The position numbers and the translations under genes were made by a program. The notes under the pieces are model-generated. The model had not been told where the DNA came from and searched no databases. It saw only the letters and a program-made list of their open reading frames with translations. Below, piece by piece: positions 1-46,586 of a stretch of 46,586 bases of DNA. Numbering within the stretch: the first letter of the stretch is position 1; each line of letters opens with the position of its first letter. The DNA is from a virus, in IMG/VR virus record IMGVR_UViG_3300030090_002649, positions 1 to 46,586 of that record; one strand, 5' to 3'.

Positions 1-24
1 AGAGAGTTTTCCAAGTTTCTCTCT
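1..24 (+). other. Hairpin at window edge, before first gene
   Basis: Bases 1-6 (AGAGAG) are complementary to 19-24 (CTCTCT) with a 12-base loop. The left arm may continue outside the window. The arms match the inner end of the stem of the larger element at 393-480, and both are followed by the same 22-base leader, so this is probably the same kind of intergenic element, cut or shortened. Confidence 0.4.
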
Positions 25-46
25 TATATGTAAATAAAAGACAAAG

Positions 47-68
47 AAATTAATTAAAGGAGAATGTA
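47..68 (+). repeat. 22-base leader with ribosome binding site, copy 1
   Basis: This 22-base AT-rich stretch contains AAAGGAG and ends one base before the ATG at 69. An identical 22-base copy lies at 476-497 before the next gene. Both copies follow an AGAGAG/CTCTCT hairpin, so hairpin plus leader looks like a duplicated module. It acts at least as the translation start signal; a promoter role is possible but not shown. Confidence 0.7.
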
Positions 69-380
69 ATGTTTTATAAATTTAAAATAATAAGAAAAGT
101 AAAAAGAGTTATCACGTGGTTCTTTGGAGAAGAAACAGAAACTATTTATTGTCGTAATATTGACGAGGTTAATGAAATATTAGAAGAAGATGATAAAGTA
201 TTTATATTATCAAGCTCTTCTGGTATTCAAGGCGTATATGAACCATATACTGCAAAAGATGAAGCAATTAGATTAATAGATGAGTGTAAAAAAATGAATA
301 AAAATTATAATAATGCAGAAGCTTATGAATATAATATTCAGCAAATCATTAAACACCTTGATAACAGCAATTGGAATTAA
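69..380 (+). CDS. Small phage protein of unknown function (103 aa)
   Basis: I do not recognise this protein. Its N-terminus is basic (several Lys/Arg in the first 15 residues) with a short hydrophobic ITWFFG segment, followed by an acidic middle (EILEEDD) and a charged, Asn-rich C-terminal half. There are no cysteine motifs and no convincing signal peptide. The ATG start has a perfect AGGAG 6-7 bases upstream inside the repeated leader at 47-68. It heads the visible plus-strand block of small accessory genes and is separated from the next gene by a long hairpin. It is probably an early host-interaction protein, from position and size only. Confidence 0.7.
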   Translation: MFYKFKIIRKVKRVITWFFGEETETIYCRNIDEVNEILEEDDKVFILSSSSGIQGVYEPYTAKDEAIRLIDECKKMNKNYNNAEAYEYNIQQIIKHLDNSNWN

Positions 381-392
381 TAAACAAACAAT

Positions 393-480
393 AATTTATT
401 AGAGAGAGTTACGGCTAAAACCACCATTCGTTAATGCTACTAGCACGAACTAGTTAAGCGTGGTCTCTCTCTAATAAATT
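393..480 (+). ncRNA. Structured intergenic element A (16-bp terminal stem)
   Basis: Bases 393-408 and 465-480 form a perfect 16-bp inverted repeat enclosing 56 nt. The core can fold further: 420-424 pairs with 460-464 (ACCAC/GTGGT), 427-431 with 445-449 (TTCGT/ACGAA), and 436-438 with 442-444 in a small hairpin. There is no open reading frame and no T-tract after the stem, so it is not a classical terminator. It contains ACGGCTA (411-417), which recurs in the element at 1607-1666. It ends directly at the leader and ribosome site of the next gene. The class is unknown. Confidence 0.65.
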
Positions 481-497
481 AATTAAAGGAGAATGTA
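476..497 (+). repeat. 22-base leader with ribosome binding site, copy 2
   Basis: Identical to 47-68 over 22 bases. It contains AAAGGAG and ends immediately before the GTG start at 498. It overlaps the last bases of the right arm of the hairpin at 393-480, so hairpin folding could influence access to the ribosome site. Confidence 0.7.
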
Positions 498-728
498 GTG
501 AAAGAAGAACTAGATAGATTTGATGAAGATTTAAAGAGTATCGTAGATGTTAAATTGTACAAATTAATAGCTTATTTAGAGATATTAAGGAAAAATATTA
601 GTAGTACTAATTCACAAGAATTGGATAATTATTACCATATACTAGGTAATGTTAGATATGAGCTAAAGAAATTATTAGGTCATCATATAGTTGGAGATAC
701 ATACGTAGTAAATGGAGATGAATTATGA
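498..728 (+). CDS. Small helical phage protein of unknown function (76 aa)
   Basis: The start is GTG, chosen because AAAGGAG lies 7 bases upstream in the same leader used by the gene at 69. The product is rich in Glu, Lys, Leu and Ile, with heptad-like leucines in residues 15-60, and is probably all-helical. No catalytic motif, cysteine cluster or membrane segment is visible. Its stop codon overlaps the ATG of the next small gene (ATGA at 725-728), which suggests translational coupling. Function unknown. Confidence 0.65.
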   Translation: MKEELDRFDEDLKSIVDVKLYKLIAYLEILRKNISSTNSQELDNYYHILGNVRYELKKLLGHHIVGDTYVVNGDEL

Positions 729-892
729 AAAATAAAATAAGGAAATATTTAAAGAACTTAGGATTAAATATGAAACTTTATAATGGATATTTTATGACTG
801 ATACAAAAATAGTAGCAAAAATAGATGATACTATAGTTTATATCAATTATGATTTTAAAGGTCATAGAGCATATCCAATAAATAATGAATAA
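725..892 (+). CDS. Very small phage protein (55 aa), coupled to upstream gene
   Basis: The ATG at 725 overlaps the upstream TGA (ATGA). Translation gives 55 residues starting MKNKIRKYLK and ending with NNE. The first 17 residues are strongly basic; the rest alternates short hydrophobic and polar stretches, as in a small beta-rich domain. The reading frame ends just before the hairpin element at 905-988. Support comes from the four-base overlap, codon use like its neighbours and the exact fit between gene and hairpin. Function unknown. Confidence 0.55.
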   Translation: MKNKIRKYLKNLGLNMKLYNGYFMTDTKIVAKIDDTIVYINYDFKGHRAYPINNE

Positions 893-904
893 GATATTCC
901 TTGA

Positions 905-988
905 GGAGCGAGCATTATTCAGCCTATTCCTTGCCATGTTTACCTCTTATTGATACAGAGGGTTTCGGCTTATTAGGTAGCTCGCTCC
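905..988 (+). ncRNA. Structured intergenic element B (9-bp terminal stem)
   Basis: GGAGCGAGC (905-913) and GCTCGCTCC (980-988) form a perfect GC-rich 9-bp stem around 66 nt. Inside, AGCC (921-924) can pair with GGCT (967-970), and CCTCT (943-947) with AGAGG (957-961). The inner TCGGCTTA (965-972) resembles ACGGCTA in elements A and C. No reading frame of note is present. It precedes the gene at 1021 by about 30 bases. There is no U-tract, so a simple terminator is unlikely. Confidence 0.6.
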
Positions 989-1020
989 AAAATTTATAAT
1001 TATTAATTAATGGAGGCATT

Positions 1021-1293
1021 ATGGGAAGAGTTAAAGAAACTGATGATGATGATAGTGTATTTAAAAAAGCTAGAGATGAAAGAGCTTTTATAAATATAGA
1101 AGAAATAGAATGGATGTCTAATTGTTGTTTTGAACCGCCACACAGAGATATACTTGATACTGGCGAATATGACAAAGGATTAGATACTGGTAGAGAATTT
1201 GATACACAACCAATCGGTTTATGTAGTAAATGTAAAGAAGGCGCTATATTTTATATGGTAGAGGAGGACAGTGATGAATTTCTCGGAAGATAA
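1021..1293 (+). CDS. Small zinc-binding phage protein (90 aa)
   Basis: Probable zinc-ribbon or treble-clef protein. Candidate ligands are C35, C36 and H41 in a CCxxPPH segment, and C68 and C71 in GLCSKCKEG, the usual closing knuckle of small phage zinc proteins. The N-terminus has an Asp run (residues 8-11). The start is supported by GGAGG eight bases upstream. The gene overlaps the following 42-aa reading frame, which precedes the ubiquitin-like gene, so it may be co-expressed with the conjugation cassette. Whether it binds nucleic acid or protein cannot be told. Confidence 0.65.
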   Translation: MGRVKETDDDDSVFKKARDERAFINIEEIEWMSNCCFEPPHRDILDTGEYDKGLDTGREFDTQPIGLCSKCKEGAIFYMVEEDSDEFLGR

Positions 1294-1402
1294 AATAGAA
1301 TTATACATTGAAAACATAATAAAGTGTAGAAAACAGAGAAAAGCGATATTGCAAAACAAAAAGGCTAAGGAGGCCAAAATAAAATGGCAAATGATACAAT
1401 AA
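1274..1402 (+). CDS. Tiny basic protein (42 aa) bridging into the Ubl gene
   Basis: The ATG at 1274 has GAGGAGG six bases upstream, overlaps the previous gene by 20 bases and runs 19 bases into the ubiquitin-like gene. The product begins MNFSEDKIEL and has a Lys/Arg/Ala-rich helical second half. This overlap pattern (ribosome site inside the previous gene, stop inside the next) matches the real small genes elsewhere in the window. It may mainly couple translation of the Ubl to upstream genes. No function can be assigned. Confidence 0.5.
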   Translation: MNFSEDKIELYIENIIKCRKQRKAILQNKKAKEAKIKWQMIQ

Positions 1403-1596
1403 CAATCAACTTATTACAAAACGGAGAGTTCAGTCCTAGAGATACATCATCTACAACAGTAGGCGAATTAAGGAACGAACTAGAAATACCATCAGATGCA
1501 AATGTAATGGTAGGTGGAACTATCAGACAGAACGACTTTGTTCTAGAAGATGGTGCGTTAGTTGCTTATGCGAGCAATAATAAAGTTGGTGGATAA
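1384..1596 (+). CDS. Ubiquitin-like modifier ending in Gly-Gly (70 aa)
   Basis: The length and pattern suit a beta-grasp fold: an initial beta-hairpin (TITINLLQNGEF), a helix starting TVGELRNEL (about residues 25-33), then short strands (NVMVGG, DFVLEDG, ALVAYAS). The protein ends VGG, so G69-G70 is the mature C-terminus expected of a modifier activated by an E1, and no trimming protease is needed. Immediately downstream are E2-, JAB- and E1-like genes, which makes the modifier role much stronger than the sequence alone would. The ribosome site AGGAGG is about 10 bases upstream. Alternatives are a ThiS/MoaD-type sulfur carrier, but no cofactor or sulfur-transfer genes are nearby. Confidence 0.8.
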   Translation: MANDTITINLLQNGEFSPRDTSSTTVGELRNELEIPSDANVMVGGTIRQNDFVLEDGALVAYASNNKVGG

Positions 1597-1606
1597 TAGA
1601 TAATAA

Positions 1607-1666
1607 TATAAAGCCCTGTGAGTCTCACGTGAGTATGAAATACGGCTACCGAGCTTGGGCTTTATA
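1607..1666 (+). ncRNA. Structured intergenic element C (cloverleaf-like)
   Basis: A perfect 10-bp stem (1607-1616 with 1657-1666) encloses 40 nt that can form three miniature hairpins with 3-base loops: GTGA-GTC-TCAC (1618-1628), GTAT-GAA-ATAC (1633-1643) and CGG-CTA-CCG (1643-1651). The overall shape is a small four-way junction. It lies between the Ubl and E2-like genes, 16 bases before the latter's ribosome site. It shares ACGGCTA (1642-1648) with element A. It is too short, and lacks the conserved bases, for a tRNA. Confidence 0.6.
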
Positions 1667-1689
1667 AAATAAAACGATAAGGAGAAAAG

Positions 1690-3159
1690 ATGATAGAAAT
1701 ATATGATGGAAGAAGAGATAGAAAAGTAAGTGAAATAGATTTTATTAAGAATTTAAGTCAAGAACAATTAAATAAAGTAGCTGTTGGGCCTCAAGATAGA
1801 TTATTAGAATTAATTAAATATTTTAATGAAGTATTTCAATATGCAAAGATTGAAGGTAGAATAGATGTTACTAATAAATGGGCTTGGAAACGTGGTTCTT
1901 ATGATGTTATGAGAGAGTATTTAAATGATAAATTGCAAATAAATAAAAAAGCTATGTCAATGTCTAAAATATTAGAAAGAGCTCAACACAATGCTAATTT
2001 CTTAGGTTATATGCGTAAGAAATCATATCAATTAGAATCAGAAAGACGCAAACTCATAAATATGGGCATTCCTAGAGATGTAGATACTGATAAATTTCAA
2101 AGTATGTGCATAGATATGGCAGAAAAAATAGAAAATGCTTGCAATAATGCTAATAACATTATAGAGAATGTAAACTTAAAGCCATATATAGGTATAAATA
2201 GTAGCGATGAAATAATGCTTTATTTAGATATTATGCTAACAGGTCTAAATATGAGTATAGTTCAAGATTCAACAATAGTAGAAACTAACAAATTATCACC
2301 AATTAGAATAATGGTAAATGTTGATTTTAGGAAACTATTAAATAATCAAATGTATACTGTAAATTTTAAGGGCAAATATATAGATGATTATCATATGTTT
2401 CCTTATTTAAATTCAGAAACTTATTATCGTAATTGGGGTAATGTATGCTTAGACAGACATCACGAAGATTTTGTAAGAGCATTTAAAAAGTTAGATTTTG
2501 TTAGTATGTCAATGATATTAATGCAATGGGCTCAATATTATAATGTTGGACACTCTAATCCATATAGTCAGCCATATCTTTTACATTATGGTATGCCTAA
2601 AGACAAAAGTCAATCTTATAAACAATTGTTTGTAGCTGGTACAATTCAAAGTACTTGCCAAACAACTCAAAATAGAATGACTCAAGACTCTTCTGGAATA
2701 GACAAACTTGTATCTAGCAAAAAGTTATGTCAAGATATTGAATGTCAATATATAGGTAATTGTGATATTTACGAAACATATAATCGAAAAATAAATCTAT
2801 ATAATAAACATAAATATTTAGGCGATGCTATATATATGGAACTTGTAAATCATGCAATAGTTAATGATTTTGACCAAGAAGCGGTATCAAGCATGTTTGA
2901 ATCAATAACTGGGCAATATATATCTTATTATGCTAATGGAAATGATTTGATTTCAAAAGAAGAATATCTAAATCTTTGGTATGATAAGTTTTTAATATAT
3001 TTTGCAACAACATACGAAAAGAATGCTAATGCTTATTTATATGATTATTTAATAAATAATAGATTATTAGAGAAAGCAGAAATAAAAACAGAGAATACAG
3101 ACACAGATAATATAAAACAGATGATGATGGCCTGGGCTACATCAGAAGGAGCAAGATAA
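1690..3159 (+). CDS. E2-like ubiquitin-conjugating protein with large flanking regions (489 aa)
   Basis: The central region (about residues 190-300) resembles a prokaryotic E2/UBC domain. HMFPY (235-239) is followed by the active-site-like segment GNVCLDR with C253, L254, D255. After it come a predicted helix (FVRAFKKLDFVSMSMILMQW) and YYNVGHSNPY, recalling the CLDIL...L...DPNP...P order of eukaryotic E2s and the CLG...YN...SPY order of bacterial E2-like proteins. Residues 1-180 are helical and charged; the C-terminal third holds a Cys cluster (CQDIECQYIGNC) and helices, perhaps for substrate or partner binding. It would take the activated modifier from the E1 onto C253 and pass it to a target. 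Its stop overlaps the JAB start (TAATG). The E2 call rests on motif pattern and operon context; the flanks are unrecognised. Confidence 0.65.
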   Translation: MIEIYDGRRDRKVSEIDFIKNLSQEQLNKVAVGPQDRLLELIKYFNEVFQYAKIEGRIDVTNKWAWKRGSYDVMREYLNDKLQINKKAMSMSKILERAQHNANFLGYMRKKSYQLESERRKLINMGIPRDVDTDKFQSMCIDMAEKIENACNNANNIIENVNLKPYIGINSSDEIMLYLDIMLTGLNMSIVQDSTIVETNKLSPIRIMVNVDFRKLLNNQMYTVNFKGKYIDDYHMFPYLNSETYYRNWGNVCLDRHHEDFVRAFKKLDFVSMSMILMQWAQYYNVGHSNPYSQPYLLHYGMPKDKSQSYKQLFVAGTIQSTCQTTQNRMTQDSSGIDKLVSSKKLCQDIECQYIGNCDIYETYNRKINLYNKHKYLGDAIYMELVNHAIVNDFDQEAVSSMFESITGQYISYYANGNDLISKEEYLNLWYDKFLIYFATTYEKNANAYLYDYLINNRLLEKAEIKTENTDTDNIKQMMMAWATSEGAR

Positions 3160-4091
3160 TGAAGTTAGAAGAAGTGTTTTACATAAAAGAAAAAGACTGG
3201 TATAAATTACAAGGTTGGGCTACAATAGCGTATGAAGAAGATAAAAACGAAATATCTGGATTAATGACAGCAGTACCACAAGAAGACGGCAGATTCAAAT
3301 TAGGTGATGTAAGGATTCTTAAACAAAAGAACTCTAGCACTAATACTGAATTAGACGGTGATGCTGTTGCTGAATATACTATGAAGTTTGGTATGAAATA
3401 TAATAATCCAAATATGAAGTTTGTTTGGTGGCATTCACATCATACTATGGGAGCTTTCTGGTCTGGTACTGATGAAAATGAAATAGATGAATGGAAGAAC
3501 AATAGTTTTTCTTTGGCTTTAGTTATAAATCTTAAGGAGGAGTATAAATTCAGAGTTAGTGTATGGAATAACAATGGATTGCCAATAGAAGAACATATTG
3601 ATACTACTCTTACTATTGAAAGACCTAAGCCAAAAGTCAAAGTAACAGATGCTATGAAAGTAGAATATCAAAACCTTTGTTCTAATCTTCATCAGCCTGT
3701 TGTTGGAAATACAAATATCTGGGGTTGGGGTTATAACAGAATTAACACAAACCCTAGACAATTGACATTAGGACAAGAAAAAGAGCTAACATACGAAAAA
3801 GAATACGCAGCTGCATATGAACTATTAGAAAGCCTGCAAGATGACTTTGTAAGTGGTACTATTAAAGTAAAGGATTATAAAAAAGAAATAAAATCTTTTA
3901 ATAAACAATGCTTAGATAAGAAACTACCATTTAAAGCAAAAGTTATAAAAGGCAATGGTATTACAATAATGAATAAGCTGATGACTTTAATGCCAAACGA
4001 ATTGTTCGAATGGGATGATAATAGATTAAAGGATACGTATGAAGAGCGTGAATTTCAAAGAAACTATGGAGGATACACAGAATGGCTATAA
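3159..4091 (+). CDS. JAB/MPN+ (JAMM) metallo-isopeptidase (310 aa)
   Basis: The canonical JAMM zinc-protease motif is complete: E31 in NEISG, then H92-S93-H94 followed by seven residues, S102, two residues and D105. The catalytic domain covers about residues 1-140. The remaining 170 residues are unrecognised and helical, possibly for recognising the modifier or E2. In ubiquitin-type systems such enzymes cut the isopeptide bond between modifier and target or trim precursors. Because the Ubl here already ends in Gly-Gly, deconjugation is the likelier task. It overlaps both neighbours (E2 by 1 base, E1 by 10 bases), so it is translated with them. A RadC-like or tail-assembly (TAPK) JAB is less likely given the neighbours and the plus-strand location away from the tail genes. 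Confidence 0.85.
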   Translation: MKLEEVFYIKEKDWYKLQGWATIAYEEDKNEISGLMTAVPQEDGRFKLGDVRILKQKNSSTNTELDGDAVAEYTMKFGMKYNNPNMKFVWWHSHHTMGAFWSGTDENEIDEWKNNSFSLALVINLKEEYKFRVSVWNNNGLPIEEHIDTTLTIERPKPKVKVTDAMKVEYQNLCSNLHQPVVGNTNIWGWGYNRINTNPRQLTLGQEKELTYEKEYAAAYELLESLQDDFVSGTIKVKDYKKEIKSFNKQCLDKKLPFKAKVIKGNGITIMNKLMTLMPNELFEWDDNRLKDTYEEREFQRNYGGYTEWL

Positions 4092-4750
4092 ATATGAGAA
4101 GTAGAGGACTTGTAGATAATTTAAACAAATTCAACTTTCATATATTGGGTTGCGGTGCTATAGGTAGTGCCGCAGCTATCCAATTATGCAGGATGGGTGC
4201 AACAAAGTTTGCTTTATATGATAATGATAAAGTAGATACGGCTAACATAGGCGTATCACAGTACACAATGTACGATATAGATTATCCTAAAGTAGATATG
4301 TTACACGGAAAGTTAAAAGATATAACTATTGATTTAGAAGTTCAATGTATTGATGAAAAGTTTATCAATTATATACATATGAACAATGATGACATAATTA
4401 TATTAGGTTTTGACAGTATGCAATCTAGAATGGATGCAGTAAAAGCTATAAACAACTGGCAAGGATGTAAGCCATATGCTTTAATAGATGGTCGTATGGG
4501 TGCAGAACATTATCAACAATATGTTTTGCTAAGACCTACATTAAAAGACTATAAAAAGATATGGTATTCTGACGAGAATGGTAGTGAAGAGCCTTGCAAT
4601 ATGAAAGCTACTAGTTATTGTAGTAATATGAGTGGTAGTTTTATAGCAAATGCAGTAAGAAAAATAGTCAAAGAACAACCTTACGAGGATTTTGTCTCTT
4701 TTCATTTTCCTACTATGTCGATAGAAAAAAATAGTTGCATATTTAAATAA
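4082..4750 (+). CDS. E1-like ThiF/MoeB-family adenylating enzyme (222 aa)
   Basis: Rossmann-type ATP-binding protein. The glycine loop is GCGAIGS (G23, G25, G28), followed by the ribose-binding strand end ALYDNDKVD (D47, D49) and N55, as in ThiF, MoeB and the adenylation half of ubiquitin E1. Further family marks are D111 with R116, and D136-G-R138. C172 (EPCN) and C180 (SYC) are candidates for the Cys that accepts the modifier; which one acts cannot be decided here. At 222 aa it is a minimal E1 lacking a separate ubiquitin-fold domain. It would adenylate the Gly-Gly end of the 70-aa Ubl and hand it to the E2-like protein. The start at 4082 has GGAGG upstream; an in-frame ATG 12 bases later is possible. 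Confidence 0.85.
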   Translation: MAINMRSRGLVDNLNKFNFHILGCGAIGSAAAIQLCRMGATKFALYDNDKVDTANIGVSQYTMYDIDYPKVDMLHGKLKDITIDLEVQCIDEKFINYIHMNNDDIIILGFDSMQSRMDAVKAINNWQGCKPYALIDGRMGAEHYQQYVLLRPTLKDYKKIWYSDENGSEEPCNMKATSYCSNMSGSFIANAVRKIVKEQPYEDFVSFHFPTMSIEKNSCIFK

Positions 4751-4761
4751 TAAGTATTAAC

Positions 4762-4815
4762 TTAGTAAGCTTGAGGGAGTTAGCAATAACTCTCTTGAGC
4801 CCTTTCGTTAACTAA
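4762..4815 (+). ncRNA. Structured intergenic element D (GCAA tetraloop hairpin)
   Basis: Bases 4773-4782 and 4787-4796 form a 10-bp stem with two or three G-U pairs, closed by a GCAA (GNRA-type) tetraloop at 4783-4786. An outer TTAGT/ACTAA pairing (4762-4766 with 4811-4815) can enclose it. CTTGAG is repeated directly at 4770-4775 and 4794-4799, and GAGGG could alternatively pair with the CCCTT after the hairpin. It separates the conjugation cassette from the replication genes and ends just before the GGAGG of the next gene. Confidence 0.55.
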
Positions 4816-4829
4816 AAGAAGGAGGTGCA

Positions 4830-5501
4830 ATGTCACTGAAAAAAGTAAAAAGAAAAGCTATATCAAATGACCCTAAAGTAATGTTATTATATGGAGCTCC
4901 TAAAGTAGGTAAAACTACTGCTTTAAGTCAATTAGAAGATTGTTTAATAATTGATACAGAGCAAGGTGCTAATATGGTAGAAGGCTATATAGAGTCTGTA
5001 AACAATAGAGAAGAGTTGATTACGCTTTTAAGAAAGGCTCAAGAAGGCCACGACTATAAGTATGTAGCAATAGATACTATAGACAAAGTAGCTGAATGGG
5101 CAGAAGAAGCTGTATGTAACGAAGAACAAGTATCAGCTGTACAAGACTTAGCATTTGGCAAAGGCTTTGCGATGGTAAGAGAAAAAGTTCTAAATACAAT
5201 AAAAGCAGTTAAACAAATATTTCCTCATGTAATTATCATCGGACATAGGAAATGGGCGAGAGCCGTGGTAGACAGTAAAGCTATAGTAGAACCAGAAAGT
5301 CTAGATTTAACAGGTAAATTAAAGAATATGTTAATGGCAGACTGTGATGCTATAGGCTATGTTTATCGAGATGATGAAAAAGGCAAACTAATGATATCAT
5401 TTAAAGCAAATGAAGCGTTAGAAGCTGGTAGTAGAAGTCCTCATCTGAGAGGCAAAGACATCGAGTTAAAATGGAAAAGTATCTACAAAGGAGATAAATA
5501 A
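4830..5501 (+). CDS. Sak4-like RecA-fold ATPase, phage recombination (223 aa)
   Basis: P-loop NTPase with Walker A GAPKVGKTT (residues 22-30) and a Walker B-like strand YVAIDTID (D82, D85), then HVIIIGHRKWAR as a sensor region. Size and order match the AAA_24/Sak4 family of minimal RecA-related phage ATPases, which promote single-strand annealing with a partner single-strand binding protein. The next gene, overlapping by one base (TAATG), fits that partner, and the primase-helicase follows. It likely acts in recombination-dependent replication or repair in the host cytoplasm. A generic DnaB/RecA ATPase role is the alternative. Confidence 0.75.
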   Translation: MSLKKVKRKAISNDPKVMLLYGAPKVGKTTALSQLEDCLIIDTEQGANMVEGYIESVNNREELITLLRKAQEGHDYKYVAIDTIDKVAEWAEEAVCNEEQVSAVQDLAFGKGFAMVREKVLNTIKAVKQIFPHVIIIGHRKWARAVVDSKAIVEPESLDLTGKLKNMLMADCDAIGYVYRDDEKGKLMISFKANEALEAGSRSPHLRGKDIELKWKSIYKGDK

Positions 5502-6112
5502 TGGCGATATTCAAACCCGAAGTTGCAGAATTTAGCAACGATAATAATAAGTTCTTAGGCATAAATAAATTTGCTATAATGCATTTCGAAAATAAGTCAG
5601 GTATGTTTGATTGGGCTGACTTATACTTAGAAGTGGAAGTTAAACAAGAACATAGTGATTACAATAGAAAGTTACAGATAAAAGGCTCATTTGAAAAAGA
5701 TTCATCAGGTAATATAACTGGAGGTAGTGTATTAAAAAGATTATATAATTTCTTTGACGCTATAGGTTGTACTGCTGGAATCAATGTAAAAGGCGAATGG
5801 GAAGATGGAGAAGGTACTAAAATAGAAGATATATGTGATTATTTATCAACTAGATTTGTAGCTAGTTCTAATTCAGATTATGAACCTTCATCATACGATT
5901 ATATTGCTTATTTCTATAAAGAACAGCCTAAAAAGCCTGGTGCTAAAGCTTATACTAATGTATGGCCTAAAGTATATAGATATAGCGAAGACAATCAAAA
6001 GAAATTACAAAGTGATATCGATTGGTTGAAAGGCAAAGGTTATCTTAAAGAGTTAACAGATGAAGTTAAAACTGCTCCAGAAATGAATGGTAATGGTTTA
6101 GCTAATCTATGA
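5501..6112 (+). CDS. Putative single-stranded DNA-binding / recombination partner (203 aa)
   Basis: The protein resembles phage DUF669-type proteins that accompany Sak4-like ATPases: a beta-rich N-terminal half with alternating strands (ADLYLEVEV, KLQIKGSFEK), then a helix RLYNFFDAIGC, a further beta region to about residue 160, and a short Pro/Asn-rich tail. No acidic SSB-type C-terminal tip is present. It overlaps the Sak4-like gene by one base and the primase-helicase by four, so the three are made together. The ssDNA-binding role is inferred mostly from context; I see no diagnostic motif. Confidence 0.6.
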   Translation: MAIFKPEVAEFSNDNNKFLGINKFAIMHFENKSGMFDWADLYLEVEVKQEHSDYNRKLQIKGSFEKDSSGNITGGSVLKRLYNFFDAIGCTAGINVKGEWEDGEGTKIEDICDYLSTRFVASSNSDYEPSSYDYIAYFYKEQPKKPGAKAYTNVWPKVYRYSEDNQKKLQSDIDWLKGKGYLKELTDEVKTAPEMNGNGLANL

Positions 6113-7875
6113 ATTATGTTGAGATAGCTAGAGGTACACCTTTTAATAGAGGTATTATTATTCCTGTTAATAAACTTCATTCCTTTATGAGTCCGAATGA
6201 AGCCTTGTATCGCAGCGTTTATTTATATGACGAATCAGCTGTTGAATATGTAAAAGACAAAGGTAGTTTAAAGAATTACTTTGGTGTTAGATATATTGAC
6301 AAGATTCCCGTAGATATAGATAAACAAGACAGGAGTGATGAAAGAACTTTAGATATCTTGAGAGGTACTATCCTAGAGCTAGAAGAAGCTGACATTAGCA
6401 GTCGGAGCTATCAAGCTTACTTTTCTGGCTCTGGGTATCACCTTATTCTTTCTGGGGAGTTGTTTAATTTTAAGTCTGGTACAGATTTACCATTTATAGT
6501 CAAACAAACTATGAAGAAGTTGTTGCCTGGAATAGATTCTAGTATTTATATGAGAACTGGAATCTATAGGCTTCAACATACGTTAAATCAAAAAACAGAT
6601 TTATTTAAAATACCTTTGACAAATGATGAGGTATTAAACAAAGACCCTAAAGAAATCTTTGAGTTAGCTAAAAGTTCTAGGTTAGACTTTCAATACCATA
6701 TATTAGAAGCTAATGGAGAACTAGAAAAAAGAGTAGTAACAGAGGTTCCAGATATTAGAGTATTTAATAAAGTATCAGAACCTAGCAAAATAATACCTTG
6801 TGTTCAATCTATGCTTAACAATGGAGCAAGAGAAGGTAGTAGACATCTTACAGCTATGAGAATCATTAGCCATTTTAAAAGACACGGTATACCTAGTCAT
6901 TATGCAAAAGTATCTATGTTGCATTGGAATAACAAAAGTATGCCAGAATCAGCTATTATGGAAATGGTAGAAAATGTTTATAATAGAAATTATAAATATG
7001 GTTGTCAAGATACTATTATGTTAGAGCATTGCAAAACACAATGTATTCACTTTTCTAGAAAAGATTATTTAGTAGATATTAAATCATCTGATGAAATGCA
7101 AGGAGAGTTAGAAGAAAGATTAACTACTGATTTTAGTGGTAAAACAATAGATTTGGGAAGAGCATTAGGCTTAGACGTAGAATCTACTATTTATCCAGGC
7201 GAATTAGTAACAATCTTTGGTCCAACTGGTTCTAACAAGACTACATTTGCACAAAACTTAGCATTAGGCGTAGATTTTGTAAATGATAAAATTGTCAAAG
7301 AATGGCAAATACCAACGTTATTCTTAAGTTTAGAGCTATCTTCTTGGTATATGCACAGAAGACATTTACAAATAGTTTCTGGCAAAAGTAAAGACGAAGT
7401 AAACAACAATCATGAAGCTTTATATCAATCTCACAAAGATGAATTAGAGCATATTATGATACAAACAATATCTCCAACTTTAGATAAAATTTATGAAAAA
7501 GTCAGGGAATTACAACCACAATTAGTAATTGTAGATTATATAGATTTAGTAGATACTCCAGTTAGTTATAGAGGAGAATACGAAAAAATAAAGTATATAT
7601 CTCACGGATTATCTAATATGGCTGTAAACAATGATTTGATTGTAATACAGATATCTCAAGTAAGTAGAGAGTATAGCCGAAACGAAGTGTTAGATTTATA
7701 TGCTGGTAAAGGTAGTGGTGCAATAGAAAATGCATCAAGAAAAGTTATTGGTTTAAATGGTCAGTCAAAGTCTCCTAAAAGAGATGTAAGATTATTTAAA
7801 AATACTGATGGCGAACTATTTGACACACATGTAGAATGGACACCTAGTTTCAGATTAAGGAGGGTAAATGCGTAA
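6109..7875 (+). CDS. Primase-helicase: AEP-like primase fused to DnaB-type helicase (588 aa)
   Basis: The N-terminal third looks like an archaeo-eukaryotic primase/PrimPol: a DxD metal site in IPVDIDKQD (D69, D71), then YFSGSGYHLIL with the S-x-H element (S108-H111). Residues 230-315 resemble a primase C-terminal linker with C299, C308 and C312, perhaps zinc-binding. The C-terminal half is a RecA-like SF4 helicase: Walker A GPTGSNKTT (371-379), the LSLEL strand with E409, Walker B LVIVDYIDL (D476), and QISQVSR as motif H4. It would prime and unwind the phage genome at the fork. The four-base overlap with the upstream ssDNA-binding gene supports a replication operon. No DNA polymerase is inside the window. 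Confidence 0.8.
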   Translation: MNYVEIARGTPFNRGIIIPVNKLHSFMSPNEALYRSVYLYDESAVEYVKDKGSLKNYFGVRYIDKIPVDIDKQDRSDERTLDILRGTILELEEADISSRSYQAYFSGSGYHLILSGELFNFKSGTDLPFIVKQTMKKLLPGIDSSIYMRTGIYRLQHTLNQKTDLFKIPLTNDEVLNKDPKEIFELAKSSRLDFQYHILEANGELEKRVVTEVPDIRVFNKVSEPSKIIPCVQSMLNNGAREGSRHLTAMRIISHFKRHGIPSHYAKVSMLHWNNKSMPESAIMEMVENVYNRNYKYGCQDTIMLEHCKTQCIHFSRKDYLVDIKSSDEMQGELEERLTTDFSGKTIDLGRALGLDVESTIYPGELVTIFGPTGSNKTTFAQNLALGVDFVNDKIVKEWQIPTLFLSLELSSWYMHRRHLQIVSGKSKDEVNNNHEALYQSHKDELEHIMIQTISPTLDKIYEKVRELQPQLVIVDYIDLVDTPVSYRGEYEKIKYISHGLSNMAVNNDLIVIQISQVSREYSRNEVLDLYAGKGSGAIENASRKVIGLNGQSKSPKRDVRLFKNTDGELFDTHVEWTPSFRLRRVNA

Positions 7876-8077
7876 TTTACTTGCTATATATGCACTAGAC
7901 GATGTAACTTTCATTCGTTTCTTGTATATATTTAAACTTGGGTTTTTGCACCCAAGCGATGTACCTGGAAAATTAACAGGATTGATAATTGGAATATGGC
8001 GATTTGAAGTTCAGTTAATATTAGGATTCTGGGACAAAGGAGAGCAACATAGCATACAAGAAAGTGCTAGTGCTTAA
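7868..8077 (+). CDS. Small hydrophobic protein of unknown function (69 aa)
   Basis: The start ATG overlaps the end of the primase-helicase gene by 8 bases and has AAGGAGG five bases upstream. The product is rich in Leu, Ile and Phe with two hydrophobic stretches (about residues 14-28 and 36-56), broken by charged residues. It could be peripheral or membrane-associated, but no clean transmembrane helix is evident. The end is polar (KGEQHSIQES). I recognise no family. Its strong ribosome site and coupling argue that it is real. Confidence 0.6.
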   Translation: MRNLLAIYALDDVTFIRFLYIFKLGFLHPSDVPGKLTGLIIGIWRFEVQLILGFWDKGEQHSIQESASA

Positions 8078-8092
8078 ACAAATAACAAACAA

Positions 8093-8118
8093 AGTTCTTT
8101 CTTTTACACAAAAGAACT
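8093..8118 (+). other. Small intergenic hairpin before HNH gene
   Basis: AGTTCTTT (8093-8100) is complementary to AAAGAACT (8111-8118) with a 10-base loop. It lies between the 69-aa gene and the GAGGAG ribosome site of the HNH gene, the same position as the larger elements, but it is simpler. No poly-T follows. Confidence 0.5.
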
Positions 8119-8136
8119 ATAAGAGGAGTTAATACT

Positions 8137-8643
8137 TTGAAAGCCAATGGCAATAAAGTGAAACGCTACTCAAAGCCTAAAAGGGGACGCAAGTCCCCTA
8201 AAGGGCTAACGATTTGGGAAGAAAAATTTAATAAAAAACTTAAAAAGCATCATAAACATTTTGCTAAAAAAGTATTTCATCGATTAATGAAAAAGTCGTC
8301 AACATTAAGAACGACTTTAAAGAGAAGGAGTAAAGAATATGAGGTCGAATTTAACATATCTCTTGCTGAAGTTAGAGAAATGCTTTACAAATCTTATGGA
8401 CGGAAGTGTAGGTATTGCAATACGAATTTACTTGTCAATAATATGGCATGTGACCATATTCATCCTCTTTCTTTGGGTGGTGTATCTACTCCTGAAAATC
8501 TCCAAATGATTTGTATGCGTTGTAATACGAGAAAAGGCCCTTTAACAGACAAAGATTATGGAAAGCTGTTAAAATGGCTTTCTAGACAAAAAGAAGACTT
8601 AACAAAATACGTATTAAGGAAATTATCAAGTAGAGATTTTTAA
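8137..8643 (+). CDS. HNH endonuclease (168 aa)
   Basis: The C-terminal half carries a complete HNH fold: CRYC (C91, C94) and CMRC (C126, C129) bind structural zinc, CDHIHPLSLGG supplies D106-H107, and N121 and N130 complete the motif (ENLQ...CNTRKG). Residues 1-70 are extremely Lys/Arg-rich and probably bind DNA. TTG is used as start because GAGGAG lies 8 bases upstream and no ATG fits. It may be a free-standing homing nuclease or a nicking/packaging accessory. It is flanked by hairpin elements on both sides and is far from the terminase genes, which favours a mobile (homing) origin. Confidence 0.85.
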   Translation: MKANGNKVKRYSKPKRGRKSPKGLTIWEEKFNKKLKKHHKHFAKKVFHRLMKKSSTLRTTLKRRSKEYEVEFNISLAEVREMLYKSYGRKCRYCNTNLLVNNMACDHIHPLSLGGVSTPENLQMICMRCNTRKGPLTDKDYGKLLKWLSRQKEDLTKYVLRKLSSRDF

Positions 8644-8646
8644 TTA

Positions 8647-8729
8647 ATGAGAGGGTCCTCGTATCGTGAGAGCGGGGGGGTTCTTTGGCGTTGCTCAACG
8701 TCTCCTTATGACCTAGTTAGCCCTCTCAT
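8647..8729 (+). ncRNA. Structured intergenic element E (9-bp stem, G7 run)
   Basis: ATGAGAGGG (8647-8655) pairs perfectly with CCCTCTCAT (8721-8729) around 65 nt. Inside are a hairpin CGTT-GCTC-AACG (8689-8700), a weaker one at about 8658-8670, and a run of seven G (8674-8680) that is striking in this AT-rich sequence. It starts only three bases after the HNH stop codon. No reading frame or terminator T-run is present. Confidence 0.6.
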
Positions 8730-8734
8730 AAAAT

Positions 8735-8837
8735 TAGGGCAAACGACACGGCAACGGTGAGCAGTTGCAATTAGATTGTTACCGACTCTGGAAAACACAA
8801 GTAACAATGTTAATCTGTTCAACAAATGTTTGCCCTA
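8735..8837 (+). ncRNA. Structured intergenic element F (10-bp stem, two inner hairpins)
   Basis: TAGGGCAAAC (8735-8744) pairs perfectly with GTTTGCCCTA (8828-8837). Inside, GCAAC/GTTGC (8751-8755 with 8764-8768) and an 8-bp stem ATTGTTAC/GTAACAAT (8775-8782 with 8801-8808, 18-base loop) give a three-way or four-way junction. It lies five bases after element E and directly before the TGGAGGA ribosome site of a 33-aa gene. The arrangement is the best candidate in the window for a discrete folded RNA. Confidence 0.65.
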
Positions 8838-8853
8838 TTAAATTGGAGGAAGT

Positions 8854-8955
8854 ATGGAAGTATCGAAAATAATTTTAGGAATTTCATTAATTACAGGAGC
8901 TATGACAGTAGCTATTGTAGCATATGAATATTTTAAAGATAACTATAAAGGATAG
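8854..8955 (+). CDS. Single-span membrane microprotein (33 aa)
   Basis: Translation from the ATG at 8854 (GGAGG eight bases upstream) gives 33 residues: a short polar start MEVSK, one hydrophobic segment of about 20 residues (from I6 to about V22), then a charged tail YEYFKDNYKG. This is a typical single transmembrane helix. It ends one base before the radical SAM gene start and carries that gene's ribosome site (AAAGGA) in its last codons, so the two are coupled. Function unknown. Confidence 0.6.
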   Translation: MEVSKIILGISLITGAMTVAIVAYEYFKDNYKG

Positions 8956-8956
8956 A

Positions 8957-9820
8957 ATGATAAAAAAAGTAAATAGAAAATCTATGATTATTAGAGATTC
9001 TGGACGTAGTAGTGACTTTATTACACCTAGCTTTGGCTATGGATGTCTGTATAAATGTAACTATTGTTATATGCGTAGACGTGTAAAAAAAGGTGTTACA
9101 ATAGCATCAAATGCACACGAAATACTTGACGCTTTGGATAGGCACTTATGGCTATTAAAATGGCCTAAAATACCTAATCAAACGCACGAAAAGTATTATA
9201 CATACGATTTTAGTTGTAATGAAGATTATGTCTTGCACTTAAAGTACCATCAATGGGAGTATTTGTTTGATTATTTCAAAGATAATCCTAAAGCTATGGG
9301 TACAGCTGCAACAAAATATGTTAATAAAAATATGTTGAGCTATGATGCAAATAGAAAAGTTCGTATAAGGTTTAGTATTATGCCTCAAGAACTATCAGAC
9401 AAACTAGAACCTGGAACATCTAAGATTATAGATAGAATAAAAGCAGTAAATAACTTTTACGAAGCGGGTTATGATGTTCATTTAAATTACTCACCTATTA
9501 TAGTATACGATAATTTTGTAGAAGGTTATACAAAGTTGTTTAAGCTAGTAGACGAAATAGTAGATGACAGTATAAAACAAAAAGTAAAAGCAGAATGTAT
9601 ATTTTTGACACACAATAAAGAAATGCATGAATACAATATTAAAAATGAAATAAAAGGTGAGGAACTGTTATGGAATCCAGAATATCAAGAAGATAAAACT
9701 TCTGAATATGGTGGAGAAAATATAAGATATAATCGCTTTTATAAGAATAAGTGTATTACAGCGTTTAAATTTTTACATAATGAAAATGTAAGTTGGCAAA
9801 AAATACGTTACATATTTTAA
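8957..9820 (+). CDS. Radical SAM enzyme, spore photoproduct lyase-like (287 aa)
   Basis: The CxxxCxxC cluster motif (C30, C34, C37 in GYGCLYKCNYCYM) binds the iron-sulfur cluster used to cleave S-adenosylmethionine. The order of later motifs follows SplB: YDFSCNED with C87 at the place of the hydrogen-donor Cys, a FRYTK-like AATKYVNK segment, then RFSIMPQE..LEPGTS and AGYDVHLNYSPII. SplB repairs the UV thymine lesion 5-thyminyl-5,6-dihydrothymine in spores; in a phage this could be UV-damage repair of viral DNA or another radical reaction on nucleotides. The start at 8957 is chosen over an in-frame ATG 33 bases upstream because it follows the coupled 33-aa gene and its AAAGGA. Confidence 0.75.
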   Translation: MIKKVNRKSMIIRDSGRSSDFITPSFGYGCLYKCNYCYMRRRVKKGVTIASNAHEILDALDRHLWLLKWPKIPNQTHEKYYTYDFSCNEDYVLHLKYHQWEYLFDYFKDNPKAMGTAATKYVNKNMLSYDANRKVRIRFSIMPQELSDKLEPGTSKIIDRIKAVNNFYEAGYDVHLNYSPIIVYDNFVEGYTKLFKLVDEIVDDSIKQKVKAECIFLTHNKEMHEYNIKNEIKGEELLWNPEYQEDKTSEYGGENIRYNRFYKNKCITAFKFLHNENVSWQKIRYIF

Positions 9821-9827
9821 ATAATTT

Positions 9828-9925
9828 GGTGGTGGTATAAAAACTCTAAATATATATCATGGTTAGTTAGGCTAAGAAGCTATCAAAAAACACAACATTG
9901 CCTGGCTGGAAGTTGCAGGAACCAC
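9828..9925 (+). other. Intergenic region with weaker secondary structure (element G)
   Basis: The 123 bases between the radical SAM gene and the next small gene contain no convincing reading frame. GGTGGTGGT (9828-9836) can pair with ACCAC (9921-9925), and CCTG/CAGG near 9901-9920 forms an inner hairpin. The closing stem is shorter than in the other elements, so this may be a diverged member or coincidence. Confidence 0.35.
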
Positions 9926-9943
9926 TAAAAAATGGAGAAAAAA

Positions 9944-10105
9944 ATGAAACATATTAAAAATGTAGAAGCAGTATACGATATACTTGTAGAAGTAAGAAAA
10001 GTTTTTAAAGCATTAAATGGAGATACTATAGTTGCACTAAACAGAATGAGTGCACTTGTCACAAGAATTGATAGAATATTGGAGGATAATAATGAAAAAC
10101 AATAA
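9944..10105 (+). CDS. Small helical protein (53 aa)
   Basis: ATG at 9944 with GGAGA seven bases upstream. The 53 residues start MKHIKNVEAV and are almost entirely helix-forming, with regular Ile/Val/Leu spacing (VYDILVEVRKVFKAL; ALVTRIDRIL), suggesting a short coiled coil. Its end overlaps the next small gene by 14 bases and contains that gene's GGAGG. This heads a chain of tiny overlapping genes. Function unknown. Confidence 0.55.
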   Translation: MKHIKNVEAVYDILVEVRKVFKALNGDTIVALNRMSALVTRIDRILEDNNEKQ

Positions 10106-10235
10106 TTTAAATAGCCAAGAAACTAAAGCTAGAAGAATATTAGCTATTAAAGAAAAGTCTAAAAAATTTGATGCTAAGAAGTATCAAAAAGAACGTTATG
10201 CTAAAATAAAAAAAGATAGGGAGTGGTGGTTATAA
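10092..10235 (+). CDS. Small basic protein (47 aa)
   Basis: The start at 10092 is preferred to an in-frame upstream ATG at 10050 because GGAGG sits 6 bases before it. The 47 residues are highly basic (KARRILAIKEKSKK; KKYQKERYAKIKK) and end WWL, so nucleic-acid or acidic-protein binding is plausible. It overlaps the preceding gene by 14 bases and shares one base with the next (TAATG). No known domain. Confidence 0.55.
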   Translation: MKNNNLNSQETKARRILAIKEKSKKFDAKKYQKERYAKIKKDREWWL

Positions 10236-10366
10236 TGGGAAGACCTAAAAAAATAAGAAGTAAATTCTGGTTAATATGGTACAGAAAAGTAAGAGGCAAA
10301 TCAATTGACTGGATTGCTAATAGATATAAAGTATCTAAAAGAACTGTATGGAGACATTTGAAGTGA
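10235..10366 (+). CDS. Minimal helix-turn-helix protein (43 aa)
   Basis: Translation from the ATG overlapping the upstream stop (TAATG) gives 43 residues beginning MGRPKKIRSK. Residues 24-42 (SIDWIANRYKVSKRTVWRHL) form a classic helix-turn-helix: a first helix IDWIANRY, a turn KVS, and a recognition helix RTVWRHL. It resembles the DNA-binding part of resolvases and sigma-4-like regulators without any partner domain. It may be a small transcription regulator of the early block or a truncated larger protein. The clean start, stop and overlaps argue for a functional gene. Confidence 0.65.
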   Translation: MGRPKKIRSKFWLIWYRKVRGKSIDWIANRYKVSKRTVWRHLK

Positions 10367-10380
10367 TAAACGGAGGCGCT

Positions 10381-10806
10381 ATGGAATCAGCTGAAAAACT
10401 AAGGAAATACCAAGTAAAAACTAATAAAAACAATAAGTTTGACATTGACCTTGACTTTGGTGTTCATTATGAAAAAAGCCTGGCTAAAACACTAGCTATG
10501 GGCAAAATAGAAGTAAAGACAGAAAGAGATAAATGGAAATCTACTGGTAATATAGCAGTAGAACTTGCTTGTAGAGGTAAACTAAGTGGTTTAAATGTTA
10601 CCGAAGCAGAATGGTGGGCTCATATTTTAAGTTATAAAGGCGAAATAATAACAACGTTGTTAATACCTGTAAATAAATTAAAAGTATTAGTCAAAGAAAT
10701 AGTTATGGAGGGGAAAGGGAAGATGGTAATGGGAGGAGATGATAATCAGAGCGAAATTGCATTAATCCCTTTAAAGGAGCTAATGAGTGGAATTCAAGAA
10801 AAATAA
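10381..10806 (+). CDS. PD-(D/E)xK-family nuclease-like protein (141 aa)
   Basis: The start at 10381 has GGAGG five bases upstream; an in-frame ATG at 10348 lies inside the previous gene. The core DLDFG..YEKSL (E31), GKIEVKTERD (E44, K46), STGNIAVEL, SGL and TEAEWWAHIL matches phage PD-(D/E)xK nucleases, where E-x-K completes the metal site and a TGN..E strand follows. Members act as Holliday-junction or flap nucleases, or as restriction-like degraders of host DNA. Given the upstream Sak4/primase genes, a role in recombination or replication intermediates is likely. It overlaps the next gene by 20 bases. Confidence 0.7.
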   Translation: MESAEKLRKYQVKTNKNNKFDIDLDFGVHYEKSLAKTLAMGKIEVKTERDKWKSTGNIAVELACRGKLSGLNVTEAEWWAHILSYKGEIITTLLIPVNKLKVLVKEIVMEGKGKMVMGGDDNQSEIALIPLKELMSGIQEK

Positions 10807-11086
10807 GAAGTATTACTCTAGTTTAACAGAAATAGAAGACTGCTATTGGCTATGTGATAACCCTTTGTTTTTGTGCGGAAATAAAGGGTTATTTCCCGTC
10901 TATAGAGCTGAAAAAAGATATGGTGTTTTAAATAAGAACTATCACGAACTAGTATTAAAAGAAATACCTGAAAGTAAAATGAAAGAATTAGGAGAAAAAG
11001 CGATTCCTGGAAATAATAATGCTAAAAATATATTAAGCTTTGAAAAGGAGGTAAATAAAAAAAATGAGTTATTCAAAAAACTATAA
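10787..11086 (+). CDS. Small protein of unknown function (99 aa)
   Basis: The GTG start is chosen because AAAGGAG lies 7 bases upstream, within the end of the nuclease gene. Residues 14-45 contain two Cys and aromatic residues (EDCYWLCDNPLFLCGNKGLF), with C19, C23 and C30 as possible zinc or disulfide positions. The C-terminal half is charged and helical. Its final 23 bases overlap the next gene and hold that gene's AGGAGG. No family recognised. Confidence 0.6.
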   Translation: MEFKKNKKYYSSLTEIEDCYWLCDNPLFLCGNKGLFPVYRAEKRYGVLNKNYHELVLKEIPESKMKELGEKAIPGNNNAKNILSFEKEVNKKNELFKKL

Positions 11087-11360
11087 TGACATTAAAGTAA
11101 TTATAGATGAAATAATTGGAGTTGAGACACAACAAGGCAAGAATTTAAAAAAAGCTATAAAAAAGTACTTTGAATTAGAAGCTTTTAATGTTAAATTAAT
11201 AACTGATAATCCAAATGTATATGAAACAAAGTATGTTAAAGTTTCTGAATTTAAATATAGCGAAGAAATGAAAGATGCGATGAACAAATATACTGATAAA
11301 ATTAAAGCGAATTTGGATAAAATTAAAGCAAAAGGAGATTATTGCGGTATAAATGGTTGA
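11064..11360 (+). CDS. Small helical protein of unknown function (98 aa)
   Basis: ATG start with AAGGAGG 11 bases upstream; overlaps the previous gene by 23 bases. The product is Lys-rich with long predicted helices (residues 7-45 and 66-92) around a short beta-like stretch (YETKYVKVSEF). It ends GDYCGING. No motif allows a functional call. Its last codons overlap the start of a 13-codon reading frame (11353). Confidence 0.6.
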   Translation: MSYSKNYNDIKVIIDEIIGVETQQGKNLKKAIKKYFELEAFNVKLITDNPNVYETKYVKVSEFKYSEEMKDAMNKYTDKIKANLDKIKAKGDYCGING

Positions 11361-11394
11361 GATACCTAAATATTGCAGTTTGCAAATAATATGA
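11353..11394 (+). CDS. Possible 13-codon coupling peptide
   Basis: An ATG at 11353, with AGGAG about 14 bases upstream (spacing longer than ideal), opens 13 codons (MVEIPKYCSLQII) that stop in an ATGA overlapping the ATG at 11391. The next gene has no ribosome site of its own, so this short frame could deliver ribosomes to it. It may equally be chance. Confidence 0.35.
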   Translation: MVEIPKYCSLQII

Positions 11395-11699
11395 GTGATG
11401 GATTTAGAGTTAGAAAAAAACCTACAATTAAAGAAATAACGTCTACTATATTAGAACTAAATAATAGAGTTAATTCTATGATGGGTTTATTAAGCGAGCT
11501 TGAAAAAGCATTTAGCTTATATATTGAAATGAAAAATGATAATGAAAACTTTACAAAATACATAGATGAAAAAGTCAAAGAATACGAAGCGTCCCAATCT
11601 GACTCAAAACGAGATGAGACTGTTGCTGAACAAGATATTCCAACAGATTCAAGCGATGAGGGAAGCGGGTCAGAAAGAGTACGCAAGAAAAGAAAATAA
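11391..11699 (+). CDS. Coiled-coil protein with acidic/basic tail (102 aa)
   Basis: The start is taken at the ATG at 11391, which overlaps a 13-codon upstream frame (ATGA); a TTG at 11373 is the alternative, and neither has a good ribosome site. Residues 13-70 form a probable coiled coil (ILELNNRVNSMMGLLSELEK). The last 35 residues are low-complexity: Ser/Asp/Glu-rich, then RVRKKRK. It overlaps the next gene by about 44 bases. Function unknown; possibly a small scaffold-like or regulatory protein. Confidence 0.55.
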   Translation: MSDGFRVRKKPTIKEITSTILELNNRVNSMMGLLSELEKAFSLYIEMKNDNENFTKYIDEKVKEYEASQSDSKRDETVAEQDIPTDSSDEGSGSERVRKKRK

Positions 11700-11904
11700 C
11701 GCATTCGGAAACTTTGAAAGAGTTGCTGACAACCTTGATTTAGATAGGAAGGAAGTATTACTTGTCTATTTATTAAAGCATATAGACGGTATTTGCTCTT
11801 ACGTAAAAGGCCATAAAAGCCAAAGAGAAGATATTAGAGGTAGACTAACAGATTCTATAGTTTATTTGTGTCTTCTTTGGGGAATGGTAGATTGCGATGA
11901 TTAA
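11656..11904 (+). CDS. DUF1599-like small protein (82 aa)
   Basis: The segment EYARKENNAFGNFERVADNL..DRKEVLLVYLLKHIDGICSYV.GHKSQREDIRGRLTD is a pattern found in small phage and bacterial proteins related to the nucleotide-modification-associated DUF1599 group. It has the KxNxFxNF and REDxxGRxxD blocks. The start at 11656 (MREAGQ) is inferred from where similarity begins; the open frame extends upstream to 11566, but that part overlaps the previous gene in another frame. The biochemical role is unproven. It overlaps the zinc protein downstream by 8 bases. Confidence 0.6.
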   Translation: MREAGQKEYARKENNAFGNFERVADNLDLDRKEVLLVYLLKHIDGICSYVKGHKSQREDIRGRLTDSIVYLCLLWGMVDCDD

Positions 11905-12085
11905 ATGCCCAGTTTGTAAAGAGTTAATTAGTCCTTCATCAGTAGCATATAAAGCCTCTTGTGGTTTTGTTAGTGAAGATGGAAGTTTTCATGAGCAAGA
12001 GTCTGTATTAATTCACAGAGAATGTCATTACGATTATACATACAATCCTTTTAGCGAACTAGAAGAACTTTTAAAAAACGGTTAA
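11897..12085 (+). CDS. Small zinc-knuckle protein (62 aa), last plus-strand gene
   Basis: Candidate zinc ligands are C4 and C7 (CPVC), C22, H32, H40 and C43, giving a likely single- or double-zinc treble clef. The acidic C-terminus ends SELEELLKNG. It overlaps the previous gene by 8 bases and converges on the minus-strand virion operon with a four-base overlap (12082-12085). No terminator hairpin separates the two blocks. Function unknown. Confidence 0.65.
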   Translation: MIKCPVCKELISPSSVAYKASCGFVSEDGSFHEQESVLIHRECHYDYTYNPFSELEELLKNG

Positions 12086-13026
12086 ATAAATGGGTTTGGA
12101 GATATTTTCGTTCTTCCTGGAAATCCTGTTATAGGTAACCTGCTAAATAAGCCTGACATACCAGTATATCCTGTCTCTTTTTCTGTTTGTAATATCAATC
12201 TAATTAAATCATCATGATATTTTTTTACTTCTTGTAAATTCTTAGGATTTACGGGACCAGTACCAAAATCCCCTAAATAAGTAGCAACAACATCGTCAGG
12301 TCTACCAGGTTTAGGCATTAATCTAGCGTCAAATGCTCCCTTTTGACCATGAACCATTCCTCTGTATTTGTAATCACCTCCTAAAGCTTTATCTGTAGCA
12401 AAAGTATTTCGATTAGGAGTAGTTCTTCTAGATATATCAAAAATTCTCATACCAGCGCTAGTATCATATACCCTGAATTTTGCTTTTTTATTATTTTTAG
12501 TATATTCAACCATATTATTAATTGCTGCTCTTCTTGCTTGCTCTCTAGGACCTTTAAATACAACTTGTTCAGGAACGTGTGATTTAGCGTCTTCAAAATC
12601 AATATCTATCATTGGAGTTTTTTTGAACCTTGCCCAATAAGATGGACTTGCTTTACTATATGCTGGATTATAAAAAATACCTTTTCTTAATGCTACATTT
12701 GCAGTAGGTTGTTTTATTTGTTCTGCAGACATATCATTTAATTGGCTCCATAAAATTTCTGAATCTTTTTTTGCAAAAGGGCCTGATTGGTCCATTAAAT
12801 CAAGGTTTCTTGTTTTGTTACGCCAGATATCAAATTTTCTAGTATCTTTAAATATAGCTATATTGGGATTAATATTTGTTATTCTAGCAGCTAAATAAGG
12901 AGCTTTATTTTTAGTTTTAGGATTAGCTAAAGATTTAATTAATTCTATTCCTAGGTTGCGAGTTTTAGGGTCTCGCATAGCAGCTTTCCCTGTAATTTTA
13001 AATAAATGTGTCATCCATTTTTGCAT
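12082..13026 (-). CDS. Last gene of virion operon, possible primase-like fold (314 aa)
   Basis: Not recognised with confidence. Residues 138-200 read TPMIDIDFED (D141, D143) followed by KFRVYDTSAGMRIF, and at 232-242 FDARLMPKPGR. This order (hDhD, a strand plus SxG(x)R turn, then a basic strand) is reminiscent of archaeo-eukaryotic primase folds, with Arg194 where the usual His would be, so it could be an inactive or distant relative. The N-terminal 100 residues are basic and helical. It begins at the base where the giant polymerase-like gene ends, so it is translated with it and may be its virion partner. Confidence 0.55.
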   Translation of the reverse strand: MQKWMTHLFKITGKAAMRDPKTRNLGIELIKSLANPKTKNKAPYLAARITNINPNIAIFKDTRKFDIWRNKTRNLDLMDQSGPFAKKDSEILWSQLNDMSAEQIKQPTANVALRKGIFYNPAYSKASPSYWARFKKTPMIDIDFEDAKSHVPEQVVFKGPREQARRAAINNMVEYTKNNKKAKFRVYDTSAGMRIFDISRRTTPNRNTFATDKALGGDYKYRGMVHGQKGAFDARLMPKPGRPDDVVATYLGDFGTGPVNPKNLQEVKKYHDDLIRLILQTEKETGYTGMSGLFSRLPITGFPGRTKISPNPFI

Positions 13027-16000
13027 TAAAAACCTACCTTAGGTTGATTATATCTAACACCTTCTTCAATCTTTTTCTTTCTTTCTGTAGAAAACTTTTG
13101 CAAATCTCTTAAGGGCATACCAGCCATTTTTTCTAATAATCTAGAAGGATTTTCTATCAAACCTTTACCTGGTTGAACTAAATCTCTAATTATTCTGCCA
13201 AATGGAAACATTGTATATACTTGATAATCACTAAATTTAGTGTAATCATCTTTTGCCCACTCCATTATACCTGCTATAGGAAATCTTGTAATAGGAGGGG
13301 TAATCATTTGCAATGGAGCAATAGCAGTAGGTAACACGCCAAAAAAAGCTCTTTCTCTATCTTTTTCATTTCCAAATAACCAATCAGCTGTATCTTGAAA
13401 CCAGCTTAAAGGCTGTGGCAATGCATTGTCAAACAAACTATACATAAACATATTACCTAAAGCCAATACCAATAAATCAATTGTCATAGTTCTTTGAAAT
13501 TTTTCATATGCTGAAGTACCAGGTTTAAAACCGTATCTAGCAGCTTCTCTTGTAATATCATTACGAAAACGTGTCGAATTCCACGCATATAATTGAAACC
13601 TAGACATAACCTTACCTAGAGCAGTTCTCGCAAACATAGGCCTTTGTGGAGCTTCATATAAGAATTGCGTAGCTTTTACACCTTTTTTACCCATCTCTAT
13701 TAAAAACGGATGTTCAGGGTCGGTTATAGCTCCTCCGAACCTTTCCCAAGCTCTTATATAATGTGCCATAAAAGCATCTCTTCTTAAAGTTCTTTCAGGT
13801 ATAGACATAAATTTAGAAGCTACAGACATCATTCTATCACTTAACTTATACTTTTTACCTAAAGATAATACTTCTTTTCTTTCTATAGGCTCTTTTGAAT
13901 TAATCTTCGAAGACAATTCTCCTATAAAACTTTCAATACTCTTTTTTGTATTAGCATCTTGACCCAAACCTAATTCGTGAATCATAAACTCTGGAACAAC
14001 ACCTTTTTTAACTACCCAATTTTCTACATCTTGCAAACTATTAAAATTAGGATTAATTCTTTTTAAATATTTTATATCTCTAGCTTTCATAAACGCACCA
14101 TGACCTGCTGATTGTATTGTATGCAAGCTACCACCAAATATATTAGTAACAGCAGATTTAGGATGCGCAAGTAAAGAAGCTAACTCAAACTTCGCCTCCA
14201 TATTTGACCAATGTCTAATATCATTAAACGTAAAATCTTTTAATTCTTTAGGCAAATCACTTTCTCTTATACCTAGTTTTTCTCTAACTTTATTAACTCT
14301 ATCTAATACTGTGCTATCTGCAAACCAAGCATATGGAGTTCCTTTCAGTTTCATATCAGGGTCGTCATACCATTTCTTAGGAATAACATCTGGTTGTCCC
14401 ATAGCACCTTGTACATAAAGTTTAAAATACCTTTCCCATTTACTAGCTAGCTTATTCCCAAATTTCTTTGTCATTCTTTCTTTAGCGTCATGAATAGTTT
14501 TTCTTGACATAATTTGATTCATTTGTTTAAAATAAGTAGAAGTAAGATTTCTAGCATATGCATTCATTACACTCATATCTTTAGACCATCCGCCTACATG
14601 ACCTTCTCTTTGCATCATAGAACCAAAACTAGTGTTCATATCTGTCCATTTTACAGTTTGAGCAACTTTTCCTTTCTTTTTAGCAATATCTTTTAAACCT
14701 TGATTGATTTCTAATATATCTACTTTGTCAAAATCCTGTATATCTTGAAACTCCCATTCTCCTGTAATAGTATTATGCCTCATTAACAAGCTTTGTATTC
14801 TAGATTTCTTTTGTTTTTCATTTAAATTAGGATTATTTCTTATAAAATCTAAAGTCCTTTTTATGTTTAATTCAGATGTCCTTTTATCAAAAAACATATG
14901 AGGCCAGTAATAAGAAAAATCAATAGGTTTTGTAGCTTTAATTTTCCAGTTTTTATATGTTGCTTTCTGTTCAGGAGTTTTAGCCAAATCATACATCATT
15001 GAACGCTGTATATGCCTCATTCCGTCAATACCTAAATTAATAGGAATATCATCTCCTCTTTCAAGAGACTTAGTCATATCTTGTACAAATAATTTCCAAT
15101 TCATTCTAGGCTGTGTTTTGCTTTCGTCAAAATATTTTCCAGTTTTATACCTATTTATTGATTTGCCATCACCAGACATTAGTGGAAAAAATGATTCAAA
15201 TCTTTCAGCAACTTTCTTTTTAATACCAGTTAAACTTTTTTCTTTATTCCCGTTTACAATTTCAAAACCAGTAGCTTGTATTCTTTTATTATTATCATTC
15301 AATAAAGTAAACTCTTTGTCTTTTAATTTAGGCCAATTAAACTCTTTTTCTGTCGCTGCTCTAGATTCATCATAATTAAGCCTGTAATGTTCTTTCATAT
15401 CAGATTCTAAATTACGTCTATTATCAATGCTTTGTTTCATCCCAAGTTCTGCTTGACTTACAGCTATTTGAAATAAACCGTTGCCTTCTTTAAGTTCTGA
15501 TATATTTATAAATTGATTTTCAATATCTTTTGCTAAAACTTCAGCTTTACCAATAGCCAAACTATTTGCTTCGTGTGCTTGGTTCATCAGCATTTCTAAG
15601 AAATAAGTAGGTCTTCTAACATAGCCTTCTTTAATTTTTCCACTTTTAGTCAAATACCATTGTTTTTGTTTCAACCATTTAATATCATAAGCCATTAGTT
15701 CTCTATTAGTAGTCGCTGGAAACATTCCATAATATCTTTTCATTATTTCTGGAGTAGGATTTTTTCTAAGATTTTGAAACCAAGTTCCAGATTCCACTTC
15801 TCTTAAAAAGTTTCTTACTTGAACAAAGTCTTGTTTAGTAAAAGCATTTAAATCTTTACCCATTCCCTCAGGGTCTACCGCAGCTGTAATCCCTCTCATT
15901 TGTTCATTTAAGTCTGGAATATTATTACCTAATTTATTATTATATCTTTTTAATATAGTAGCTATTTCAGTAATAACAGCTTTATCTTTTGCAGTAACTT

Positions 16001-19000
16001 CGCCTTTTTTAATCCCAGCATATCCTTCTCCTTTGTGAGCAGACATAACTAAATCATCAGCTAAATTTTGCTCATTTATCGGAGCTCTATCTAGCACATT
16101 TGATACTCCTAAAGTAGTAGCTTCAAACGTAGGTTTGTCTAATGGAGTCCAAATTTTATTAAAAACATTATTCATAGATTTTAAATGATTTTGTATAGCT
16201 ATGGGAGATATTTCTTCAGAATTAAATGCTAATCTACTTTGAGTAGTTCTTGCAGTTTCTTTTATTATTTTACTTACTAATTCTCTAAATACAGGACTTC
16301 CTTTTTTTGGAGGCAAAGCTTTTATTAATCTATTTACTTTATTCATATCACCTCTATCTAAAGTGCCTATAAATAAATGGTCAAACAATTCTCTTTGTGC
16401 ATCAGTTTTTAATCCATCTTTATATTGTCTTATTTTAGCATCTAATTGCTTTTGGTCCCAGACAGTAGACCTTTTATCTCCTTGTATATCTTGTAAGTTT
16501 TTCTTTATACCTAATAATGCATTTACAAATTCTATGTGTTCTTTATCTTTAGCAGTTCCAGCAATAGCATCATAGTCTAATTGCATTCTTTCTTTTCTAG
16601 ACAAATAGCTTCTAGCTTTAAACTTAGCTACCGCATTACTAATGCTTTTTAAATCTTGAATAGGCATTCTTTCTTTTTCAAGTATTCTTTTAACAGATTT
16701 TATTGTAGCCATAGTAGCAACATCATTAGATAAAAAGTCTTCTGCTTGTCTATTCATTTGCTCTAATATAGAAAGTCTTTCTTTGTAGCTATACAATCTA
16801 GCTAATCTAGCTTCTTTTCCACCATATCCTTCAAATTCTTTGCCCCAAACAGAATGTTTAACAACATTTAAAAACTCTTTTAAACTTGCAGGGTCGTCTC
16901 TTAATGCTAATTTTCTTCTAACAGCAGGGTCATGTAATTCGTGAACTAAATTTGCTTTTATATGGTCATTATAAGTAACTGTAAATGTACTTCTATTCAT
17001 AGCATCTTTAAGCCAATTGCCAAACTTTCCTTTTTTATCAGTAACTATATCGTTTATTTCTGTATATGTTTGTTCTATAGAGCCTCTATCAACTCTTCTA
17101 AATAAATTATCACTCCAATCTAATCCTTCTAAAGTATCAACTATTTTTGGTAATATAGTATTTATTTGTTTCTTGCTAAGCATTCCTATATCAGAAGCCA
17201 AATGATTTACTTCATCCATAGAATAGTTCCTGCCTTCACTCCAATTTCTTCCAAAATAAGCACTGTTCATATTTTTAAATGCACCTAACAAAGATGGAGG
17301 TATACTAAAATCACTTCTATCTCCATAATAATCTCCCATAGACCAATTTTTAGGCTCTTCTTTTAGTTTAATGTATTTTTTACTTTTAGGATTATATTTT
17401 TCAAACTTAACATTAAAATATGAATCATACATAGTCTTAAAAAAGTGACTATGTTCTCTTAATCCAGCCTCATCCATAGGGTCTGATGCAAAAGCTGTCT
17501 GAGCTCTTGCCATTTCTCTTTGATATGCTAAATCTTTTTTGCCAAATTTAGGAGTAACAGTTACTCTAAAAGTACCACCATTTTTCCCTCTTTTAAATAC
17601 AGTAAATACATCTTTTCTACCATCTGCTTCCATTAAAGCATTAAATGTAGACTTCATTACTTGAGATTGAGATACAGCTAATCCTAACATATCTCTACCT
17701 TTCACAGCTCCTTGAGAAGCCATCATTCTTGAAAAAGGAGAGTAATATAAAGCTTTACTTTCTTTTAATGGATTTCCTGCGCCTGAACCTATTGTTAATA
17801 CTTGTGCAAATGTTTGTCCTTTATAAGGGCCATGTTGTATAACTGCATTTTTATTATCTTCAACGTGTGTTTGAGTTTTATTATAGTATTCATTTTTATT
17901 TGCGTGTATTGCATCTAGCCAAGATTCTTTCATACCATAACCAGTTCCATCTTTATTCTTTCCACCAAAATAGACAAATGCTTCATCTCCATCAAGGTCA
18001 GCACCACCAAGTGCTCTCATAGTTTTAGAATTAAGCATTACTCCATGGCCTTTTCTCCCTGTAAAGCCTTTAAATTGCAGTTTATGCGCTCCAGATATAC
18101 TATCCATAGGAACACGCAAAACTAATGCATTCCAGTATTTTGCAAAGTCTGGATTATTTTGTTGTTTGTCCCATAATTCCCCAAGTTTTTTATATTTTCC
18201 ATTGTCTAATCTTATTTTAGTGTTTCTATAAGCATCATCTAAATAAAATATAGTATCGTTTGTATCTAATTCTTTAAAATCTTTTTGCATCCATTTGTCA
18301 TAAGGTCTCATTCTAGCTAATAAGGAATTTTCTATTTTAGGCCTAGTAACTGATTTGACAAAGTAATTATGTAGCACCGATGCTTTATAATCTCTTACAA
18401 ATTTATGCATAAAAGCAGGATATCCTGTTTGTCCAGCAGCATTTGCCTCTTCTCCTACTATAGCTGAATTTTTTAACAATCTATCTATAGGAGATACTGC
18501 TTCTGTAAATTGCCTTATTCTTTCAGCTCTTTGTTCTGCAGTTGTTTCTCCGTCTTGAAAAGACATTTCAATATCTTTCTCTACTATTCTTAACATTCTT
18601 TGCAATGCTAATTCTGCAAATCTTTCAGCCCCAGGAGTCTTTAAAGTTTTAATTAGTTTAGGCGTAGATAATTCTTCTAAATTTTCTACTAAAAAATCTA
18701 TTTTATCTTCAGATTTAGTTAATCTGTATTCTTCTAATACTTTATTGTAGGCTTCATTACCATCAAAGTTCTTTTTAATAGTCTCTTGGAATACATCTTC
18801 TATGACATACTTGTCCATTGGTGTGCTAGTAAATTGATGCAAATTTGTAAATAGCTGTTTAACCAGTATTTGTTTTTGCTCCATATGAGGGTCTTGTATA
18901 ACTGAAGTGCTATATTTAACACTTTCTGGGTTAAGTTCATATATTTTACCTCCAGTAAATTCTAAACCTCCTTGTTGAACTACGTTTAAAGGTTTAAAAC

Positions 19001-22000
19001 TATCTGTTTTTTTATCATAAGTGTATCCTTTAGCTGCTGCAAATTCAGCTCTAGACCTGTAAGGGTCAAAATTAGGTATATCAATTCTTTTTACATTCTT
19101 TTTAGCTGTAGGAGAGTATACCATATTATTTATAAAAACATCCCATTCTGCTTCTATTTGCTCTTCTGTTCTAAAAGTTCTTAATTGACCTTCTTTAATA
19201 TTATAGTCGCCAATTAATCTTTCACCAGTTTGTTTAGCTGCAGATTTGTATACAATCATATGCACACCCGCATCTTTCATTTGCTGAGTTGCTTCTGGTC
19301 CAACTGCATGCATCATATACTTGCCTAATAAAGCACCTTTATTAACTTCTCCTTTAGCAGTATATTCAGGTGTATTATCTATAATAAAGGACTTTTGTTG
19401 TCCAGAAGCTGGATGACCTGCGTCTTTATTAACAACGTCTATATAATCATCTCTTACTAATATAGCTCCATCTTGGTCTTCTCCTAATTGAGTACTTCTT
19501 GCTTTTAATACAGCTTTTTTTAAAGCATCTGGAAGTAGCGGGTCATTTACTAACATGTATTTTACATTGCCTCTAGGAGACAAATCATCTAATATAATTT
19601 TTCCATTTTCGTCTACAGCATTTTTAATAAAATCTTTACTACCACCATATCCATTTGTCATCCATATTTGGTGTCTTTTATTAAAGGCTACTGCGCTACC
19701 TATAAATCCATCGCCCATTATCTTATTTATGTTTTCAGGCGTAAATTTGTATCCATTTAAAGACAAATCATATCTCATGTTAGATACTACCATTCTTTCA
19801 AAATCTTTTGGTTTTACGCCATATTTGAGCTCCATAAGCTTTTTTTCATTATTTAAGTTAGCAAGAATGTTTTTATCTTTGGTGCCTCTTCTTATAGCAT
19901 TTATTAGCTGTCTGTATTGCAATTTAATGCCTGTAGCACTTTCACTTTTTAAAGCTGGATGTAATTTGGCAAATACTATTCTACCTTTATCTCCTTGTCC
20001 ACCAAAAGGATATAAATTGTCTGACTTATAAACTTTTCTTATGATATCGCCTATAAGATTATCTGCAGCTTTTTCAGCATCTTCTTCTGTATATCTTTTT
20101 TTTGTAGCAGGGTCTATTTCATTAAATTGTAAGTGCTTTGCTAATCTGTTTAAAGGAACGTCTATAGTAAAGTTTCGTTTACTTTTTCTAGCTACAGTAT
20201 CAAATATAACAATAGGGCTTTTACTGGCTCCTTTTTCAAGTTTTCCACCTTCATTTAAATAAACTTCTTCTAAAACTTTAGGAGATTCTACTTGTCTTAT
20301 TGACATACCTGTAGCAGTTGTAGGTCTGTTAGGGTCTGTGAATCCTGGAACTTCATTTGCTCCACCAGTAGTTTTAATTTTTATAACTTGTTTACCTAAA
20401 TTAACTTCTCTAATCCATTTTCTTAATTCTAATTTTCCTTTTTCAGATAATTCAAATTTCTTATTATTTGTGCTAAAAACTCTTTCCATAACTTTAACAG
20501 CTTGGTCAATATTTACATTTTTATCACCTTTTTTAGAATATTTTCTAACAATAGTATCTACTACCTTACCCATATCTAGCATACTATTTCTTTTACTTTG
20601 TCCAGTATTACCTTTGTCCCACAATTCTTTCAAATGATTATTAGAAAACATCTCTCCTTTTTTCATCAAAGTGTTGTTTTGAGGAAGAGAGCCTGTGTCA
20701 ATATCATTTATAATAACACCACTTGTCATATCAATATACTGTGTAGATTCTAATCCTTTATGTTTAAATTGTATATCTTTGTATATATCATCTATTTCTT
20801 TAGATAGCTCTTTTTCCTGTTGGGCAAGTTCTCTTGTTCTAACTTTTCCTAAACTAGCATCTTTTAAATCAGCTCTTACATCTTTTAAAAGGAGTTTCTT
20901 TTTATCTATCTGTCTATTTAATTCACCTATGTTTTCTAAAGTTCTTTGATGCATTAACTTAGTTTCTTCTTCGGTCAATCCTTTGTCTTTAGTAGGAGTT
21001 TTCTTTTTTCCAAAAGTTGCATCAGCTACAGCTATCATAGCTTTATGTTCAGGGGACCCTGCTCGTATTTTTCTACTTCCTATTACAGCAGGATTTCTTC
21101 TTAATTTAGGAGTGTAGTTTATAGCCTTAAATCTATTAACTTCAGGAGTCCATCTAAACCAACTTCTTTCTGGTGGGTGGTATACATAAACTTCTTGTAA
21201 CCCTTTGTCTAAAGCCATTTGAACAGCCCATCCAGTACCGCCTTTTACTGTTCTTTTATTTCCTTCTAATTCAGCAACAGCGTATACAGAATTAGCACCT
21301 TTTATTTGAAAATAGTTTCTAGCTATTAATTCATAAGCCCAATCACCATATTTACTTATTTCGCCTCTTCTTAAAGTTCTGTTAGCTTCTTCTAATGCTG
21401 GACCAGCTTCTAATAATTCTTTGCTACTAACTCCTCTGTCAACACCTTTTACATTACCTGTTTTTAAAGCTTCAAAAAACTCTGGTATTGTTTTTCTATG
21501 AGCAGTAGTTTCTGGCATCATATGTATAGTTGCAAAACCTTTTTTATCTAAAACAGTACTCCAAAGTCTATCAGCACCTTTAGCTCCTCCAGACAAAGCT
21601 ACTCCTAAAGTATCATCAGCTTTATATTTAGTTCTTTTTTGTATGCCTTTTCTAATAGCAGACAAAGCTTTATACCCATCTGTAGTCCAATTTTCTTTAG
21701 GTATTTGGTCTTTTATGCCGTGCAAGTCCATAAGAAGTTCTGCTTGAGCTAAGTTACTTTTTCTTGTACCGTGTTCTAGTTTTCCTAGTTCTAACATTTC
21801 TTTTCTTACAATTTCAGGAAACTCTTCAAATCTTTCCCAATCTTTTACTTGTCTTTCATTGTCAAGCTTAGGGTCTTTCCTCATAGCCTTCCTAAACTCT
21901 TTCATATTATTTACAGCTTGCATTTTAAACCAAGGCATTTCTTTAGAGCCAAAGTATGCCCCAGCCAAATACTCATATATTTGTTCGGGTGTTGTAGCTC

Positions 22001-22793
22001 CTCTGGCTGTAGTAGGAAGCCCCATAAATAATCCACCAGCCAAACCTTTTATAAATTTATCCCCAGCAGTAGTTCCAGGTATTACATTTCCTAATATTCT
22101 AAAAGCTCCCCCAGCACCTGCTCCACCTATAAAACTATGCATCATTTGGTCAACGCCATCCCACACAGAAGATACTGCACTAGCAGTTCCTAAATGAAAA
22201 GCTCCTTCCATTATATGTGCAGCTTTGTCTTTTAAAAAGAATTTAGAAGCATCATCTGCTGCTTTCCACCTAGAATTTCTAGCTCCTTCTAAAACAGGTT
22301 TGACAATATTTTTCTTTGCAAGTTTAGTTATTTTATCAGCAGCTAACATAGGAATAGACTTTAACTTAGTAAGTCCAAGAGCTGTACTGGCAAGTCGACT
22401 ACCACGTTCAGCAGCTTTCATTACGCCTAATGCTTTAAGTGGAGAGCTTAATATACCTGGAACAAATCCAGCCAAATGTCCTATATTTCTAGCTACTGCT
22501 TCATATTCGTTATCAGGTGGGTCTGCTATTCTTAATGTTGTAAAACCTTCTATAAAGCCACCACCAGCTTGTTGTAGTGCTTCTAATATAGAAAAGTCCC
22601 CTTCATAAAAAGGAACATTATGATACATAGCGTGATTTCTAAGTTCGTCTAATTGTTGTTCTTGGAATCTGTGTGGAGTTCTATCATAAGCTTTTATAAG
22701 CTCACGAGTTCTTTGGGCATCATAAGTAGGCTGCCATTGTTGTTGCTGTTGATTTATCTGTTGTTGAGGTATTTGCTGTTGTGGTATGGCCAC
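13026..22793 (-). CDS. Giant virion protein with two-barrel RNA polymerase signature and SLOG domain (3255 aa)
   Basis: GTG start with GGAGG upstream. In order: a Gln/Pro-rich start; Gly/Ala-rich hydrophobic stretches (130-270); a SLOG/DprA-like Rossmann domain (about 395-560) with SGGAKGAD (401-408) and GGTGWAV (518-524); a coiled coil (about 610-700). A first double-psi barrel candidate has GEDQDGAILV (1104-1113), NKGALLGK (K1152, K1158) and YKSAAK (K1183, K1187). The second barrel has R1560-V-P and ADLDGDE with D1599, D1601, D1603, the Mg-binding DxDGD of RNA polymerases. A bridge-helix-like segment lies at 1691-1713. The C-terminus includes a hydrophobic helix near 3100-3120. In crAss-like phages such giant polymerases are packaged and injected to transcribe early genes; I infer the same here. 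Confidence 0.75.
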   Translation of the reverse strand: MAIPQQQIPQQQINQQQQQWQPTYDAQRTRELIKAYDRTPHRFQEQQLDELRNHAMYHNVPFYEGDFSILEALQQAGGGFIEGFTTLRIADPPDNEYEAVARNIGHLAGFVPGILSSPLKALGVMKAAERGSRLASTALGLTKLKSIPMLAADKITKLAKKNIVKPVLEGARNSRWKAADDASKFFLKDKAAHIMEGAFHLGTASAVSSVWDGVDQMMHSFIGGAGAGGAFRILGNVIPGTTAGDKFIKGLAGGLFMGLPTTARGATTPEQIYEYLAGAYFGSKEMPWFKMQAVNNMKEFRKAMRKDPKLDNERQVKDWERFEEFPEIVRKEMLELGKLEHGTRKSNLAQAELLMDLHGIKDQIPKENWTTDGYKALSAIRKGIQKRTKYKADDTLGVALSGGAKGADRLWSTVLDKKGFATIHMMPETTAHRKTIPEFFEALKTGNVKGVDRGVSSKELLEAGPALEEANRTLRRGEISKYGDWAYELIARNYFQIKGANSVYAVAELEGNKRTVKGGTGWAVQMALDKGLQEVYVYHPPERSWFRWTPEVNRFKAINYTPKLRRNPAVIGSRKIRAGSPEHKAMIAVADATFGKKKTPTKDKGLTEEETKLMHQRTLENIGELNRQIDKKKLLLKDVRADLKDASLGKVRTRELAQQEKELSKEIDDIYKDIQFKHKGLESTQYIDMTSGVIINDIDTGSLPQNNTLMKKGEMFSNNHLKELWDKGNTGQSKRNSMLDMGKVVDTIVRKYSKKGDKNVNIDQAVKVMERVFSTNNKKFELSEKGKLELRKWIREVNLGKQVIKIKTTGGANEVPGFTDPNRPTTATGMSIRQVESPKVLEEVYLNEGGKLEKGASKSPIVIFDTVARKSKRNFTIDVPLNRLAKHLQFNEIDPATKKRYTEEDAEKAADNLIGDIIRKVYKSDNLYPFGGQGDKGRIVFAKLHPALKSESATGIKLQYRQLINAIRRGTKDKNILANLNNEKKLMELKYGVKPKDFERMVVSNMRYDLSLNGYKFTPENINKIMGDGFIGSAVAFNKRHQIWMTNGYGGSKDFIKNAVDENGKIILDDLSPRGNVKYMLVNDPLLPDALKKAVLKARSTQLGEDQDGAILVRDDYIDVVNKDAGHPASGQQKSFIIDNTPEYTAKGEVNKGALLGKYMMHAVGPEATQQMKDAGVHMIVYKSAAKQTGERLIGDYNIKEGQLRTFRTEEQIEAEWDVFINNMVYSPTAKKNVKRIDIPNFDPYRSRAEFAAAKGYTYDKKTDSFKPLNVVQQGGLEFTGGKIYELNPESVKYSTSVIQDPHMEQKQILVKQLFTNLHQFTSTPMDKYVIEDVFQETIKKNFDGNEAYNKVLEEYRLTKSEDKIDFLVENLEELSTPKLIKTLKTPGAERFAELALQRMLRIVEKDIEMSFQDGETTAEQRAERIRQFTEAVSPIDRLLKNSAIVGEEANAAGQTGYPAFMHKFVRDYKASVLHNYFVKSVTRPKIENSLLARMRPYDKWMQKDFKELDTNDTIFYLDDAYRNTKIRLDNGKYKKLGELWDKQQNNPDFAKYWNALVLRVPMDSISGAHKLQFKGFTGRKGHGVMLNSKTMRALGGADLDGDEAFVYFGGKNKDGTGYGMKESWLDAIHANKNEYYNKTQTHVEDNKNAVIQHGPYKGQTFAQVLTIGSGAGNPLKESKALYYSPFSRMMASQGAVKGRDMLGLAVSQSQVMKSTFNALMEADGRKDVFTVFKRGKNGGTFRVTVTPKFGKKDLAYQREMARAQTAFASDPMDEAGLREHSHFFKTMYDSYFNVKFEKYNPKSKKYIKLKEEPKNWSMGDYYGDRSDFSIPPSLLGAFKNMNSAYFGRNWSEGRNYSMDEVNHLASDIGMLSKKQINTILPKIVDTLEGLDWSDNLFRRVDRGSIEQTYTEINDIVTDKKGKFGNWLKDAMNRSTFTVTYNDHIKANLVHELHDPAVRRKLALRDDPASLKEFLNVVKHSVWGKEFEGYGGKEARLARLYSYKERLSILEQMNRQAEDFLSNDVATMATIKSVKRILEKERMPIQDLKSISNAVAKFKARSYLSRKERMQLDYDAIAGTAKDKEHIEFVNALLGIKKNLQDIQGDKRSTVWDQKQLDAKIRQYKDGLKTDAQRELFDHLFIGTLDRGDMNKVNRLIKALPPKKGSPVFRELVSKIIKETARTTQSRLAFNSEEISPIAIQNHLKSMNNVFNKIWTPLDKPTFEATTLGVSNVLDRAPINEQNLADDLVMSAHKGEGYAGIKKGEVTAKDKAVITEIATILKRYNNKLGNNIPDLNEQMRGITAAVDPEGMGKDLNAFTKQDFVQVRNFLREVESGTWFQNLRKNPTPEIMKRYYGMFPATTNRELMAYDIKWLKQKQWYLTKSGKIKEGYVRRPTYFLEMLMNQAHEANSLAIGKAEVLAKDIENQFINISELKEGNGLFQIAVSQAELGMKQSIDNRRNLESDMKEHYRLNYDESRAATEKEFNWPKLKDKEFTLLNDNNKRIQATGFEIVNGNKEKSLTGIKKKVAERFESFFPLMSGDGKSINRYKTGKYFDESKTQPRMNWKLFVQDMTKSLERGDDIPINLGIDGMRHIQRSMMYDLAKTPEQKATYKNWKIKATKPIDFSYYWPHMFFDKRTSELNIKRTLDFIRNNPNLNEKQKKSRIQSLLMRHNTITGEWEFQDIQDFDKVDILEINQGLKDIAKKKGKVAQTVKWTDMNTSFGSMMQREGHVGGWSKDMSVMNAYARNLTSTYFKQMNQIMSRKTIHDAKERMTKKFGNKLASKWERYFKLYVQGAMGQPDVIPKKWYDDPDMKLKGTPYAWFADSTVLDRVNKVREKLGIRESDLPKELKDFTFNDIRHWSNMEAKFELASLLAHPKSAVTNIFGGSLHTIQSAGHGAFMKARDIKYLKRINPNFNSLQDVENWVVKKGVVPEFMIHELGLGQDANTKKSIESFIGELSSKINSKEPIERKEVLSLGKKYKLSDRMMSVASKFMSIPERTLRRDAFMAHYIRAWERFGGAITDPEHPFLIEMGKKGVKATQFLYEAPQRPMFARTALGKVMSRFQLYAWNSTRFRNDITREAARYGFKPGTSAYEKFQRTMTIDLLVLALGNMFMYSLFDNALPQPLSWFQDTADWLFGNEKDRERAFFGVLPTAIAPLQMITPPITRFPIAGIMEWAKDDYTKFSDYQVYTMFPFGRIIRDLVQPGKGLIENPSRLLEKMAGMPLRDLQKFSTERKKKIEEGVRYNQPKVGF

Positions 22794-22794
22794 A

Positions 22795-24261
22795 TTACTT
22801 TCCTCCGAATACCATCTTATCTGGTCTTCTTAATCCTCCAGTCTCTTCTAAAGCGTTTTTAGCAATCATTCCTAATTGATATAATGTATAAGCATTCATA
22901 GCCAATCCAAGACCTGTGCCTAATCCTCCAGTAAAACTAGTAAGAGCTCCTCCAGCTAACATTCTAGCTCCCATCATTGCCGCTGTTCTTGCTGGTAATT
23001 TAGTTGCTAATAATTTTACTAAACTTCTTCTTCCATGTATTTGAGCATACCTAGTTAAATATTTCATTGAGCTTTTTGCTCCTTTACCAACAGCTTTATT
23101 ATTTGCTGCAGTAAGACCTTTAGTAGCAGTTCCAACAGACTTAGTAGCTGTGTCAACTTTTGCACCAGCTTTTTTAGCTTTTTCAATTAAACTTTTACCT
23201 AATTCAGTATTATTAAACTTAGCTTTAGTGACTTCGCTAGGATTTCTATGCAATGATTTAAACTTATTAAAAGCTTGATTATATTTTTTACTTGCAGATT
23301 TTACACCTGGTTTAGTTTTTTTAAGATTTTCTTGTGCTTTTTTCAGTACATCTTGAGCTCTTTTTATTCTATTTCTATCAGCTTTTCTTGATTTTTTAGC
23401 ACCAAAACCGCCTTTATTTTTCATTTTTTTAAGAGTGTCTGCTAATGCTTTTTGTCCTTGAGCTGATTTAATCCATTCAGAACGTCCAGCTTTGCCCATT
23501 TGCACTTTAAGAGGATTTATATCTTTAGTAAATTTTGAAAGAGCTCTGTTTAAAACATTGCTTTCACCTTTATATCTTCCATATGCAGCTCCAGCCCCTC
23601 TTATTGCAGCCTGACCAGCAACTAATTCTGGCAAACCACTGTCCATTGTACCTGCTATTCCTCCCCCTATAAGTCCTTGAGGTGCATAACTTTGAGCTGC
23701 CATTTGTAAAGGACTTCCTTCTGGAGCATAAGTTGCTAAAAAGTTTTTTAAATGTGGATTATTATTGACAAATAACTGCATTTCTCTAGCAGATAAACCT
23801 CTGTCTTCTTGATACTGTTCTATCTTTTTTATAATTTGAGGCAAGTAACTTGCAAACATTTGGTCGTATTGTTGCTTATAAGCTATAGGATTTAAAAATG
23901 GAGAAGTTTGTATTTCTCTTTGTTCTTTTTTAGTCAATCCTGCGGTAGAAGCAATTTTTTTTCCGTCTTCATTAGTTCCCCCTAAAAAATGAGTTCTTGC
24001 ATTTAAATAAGCTCTTCCAGCAGTGATAAAAGGTTTTGAAAACAAACCATCTGGCATAAGCAATTGGTCTAAATCTTTATAAGCCAACTCTTCAAATGTG
24101 CCTAATTGAGACTCCATGTGCTTATTCCATTTTGCTTGTATATTAGCTTTTCTAGCCTCACCTTGAGCGTCTACTATTCTACTTAAGCTTTCCCCTATAC
24201 CGCTAAAATCAACCTCTTTTCCTGCATAACTTCTTGCATAACTTCCAAAATCTATTGCCAT
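22795..24261 (-). CDS. Internal virion / ejection protein candidate (488 aa)
   Basis: No catalytic motif is recognised. The N-terminal 230 residues are helical with Gln/Ala-rich stretches. Residues about 255-410 are extremely Lys/Ala-rich and coiled (repeated KKAQENLKKTK-like patterns), suited to DNA or membrane contact. Residues about 425-470 are Gly/Ala/Leu-rich and hydrophobic, like a membrane-inserting helix pair. This mix is typical of podovirus internal proteins ejected with DNA. It lies immediately before the giant polymerase-like gene (1-base gap, its end carrying that gene's GGAGG) and after the S74-tailed protein, one base apart. Confidence 0.6.
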   Translation of the reverse strand: MAIDFGSYARSYAGKEVDFSGIGESLSRIVDAQGEARKANIQAKWNKHMESQLGTFEELAYKDLDQLLMPDGLFSKPFITAGRAYLNARTHFLGGTNEDGKKIASTAGLTKKEQREIQTSPFLNPIAYKQQYDQMFASYLPQIIKKIEQYQEDRGLSAREMQLFVNNNPHLKNFLATYAPEGSPLQMAAQSYAPQGLIGGGIAGTMDSGLPELVAGQAAIRGAGAAYGRYKGESNVLNRALSKFTKDINPLKVQMGKAGRSEWIKSAQGQKALADTLKKMKNKGGFGAKKSRKADRNRIKRAQDVLKKAQENLKKTKPGVKSASKKYNQAFNKFKSLHRNPSEVTKAKFNNTELGKSLIEKAKKAGAKVDTATKSVGTATKGLTAANNKAVGKGAKSSMKYLTRYAQIHGRRSLVKLLATKLPARTAAMMGARMLAGGALTSFTGGLGTGLGLAMNAYTLYQLGMIAKNALEETGGLRRPDKMVFGGK

Positions 24262-24989
24262 TAACTTATCCTCTCACAATTTACATCTAATTTGCTATAA
24301 TCTACCCATAAATAGCCATCTTTATTTAAGAATGAAGCATTAGGTACTTCTTGAGCTATTACGCCTTTATAACGACCTTTTCCATAAGATTTATCTTTAT
24401 AGTCAAATTCGTATATATTTATACCTGAAGGTGATTTGTCTACTAATTTAATATTTTCTTTTAATGCAATATCACTACTCATTGCTGTACCAGCAGCACC
24501 TAATCCTGCTTCTATTAATCCTGTTACTATACCTACGTTTTGTTGACGTCTTTCATTCGCTGCATTTACTTGTTGCATATACATATTTGCTTGTCTTTCA
24601 CCTTGGTCTCTTCTAGATGCCATAGATTCTCCAAACATACTCATTCCAGTATTAAATTGAGAGTTTAGCAATCCTTGCATTTGAGAACCTAATTGGTTCC
24701 TTGCAGTACTCATATTAGATTGCATTTGCATTGCTAATTGACCTTGGGATACATTGCCCATAGCAGCTGCAGACATTAGCCCTTGATTTTGAGCTGAAGC
24801 CATATCAAAACTTTGTTGTCTTACTTGATTTTGTAATTGTCTATTTCTTTGAGAATTAGGGTCCATAGCATCACGAGCAAACTTTTCTTGCTCATCAACC
24901 ATTGAATCGTATTTCGACATCATGTCGTTTATTTTATTGGGGTCCATCCTTTTTCTTTCCCCAAATAGCGCATCGCTAAACCAACCCAT
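24261..24989 (-). CDS. Virion protein with C-terminal S74 chaperone-like domain (242 aa)
   Basis: Residues 1-165 are Met/Gln/Asn-rich and helical (DEQEKFARDAM, QNQVRQQSF), as in many phage injection-type proteins starting MGWFSD. From about 171 the sequence turns into a peptidase S74/intramolecular-chaperone signature: SDIALKENIKLV (S172, K177 with the dyad-like spacing), SPSGINIYEFDYK and RYKGVIAQEVP. In tail spikes this domain trimerises the protein and then cuts itself off. Only about 70 residues are present, shorter than in tail fibres, so folding help rather than full autoproteolysis is possible. It shares a base with the next gene. Confidence 0.7.
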   Translation of the reverse strand: MGWFSDALFGERKRMDPNKINDMMSKYDSMVDEQEKFARDAMDPNSQRNRQLQNQVRQQSFDMASAQNQGLMSAAAMGNVSQGQLAMQMQSNMSTARNQLGSQMQGLLNSQFNTGMSMFGESMASRRDQGERQANMYMQQVNAANERRQQNVGIVTGLIEAGLGAAGTAMSSDIALKENIKLVDKSPSGINIYEFDYKDKSYGKGRYKGVIAQEVPNASFLNKDGYLWVDYSKLDVNCERIS

Positions 24990-25046
24990 TAAATTCTCCT
25001 AGATTTTATCATTATAATATACATATATTCTCTGTTATTAAACAAG

Positions 25047-25790
25047 TTATTTCCATAAAAATACTCTCATATACCCATCTTCAAATTTATCCCATCCATT
25101 TGCCATAGGGTCATTATAGACTCCATATGTAGTATATATTTTAGTATATAACCAATATTGCATAGTAGTTTTTGTCCATAAAGTACTAACTCCAGTCCAA
25201 CTATCTTGGTGCCTCATTCCTACATCAAGATTTAATAAAAATAATTGAGTAGGGTCTCCTGAATTATAATCAGCATCTGGAACAAACCAAGCTGTAGCTA
25301 ATTTAGGATATACTCCTAAGTTATGTGTAAGTGTTCCTCCACCAGCACTGCCAGAAGACACATCTATCCATCCGCTATCATAATCAGCTCTGGGAGCTAT
25401 AAATTTACCAGCTTTTTCATCATATATAGTTTGCTCTGCTAATTTATCACCTGTAGTAGTGTCGTTTGTCTCTATTTCGTCAATAGATTTATCTTGGTCT
25501 TTAAACGCAGGTTTGCTTTTAAATTTAACAGCACTATCTCCTATTACTGGAGTTTTCCAACCTTCTTCTGTTCTTATTTCAAAGGTATAACTTTTATCTT
25601 TATTCTGAGTTATTTGAATATCACCAGTCTTTCCTTCTTCGTCTGATACTTCAGTTTCTGCTTTATTTGAAACAGATATAGTCAAATCATTTAATGCTTC
25701 TTCTACTTCTTGTAACGCTTTTTGAACATCATCAAATGAAGATATTTTAGAAGATATTCTCAAACTATGTTCAAATTCTTTTTGTATCAT
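25047..25790 (-). CDS. Tail fibre-like / receptor-contact protein candidate (247 aa)
   Basis: The N-terminus forms a coiled coil (about residues 15-45). A middle part resembles short fibre repeats (GDIQITQNKDKSYTFEIR). The C-terminal 100 residues are a beta-rich, aromatic-rich domain beginning DSGWIDVSSGS and THNLGVYPK, a pattern common at the distal ends of phage fibres. It overlaps the stop of the giant tail gene by 4 bases. A receptor-binding role is inferred from the modular pattern and position; no enzymatic motif is visible. Confidence 0.55.
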   Translation of the reverse strand: MIQKEFEHSLRISSKISSFDDVQKALQEVEEALNDLTISVSNKAETEVSDEEGKTGDIQITQNKDKSYTFEIRTEEGWKTPVIGDSAVKFKSKPAFKDQDKSIDEIETNDTTTGDKLAEQTIYDEKAGKFIAPRADYDSGWIDVSSGSAGGGTLTHNLGVYPKLATAWFVPDADYNSGDPTQLFLLNLDVGMRHQDSWTGVSTLWTKTTMQYWLYTKIYTTYGVYNDPMANGWDKFEDGYMRVFLWK

Positions 25791-28700
25791 TTAGTAGATT
25801 TCCTTCTATAAATTATACCTATAGAATCAACAGGCTTTGTCATATCTTCTAATTTAAATTGTATCCATCTGCCCTTCTTATTGGTGCTTTTAAGCCTATA
25901 TTCTGAGTGGTTACCAGGTTTTGATTTATAAGTTATATCAGAGCTAGATATATCACCTTCACTTGTCTTAACAAGCAATCTATCGCTACTTTCTTTATAA
26001 CTACCACCTAAGTTTAAATCGTCTTGTATTCCATTAATTTTAACTTTATTAAAAACTTTTAATATAGAATCTTCTTCCATAGTCATTTTTTTACTAAGCC
26101 AAGTATAATCTCTTTTAGTATTGCCACCTTTAAATTCATATAGAGCATTGTTTACAGGTATTAATACAGCTCCTTTATCTGCTATTAACGGCACTCCTAT
26201 GGAAGCATCTTCAGCTACCTCCCATAAATCCCATCTATTCTTTCCTAGATTGTATGACCAGCAAAACTCTTTTTCTTTTGTTAAAGATGTATTTGAATCA
26301 TAGTCTACATGCGATACAAAGAAAAGAACGCTAGATGATGCAGAGTCATAAGATACGTAAGGAGTTTTAGATAGTTCATTCCCTACTACACTTTGCCAAC
26401 TTATATCTTTAATATTATCAGTTCCGCTCCATTCGTTATCTGTATCACCGCCTTGTTCTATAGCTCCAGAAATCTTTTTAGGGGAGTTTCCATCATGGAA
26501 ATAAGCTCCATTTTTATCTGCAAAAAACATACCATATTCTGTTACTATAAGGCTATCTTTAGACAAACAACCTACACCTTCATATATGTCTTCAATACTC
26601 ATATTTCTTTGATTTATTCTATATGTATTAACTTTGTCAAATGCATATAATCTTCCACCGAAATTAACTAATGCAGTAGGTTTAGATTTTAATTGTAAAA
26701 AGTCAAATGCATAGTCAAATATACTAAATTGTCCAGGTTTAGACCTGAATATTTGATTTTCAGCATTGTCTATATTTTCGTGAGAACAATCTCCTACAAA
26801 CAAAAACCCATCTATTTCTGCAGATATTCCGTACTTTAATTTAATAGTATCCAAAACTTCACTTCTACCTGTTCTTGCATTATAACTTGCTTGTACAGAA
26901 CCTCTGTCTTCTATAGTCCTTTTGTTAACTGCGCCATCATAATTCCACCCTGAAGCAGTTGTTATTTGCTCTACCAATCTAAAAAAGTCATTAGTATTGT
27001 CTCTTCTATATAAACATACTGCTGTTAATCTTTTACTATAATTTGCTACTGATATTTCTATATTTAATGTTTTTCTTGTTTTGTTTATGTCTTTAAAAGA
27101 CCAAGTAGAATTTGACAAAGGTCCTTCTTGATAACCATCATACATTAAAGATATTTTATAATCATATGAATTATTCTTTAAAAAGTAATCATTTGTCTCA
27201 TCGCCTAATGAAGGGCTAGATATTCTAACAGCTGCATCTGTACTGTTTAAATATTTATCTCCTACAGAAGCTGTATCATTATCATTTCTAAGTGCATTTC
27301 CTTGTGATAGTCCTTTATCCCAAGCATTAAAACCAGCTCTTATTTCAGCAGCTGCTCCAACGCCAGATGTACTCATTACAATATTTTCCCATTGATTGGT
27401 TGTAATAGGCTGAGCATCTGTAGTATCATTAGCAGTGCTTGGATTAAGAACATCAAAATCGTCTGTTGTTTTATCGTTTACTGCATATACGCCATCATGA
27501 GCGGCTGTATTTCCATTAATAGTAACAGTATCTCCTGCTTGCAAAAAGTGAGCTGTTGAATGTACAGCTAATTCAGCTGCTACAGCACTTCCCTGTATGT
27601 CATCATCAGTAGTTACTATACTTCTTGTTTTTCTCATATCCAATCCACCAAACGTAGATAGTATTAAAGGTTGTGCTGAGTCTACTTTAACAGGGTTAGA
27701 TACAGAAGAATCGTTATTTCCTAATTCTACTAAAGTCCATATACTTGTTTCGTTAGCAGTACCAGTATGACTGAATGTAAAAGTTTTTGGACCAGTTACA
27801 GTTACTTTAAACACATCGTTATAACTAGAACTACCACTTATTTCTATAACATCATTTGTTGATAAATTGTGAATAGCGCTAGTAGTTGCAGTTACTACTG
27901 AGCCTGTACCACTTGTACTTGCTATAGCTCCAGTACTTTTGTATATAGGAGCATCTAATGTAGGGTCTGCTTTTAAAGCAACTGTATTATTTTCGTCTAA
28001 ATTAAAACTATAATCTAATTCTTTTTCTTTAAATAATCTAAGAGGAGATGTACAAGCATTTCTATGCGACCATATATAAAAGAAATCGTCATCTGCTGGA
28101 GTATGGCCAAATGGAAAATGTACTCCTAAAAATAGTGTTGAACCAGAAGTTACAGCAGAAGACAGTATTTGTCTGGTTTGCATTGTGCCTGTAGCAGCGT
28201 CTACTATAGTAATCATTTGTCCAGAAAATCCATTCTCTACACCACCCATTTCTATAAATTTGTTTTTACCATGCAATTCACATTCTGAACTTGCAATTTG
28301 AATAACAGGGCAATTTGCTGCGTTTTTATGCACATTAGTAGTAGTTGCTTGAGTAGTTATATATCCTGCTATTTTGCCTGATAATATCGGCTCATATGAA
28401 GTATATTGTTCATTAAACTCATTAGTAGTCTTAGTAGCACTAGAGCCTCTTTTATAACTATTTTTTACTTCTTGTGGTAATATATCAGGATATTCTAATG
28501 TAGGGTCACATATATACAATCTACTTTTATTGCTTTCATCTTGAGTTTCTTCTATTGGACAAGTAATAAATATTTTACTAGCAAATTGATTGTTTACATT
28601 ACCACCTTGGTTGTTGTGAGTAGCACCACTATTTTCTACGTGATATATAGGATTAGGTCTTATAGGCGAATCTATATAAGTACCCCTACCTATTATTAAA

Positions 28701-31700
28701 TCTTCAAATGTATTTTCAGCCAAATCAAATGGTCTAATCATATAGCCAGCTCTGTAATTTAATCTTTCTACTCTATGTTTAATTGCTGACATTGAATTAG
28801 CTGAAGTGCTTAAAGTTCTATATGCTGCGTCATGTAAACTCCACCATGTTTTAGAATAATGACCACCACCTTCTTCTCCGTTTGTAAATATTTCTCCATC
28901 TAAAGGGTCTTCTGGATTAAATGCAAAATGATAATGTTGGTGCTTAATTCCACTTCTAACATTTGTTGCTCCATTTACTTCATATTTTGCAAATGTAAAA
29001 GGGTATACATCTGCAGCTGAATTATCATATGTACCATCATATGTTGTAGTTACAATAATTTCGTCATCATCTAATATTTGAGTAATAGTACCAGTACCTA
29101 AATTTCCTATGTATACTAAATCTCCAGGTTTTAATCCTTTTGTACTAGTAAGTTCTACTTTTGTTCCTGAATCAGCTGTTCCAGAAACTAATTCATGAGC
29201 AGTTAAATAAGTATTATCAACTGGTATAATACCGCTTGACAATGATGCCATTTTTTTGTCTCCAAAATGTACATCAGAACATATAAATAAAACTTTGTCT
29301 GACTTCATATTTTCAGGAGCTCTACCAGGGACTCCTTTAAAATAACTACTTGCTCTACCAGTAACACAACCCCAATCTTTAACCCAAGGGATATCTGAAC
29401 CTCCTATTAAACCTACTGCATGAGAACAAACTTGTTCATGTTCGTAGCCATATGGCCCTACATTTTGAGCACTTGCATCTCCAGTATGAGTTACAGTCCC
29501 TGTTAATGATTGATTAGTGCAAGTAACTAAGCCTGTTCCATCTATAACTCCATCACAATTATTATCAGCCATTCCTACTAAGCCATATTTAGCAACTCTT
29601 ATAGATGCTAAATTACCCCCATCTCCTTCCCAGCTAACATTACTACCAAAATCATAATCAGGTGCAATTTTATTATAAGATAATCCATCAGCGGTTACAA
29701 CTTCCCCGTCTATATCTACTTCATTTACATAATCATCTTCAGTATGCCTAATGTTATATGCATAAAATTTTTCTCTTTTGTATCCTAGTGAATGAGAGCC
29801 TCCGTGTCTTACTCCGCTATATAAAGAATGTTTTGGAAGCAATGTTAAATCAAAATCTCCCGTATCATGACCACTATGATAGTCACCTCCAGTAGTCCAC
29901 AATCCTGGCCCACAGTGAAACATATGGTCATTTTCATTTGAACTTTTTATCCATCTAGTTCTTTTAGGAAAAGTAACTCCTGTAGGAGGAGTTCTGTCAC
30001 CAAAATTCACAACGCTTGATGTATCTGTATTTGTGCTATTAGTTAATCCACAGAATAAAAATCTATCACCTGATGTAAACGTTTCATCATTTGCAGGTCT
30101 AAATTGAATCCATAATCTTGTATCAAAAGTAGGGTTACCAGAATCATTTAAACCTTGCTGACTTGTATTATCATAATCAAAATATTTTGTAGTACCTTTT
30201 GTTTCTATTATATCAGACACTATTCCTTTAGGAGCAATTGTAGGTGTGCTTTCAGAAGCTAATGATTCATATACAGCTGTATCGCCTCCAATATTTCCAT
30301 TTACATTATCATTTGACCATTTATATGATTTATATTCAGGAGTTATTGTTGATATTTCTGTTAAAACTTCTTTATTCCATTTGTTATAAGCTAATTCTAT
30401 ATTTACAACTCTTATTTCTCCAGCAGTATTTAACACATATACTCTTCCACCACCAATACCATTAGTCATATCTTTATTATAGCAAGTAGCTATTGATGTA
30501 GGTACATAAGCTAAGGGTAATGATTTTTCTATCTTCCCTCTAACATATACTGTTGAAACAGTACTAGCATCTGTATATACATCATCTGGTATAATTCTAT
30601 ATAAGTGAGAATCACCATCTCTTATTCCGTAGTAATAATAAGGTCTGTAAGATATTTTATTACCAGCAGGTCCACTGCCTGGGTCTTTGTCTAAAGTATC
30701 AATTCTTTTACATTCAAATGAATTAGTAGCACTTGCATCAGTAATTACCCATACTCCATTTCCATCCCAACTATTATCTGTATCTAGCCATTCTCTTACA
30801 ACTATATTATTACCATTTGATAAGCCATGTCTAGTGTGATTTATAGTTAGCACGTCACTAGATAGACTGCAAGTTAAATTTTCATGCTCTCCAGCTAATG
30901 CTAATTTAGACATTGATGTCAATCCAACACTATCGTAAGTATGTACAGTATCTTCATCTTGATATAAAACATTATCATTTTTAATGCCAAATGTTTTGTG
31001 ATTTAAATACCCTAGCCATTGTGGAGAAGTATCGTCAGAACCTGAACCAAACCCAACATGGACTTCTCTATTTCTAGAAACAAAACTAGCTTTTCCGTCT
31101 CTAGATACAATATCAGAAGACGCATAAACAGATTTTTCTATATCATCTTCTATTGAAAATGGAAGAGCATTATTTTGATTATAATTTTTTATAGTTTTTA
31201 ATCTTTTTTCTTTGTTGTCAAATAATACTAATTCTTTATTTCCAGAATTATCTATAACTCCCATTGATTCTACTTTAGACGAATTATTTACAACTGATAT
31301 ATAATTAACCTCTGATAAATCAGTTAAATCTATACCTATTTGCGTTCCATCTGCTCCTCTAGATGTAAATTCTATTGTCAAATCAGTATTTAAATCAAGA
31401 TTTTTTGGTAAAATAATAGGTAATTGAAACATTCTCCATGTTGTATCTAATCCTGAATCTGACTCAGTATCATCAGCATTAAATGCAGTATCACCATTAG
31501 GCTTTTCTATGTCTTTAAAATCTATCCATCTATTTTCTTGCATTACATTTTGAGGATAACTTACATAGCCCATATTAGAATCTGTACTACCTGCTTTCCA
31601 ATTACCATTTTTATCTATATGTCCGCCATTTATTTGTACAGAAACAGCTCCGTGTCCTACAACAGAACCATTATATAAATCTTTTGCGTGAAATGTTAAA

Positions 31701-33733
31701 TTATAAAATTGCCCTGATTTTAAATTATCTTTTGATATACTTTGACTTATTAAAGGATTAATGCTTTTATGCACATCATTAGTTGATTCATGAGCAACTA
31801 TATCGCTGCCTAAAAATCCTCTTTCTACAAATATTTTATTATTAGTCATAGAAAGCACTTTCATATATTCAATTTCAGCAGAATCATTTGTTAATTTCAG
31901 TATATCATTAACTGCTATTTTAGATAAATCTCCTGCTGGTATAAAGTTATCATCTACTGTAACTGCTGCGCTTAAATTTAAAGTTGTATCTTTATATTCT
32001 GCTTCTATTCTTACATATGCATCATCTGCGCTAAAAGGGTAATATGACGCTGCATTATCTGCGCCATGGTCTGCAGTAGTATCTTCCCAATAACCTCCAG
32101 TATTTACTCTTGTAATCAAACTAGTTCCTGCAGTAGTATAAAGATTGTTCATACTAGCAGATTCTCCTCCACCAGCATCTGAATAAGAATATCTTTTAGA
32201 TGCCCAATTATTGACTACATAAGACAAACCACTGCCTACATTTACAGTAGGATTAACCTCATCAGAAGCGTGATGAAATGTATGATTCTTAATAAGATTA
32301 GCTTCTATATATACTGTATCTGCAGTTTCAGTATCATCTGTAGGAGCAGTATCTAGTGTCCAAGTCCAATCTGCATTACTGTCTGTCCTTTCACTTTTTA
32401 ATATTTTAAATGATTTGCCATTATTTGGCTCATCATCTCCATCTGCTCCATAATAAAAGTTTACAATATCGCCTTCGTTAAATGCAAGTGTATTACCACC
32501 ACCTAAATTATTAAACGATACAGTTTTAGCAGAATTAGAAAATGTAATAGTTTGGGTACCTGCACTAGTATCTATCACACCTAAATTCTCTTTATCATTA
32601 GCTGTACCTGCTTTGTTTATCCAGTTACCATTACCGCCTATGTTATTACTAGAGTAATTACTCCAATTGTATAAAGATACTATTGCTCTTTGAGTTCTTG
32701 ATTGTCGACCATCAACAGTTAATCTATTAGACCAAAGTTGATAAGATGTTGAAGTTGTATATGATTTTATAGCACTTCCAAATACATTCCTTTTTACGTA
32801 TATAAGTTTATTTTCTGAATCTATACTTGTTACTTTCATAAATTCGTCTGCAGACGCATCTAAAGTTGAAGTTGTTAAAGCTAAAAAATCTCCTTCGTCA
32901 ACATATTCGTTTAATCCTTTTTGAATATAAGTTAAAGTGCATATATCTGCAGCAGTAGTAACAGTAATTTTTCCAGCAAATCCATTAGCATGTTCTATAG
33001 CAGTTTCTATTTGTGCTGCAAAATCGTCATCTGAACTAAGTCCATTAAGCTGTATTCTAACAACAGCACTATCTAAAGTACCAGAAGCTCCTGAACTATC
33101 ATTATAAAATGTAAATGTTTTAGTAGTATTGTCAGGAGTTGTTATAATAATAGTTTTAGATGCTAATGTAGAAGGGTCGTCTGTATCTACCTGTATAGTA
33201 GCCGTACCATCTGTAAATCCTGATATAGTTGTATTACCTGCTGCTGCGTTGCCTCCAATAGCATTAGTCTGTGTTAAATAAGGTATTGTATCTTGAGTAG
33301 TTGTAACTGCAGATGTAGGTGTAAAAGAAGCATTTGATGTAGTTGATATTATAACATGTTCCCACCAAGGAGACACTCCTAATATTTTTAACTTTTCTTT
33401 TCTTCCTTTAGTTCCTATAAAAGCTAAATCTGAAGTTTCATATCCAAGGTCAAATACGCTTATATCAGGTAATATAACAGAAGACCTATTATAATTAGCA
33501 CTAGCTGCATGTTGGTTTGTAGACCCCCAGTTTACTGGATATAAGGAATTAGTTAATTTATTATCAGTAGATGCAATTAATTTATCATTCTTAATTCCAT
33601 CAAGAGTACCATTTTCTGACATAGGGTCTATATTAAGAGAAAACGAAGCTGTATCATCTGATATATCTCTTTCAGACGCATTATGTATCGTGCCTGATTG
33701 AAAGGCTTTTATTTCCTTAAGACTTCTTGGCAT
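25787..33733 (-). CDS. Giant tail protein, nozzle/hub-like with inserted beta domains (2648 aa)
   Basis: The N-terminus (FQSGTIHNASERDISDDTAS..NIDPM) and C-terminal 450 residues (LYAFDKVNTYRI, GMFFADKNGAYFHDG, FCWSYNLGKNRWDLW, ALYEFKGG) look like the blades of a tail nozzle/hub beta-propeller of podoviruses. Between them lie many inserted beta modules. Two copies of an EFMKV...N.L.V.R...GS motif sit near 285-330 and 615-660. Three copies of an HxLxxGDxVxI..S.YNxxYxV-type domain sit near 950-1000, 1940-1985 and 2045-2090. It is about three times the usual nozzle length. It starts inside a small gene at 33717-33830, and its AAGGAG lies 7 bases before the ATG. Confidence 0.6.
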   Translation of the reverse strand: MPRSLKEIKAFQSGTIHNASERDISDDTASFSLNIDPMSENGTLDGIKNDKLIASTDNKLTNSLYPVNWGSTNQHAASANYNRSSVILPDISVFDLGYETSDLAFIGTKGRKEKLKILGVSPWWEHVIISTTSNASFTPTSAVTTTQDTIPYLTQTNAIGGNAAAGNTTISGFTDGTATIQVDTDDPSTLASKTIIITTPDNTTKTFTFYNDSSGASGTLDSAVVRIQLNGLSSDDDFAAQIETAIEHANGFAGKITVTTAADICTLTYIQKGLNEYVDEGDFLALTTSTLDASADEFMKVTSIDSENKLIYVKRNVFGSAIKSYTTSTSYQLWSNRLTVDGRQSRTQRAIVSLYNWSNYSSNNIGGNGNWINKAGTANDKENLGVIDTSAGTQTITFSNSAKTVSFNNLGGGNTLAFNEGDIVNFYYGADGDDEPNNGKSFKILKSERTDSNADWTWTLDTAPTDDTETADTVYIEANLIKNHTFHHASDEVNPTVNVGSGLSYVVNNWASKRYSYSDAGGGESASMNNLYTTAGTSLITRVNTGGYWEDTTADHGADNAASYYPFSADDAYVRIEAEYKDTTLNLSAAVTVDDNFIPAGDLSKIAVNDILKLTNDSAEIEYMKVLSMTNNKIFVERGFLGSDIVAHESTNDVHKSINPLISQSISKDNLKSGQFYNLTFHAKDLYNGSVVGHGAVSVQINGGHIDKNGNWKAGSTDSNMGYVSYPQNVMQENRWIDFKDIEKPNGDTAFNADDTESDSGLDTTWRMFQLPIILPKNLDLNTDLTIEFTSRGADGTQIGIDLTDLSEVNYISVVNNSSKVESMGVIDNSGNKELVLFDNKEKRLKTIKNYNQNNALPFSIEDDIEKSVYASSDIVSRDGKASFVSRNREVHVGFGSGSDDTSPQWLGYLNHKTFGIKNDNVLYQDEDTVHTYDSVGLTSMSKLALAGEHENLTCSLSSDVLTINHTRHGLSNGNNIVVREWLDTDNSWDGNGVWVITDASATNSFECKRIDTLDKDPGSGPAGNKISYRPYYYYGIRDGDSHLYRIIPDDVYTDASTVSTVYVRGKIEKSLPLAYVPTSIATCYNKDMTNGIGGGRVYVLNTAGEIRVVNIELAYNKWNKEVLTEISTITPEYKSYKWSNDNVNGNIGGDTAVYESLASESTPTIAPKGIVSDIIETKGTTKYFDYDNTSQQGLNDSGNPTFDTRLWIQFRPANDETFTSGDRFLFCGLTNSTNTDTSSVVNFGDRTPPTGVTFPKRTRWIKSSNENDHMFHCGPGLWTTGGDYHSGHDTGDFDLTLLPKHSLYSGVRHGGSHSLGYKREKFYAYNIRHTEDDYVNEVDIDGEVVTADGLSYNKIAPDYDFGSNVSWEGDGGNLASIRVAKYGLVGMADNNCDGVIDGTGLVTCTNQSLTGTVTHTGDASAQNVGPYGYEHEQVCSHAVGLIGGSDIPWVKDWGCVTGRASSYFKGVPGRAPENMKSDKVLFICSDVHFGDKKMASLSSGIIPVDNTYLTAHELVSGTADSGTKVELTSTKGLKPGDLVYIGNLGTGTITQILDDDEIIVTTTYDGTYDNSAADVYPFTFAKYEVNGATNVRSGIKHQHYHFAFNPEDPLDGEIFTNGEEGGGHYSKTWWSLHDAAYRTLSTSANSMSAIKHRVERLNYRAGYMIRPFDLAENTFEDLIIGRGTYIDSPIRPNPIYHVENSGATHNNQGGNVNNQFASKIFITCPIEETQDESNKSRLYICDPTLEYPDILPQEVKNSYKRGSSATKTTNEFNEQYTSYEPILSGKIAGYITTQATTTNVHKNAANCPVIQIASSECELHGKNKFIEMGGVENGFSGQMITIVDAATGTMQTRQILSSAVTSGSTLFLGVHFPFGHTPADDDFFYIWSHRNACTSPLRLFKEKELDYSFNLDENNTVALKADPTLDAPIYKSTGAIASTSGTGSVVTATTSAIHNLSTNDVIEISGSSSYNDVFKVTVTGPKTFTFSHTGTANETSIWTLVELGNNDSSVSNPVKVDSAQPLILSTFGGLDMRKTRSIVTTDDDIQGSAVAAELAVHSTAHFLQAGDTVTINGNTAAHDGVYAVNDKTTDDFDVLNPSTANDTTDAQPITTNQWENIVMSTSGVGAAAEIRAGFNAWDKGLSQGNALRNDNDTASVGDKYLNSTDAAVRISSPSLGDETNDYFLKNNSYDYKISLMYDGYQEGPLSNSTWSFKDINKTRKTLNIEISVANYSKRLTAVCLYRRDNTNDFFRLVEQITTASGWNYDGAVNKRTIEDRGSVQASYNARTGRSEVLDTIKLKYGISAEIDGFLFVGDCSHENIDNAENQIFRSKPGQFSIFDYAFDFLQLKSKPTALVNFGGRLYAFDKVNTYRINQRNMSIEDIYEGVGCLSKDSLIVTEYGMFFADKNGAYFHDGNSPKKISGAIEQGGDTDNEWSGTDNIKDISWQSVVGNELSKTPYVSYDSASSSVLFFVSHVDYDSNTSLTKEKEFCWSYNLGKNRWDLWEVAEDASIGVPLIADKGAVLIPVNNALYEFKGGNTKRDYTWLSKKMTMEEDSILKVFNKVKINGIQDDLNLGGSYKESSDRLLVKTSEGDISSSDITYKSKPGNHSEYRLKSTNKKGRWIQFKLEDMTKPVDSIGIIYRRKSTK

Positions 33734-33830
33734 TCTTCTCCTTTACTATCCATTTTATATTAGACAAAGTACTTGTCCAATAATCATCTGGTACTATTAT
33801 TATTTGTTCCCGTCTAGTAGCTTTCCCCAT
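33717..33830 (-). CDS. Tiny basic protein overlapping two genes (37 aa)
   Basis: A reading frame from the ATG at 33830 yields 37 residues, beginning MGKATRREQI and ending KNAKKS, with a plausible middle (VPDDYWTSTLSNIKW). It overlaps the end of the phosphoesterase gene by 31 bases and the start of the giant tail gene by 17 bases, and explains the otherwise empty 66-base gap. The ribosome site is weak (GGAAAAG), which lowers confidence. Function unknown. Confidence 0.5.
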   Translation of the reverse strand: MGKATRREQIIIVPDDYWTSTLSNIKWIVKEKNAKKS

Positions 33831-34585
33831 ACTGCTGCTTTTCCATCTATTATTTGTACTATATCTACGGTAAATTTACCGCCTTTATAAAAATCTACTA
33901 TCGCAAAGGCATGTGCCCATTTATGCTGTCTTCCACCTAGCCATGCGTTTTTTTCTGAACTCATATCTTTTAAGCATCCTAAAGACCAAGCTGATTTAGG
34001 ACCGTCCATAAAAGTCACGCTATCTTGTTGCAGGGAATGATGATGGCCATATATTATATTGGCACCTAATTTTCTAAGATGATTCGCTGCGTGGTATTGA
34101 CCACCAAAATGATGCCCGTGATAAAAATAGAGCTTTCCTATTTTAAGATACTCACCTGGTGGGTGATATTTGTATCCTCGTTCCTTGAACTTACATGCTT
34201 GTTCAAAACGATATCCCTTTAAGTAAGGATGCTCTTCTACGAATCTATCTAACCATTCATCGTGATTCCCTGCACAAATGTGTCTTTCTTTACATTTGAC
34301 TTTGTCTAATGACTTGTCAATTTCATCTAATAAAGCATTCACTCCCGCTATGTCTTCATCTACTTTAGGCATAATGTACTCTAATGGTGGTTTTTTCTTA
34401 CGTTTCCATTGCCAATGTGATACACTACCAAACTCACCTAAATCGCCCAAATCAACGTATATTTCGGGCTTTACGAGCTCTATTGCTTGTTTAACTACAT
34501 TTATTGCTGCCTTATCGTGTATAGGCGCATGCTTATCTGGAGTTACTATAGCTCGCTTTAGCACTCCGCTTTTAGTTTTTTTCAT
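33800..34585 (-). CDS. Calcineurin-like metallophosphoesterase (261 aa)
   Basis: The two-metal phosphoesterase motifs are complete and in order: DKH (D17, H19), YVDLGDLGE (D48), CAGNHDE (N107, H108, D109), FYHGHHFGG (H157) and IIYGHHHS (H181, H183). Family members hydrolyse phosphodiesters or phosphomonoesters of nucleic acids, nucleotides or proteins. The substrate is not evident. The gene is within the virion operon between a zinc protein and the giant tail protein, and has its own AGGAG site. A role in late-stage nucleic-acid processing or as a virion enzyme is possible; the DNA-repair SbcD type is unlikely because no partner ATPase is nearby. Confidence 0.8.
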   Translation of the reverse strand: MKKTKSGVLKRAIVTPDKHAPIHDKAAINVVKQAIELVKPEIYVDLGDLGEFGSVSHWQWKRKKKPPLEYIMPKVDEDIAGVNALLDEIDKSLDKVKCKERHICAGNHDEWLDRFVEEHPYLKGYRFEQACKFKERGYKYHPPGEYLKIGKLYFYHGHHFGGQYHAANHLRKLGANIIYGHHHSLQQDSVTFMDGPKSAWSLGCLKDMSSEKNAWLGGRQHKWAHAFAIVDFYKGGKFTVDIVQIIDGKAAVWGKLLDGNK

Positions 34586-34599
34586 ATATCAAAAAACTC

Positions 34600-34947
34600 C
34601 TAGTTAAATTTAGAACGAGGAACATAACCCCAATCTTCTGGGTTAGTCCATAATCCTTTCGCTAACTGAAGATATTTCTCAGTTATTTCTTCTTTAAATC
34701 GAAGAATTGTATGCTCGCAGACATCGCATTCCCAAAACAATATGCCATCATAAGCTCCTATAATTTCAACTCCTAATACTTCAGGAGATTCACATTTAGG
34801 ACATGAAGACGGTTTTGTTTTACAAACGTGTTCTGAATTTCCGCCAGATAAATCAAGCAAGTTTTCTACTAATTTGCCATCAGTAGATATAACATCCTCG
34901 AGCATAACTAATCTAGTATTATCCTTAGATAAACCAGGTTTAAGCAT
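34600..34947 (-). CDS. Zinc-ribbon phage protein (115 aa)
   Basis: Four-Cys zinc ribbon: CPKC (C49, C52) and CDVC (C74, C77), preceded by C42. The N-terminal 40 residues are acidic, and the C-terminus is helical then Trp/Pro-rich (GLWTNPEDWGYVP). Its start overlaps the stop of the upstream 53-aa gene (ATG inside GAAAATGCTTAA). It may bind DNA or protein; nothing more specific can be said. Confidence 0.6.
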   Translation of the reverse strand: MLKPGLSKDNTRLVMLEDVISTDGKLVENLLDLSGGNSEHVCKTKPSSCPKCESPEVLGVEIIGAYDGILFWECDVCEHTILRFKEEITEKYLQLAKGLWTNPEDWGYVPRSKFN

Positions 34948-35101
34948 TTTCCTCTAAAGCTTTGCTTACTTCTGCCCAGATTTTATCATCTAAGTCATTA
35001 GAACTTCTTTTGACTAACCAATCACCAAGTTTCATAACTATAGCTATTAACACTTTTTCACTAAGTAATTTAGTTGCAATTGCTCCTAATAATTTACCCA
35101 T
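34940..35101 (-). CDS. Small amphipathic/membrane-associated protein (53 aa)
   Basis: The ATG at 35101 has AGGAGAAAGA just upstream. The 53 residues begin MGKLLGAIATKLL, continue with a hydrophobic stretch (VLIAIVMKLGDWLV) and end with a charged helix (NDLDDKIWAEVSKALEENA). The NDLDDxxW..V..AL tail is common in small phage membrane proteins near lysis genes. It overlaps the following zinc-ribbon gene by 8 bases. Together with the next three upstream genes it looks like a holin-type group. Confidence 0.6.
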   Translation of the reverse strand: MGKLLGAIATKLLSEKVLIAIVMKLGDWLVKRSSNDLDDKIWAEVSKALEENA

Positions 35102-35300
35102 TCTTTCTCCTAGTTGGTTTTTCTACTTTTTTTGCTTTACACCCACAATCCATACAAATCCAATCAGCTCTTGGATGTGAATTTTTTTCTAACTTTTTAA
35201 TTCTTTTTTCATGGTTTTTTGCAATACGCTTATCATCAGCTTCTTCAATTGCTTCCATTATTTTTCCTATAATTGCTTTTACTATAATTGCTTGTATCAT
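35094..35300 (-). CDS. Small protein with helical N-terminus and zinc knuckle (68 aa)
   Basis: The start is taken at 35300, where ATGA overlaps the stop of the upstream gene; an in-frame ATG 18 bases earlier lies inside that gene. Residues 1-25 are hydrophobic/amphipathic (IQAIIVKAIIGKIMEAI), then a basic linker, then WICMDCGCKAKK (C49, C52, C54 approximately) and a basic tail. It may be membrane-associated with a zinc-bound end. It belongs to the small lysis-like gene group. Function unknown. Confidence 0.5.
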   Translation of the reverse strand: MIQAIIVKAIIGKIMEAIEEADDKRIAKNHEKRIKKLEKNSHPRADWICMDCGCKAKKVEKPTRRKNG

Positions 35301-35482
35301 TTTTCTATGCCAAACCATGTTAATACAACACTTACTACAAAGACAAATGTTGAGCCTATACCTTTAATCCAAGATATTTGATTTTCGTTTTCTCTAACTC
35401 TACCATTTATCTCATCAACCCTTGTTCTAATATATTCAACATGCGATAAAATTAAATCTTCTTTAGTATTTTTTGTTTTCAT
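35297..35482 (-). CDS. Holin-like / XhlA-like small membrane protein (61 aa)
   Basis: The N-terminal 38 residues form a charged coiled coil (HVEYIRTRVDEINGRVRENENQISW). They are followed by one hydrophobic transmembrane segment (IGSTFVFVVSVVLTWFGI) and a two-residue cytoplasmic or outer end. This order matches XhlA/hemolysin-type lysis proteins and some phage holin partners. It overlaps the upstream gene by 20 bases and the downstream one by 4. The lysis role is inferred from topology and cluster; no endolysin is visible nearby. Confidence 0.55.
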   Translation of the reverse strand: MKTKNTKEDLILSHVEYIRTRVDEINGRVRENENQISWIKGIGSTFVFVVSVVLTWFGIEK

Positions 35483-35771
35483 TTTTTTCCTGCATTCTTA
35501 AAAATTTATCTCTTAACCCATTGCCCGACAGTTTTGCAATTACTTCGACAAGAGTTCTATAACTTTGCTCAATACCTTTTTGCTCTAGTTGCATCTTTTT
35601 TTGCTGGTCTATAAGCTTAACAATAATGCCCTCAACTCTTGTAAATGACTCTCTTAATTCTTTTTGAAGCTCGTCTTGTATAAACTTGTTTTGCTTTTGA
35701 ATAAACATCCAAAATGCAACTGCTACTACCAAAGGAACTCCATATCTTTCTAATAACTGTATCCAATCCAA
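35463..35771 (-). CDS. Holin-like BhlA/UviB-type protein (102 aa)
   Basis: One N-terminal hydrophobic helix (residues 8-25, YGVPLVVAVAFWMFIQ) is followed by a long charged coiled coil (residues 26-100) with Gln/Lys/Glu heptads. This is the layout of BhlA/UviB-like holins and bacteriocin-export proteins. The pairing with a second one-span protein immediately downstream strengthens a lysis-cassette reading. Alternatives are a membrane anchor of the virion or a spanin-like component, but no lipobox is seen. Confidence 0.55.
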   Translation of the reverse strand: MDWIQLLERYGVPLVVAVAFWMFIQKQNKFIQDELQKELRESFTRVEGIIVKLIDQQKKMQLEQKGIEQSYRTLVEVIAKLSGNGLRDKFLRMQEKNENKKY

Positions 35772-35787
35772 TGCTAACTCCTATTAA

Positions 35788-36192
35788 CTAAAAATCTTGA
35801 GGTCTAATAAATCCTGTTGATTGATAGTTGCTTCTTACAAACTTCTTTGCTCTTTTTAAAACTTTAAAAAATTCATTCTCAAAATAACTAGCCATTTCAG
35901 GCTCTAGGTGTCTAGGGTCCCTATAACCTATAGCTATAGCTTTATGTACTACACCTTCATGAAACCTTGAAGGTATATTAGAATAAGTACCTGTCATTGC
36001 ATTGGCAGACAAATCATCATCTATAAAAGAACCTCTAATTTTTAATATATTATTACCAGCTGTTTGAACTGTTTTATAATTAGAAGTCCATCCATTCCTA
36101 CTAACAACATTTGTAGCCTTTTCTACAATAGCTATTTTTTCACCCGCTGTATGAGTATCTATAAAATAGAAATATTCTTTTTTATTTCCCAT
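35788..36192 (-). CDS. Putative head-tail connector protein (134 aa)
   Basis: Not recognised at family level. It mixes beta strands in the first 70 residues (YFYFIDTHTAGEKIAIVEKA, NNILKIRGSF) with an alpha-helical C-terminal 60 residues (ASYFENEFFKVLKRAKKF). It starts two bases after the upstream adaptor's stop and lies in the block of small proteins following the capsid genes, where podoviruses carry connector/adaptor genes. The structural role is inferred from position only. Confidence 0.5.
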   Translation of the reverse strand: MGNKKEYFYFIDTHTAGEKIAIVEKATNVVSRNGWTSNYKTVQTAGNNILKIRGSFIDDDLSANAMTGTYSNIPSRFHEGVVHKAIAIGYRDPRHLEPEMASYFENEFFKVLKRAKKFVRSNYQSTGFIRPQDF

Positions 36193-36194
36193 AA

Positions 36195-36461
36195 TTAACC
36201 CTCATCATTTATAATTGGATTACCTTGTAATCTTGGTATTTTAACATCATCAAAATAAACTTCTTCTATTTTCAACAAACCACTTGGTATATCATACCAT
36301 CTTTGGTCTGCTACTGTATCTATAGTACCATCAGTTTTTTTATAAATATCAGTTTCTTCACAAAATTCATCTTTTGCTCTGTTTAAAAGTTTTATAGCTT
36401 CAGTCTCTCCTATATGAGGATGATGTTGCTGTATTAATTCTATCATTTCTTTAGTAGTCAT
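36195..36461 (-). CDS. Small head-tail adaptor protein (88 aa)
   Basis: An N-terminal helical part (MTTKEMIELIQQHHPHIGETEAIKLLNRA) is followed by a beta element ADQRWYDIPSGLLKIEEVYFDD. The YDIPSGLLKIxEVYFDD stretch is typical of phage adaptor/completion proteins that begin with a helix bundle. It shares a base with the neighbouring adaptor gene. A connector ring component between portal and tail is the likely role. Confidence 0.6.
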   Translation of the reverse strand: MTTKEMIELIQQHHPHIGETEAIKLLNRAKDEFCEETDIYKKTDGTIDTVADQRWYDIPSGLLKIEEVYFDDVKIPRLQGNPIINDEG

Positions 36462-37132
36462 TATTCTCCTCTAGGCGTTCCATCAGGCTCTCTAAATCTA
36501 TTTATTTCAACTGTATACAAAGCTCCTAATGATTGTATTTGTCCGTTAATCATAGCTTGCATTTCTTGGTCTTCTTCATCTTGAACAAAATCGCTTATGT
36601 AAGATTGCAATATATTTATACTAGCTTTTAATACTACTGCTTGATGCGCTTCTGCTGGAAATCCAGTAATAGCAGTTGACCCAGCTTGGTCACTTGTCAA
36701 ATAAGCAAAATAATACACCTTTACATCTTCATTCGCAATAGGCTCAGGAAGTATTGTTAAAGCTGTAGTTCCCCCGTCTGTTGCATATGCATAAACAGGC
36801 GTATGTTTTGTAGCATAATAAATACTAGCAGAATCTTTGGCTTTTTCAAAATCTTGTATAGATACAGCTCTGCATTCCCTTGCTAACCTAGGACTAGAAT
36901 CATCTAACCTTGTGACAAGTAAAACCTTTTTACCTTCTACTGTTGTCCATGTAGGAGTGCTTTCATCTAAGTCTGCTGGGTTTACTGCATATTTTAACAA
37001 TAATTCAGCAGGTAGCATATCAGCTATTTCATTTATAGCTGCGTTTATCAAATCTGCTTTACTATTTGCTGGTATAGAGCTATAATCACTGCCTATTAAG
37101 TCGGTTATTCTATTACCTATAGTTGCTGCCAT
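36461..37132 (-). CDS. Head-tail adaptor, P22 gp4-like (223 aa)
   Basis: An N-terminal helix pair (SKADLINAAINEIADMLPAELLLKYA) is followed by a beta-sandwich insert (KKVLLVTRLDDSSPRLARECRAVS, PVYAYATDGGTTALTILPEP, VKVYYFAYLT). Two long C-terminal helices follow (FPAEAHQAVVLKASINILQSYI, QEMQAMINGQIQSL). This helix-insert-helix order is that of head-completion adaptors docking under the portal. It lies between a 39-aa basic gene and the 88-aa adaptor with one-base overlaps. Confidence 0.65.
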   Translation of the reverse strand: MAATIGNRITDLIGSDYSSIPANSKADLINAAINEIADMLPAELLLKYAVNPADLDESTPTWTTVEGKKVLLVTRLDDSSPRLARECRAVSIQDFEKAKDSASIYYATKHTPVYAYATDGGTTALTILPEPIANEDVKVYYFAYLTSDQAGSTAITGFPAEAHQAVVLKASINILQSYISDFVQDEEDQEMQAMINGQIQSLGALYTVEINRFREPDGTPRGE

Positions 37133-37251
37133 TATTTACCTTTTTTCTTCTTTAAATTTAACTTTCTACGAGTATCAGGATTCACTTGACCATGCCAAGG
37201 ATTCCCAACACTCCCAGAAAATCTATTAGCTAATTTTTTAACTTTAGGCAT
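37132..37251 (-). CDS. Very small basic protein (39 aa)
   Basis: Reading from the ATG at 37251, which overlaps the upstream stop (TAATG), gives 39 residues beginning MPKVKKLANR, with a GNPWHG motif and a Lys-rich end (KLNLKKKKGK). The stop shares a base with the next gene's ATG. Such short basic proteins beside the capsid genes are often minor virion or DNA-contact proteins; this is inference. Confidence 0.6.
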   Translation of the reverse strand: MPKVKKLANRFSGSVGNPWHGQVNPDTRRKLNLKKKKGK

Positions 37252-37496
37252 TACGGTTTTTTCTTGCCTTTTGAAGGTGGTGGTGTGTATCCGCCGCCTC
37301 CTGGTTTAGATTTAGCTGATTTAGTTTTGCCTGTATCTCCATGCTTTGCAGCTTTATCATGCTTTCCACCTTTTTCTCCTTTAAAACCACCACTTTTTTG
37401 CTCCATTCCCATACCAGCACCTGGTTTTTGTGGATTTGCAACATTGACAGTTGTTACACTTACTAAATCAATGTTATATCTTTCACTTTGTGCCAT
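37251..37496 (-). CDS. Lys/Gly-rich low-complexity protein (81 aa)
   Basis: After a 25-residue beta-like start (YNIDLVSVTTVNVANPQ), the protein is Gly/Lys/Ser-rich and disordered (GGFKGEKGGKHDKAAKHGDTG; PGGGGYTPPPSKGKKKP), strongly basic overall. The ATG has AAGGAGAA about 6 bases upstream. It is likely to bind DNA or sit in the capsid as a minor protein. No domain is recognised. Confidence 0.55.
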   Translation of the reverse strand: MAQSERYNIDLVSVTTVNVANPQKPGAGMGMEQKSGGFKGEKGGKHDKAAKHGDTGKTKSAKSKPGGGGYTPPPSKGKKKP

Positions 37497-37512
37497 TTTA
37501 TTTTCTCCTTAA

Positions 37513-37974
37513 TTAAAAATGTGGCAAGAAATAAAAAGTAGCTGTTGTGCCGCTTTCATCCTGGCCATTTGCTTTTACTGTAAATCTTGTATAAATACCC
37601 GCTCCGTGAGTATCTATTTTATATAGCATCATTAGACCTTCGTCTTCATTAGTCAAACTATCATCAATAGCTGCTATTTTTGCCATATTTTTACTTATAT
37701 CATCATGGTCAACACTAGCGTCTTCTTCAAATTCACCTTGTTTAAACCATGTTGTGCCATCTACACTATGCTCTATTTGAACATATGTATCAGCTCCTAA
37801 ATCTGCACTAAACATTACTAATATTGTAGCATCAGATTTTGTCGGAATAGTCAACTGGCTTGTACTTGCATCAGCGTTATTACCTAATGTAATAGTTTCA
37901 GACAAGTATCCTGTAGTCATAGTCGTTGAACCTGTTGTATAATTAAAACTTTTATGGAATCTATCCCAAGCCAT
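37513..37974 (-). CDS. Virion protein, beta-rich, decoration-like (153 aa)
   Basis: Starts MAWDRFHK and is made of alternating strands (TTGYLSETITLG, ATILVMFSADL, YVQIEHSVDGTTWFKQGEF), typical of jelly-roll or immunoglobulin-like decoration proteins. The VQIEHSVDGTTW segment resembles similar motifs in phage beta-sandwich proteins. The 154-aa protein at 38628 has an analogous start (MAWTED) and layout, so the two may be related. Capsid-surface or adaptor role inferred. Confidence 0.55.
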   Translation of the reverse strand: MAWDRFHKSFNYTTGSTTMTTGYLSETITLGNNADASTSQLTIPTKSDATILVMFSADLGADTYVQIEHSVDGTTWFKQGEFEEDASVDHDDISKNMAKIAAIDDSLTNEDEGLMMLYKIDTHGAGIYTRFTVKANGQDESGTTATFYFLPHF

Positions 37975-37983
37975 TTTTTCTCC

Positions 37984-38559
37984 TTAATCTAAATATTCAA
38001 TATGAAATATAAACTCTAAAGTATCGACTGCTGGATACGTTTTATTTGAATTATCAGCCATATTTAAAGTTGCTGTAAAATAAACACTTGTCGAATTATC
38101 TTCTGCTTGAAGAAGCATTGGAAGAGACCTCCAAGTACTATTATCAGACTGACCCATGGATGTAGATATAGATGCACTTCCAGAATCTTGACTGATTACA
38201 CACTGTCCATCAGTATGAGCCCAATCAATTGCTCCAATAACTTTTGCAACACTTAAATTTGCATCTGTTATATTAGGGTTACTTCCTTGACTACCAAAAT
38301 TTGTTTGAACTTGCATAAAAAATATATTCATAGCAGCAGACCTTTGATTATTGTCTAATACGGTAATTCCTCGCAATTTAGAAAGTCCCCCTTGTGTCCT
38401 AACAGCATTTGGAATTTCAGTAGCATTAAACATAACATCATCATCATCTGTCTGTGCAGTAAGCAAAGTAGGCTTAACTCTTACTATAGCACCGCTTCTT
38501 CTATTTCCACTTACTATAGATTCGGAAATACCACCTGTTGTTATTGTTAAATCACTCAT
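37984..38559 (-). CDS. Virion structural protein, beta-rich (191 aa)
   Basis: Beta-rich throughout (SGAIVRVKPTLLTAQTDDDDVMFNA; GITVLDNNQRSAAMNIFFMQV), ending with strands TLEFIFHIEYLD. No catalytic motif. It lies between two decoration-like genes after the major capsid gene and has AGATTTAAATG upstream, which is a weak ribosome site, preceded by a stable hairpin (38577-38605). It is probably a head-surface or tail-associated protein, assigned by position and composition. Confidence 0.5.
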   Translation of the reverse strand: MSDLTITTGGISESIVSGNRRSGAIVRVKPTLLTAQTDDDDVMFNATEIPNAVRTQGGLSKLRGITVLDNNQRSAAMNIFFMQVQTNFGSQGSNPNITDANLSVAKVIGAIDWAHTDGQCVISQDSGSASISTSMGQSDNSTWRSLPMLLQAEDNSTSVYFTATLNMADNSNKTYPAVDTLEFIFHIEYLD

Positions 38560-38576
38560 TTAAATCTCCACGTTGT

Positions 38577-38605
38577 GTAGTGGGGAGCCGAAACTCCCCA
38601 ACTAC
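38577..38605 (-). other. Stable GC-rich hairpin between virion genes
   Basis: GTAGTGGGGAG (38577-38587) pairs with CTCCCC-AA-CTAC (38594-38605) around CCGAAA. In the transcript (minus strand) the loop reads TTTCGG. The next bases are ACAACG, not a T-run, so an intrinsic terminator is unlikely. It could reduce expression of, or set a processing site before, the gene at 37984-38559, separating highly expressed capsid genes from the next ones. Confidence 0.6.
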
Positions 38606-38627
38606 GATTAATCAAACTAACCACTTA

Positions 38628-39092
38628 TTATGATGGGTCAGGTCCTACACCGCCTATTGACATATCTCCAATTGCTCCATCGTCTTGAGAGACAATCACT
38701 CTAAAATGATTAGAGCTCTCATCAGCTGCTGAAACTAAAGCAATCTTAAAGAAAGGATATGGGTATAACGCTAAGTTAACTGTGCCTGCAGTATAACCAT
38801 TTGCATTACCTCCAGTACCGTATGCCGTAGCGACATCATCTGCAACCTTAACATATGTACCACTTTCAGTATTACAAGCATATAAATCTACAACAATTGC
38901 TCCGCTAGAAGCGTCATCAATTTCTGTAGTTACACTTATAGTACCTAAAGCTACATTTGTTCCTACTTTAATTGCATCAGAATAAGCAGCTCCAGCATTT
39001 GCTAAAGCCGTTCCATTTGCATTTAAAGTAGTTCCTAAGTCAAGATTATACATTCTTTTGACACCACCTACACTATCTTCTGTCCAAGCCAT
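38628..39092 (-). CDS. Putative head decoration protein (154 aa)
   Basis: Ala/Gly/Thr/Val-rich beta protein immediately after the major capsid gene (14-base gap), with AGGAGG upstream. Strand patterns (LGTISVTTEIDDASSGAIVVDLYACN, SGTYVKVADDV, FFKIALVSAADESSNHFRVIVSQDD) suit a small beta-sandwich, and it ends in a flexible Gly/Pro tail. Position right after the capsid gene is where decoration/cement proteins usually lie. No sequence family recognised. Confidence 0.55.
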   Translation of the reverse strand: MAWTEDSVGGVKRMYNLDLGTTLNANGTALANAGAAYSDAIKVGTNVALGTISVTTEIDDASSGAIVVDLYACNTESGTYVKVADDVATAYGTGGNANGYTAGTVNLALYPYPFFKIALVSAADESSNHFRVIVSQDDGAIGDMSIGGVGPDPS

Positions 39093-39106
39093 AATATCCT
39101 CCTACC

Positions 39107-40501
39107 TTAAGAAAACTTAAGAATTGCGTGAGTTTCAGGAAGACTAATTTCCAATCCAGCTTCAGTGATGATTTGGTCTTGTCTACCATCAACACCGTTG
39201 TCTTGTACGTTAGTTTCAATGAAGGTATCTCGACTAATACCGTTACCCACTAGTGGTCTATATGCTACATTTTTCATATCGATAGCTACACAATAATCTT
39301 CCCATGGTCCTCTTAATAAAGGCTCAGCAACAAAGTGTAAATTACCAAATATAGTATTTACCATTGTTACTGTATGCCCGAAAGCACCAGGAATAGTTTG
39401 TACATCTAATCTATATTGAGATGAGCCTACAGAATTATTTAAAAAACTTCCGTTTCCTAATTTGTTTAAGTAAGTAATAACTTTTCTTGAAGCCAAGACA
39501 AGCTTATTACCACTGTTGCCAGATTCAGGAGCGAAGAAATCTTCCATTGCATCTAAGAACGCATCATAACCAGATGAAGCATAAGACATGTTATATACTT
39601 TACCATTAGATGAAGTAAAAGGAACCATACCATGTGAGTATCTAACTGGAGCACCACCAGATGCAGCTTCTTGAGCCGCAGTGGTTATACCATCGCCAAA
39701 TAACATAGCTTGTTCAATGTCCATTTTATGTTCCATAAGTTTATCTTGCCATATTCTTTGAAACTCATTAGCAATACCTCTATATTCTGTAGCTAAAGCT
39801 GTACCAGAAAAGATATTCATTCCAGTTTTGAAGATTTGACAGTATCCTTCTCTGTCATATAAAGAATCTTCCCAACCAAGAGGAGTATCAGTTCCCTCAG
39901 CCCATGCTGAACCAATTACTTGACCTTTATTACCTATAGAGAATACAGTTCCATCAGGAATTGTAGTTCCAATTGCAGTAAGTTTCTCACCTGAGATTTC
40001 AGTGTTACCTGTTGAAGTTTTATGAGCAATATCATCACCAGCATGCACAGTACTTGCGCTAGTATTAACTACTGTATTTTCTTCAACTTTAAAACGATAA
40101 ACATTTCCATCGTCAGCTTTAACAGCTAAAATACAACCTGGCACGATAAATGGACAATGAGAACCACTGCTTATTTTACCATACTCATCATATTTTGCTG
40201 TTACAATTAAATCCTCACCAGCATCTACTTCACCACCATGCGATTCTGCACCTGATATTGTTAATGCTGATTGAGTTATTTCAAAATTACGTCTTTGCCA
40301 CTGATGTCTCTGTTCTAAAAATTTAAAAACAGGGTCATTAGTAGCTTTTTTAGCCACCTTTGATAAATATACGAAGAAGGGACTTTGCATTGGAGCAAGT
40401 TCTGCAACTCTATCTCCAAAATTAAAGACTCTTCTTGTGTTATCTAAGGAGGCTGTGCCAGTGCCTACGGCAGAGGCTACATTACTATATACTGTTGACA
40501 T
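39107..40501 (-). CDS. Major capsid protein candidate (464 aa)
   Basis: Length, composition and gene order (terminase, portal, scaffold, this gene, decoration) point to the major capsid protein. N-terminal FNFGDRVAELAPMQSPFFVYLSKV and the following charged FKFLEQRHQWQRRNF region resemble a capsid N-arm/E-loop start. The middle has a long helix (DKLMEHKMDIEQAMLFGDG) compatible with the HK97-fold spine helix. C-terminal strands include VTMVNTIFGNLHFVAEP and EAGLEISLPETHAILKFS. The HK97 fold is assumed, not shown. A good GGTAGG site precedes the start, in a leader with a hairpin. Confidence 0.75.
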   Translation of the reverse strand: MSTVYSNVASAVGTGTASLDNTRRVFNFGDRVAELAPMQSPFFVYLSKVAKKATNDPVFKFLEQRHQWQRRNFEITQSALTISGAESHGGEVDAGEDLIVTAKYDEYGKISSGSHCPFIVPGCILAVKADDGNVYRFKVEENTVVNTSASTVHAGDDIAHKTSTGNTEISGEKLTAIGTTIPDGTVFSIGNKGQVIGSAWAEGTDTPLGWEDSLYDREGYCQIFKTGMNIFSGTALATEYRGIANEFQRIWQDKLMEHKMDIEQAMLFGDGITTAAQEAASGGAPVRYSHGMVPFTSSNGKVYNMSYASSGYDAFLDAMEDFFAPESGNSGNKLVLASRKVITYLNKLGNGSFLNNSVGSSQYRLDVQTIPGAFGHTVTMVNTIFGNLHFVAEPLLRGPWEDYCVAIDMKNVAYRPLVGNGISRDTFIETNVQDNGVDGRQDQIITEAGLEISLPETHAILKFS

Positions 40502-40528
40502 TATATACCTACCTTAAATTAAACTCGT

Positions 40529-40560
40529 CCTCAGCTGCCTTGTTAGGCCTTCGGTTGAGC
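40529..40560 (-). other. Hairpin leader between scaffold and major capsid genes
   Basis: In the 69-base gap, CTCAG (40530-40534) can pair with TTGAG (40555-40559), and GCCT (40537-40540) with AGGC (40545-40548), giving a two-part hairpin in the minus-strand transcript just before the major capsid gene. There is no T-run after it. It might stabilise the abundant capsid mRNA or mark a processing site; this is inference. Confidence 0.45.
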
Positions 40561-40570
40561 GATTAATAAA

Positions 40571-41521
40571 TTACTTCCAAGGATTTTTACTATTAAAATT
40601 CCCTATCATAGTGTCCATAATCTTGTCTTCCATACTTCTTCCATCAGTATTACTTTGCCCAGAAGGCATCACACCCATTGGTGATGGTATTTGCTGAGCT
40701 TTTTGTACTTGTTGAAAGTTTGTACTAGGTTCAGGCTGGGCAGGTTGCTGTTGAGCACCACCCTTTTGAATCCTATATAATTGGACAAGGTTATCTATGT
40801 TTAACGAATTAGGGTCTGACATTGTTTGCATAAAATCTGCAGTCTCAGATTCATTCATACCATAGTGACCCATAACATGTTCTTTGATTTGATTAGCTTG
40901 AGCATTTCTTTGCTGAGCAGCTTGTTGTCTTTGAGCTGCCGCTATTCTATCATTTTCCATGCTTTGGAATTTTTCTTCCATAAGAGCACTTTGATATTGA
41001 GTCTTTAACGTATTATATTCATTTATGTTATCTCTCCATTCCTCTACTTCGTCTAAATACCTAGCACTTTCGCTATTAGAATCAGCATATGCTTCTTCTC
41101 TATTGAAATTTCTAGGTCTTTCTGGTCTATCAGGAGGCGCAGGAAACTCATCAATCCCTTGTTCCACATACTGTTCAGGTTGTTGTAAATCTTGCGGTGT
41201 CCTTGGTAAAGCCTCATTAAGACTTTGTCTAAGGTTTGCATTTTCACTTTTTAACTTGTCAGCTTGTGATTGCCAGTATTGATATCTTTTTACATCATTA
41301 CTAACTTCTTCAGGTTGAGTTGATTCTTGTTGAACTTCTGCAGGTTGTCCAGTTTCTGGAGCTGCTTGAGTATTGCCTTCATCACCAGATGTGAAAGCGT
41401 CATTGATATTTGAAGAGCCTTCGTTCACCACATCTTCACTGCCAAAGACAGCTTCTTCCAAACTTTGAAAAGTCTGTTCGTTACTTTGAGGGGTATCTTC
41501 TTGTATATTTTCTTGTGACAT
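40571..41521 (-). CDS. Capsid scaffolding protein candidate (316 aa)
   Basis: Highly acidic and Gln-rich with a disordered N-terminal 70 residues (EDTPQSNEQTFQSLEEAVF, PAEVQQESTQPEEV), then coiled coils (YWQSQADKLKSENANLRQSL; LMEEKFQSMENDRIAAAQRQ). The C-terminus is positively charged and short (MIGNFNSKNPWK), as usual for scaffolds that bind coat protein by a basic end. Position between portal and capsid gene supports the call. No protease gene or domain is seen, so the scaffold may be expelled rather than digested. Confidence 0.7.
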   Translation of the reverse strand: MSQENIQEDTPQSNEQTFQSLEEAVFGSEDVVNEGSSNINDAFTSGDEGNTQAAPETGQPAEVQQESTQPEEVSNDVKRYQYWQSQADKLKSENANLRQSLNEALPRTPQDLQQPEQYVEQGIDEFPAPPDRPERPRNFNREEAYADSNSESARYLDEVEEWRDNINEYNTLKTQYQSALMEEKFQSMENDRIAAAQRQQAAQQRNAQANQIKEHVMGHYGMNESETADFMQTMSDPNSLNIDNLVQLYRIQKGGAQQQPAQPEPSTNFQQVQKAQQIPSPMGVMPSGQSNTDGRSMEDKIMDTMIGNFNSKNPWK

Positions 41522-41523
41522 TT

Positions 41524-43749
41524 TTATTTCTTTCTCCTTTTAGCTGCCTCTTTTCCACCACGAGAGGGTGAGCCTATTTTTTGTGCAGAATCTCTTATCT
41601 GCTGTTTTACAGTGGATAGACTGTCATCGAGTCGTTTTTCATAAATCGTACCTGCTGCTTTAGCTTTATTGCTAACGCCATCCATGTTTGATTTAAACTT
41701 CTCAACTTCAATCCTTTTCCTAAGGTTAACTGCTTCTCTATCTCTAGATTGCATATCGCCTTTAAGTTTTTTAATTTGCTCTTGAGCACCTTGAAGTTGT
41801 TGTTGCAATTGCTGTATTGTATCAGTTCTTTGCATAACTCCTTCCATGTCAAATATTTCAGTCTTTTTAAGAACTTCTTGTCTATCAATAAGTCCTTTAG
41901 AAAAAGCGTCCATATAAAATTCAAGTTCCGCATATCTATTAGACGGAAGTGTTGAACCTGTTACTACTATGACATCATATTTCCCAACAGCTATATTATT
42001 AAAAATCTTTATTTCACCAGTCTTGTCGTCATACATTCTTTTATTAACCATATATTCACTCATAGAATTATTAGGTTGAACAACTCTAAATACTTTTTGT
42101 TCAGTATATAGTTGTTGCATTAAAGGAATAGCTATTTGGCCTAAACGACTTAATGCTGCCTCTATATCGGCAAGCTTAGACTTCATTTTTCTTTGACCAA
42201 ATTCATCAATACTTATAGTAGCTTTATATGTCTGAGGTGCTGCTTGAGCATTACCCATCATCATTTCATATAAACCTAAAGCATGGTCAATATCATTTTT
42301 TGCAGTTGTTTCATTTTGATATAATTCATTAGGAAGAGGGGTAGGCTGAACTGGTACTGGAGCACCATCAGTTGGGTCGTATGGTATTGCTACACCAGGT
42401 TGCGCCCACTTTTCTTCAAAATCTTTCATATCAACACTACCTTCTGGGACAAGTATTTTTGTATTTGTACTAGTAGTAGCGTGTGCAATTATCAAAGAGC
42501 GTGTTTTATTTATATATTCTTGCAAACCTTTAACAAGCCTTACGTCAGAAACTGGATAAGGAGTTCTTGTATGTATGTTCATTATAGGAACTAAAGGATA
42601 GTTTTCTATTGGTAATATCCTTGAATATAACTTTGTATCACCTATAATAACACATTGTTTGACTCTTTTCATTGTTACTTGAACAACTTCTATTAAACCT
42701 TCTTTTAATAAATCGTGATATACTAATTTTAGCATACTCACTTCTTGAGGACCTTTTTCTTCGTATTCTTTAATACTAGCCTCATCATAACCAGCTTCTT
42801 TCATCATATTTAATTCTTGCAAATGTATTTGGTCCATTTTTACCACTAGCTGAGCATATAAATTTAATGCCTTTTCTTCATCTGGTATTAATTCACCATT
42901 TATTTTATAAGCTGGTTTTTTTAAATATTCTTGAAAAGCTTCTTCATTTAACAAATCCTCTTTGCCTGAAAACTTTTCAAAAATTCTAAATTCTTCTACA
43001 TCTACTTTATAATATCTTTCATAACCTCTAATATATTCTTGATTATCTAATCTGCCGACATCTTCTGGAAATGTCACTTGACCATCGTCTTCTCTTGTAG
43101 TAGCAGGTGCATTCCAATCATTGCTCCAGTTTCCTCCGCCAGCATTTTTAATCTTTTTTTCATACATAGGCCATAATTTAACAGCCTGTTCTTTTGTAAA
43201 AAGCTTTGATATAATAATGTTTTCAGCATCATCAAAAAATCTACTTCTACTATTAGGGTCAACATATACATCTAATGGGTCCACATCGTGAAAGCATACT
43301 TCACCTTTACCCATATCTTTAGTAGAATCTTGGTATACATGCAAATAGCCTACGCCCATAACGTAATAATCATCAACAGCTTGTCTTACCACTGTTCTTC
43401 CGTCTGATACATCATACATATAAGCTAATAAATTACTCATTACTTGAGCTATTTTATTATCAGAATCTTCTCTAGGAGCGCATCTAAACGCTGGTCTATT
43501 AGAAGTAAGCATAGCTTTAGCTGATTCAACAGCAGGATGTATTCTATTAATAACAATAGGTGCTTGACCTCGAGATTCTAAAACTCTTCTTTGCTCAGCG
43601 CTCCATTGTTTACCTAATCTAAACTCTTTATCTTCCTTAGCTTGAGCTGCCCAAGTGTCTCTTTTAGAAGAATACTTTTGATATAAATCCTGTGTTTCAG
43701 TAACTATACTTTCTGTATTATCTAAATTGTCTTTTTTATTATATTCCAT
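41524..43749 (-). CDS. Portal protein, P22 gp1-like (741 aa)
   Basis: The start region (KRDTWAAQAKEDKEFRLGKQW, RGQAPIVINRIHPAVESAKAML, NRPAFRCAPREDSDNKIAQVM) carries the usual P22-type portal blocks: a WxxxxxxDxxFRxGxQW-like segment and IVINRI. The wing and stem follow (YPLVPIMNIHTRTPYPVSDVRLVKGLQEYINKT). The C-terminal 100 residues are a long coiled coil (QQLQQQLQGAQEQIKKLKGD) and a Lys/Arg-rich end. It forms the dodecameric DNA entry ring. The length is normal for this family. It is two bases upstream of the scaffold gene and 16 bases downstream of the terminase. Confidence 0.85.
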   Translation of the reverse strand: MEYNKKDNLDNTESIVTETQDLYQKYSSKRDTWAAQAKEDKEFRLGKQWSAEQRRVLESRGQAPIVINRIHPAVESAKAMLTSNRPAFRCAPREDSDNKIAQVMSNLLAYMYDVSDGRTVVRQAVDDYYVMGVGYLHVYQDSTKDMGKGEVCFHDVDPLDVYVDPNSRSRFFDDAENIIISKLFTKEQAVKLWPMYEKKIKNAGGGNWSNDWNAPATTREDDGQVTFPEDVGRLDNQEYIRGYERYYKVDVEEFRIFEKFSGKEDLLNEEAFQEYLKKPAYKINGELIPDEEKALNLYAQLVVKMDQIHLQELNMMKEAGYDEASIKEYEEKGPQEVSMLKLVYHDLLKEGLIEVVQVTMKRVKQCVIIGDTKLYSRILPIENYPLVPIMNIHTRTPYPVSDVRLVKGLQEYINKTRSLIIAHATTSTNTKILVPEGSVDMKDFEEKWAQPGVAIPYDPTDGAPVPVQPTPLPNELYQNETTAKNDIDHALGLYEMMMGNAQAAPQTYKATISIDEFGQRKMKSKLADIEAALSRLGQIAIPLMQQLYTEQKVFRVVQPNNSMSEYMVNKRMYDDKTGEIKIFNNIAVGKYDVIVVTGSTLPSNRYAELEFYMDAFSKGLIDRQEVLKKTEIFDMEGVMQRTDTIQQLQQQLQGAQEQIKKLKGDMQSRDREAVNLRKRIEVEKFKSNMDGVSNKAKAAGTIYEKRLDDSLSTVKQQIRDSAQKIGSPSRGGKEAAKRRKK

Positions 43750-43765
43750 CTACGTAATTTACGAA

Positions 43766-45268
43766 TTATAAAGTCATCCAATCAAGACTTTTATTCGGTT
43801 TCCTCCATTCTTCGTCTGAAATTCTTTCAAATTCTTTCCTTCTGCAAGGTTTTGCACCATCTAATGCAGTCCATATAGAATCCATTATATCATCGTGCTT
43901 TCCTTTAGGGTATGACAAAAACTCTCCTTGAGCATGTGTATCTTCTGCTCTAAAATAAAATTGTCCTTTTGCAAATATAGGTACTAAAGACAAGAGTCTT
44001 TCTGATTTAGCATTTCTAGGCTTGACACCTGATTCTAATCCTGGTATATAAAGATTTTCTTCTCTCATTATTTCTCTTACACCAGTTCTTAAAGCTTCTT
44101 GATACCCCACTGTCTCTATTTTAACTCTTCTTGGTTTATATTTTTTATAATAATCTATAATCAATTTAGGTTGTTCAGCAGGAGATATTCTGTTCCTATA
44201 GATATCAACAACATATTTATTATTTTCACTATCAATACCGATAATACTAATAACGAAATAATCAGCCCTAGCACTAAGAGAAGATGCAGGGTCCACACCA
44301 GCATACAATTCAACAGGTTTAATTTTTTCATTTTCTTTATCTCCATAATTTTGAACTAAACAATTCTGACCTTGTATTCTTTTATACTCCCAATTATGTA
44401 TTTTAATCCATGCAGGTTGAAAAGGAGCATCATCAGGAGATTGAGCTATGTTCATATACTCCTGGAAAAATCCATTTATATTACCAACAGATTTAAACTC
44501 TTCTTTTATACTAAGTATACGTTCTTTTGGAAACCTTTCAGGCCATATACTCTTTTCATCATCATCCCATATAGAAAACCATAACACATTCCAAGCGCTT
44601 GACTCTTTAGCCCAACATAAAAAACAATCTTCTGATATAACTGTTCCAATCATAGCTATCTTGCCTTCATCTGATAAAGATGGTATAACTGCTTCTGTTA
44701 ACCATTTTCTATTTTTAGCTCTTGCTTCTGGTGTGTATGCATTAAGCTCAGATTCAAAGTCATCTACTATGATTAAATTAGGACGAGTATCTCCTTGCAA
44801 GAATCCCCTAACTCTTTGACCTGTTCCAACAGCAACCATCCTAGTCCCATTTGCTAATACAATATCAGTATGAGTCCATTTGCTAGCTGTTTCAGGACCT
44901 AGGTCTCCAAATATTTGTTTAAATTGAGTGCTATAAGTCAAATGGTATTTTATTCTAGAGAGGAAGTTAATAGACTGAGCTTGTGATTCTGATATAATAA
45001 CAATAAACAATTCTTCATCTGACTTTTTAAACGCTGCTTTCCATAAAGGATATATCAATGTAGTTACAGTAGATTTAGCCGTACCCCTCGGTGCAGCTAT
45101 CAATACTCTTCTTTTTTCATCATTTGCTAAATCTTTATAAATATTAGTATGAAAAGGAGGAGTGCTCTTCTTTAATGCAGTAGGAAAACAATATTTGCCA
45201 AATAAGGCCATATTGCTCTTTAACTTTTTAAGAGCTTGTAATTGCTCGTACTTTTCTTCGTAGTCCAT
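43766..45268 (-). CDS. terL: Terminase large subunit (500 aa)
   Basis: The ATPase domain has Walker A APRGTAKST (59-67), Walker B LIIVDDFESE (D169, D170, E172) and a GTV coupling motif at 208-210. The RNase H-fold nuclease has AGVDPASS (D326), VKIETVGYQ (E385) and KHDDIMDSIW (D459/D460, D463). Residues are complete, so the protein should be an active packaging motor and headful or site-specific nuclease, docking on the portal. It lies directly upstream of the portal gene. I cannot infer the packaging mode from the window. Confidence 0.9.
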   Translation of the reverse strand: MDYEEKYEQLQALKKLKSNMALFGKYCFPTALKKSTPPFHTNIYKDLANDEKRRVLIAAPRGTAKSTVTTLIYPLWKAAFKKSDEELFIVIISESQAQSINFLSRIKYHLTYSTQFKQIFGDLGPETASKWTHTDIVLANGTRMVAVGTGQRVRGFLQGDTRPNLIIVDDFESELNAYTPEARAKNRKWLTEAVIPSLSDEGKIAMIGTVISEDCFLCWAKESSAWNVLWFSIWDDDEKSIWPERFPKERILSIKEEFKSVGNINGFFQEYMNIAQSPDDAPFQPAWIKIHNWEYKRIQGQNCLVQNYGDKENEKIKPVELYAGVDPASSLSARADYFVISIIGIDSENNKYVVDIYRNRISPAEQPKLIIDYYKKYKPRRVKIETVGYQEALRTGVREIMREENLYIPGLESGVKPRNAKSERLLSLVPIFAKGQFYFRAEDTHAQGEFLSYPKGKHDDIMDSIWTALDGAKPCRRKEFERISDEEWRKPNKSLDWMTL

Positions 45269-45272
45269 TAAA

Positions 45273-45392
45273 CTAGTATTTAATATCTACTTTTTCGTTT
45301 TTATAATTTTTTCCAGTTCCTTTATACTTTTTCTTTTTTTTCTTTTTAGGTCTTCCAACGTTACTTCCATAAGTTCCTTTACCCTGTGGCAT
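45273..45392 (-). CDS. Tiny basic protein between terminase genes (39 aa)
   Basis: From the ATG at 45392 (CGGAGGAATAATT upstream), 39 residues read MPQGKGTYGSNVGRPKKKKK, then KYKGTG and NEKVDIKY. The MPQGKGTYGSxxGRPxKKK start is shared by many short phage proteins encoded near head genes. It is highly basic and probably binds DNA or a nucleoprotein surface. It ends four bases before the large terminase ATG. Function not established. Confidence 0.7.
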   Translation of the reverse strand: MPQGKGTYGSNVGRPKKKKKKKYKGTGKNYKNEKVDIKY

Positions 45393-45394
45393 AA

Positions 45395-46141
45395 TTATTC
45401 CTCCGTAATTGTAGTTTTAGTGGCTATTAACTTATCTTCAGTTTCCCTGAGTTCATCAATAAGCTTAGTATTGCTAGTAGCTTCAATTTGCTCTGTAGTT
45501 TTAACAAGATGTTTTTCTTTCATTCCATGCATATCTTGCAAATTATCTACAGCTCTCATTAAATTAGTAACATCGCCTTTAGCTTTAGCTGTTTGTATAG
45601 TATCTTCTAATAGTTGAAGGGTATATTCTTCTGTTAACCCGTGTTCTTTTAATAATGATTGTAACTCGTCTCTTACCATATCTTTAAACTTCTCCTTCTT
45701 CATTCTTCTCTTCCACATGACTTTTTGATTGTCAGTAGGATTATCTAGAACGTGTTCTATTGCTTTATCATAATCCATAGTCTGAGCATAGACCATGGCT
45801 AGATTTTTCATTTTTTGCCCGTTAGACAAGACTTCCCATTGAGTCTTTCCCGAAATGGTCGTATTAGACTTGCGACCACTCGCCTTAAGACTAACAGACT
45901 CATACTTAGGATTAAAAAAAGTGTAGCCATAAGGATAGCGAACATAAATGCTGGTAGGGTTATAAACGGACTTGGAGATGACTTTGGCAACGTAATTGTC
46001 GTCCGATATGCCGTATTCTCCCTCTCCCGCTTCTCTCCAGTATCTGTATTGAATATTCTCACTATCTGCTTCTTCTTTTTTAAATATTTTATATGTCGTA
46101 GGAGCATTATCCCCTTTATGATGTATGTCTATAGTGTACAC
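45395..46141 (-). CDS. Putative terminase small subunit (248 aa)
   Basis: The first 100 residues form a beta-rich part unlike a classic small terminase (IHHKGDNAPTTYKIF, SIYVRYPYGYTFFNP). Residues 120-220 are helical: DKAIEHVLDNPTDNQKVMWK, then LLKEHGLTEEYTLQLLEDTIQ and DVTNLMRAVDNLQDMHGM, a pattern often seen in phage small terminases downstream of a helix-turn-helix. Position one small gene upstream of TerL strengthens the call. It would recognise phage DNA and start packaging. The unusual N-terminal part may be a fused domain. Confidence 0.6.
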   Translation of the reverse strand: MYTIDIHHKGDNAPTTYKIFKKEEADSENIQYRYWREAGEGEYGISDDNYVAKVISKSVYNPTSIYVRYPYGYTFFNPKYESVSLKASGRKSNTTISGKTQWEVLSNGQKMKNLAMVYAQTMDYDKAIEHVLDNPTDNQKVMWKRRMKKEKFKDMVRDELQSLLKEHGLTEEYTLQLLEDTIQTAKAKGDVTNLMRAVDNLQDMHGMKEKHLVKTTEQIEATSNTKLIDELRETEDKLIATKTTITEE

Positions 46142-46495
46142 TTATAATAATTCTAAATTTTTCTTATTAAATTTAGGACCTATCCATTGATTTACTTTGC
46201 CAGGATTAATTTCCATTAGCTCATCAAAAGTCTCCCAATCAGTCTTATGAAAATCATCTGTAAGATTATAACCATCTTCATAAAACTTTTTAGTAAATGT
46301 TCCCTTAGGAGCAAAAGCTTCACTTTCTAAAGGTCTTATTTTGGAATTTTTAGAACCACTTAAAGTATTAATAGATTTTGTTATCATTGATTCTACTGAG
46401 CCTTTATTAGGACTTTGATTTGCAAGCATTCTAAGACCTTTTTTATTTCCAGTTTTAACTAACTTCATTACTAGTCTTGCCATTGCTAATTGCAT
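46142..46495 (-). CDS. Protein of unknown function upstream of terminase genes (117 aa)
   Basis: The basic, helical N-terminal half (MQLAMARLVMKLVKTGNKKG) is followed by a Ser/Asn-rich linker and a charged C-terminal part (GTFTKKFYEDGYNLTDDFHKTDW; NPGKVNQWIGPKF). No known motif. ATG with GGAGG seven bases upstream. It ends one base before the start of the putative small terminase, and is thus likely a head or packaging accessory. Function unknown. Confidence 0.55.
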   Translation of the reverse strand: MQLAMARLVMKLVKTGNKKGLRMLANQSPNKGSVESMITKSINTLSGSKNSKIRPLESEAFAPKGTFTKKFYEDGYNLTDDFHKTDWETFDELMEINPGKVNQWIGPKFNKKNLELL

Positions 46496-46511
46496 TGTAC
46501 CTCCATAAATT

Positions 46512-46586
46512 TTATTTTCCGTATTTTTTTATATTTTCGTCTACGTTTCTTTGTAAGTTTGATACAAAATTTCTTGAAAGTTCAGG
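46512..46586 (-). CDS. C-terminal end of a gene cut by the window edge
   Basis: The minus-strand frame open to the window edge encodes the last 24 residues of a protein, from PELSRNFV to the Lys-rich end ENIKKYGK, and stops just before the GGAGG of the next gene. It shows that the minus-strand operon continues beyond the window. Too short to identify. Confidence 0.5.
   Translation of the reverse strand, partial: PELSRNFVSNLQRNVDENIKKYGK

Follow-up and report, generated by a model that had tools for sequence, protein, structure and literature searches.

The window, a stretch of 46,586 nucleotides from a marine bacterial virus, carries at positions 1384-4750 four adjoining genes that look like an apparently complete kit for putting a ubiquitin-like tag on and taking it off. 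The preliminary description of this DNA had proposed a complete four-part ubiquitin-like (Ubl) cassette in a virus, and all four open reading frames are present, encoding proteins of 70, 489, 310 and 222 amino acids. The genes are tightly packed: the JAB start overlaps the E2-like stop by 1 nt, and the E1 start overlaps the JAB gene by 10 nt. The features of the locus and its surroundings are as follows.

1384-1596, + strand: ubiquitin-like modifier, 70 aa, single beta-grasp domain, C-terminal K-V-G-G (AlphaFold, Foldseek, alignment)
1607-1666, + strand: intergenic hairpin in the spacer between the modifier and E2-like genes (inverted repeat, RNA fold)
1690-3159, + strand: E2-like (UBC-like) protein, 489 aa (conserved Cys and motifs, AlphaFold, Foldseek)
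2446-2448, + strand: codon of the predicted catalytic Cys253 of the E2-like protein
3159-4091, + strand: JAB/JAMM metallopeptidase, 310 aa (Pfam, PADLOC, PDB, JAMM residues)
3249-3251, + strand: codon of JAB E31
3432-3473, + strand: JAB motif HSHHTMGAFWSGTD
4082-4750, + strand: E1-like protein, single ThiF domain, 222 aa (Pfam ThiF 4.3e-17, PDB relatives)
4148-4168, + strand: E1 glycine loop
4595-4597, + strand: codon of the candidate thioester Cys172 of E1
4830-5501, + strand: Sak4-like ssDNA-annealing ATPase (PHROG 124, 9.7e-33)
6109-7875, + strand: primase/DnaB-type helicase (PHROG 19, 8e-30; Pfam DnaB_C, 6e-14)

All four parts, in the order UBL-E2-JAB-E1, were found in 23/23 other marine viral contigs of sufficient length, and these relatives keep the modifier glycine, Cys253 of the E2-like protein, the JAMM residues and Cys172 of E1. 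Comparison of the window with L002 gave dN/dS values of 0.08 for the Ubl, 0.35 for E2, 0.16 for JAB and 0.08 for E1, indicating purifying selection. L018 was rejected as an exception to the cassette, as it is a chimeric assembly in which the E2 C terminus is joined to another coding sequence. A Pfam scan of the cassette recovered ThiF (4.3e-17), Prok-JAB (7.6e-4, under the curated cut-off) and ThiS (0.15), and returned nothing for the E2-like protein.

An AlphaFold model of the Ubl (pLDDT 80) has the order E-E-H-E-E-E, and its best Foldseek match was Mth1743 (E 2.4e-4, prob 1.00), followed by SUMO1, ISG15 and TtuB (E about 0.002-0.01, prob 1.00); model and matches agree on the beta-grasp fold. 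The modifier had been described as ending in Gly-Gly, an end that homologous phages should retain, and Gly-Gly was present in 24/24 Ubls across the relatives, either at the C terminus or before a short tail. Across both phage groups, the marine viruses and the crAss-type phages described below, 0 to 171 residues follow the Gly, with 1-3-residue tails among them; eukaryotic Ubl precursors likewise carry tails of 1-3 residues. The relatives of the E1-like protein in the PDB are Uba5, ThiF, MoeB, Cap2 and BubCD. Its glycine loop, GCGAIGS, is intact as first described and invariant (47/47), and D111, R116, D136 and C172 are invariant in 39/39 phage E1s from both groups, none of which has a zinc CxxC. 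In a tree of E1s, both phage groups separated from the sampled plasmid-borne E1s (CBASS, multiubiquitin). The JAB protein matched PADLOC JAB at 2.8e-4 in addition to Prok-JAB, and its nearest relative in the PDB was Rpn11 (1.7e-4). The JAMM residues listed in the preliminary description, E31, H92, H94, S102 and D105, are spaced H-S-H-x7-S-x2-D and are invariant in the 36-40 alignment rows that cover them, and the motif is intact in the marine and crAss-type groups alike. Of the traits of a bacterial-type Ubl conjugation cassette, the window has a beta-grasp Ubl with a C-terminal Gly, an E1 adenylation domain with an intact site and a candidate Cys, and a JAMM protein with E, HxH, S and D.

The predicted E2 fold is the weakest link in reading these genes as a Ubl system. 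Sequence searches with the E2-like protein in Pfam, PHROGs, PADLOC, NCBIfam and the PDB found no E2 relative, and a search for Prok-E2_D (PF14460), which we take to be the PRTRC protein B family, gave no match in the window or in control genomes. In the marine alignment Cys253, which had been singled out as the key cysteine, is invariant (33/33), as are Trp280, Tyr284 and Pro291 (33/33 each), and Pro238 of an [HFY]PY motif is found in 32/32. The cysteine lies downstream of [HFY]PY in an xVC(L/F/Y)D context and is followed by a conserved helix and a Pro. As for the UBC domain that had been proposed, a confident AlphaFold model (pLDDT 86.9) speaks for it, with a UBC-like core at about residues 133-300 between mainly helical flanks, a UBC/UEV-like order of strands and helices, and C253 just after strand 250-252, but the best Foldseek cluster in the PDB, UEV domains, fell short of significance (E 0.51; TM of about 0.4 to the target). 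UEV domains made up the commonest fold in the group of top PDB matches, and in BFVD the match was to a viral protein of 420 aa that is probably gp54 of Fpv (E 1.8e-3, prob 1.00). E2 is also the most divergent part of the cassette, as expected of a specificity component, with a median identity of 34% versus 72% for the Ubl and a value below that of the Ubl in 253/253 pairs.

The hairpin between the Ubl and E2 genes had been counted among the distinguishing marks of the cassette. It does exist, with arms at 1607-1616 and 1657-1666 that are 10 nt long and 100% complementary (RNA fold z -2.1), and in relatives the stems are longer and the cores variable. However, comparable hairpins occupy other spacers of the window genome and many unrelated positions, and we therefore rejected it as a part of the cassette. 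The placement among replication genes was confirmed: the Sak4-like ATPase and primase/helicase genes lie downstream, and the Sak4-like gene is immediately 3' of E1 in every relative of sufficient length. The cassette sits in an early/replication block on the + strand, and the structural genes lie apart on the - strand.

That a virus carries its own Ubl kit was recognized from the start, but its breadth across phages, crAss-like phages included, had been missed. We found four equivalent genes in the same order, within the replication block, in crAss-like phages, Flavobacterium phages and a Chitinophaga chromosome; the Sak4 and primase neighbours are common to the marine and crAss-type groups, and cultured crAss001 carries the counterpart as gp79-gp76. 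All four parts were present in 53/57 crAss/Flavobacterium-type loci, the 4 exceptions being truncated loci, and in 78/85 loci of a second set that overlaps the first. The window shares with the crAss-type cassette the order Ubl-E2-JAB-E1 and homologous E1 and JAB proteins (hhalign, marine versus crAss-type: E1 1.5e-34, JAB 1e-10, Ubl 7e-4). The E2 profiles of the two groups gave no significant match, not even when 89 sequences were used and the comparison was confined to the domain, and the likeness is one of fold (E 1.8e-3 and 0.016), not of sequence; the crAss-type E2, which has the active site HSH..C-x-G, with C-x-G in 81/82, cannot be aligned by sequence with that of the window. Whereas the window Ubl ends in GG, crAss-type Ubls have SG and a C-terminal extension, the Gly being invariant (70/70) and followed by 1-171 further residues, as would fit a peptidase-processed precursor. 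Because most of these tails are long, cleavage after the Gly is an assumption in this group. A profile search of genome contigs with the marine E1 returned nothing, and one with JAB returned the Chitinophaga locus and MAG contigs. In the crAss-like and Flavobacterium phages the cassette genes are annotated as thiamine biosynthesis protein, metalloprotease or hypothetical. The main texts of the crAss cMAG and crAss001 papers do not mention the cassette, and a literature search for a phage Ubl/E1/E2/JAB cassette or a crAss ThiF, with preprints and most subscription papers outside its range, found no description. Present in many marine viruses and in human-gut crAss-like phages, this is a widespread phage cassette.

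We consider it likely that these genes together make up a Ubl conjugation system that is encoded by the phage and is reversible, and infer its enzymatic steps as follows. E1 would adenylate the Ubl at its C-terminal glycine and probably hold it on Cys172; the E2-like protein would then take over the Ubl on Cys253 and pass it to a target protein. As no separate E3 was seen, the target is probably chosen by the large, fast-evolving flanks of E2. JAB would remove the tag and, where residues trail the Gly, as they do in most of the crAss-like phages and in a few relatives from the marine group, would also trim the Ubl to maturity. For targets and purpose we can offer a guess: the constant site in the replication/recombination block suggests that the system works in the early to middle phase of infection, on phage or host proteins associated with replication. 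We lean slightly towards the wider view that this is a conserved viral Ubl system, distinct from the sampled host defence systems, which serves a core replication-module function in large tailed-phage groups, gut crAss-like phages among them, by reversibly modifying replication or host proteins.

It is unlikely that the 489-aa protein is an unrelated adaptor and not an E2, with E1 conjugating the Ubl directly or the Ubl acting non-covalently. Such an adaptor would explain the lack of a family match and of significant PDB matches, but not the invariant cysteine in its motif context with the conserved helix and Pro beyond, the prevalence of UEV folds, or the gene's place beside those for Ubl and JAB in every complete locus. 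Alternatively, a thiocarboxylate formed on the Ubl via E1 might feed phage tRNA, nucleotide or cofactor modification, with JAB as the trimming enzyme and the 489-aa protein as a sulfur acceptor. A set of ThiF, Ubl and JAB is compatible with sulfur-carrier chemistry, the E1 is a minimal ThiF-type domain, TtuB is among the Foldseek relatives of the Ubl, and JAB also occurs in ThiS/MoaD-type operons (PMC1779556). This seems quite unlikely, as none of the annotated neighbours was found to be a rhodanese gene, an IscS-like gene or a gene known for thiolation, E1 lacks the zinc CxxC, and the 489-aa protein has its strands in a UBC/UEV-like order and the layout [HFY]PY..C, not a P-loop or MoaE-type fold.

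Two other proposals concern the purpose of the system. Phages are the targets of bacterial Ubl systems (PMC10097602, PMC11153139; for Bil, the review PMC11354881), and the cassette might tag or untag host proteins, or deplete host Ubl defence enzymes, to counter Bil- or CBASS-type immunity; the fast divergence of E2 (dN/dS 0.35) speaks for this. We regard this as rather unlikely, given that the cassette is found in essentially all complete relatives at a fixed replication-block site and not in a variable anti-defence island, that the Ubl and E1 evolve slowly and that the E1s branch apart from sampled CBASS-type E1s. A role in virion maturation, in which the Ubl would mark capsid or tail proteins for scaffold or assembly functions, has a precedent in the JAB and Ubl pairs of lambda-type tail clusters (PMC1779556). 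It is very improbable here: the cassette lies away from the structural genes and on the other strand, and a text search of the paper on the crAss001 virion, in its main text, turned up no mention of ThiF, metalloprotease or ubiquitin.

Bacterial Ubl systems are known chiefly as anti-phage weapons. If the conjugation reading is true, bacterial viruses run ubiquitin-like regulation of their own, in a phage-owned lineage found in nearly every member of several groups and placed among replication genes, and four crAss-like genes annotated as hypothetical, metalloprotease or thiamine biosynthesis would gain a function. As the cassette is present in cultured crAss001 and in Flavobacterium phages, the idea is testable now.

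The preliminary description held that the gene order sets the cassette apart, but BilABCD consists of Ubl, E2, JAB and E1 in the same name order, with a JAB that also trims the Ubl precursor (PMC11354881), and we therefore rejected the idea that order distinguishes the cassette. In BilB the motif is CEHH (C, +6 E, +8 H, +13 H; PMC11354881), whereas in window-type E2 proteins C253 is followed by E/D at +6, by F/V/I at +8 and, in most cases, by K at +13. The same four activities are also built differently: BilA has two Ubl domains (ISG15-like) and BilD an inactive and an active adenylation domain, whereas the window has one 70-aa Ubl domain and one 222-aa ThiF domain. BilABCD is a bacterial anti-phage system, whereas the present cassette lies in the replication block of virus genomes. 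The plasmid PRTRC cassette, presumably identical to the type 6d operons, was matched by the window far below the curated cut-offs (PRTRC_A 0.009, score 15.7 versus 101.8; PRTRC_ThiF 8e-6, score 25.4 versus 144.75). The type 6d operons of Iyer 2006 have equivalent components (Ubl, JAB, E1, E2 and an alpha-helical protein) and, like the window, a stand-alone short Ubl with a C-terminal Gly and separate E2, JAB and E1 genes (PMC1779556). They differ in an absolutely conserved His after the E2 Cys, absent from window-type E2 proteins, and in the separate helical gene, which the window cassette lacks. CBASS (Cap2/Cap3) shares the JAB partner, and the window E1 is similar to the E1 portion of Cap2 (PADLOC E1-E2, 9e-15), but Cap2 is an E2-E1 fusion, whereas the window has separate E1 and E2 genes and a dedicated Ubl; no nucleotidyltransferase, a CBASS trait, was found among the scanned neighbour proteins of the window. 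Lambda tail I/K, a Ubl plus JAB-NlpC, likewise combines a phage Ubl with a JAB (PMC1779556), but that is a structural tail module without E1 or E2.

The 46.6-kb IMG/VR virus record encodes a P22-type portal, an SU10-type capsid protein, a terminase, a Sak4-like annealing protein and a primase/helicase, and the window therefore comes from a tailed phage. The four open reading frames that the preliminary description had read as a complete phage-encoded ubiquitin-like (Ubl) conjugation cassette are all present, at exactly the coordinates proposed:

1384-1596, + strand, Ubl (70 aa)
1690-3159, + strand, E2-like protein (489 aa)
3159-4091, + strand, JAB protease with H-S-H-x7-S-x2-D plus E31
4082-4750, + strand, E1 with a single ThiF domain
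392-481, 899-990, 1607-1666 and 4768-4801, long intergenic hairpins just 5' of ribosome-binding sites

Overlaps of 1 nt (E2/JAB) and 10 nt (JAB/E1) are the mark of a predicted single translational unit. Immediately upstream of the Ubl, as in the related contigs L002, L003 and L004, lies a gene for a small Cys-rich, zinc-ribbon-like protein (1021-1293). The early block also holds a spore photoproduct lyase-like radical SAM gene (8924-9820; Pfam SPL, 1.5e-21) adjoined by an HNH endonuclease gene (8137-8643). Two giant proteins are encoded on the minus strand: one of 3255 aa (13026-22793) containing a DprA-like stretch (PHROG 768, 1.7e-11), and one of 2648 aa (25787-33733) that found no match in a family search.

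Structure prediction supports the suggested beta-grasp fold of the Ubl, whose closest solved structures in a structure search were Mth1743 (E 2.4e-4), then SUMO1, ISG15 and TtuB. The closest relative of the JAB is Rpn11, and the E1 is a relative of Uba5, MoeB, ThiF, Cap2 and BubCD. The E1 lacks the zinc CxxC, and all 39 phage E1s compared keep C172, at a position that we take to be equivalent to the reactive Cys184 of ThiF. The E2 is the part on which the Ubl-system claim could still fail. The 489-aa protein matched no family. It has [HFY]PY, then its invariant cysteine within xVC(L/F/Y)D, then two helices and a proline that is likewise invariant, a layout much like the eukaryotic E2 pattern HPN...GxxCLD...P. 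Its confident model (pLDDT 87) predicts a helix, a strand meander, the cysteine and helices in that order. The top PDB match, a UEV (E2-variant) domain, came at E 0.5, and the UEV likeness, recurrent among the best matches, is only suggestive at that value.

The E1 is encoded in 45 further viral contigs, and the order UBL-E2-JAB-E1-Sak4, sought in other phages, recurs in every one long enough to show it (23 distinct marine contigs). Median pairwise identity is 78% for E1, 72% for Ubl, 60% for JAB and 34% for E2, with E2 below Ubl in 253 of 253 pairs and dN/dS of the cassette genes well under 1. A constant modifier with a changing E2 would be expected if the E2 recognises varying targets, a step that we infer. 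A few marine Ubls extend 2-11 residues past the GG (QA in L040 and L053, KKQ in L051, and L031). IMG/VR contig 3300030333_002508 (L018, 1-1600) joins a C-terminal piece of E2 in frame to unrelated coding sequence and appears chimeric.

Searching with the window E1 (tblastn) also reached crAss-like and Flavobacterium phages, in which 53 of 57 loci have the order Ubl-E2-JAB-E1, the remaining four being truncated. A JAB profile scan found this order in 78 of 85 loci among the matches listed, a set that overlaps the 57 and includes the Chitinophaga sp. YR573 chromosome, whose locus also has virus entries in IMG/VR (L116, L171). The crAss001 cassette (gp79 Ubl, gp78 E2-like, gp77 metalloprotease, gp76 annotated as a thiamine biosynthesis protein) is flanked by UDG/gp75 and primase (gp80), with Sak4 as gp84; PHROGs lists the corresponding families as of unknown function. 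The invariant cysteine of the crAss-type E2-like proteins lies in HSH..C-x-G (46/46 in one set, 81/82 in a larger one). The N-terminal beta-grasp-like domain of the crAss-type Ubl closes with an invariant Gly (70/70), preceded by Ser in 66 of 70, and then carries a tail of 1 to 171 residues, only one to three in L172, L120, L116 and L158. Eukaryotic Ubl precursors likewise bear short tails. Because of these tails, maturation of the crAss-type Ubl by JAB is likely. Many tails (for example, L008 2761-3396) contain a conserved motif, R.EAY..IK..GLQD....GKN[YF]T, which could be a SAP/HeH-like DNA-binding segment.

Profile comparison (hhalign) of the marine and crAss-type groups matched E1 at E 1.5e-34, JAB at 1e-10 and Ubl at 7e-4, the last confined to its counterpart, which argues that the two are one family. 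Profiles of the E2s gave no sequence match; a structure search with the window E2 found a 420-aa viral protein (E 1.8e-3, prob 1.00), judged by its length to be Fpv gp54, and the crAss protein cr128_1 (E 0.016). In an unrooted E1 tree with flagged long branches, a 96/91-supported branch separates the phage E1s of both groups from the nine plasmid and bacterial-genome E1s sampled, a small set that includes those of CBASS and multiubiquitin operons; a separate phage lineage is favoured, not proven.

In the UBL-E2 spacers of relatives, a 13-15-bp stem closes around a core that varies. The core type GAGCCAATAACTGGTCC ... ATGTGAGGCTC spans 34-180 nt and occurs in at least 120 viral contigs, mostly marine (L200-L277 among them). 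Among the matches listed, its 3' half is present in 126 of 127 copies, and 85 of 127 have an SD-like site and a start within 40 nt past the core. Rfam matched no family in the loci scanned, and the hairpin is possibly an undescribed structured RNA. L003 (4772-4935) and L051 (3151-3320), distant relatives whose E1s are 78% and 56% identical to that of the window, have a near-identical inner hairpin (CCTGTAACGTTGCAAAA.CAGGTTAT...) nested within differing outer stems, as if hairpin modules had been swapped among phages.

That the four-part system is real and under selection we regard as almost certain. Its chemistry, predicted from the genes, is probably Ubl conjugation: E1 would adenylate and load the Ubl, the E2-like protein would transfer it, and JAB would mature it and later remove the tag. 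Because the genes form a block with constant neighbours (Sak4, primase), the arrangement points to action in replication or recombination, or early on host proteins; a core replication-module role strikes us as about an even call. The main rival readings are sulfur transfer, counter-defence and assembly.

In the journal papers searched, no description of a phage Ubl-E2-JAB-E1 cassette was found; the pairing of Ubl and JAB that is known from phages, the lambda tail module, lacks both E1 and E2 (PMC1779556). Components and gene order parallel those of BilABCD (PMC11354881), whereas the two-domain Ubl, the double-domain E1 and the CEHH motif of that system are absent from the window's proteins. 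Type 6d operons have parallel components (PMC1779556), and the window proteins score far below the curated cut-offs of PRTRC models. From its genes, the phage cassette therefore seems to resemble the named Ubl systems in its working while belonging to none of them.
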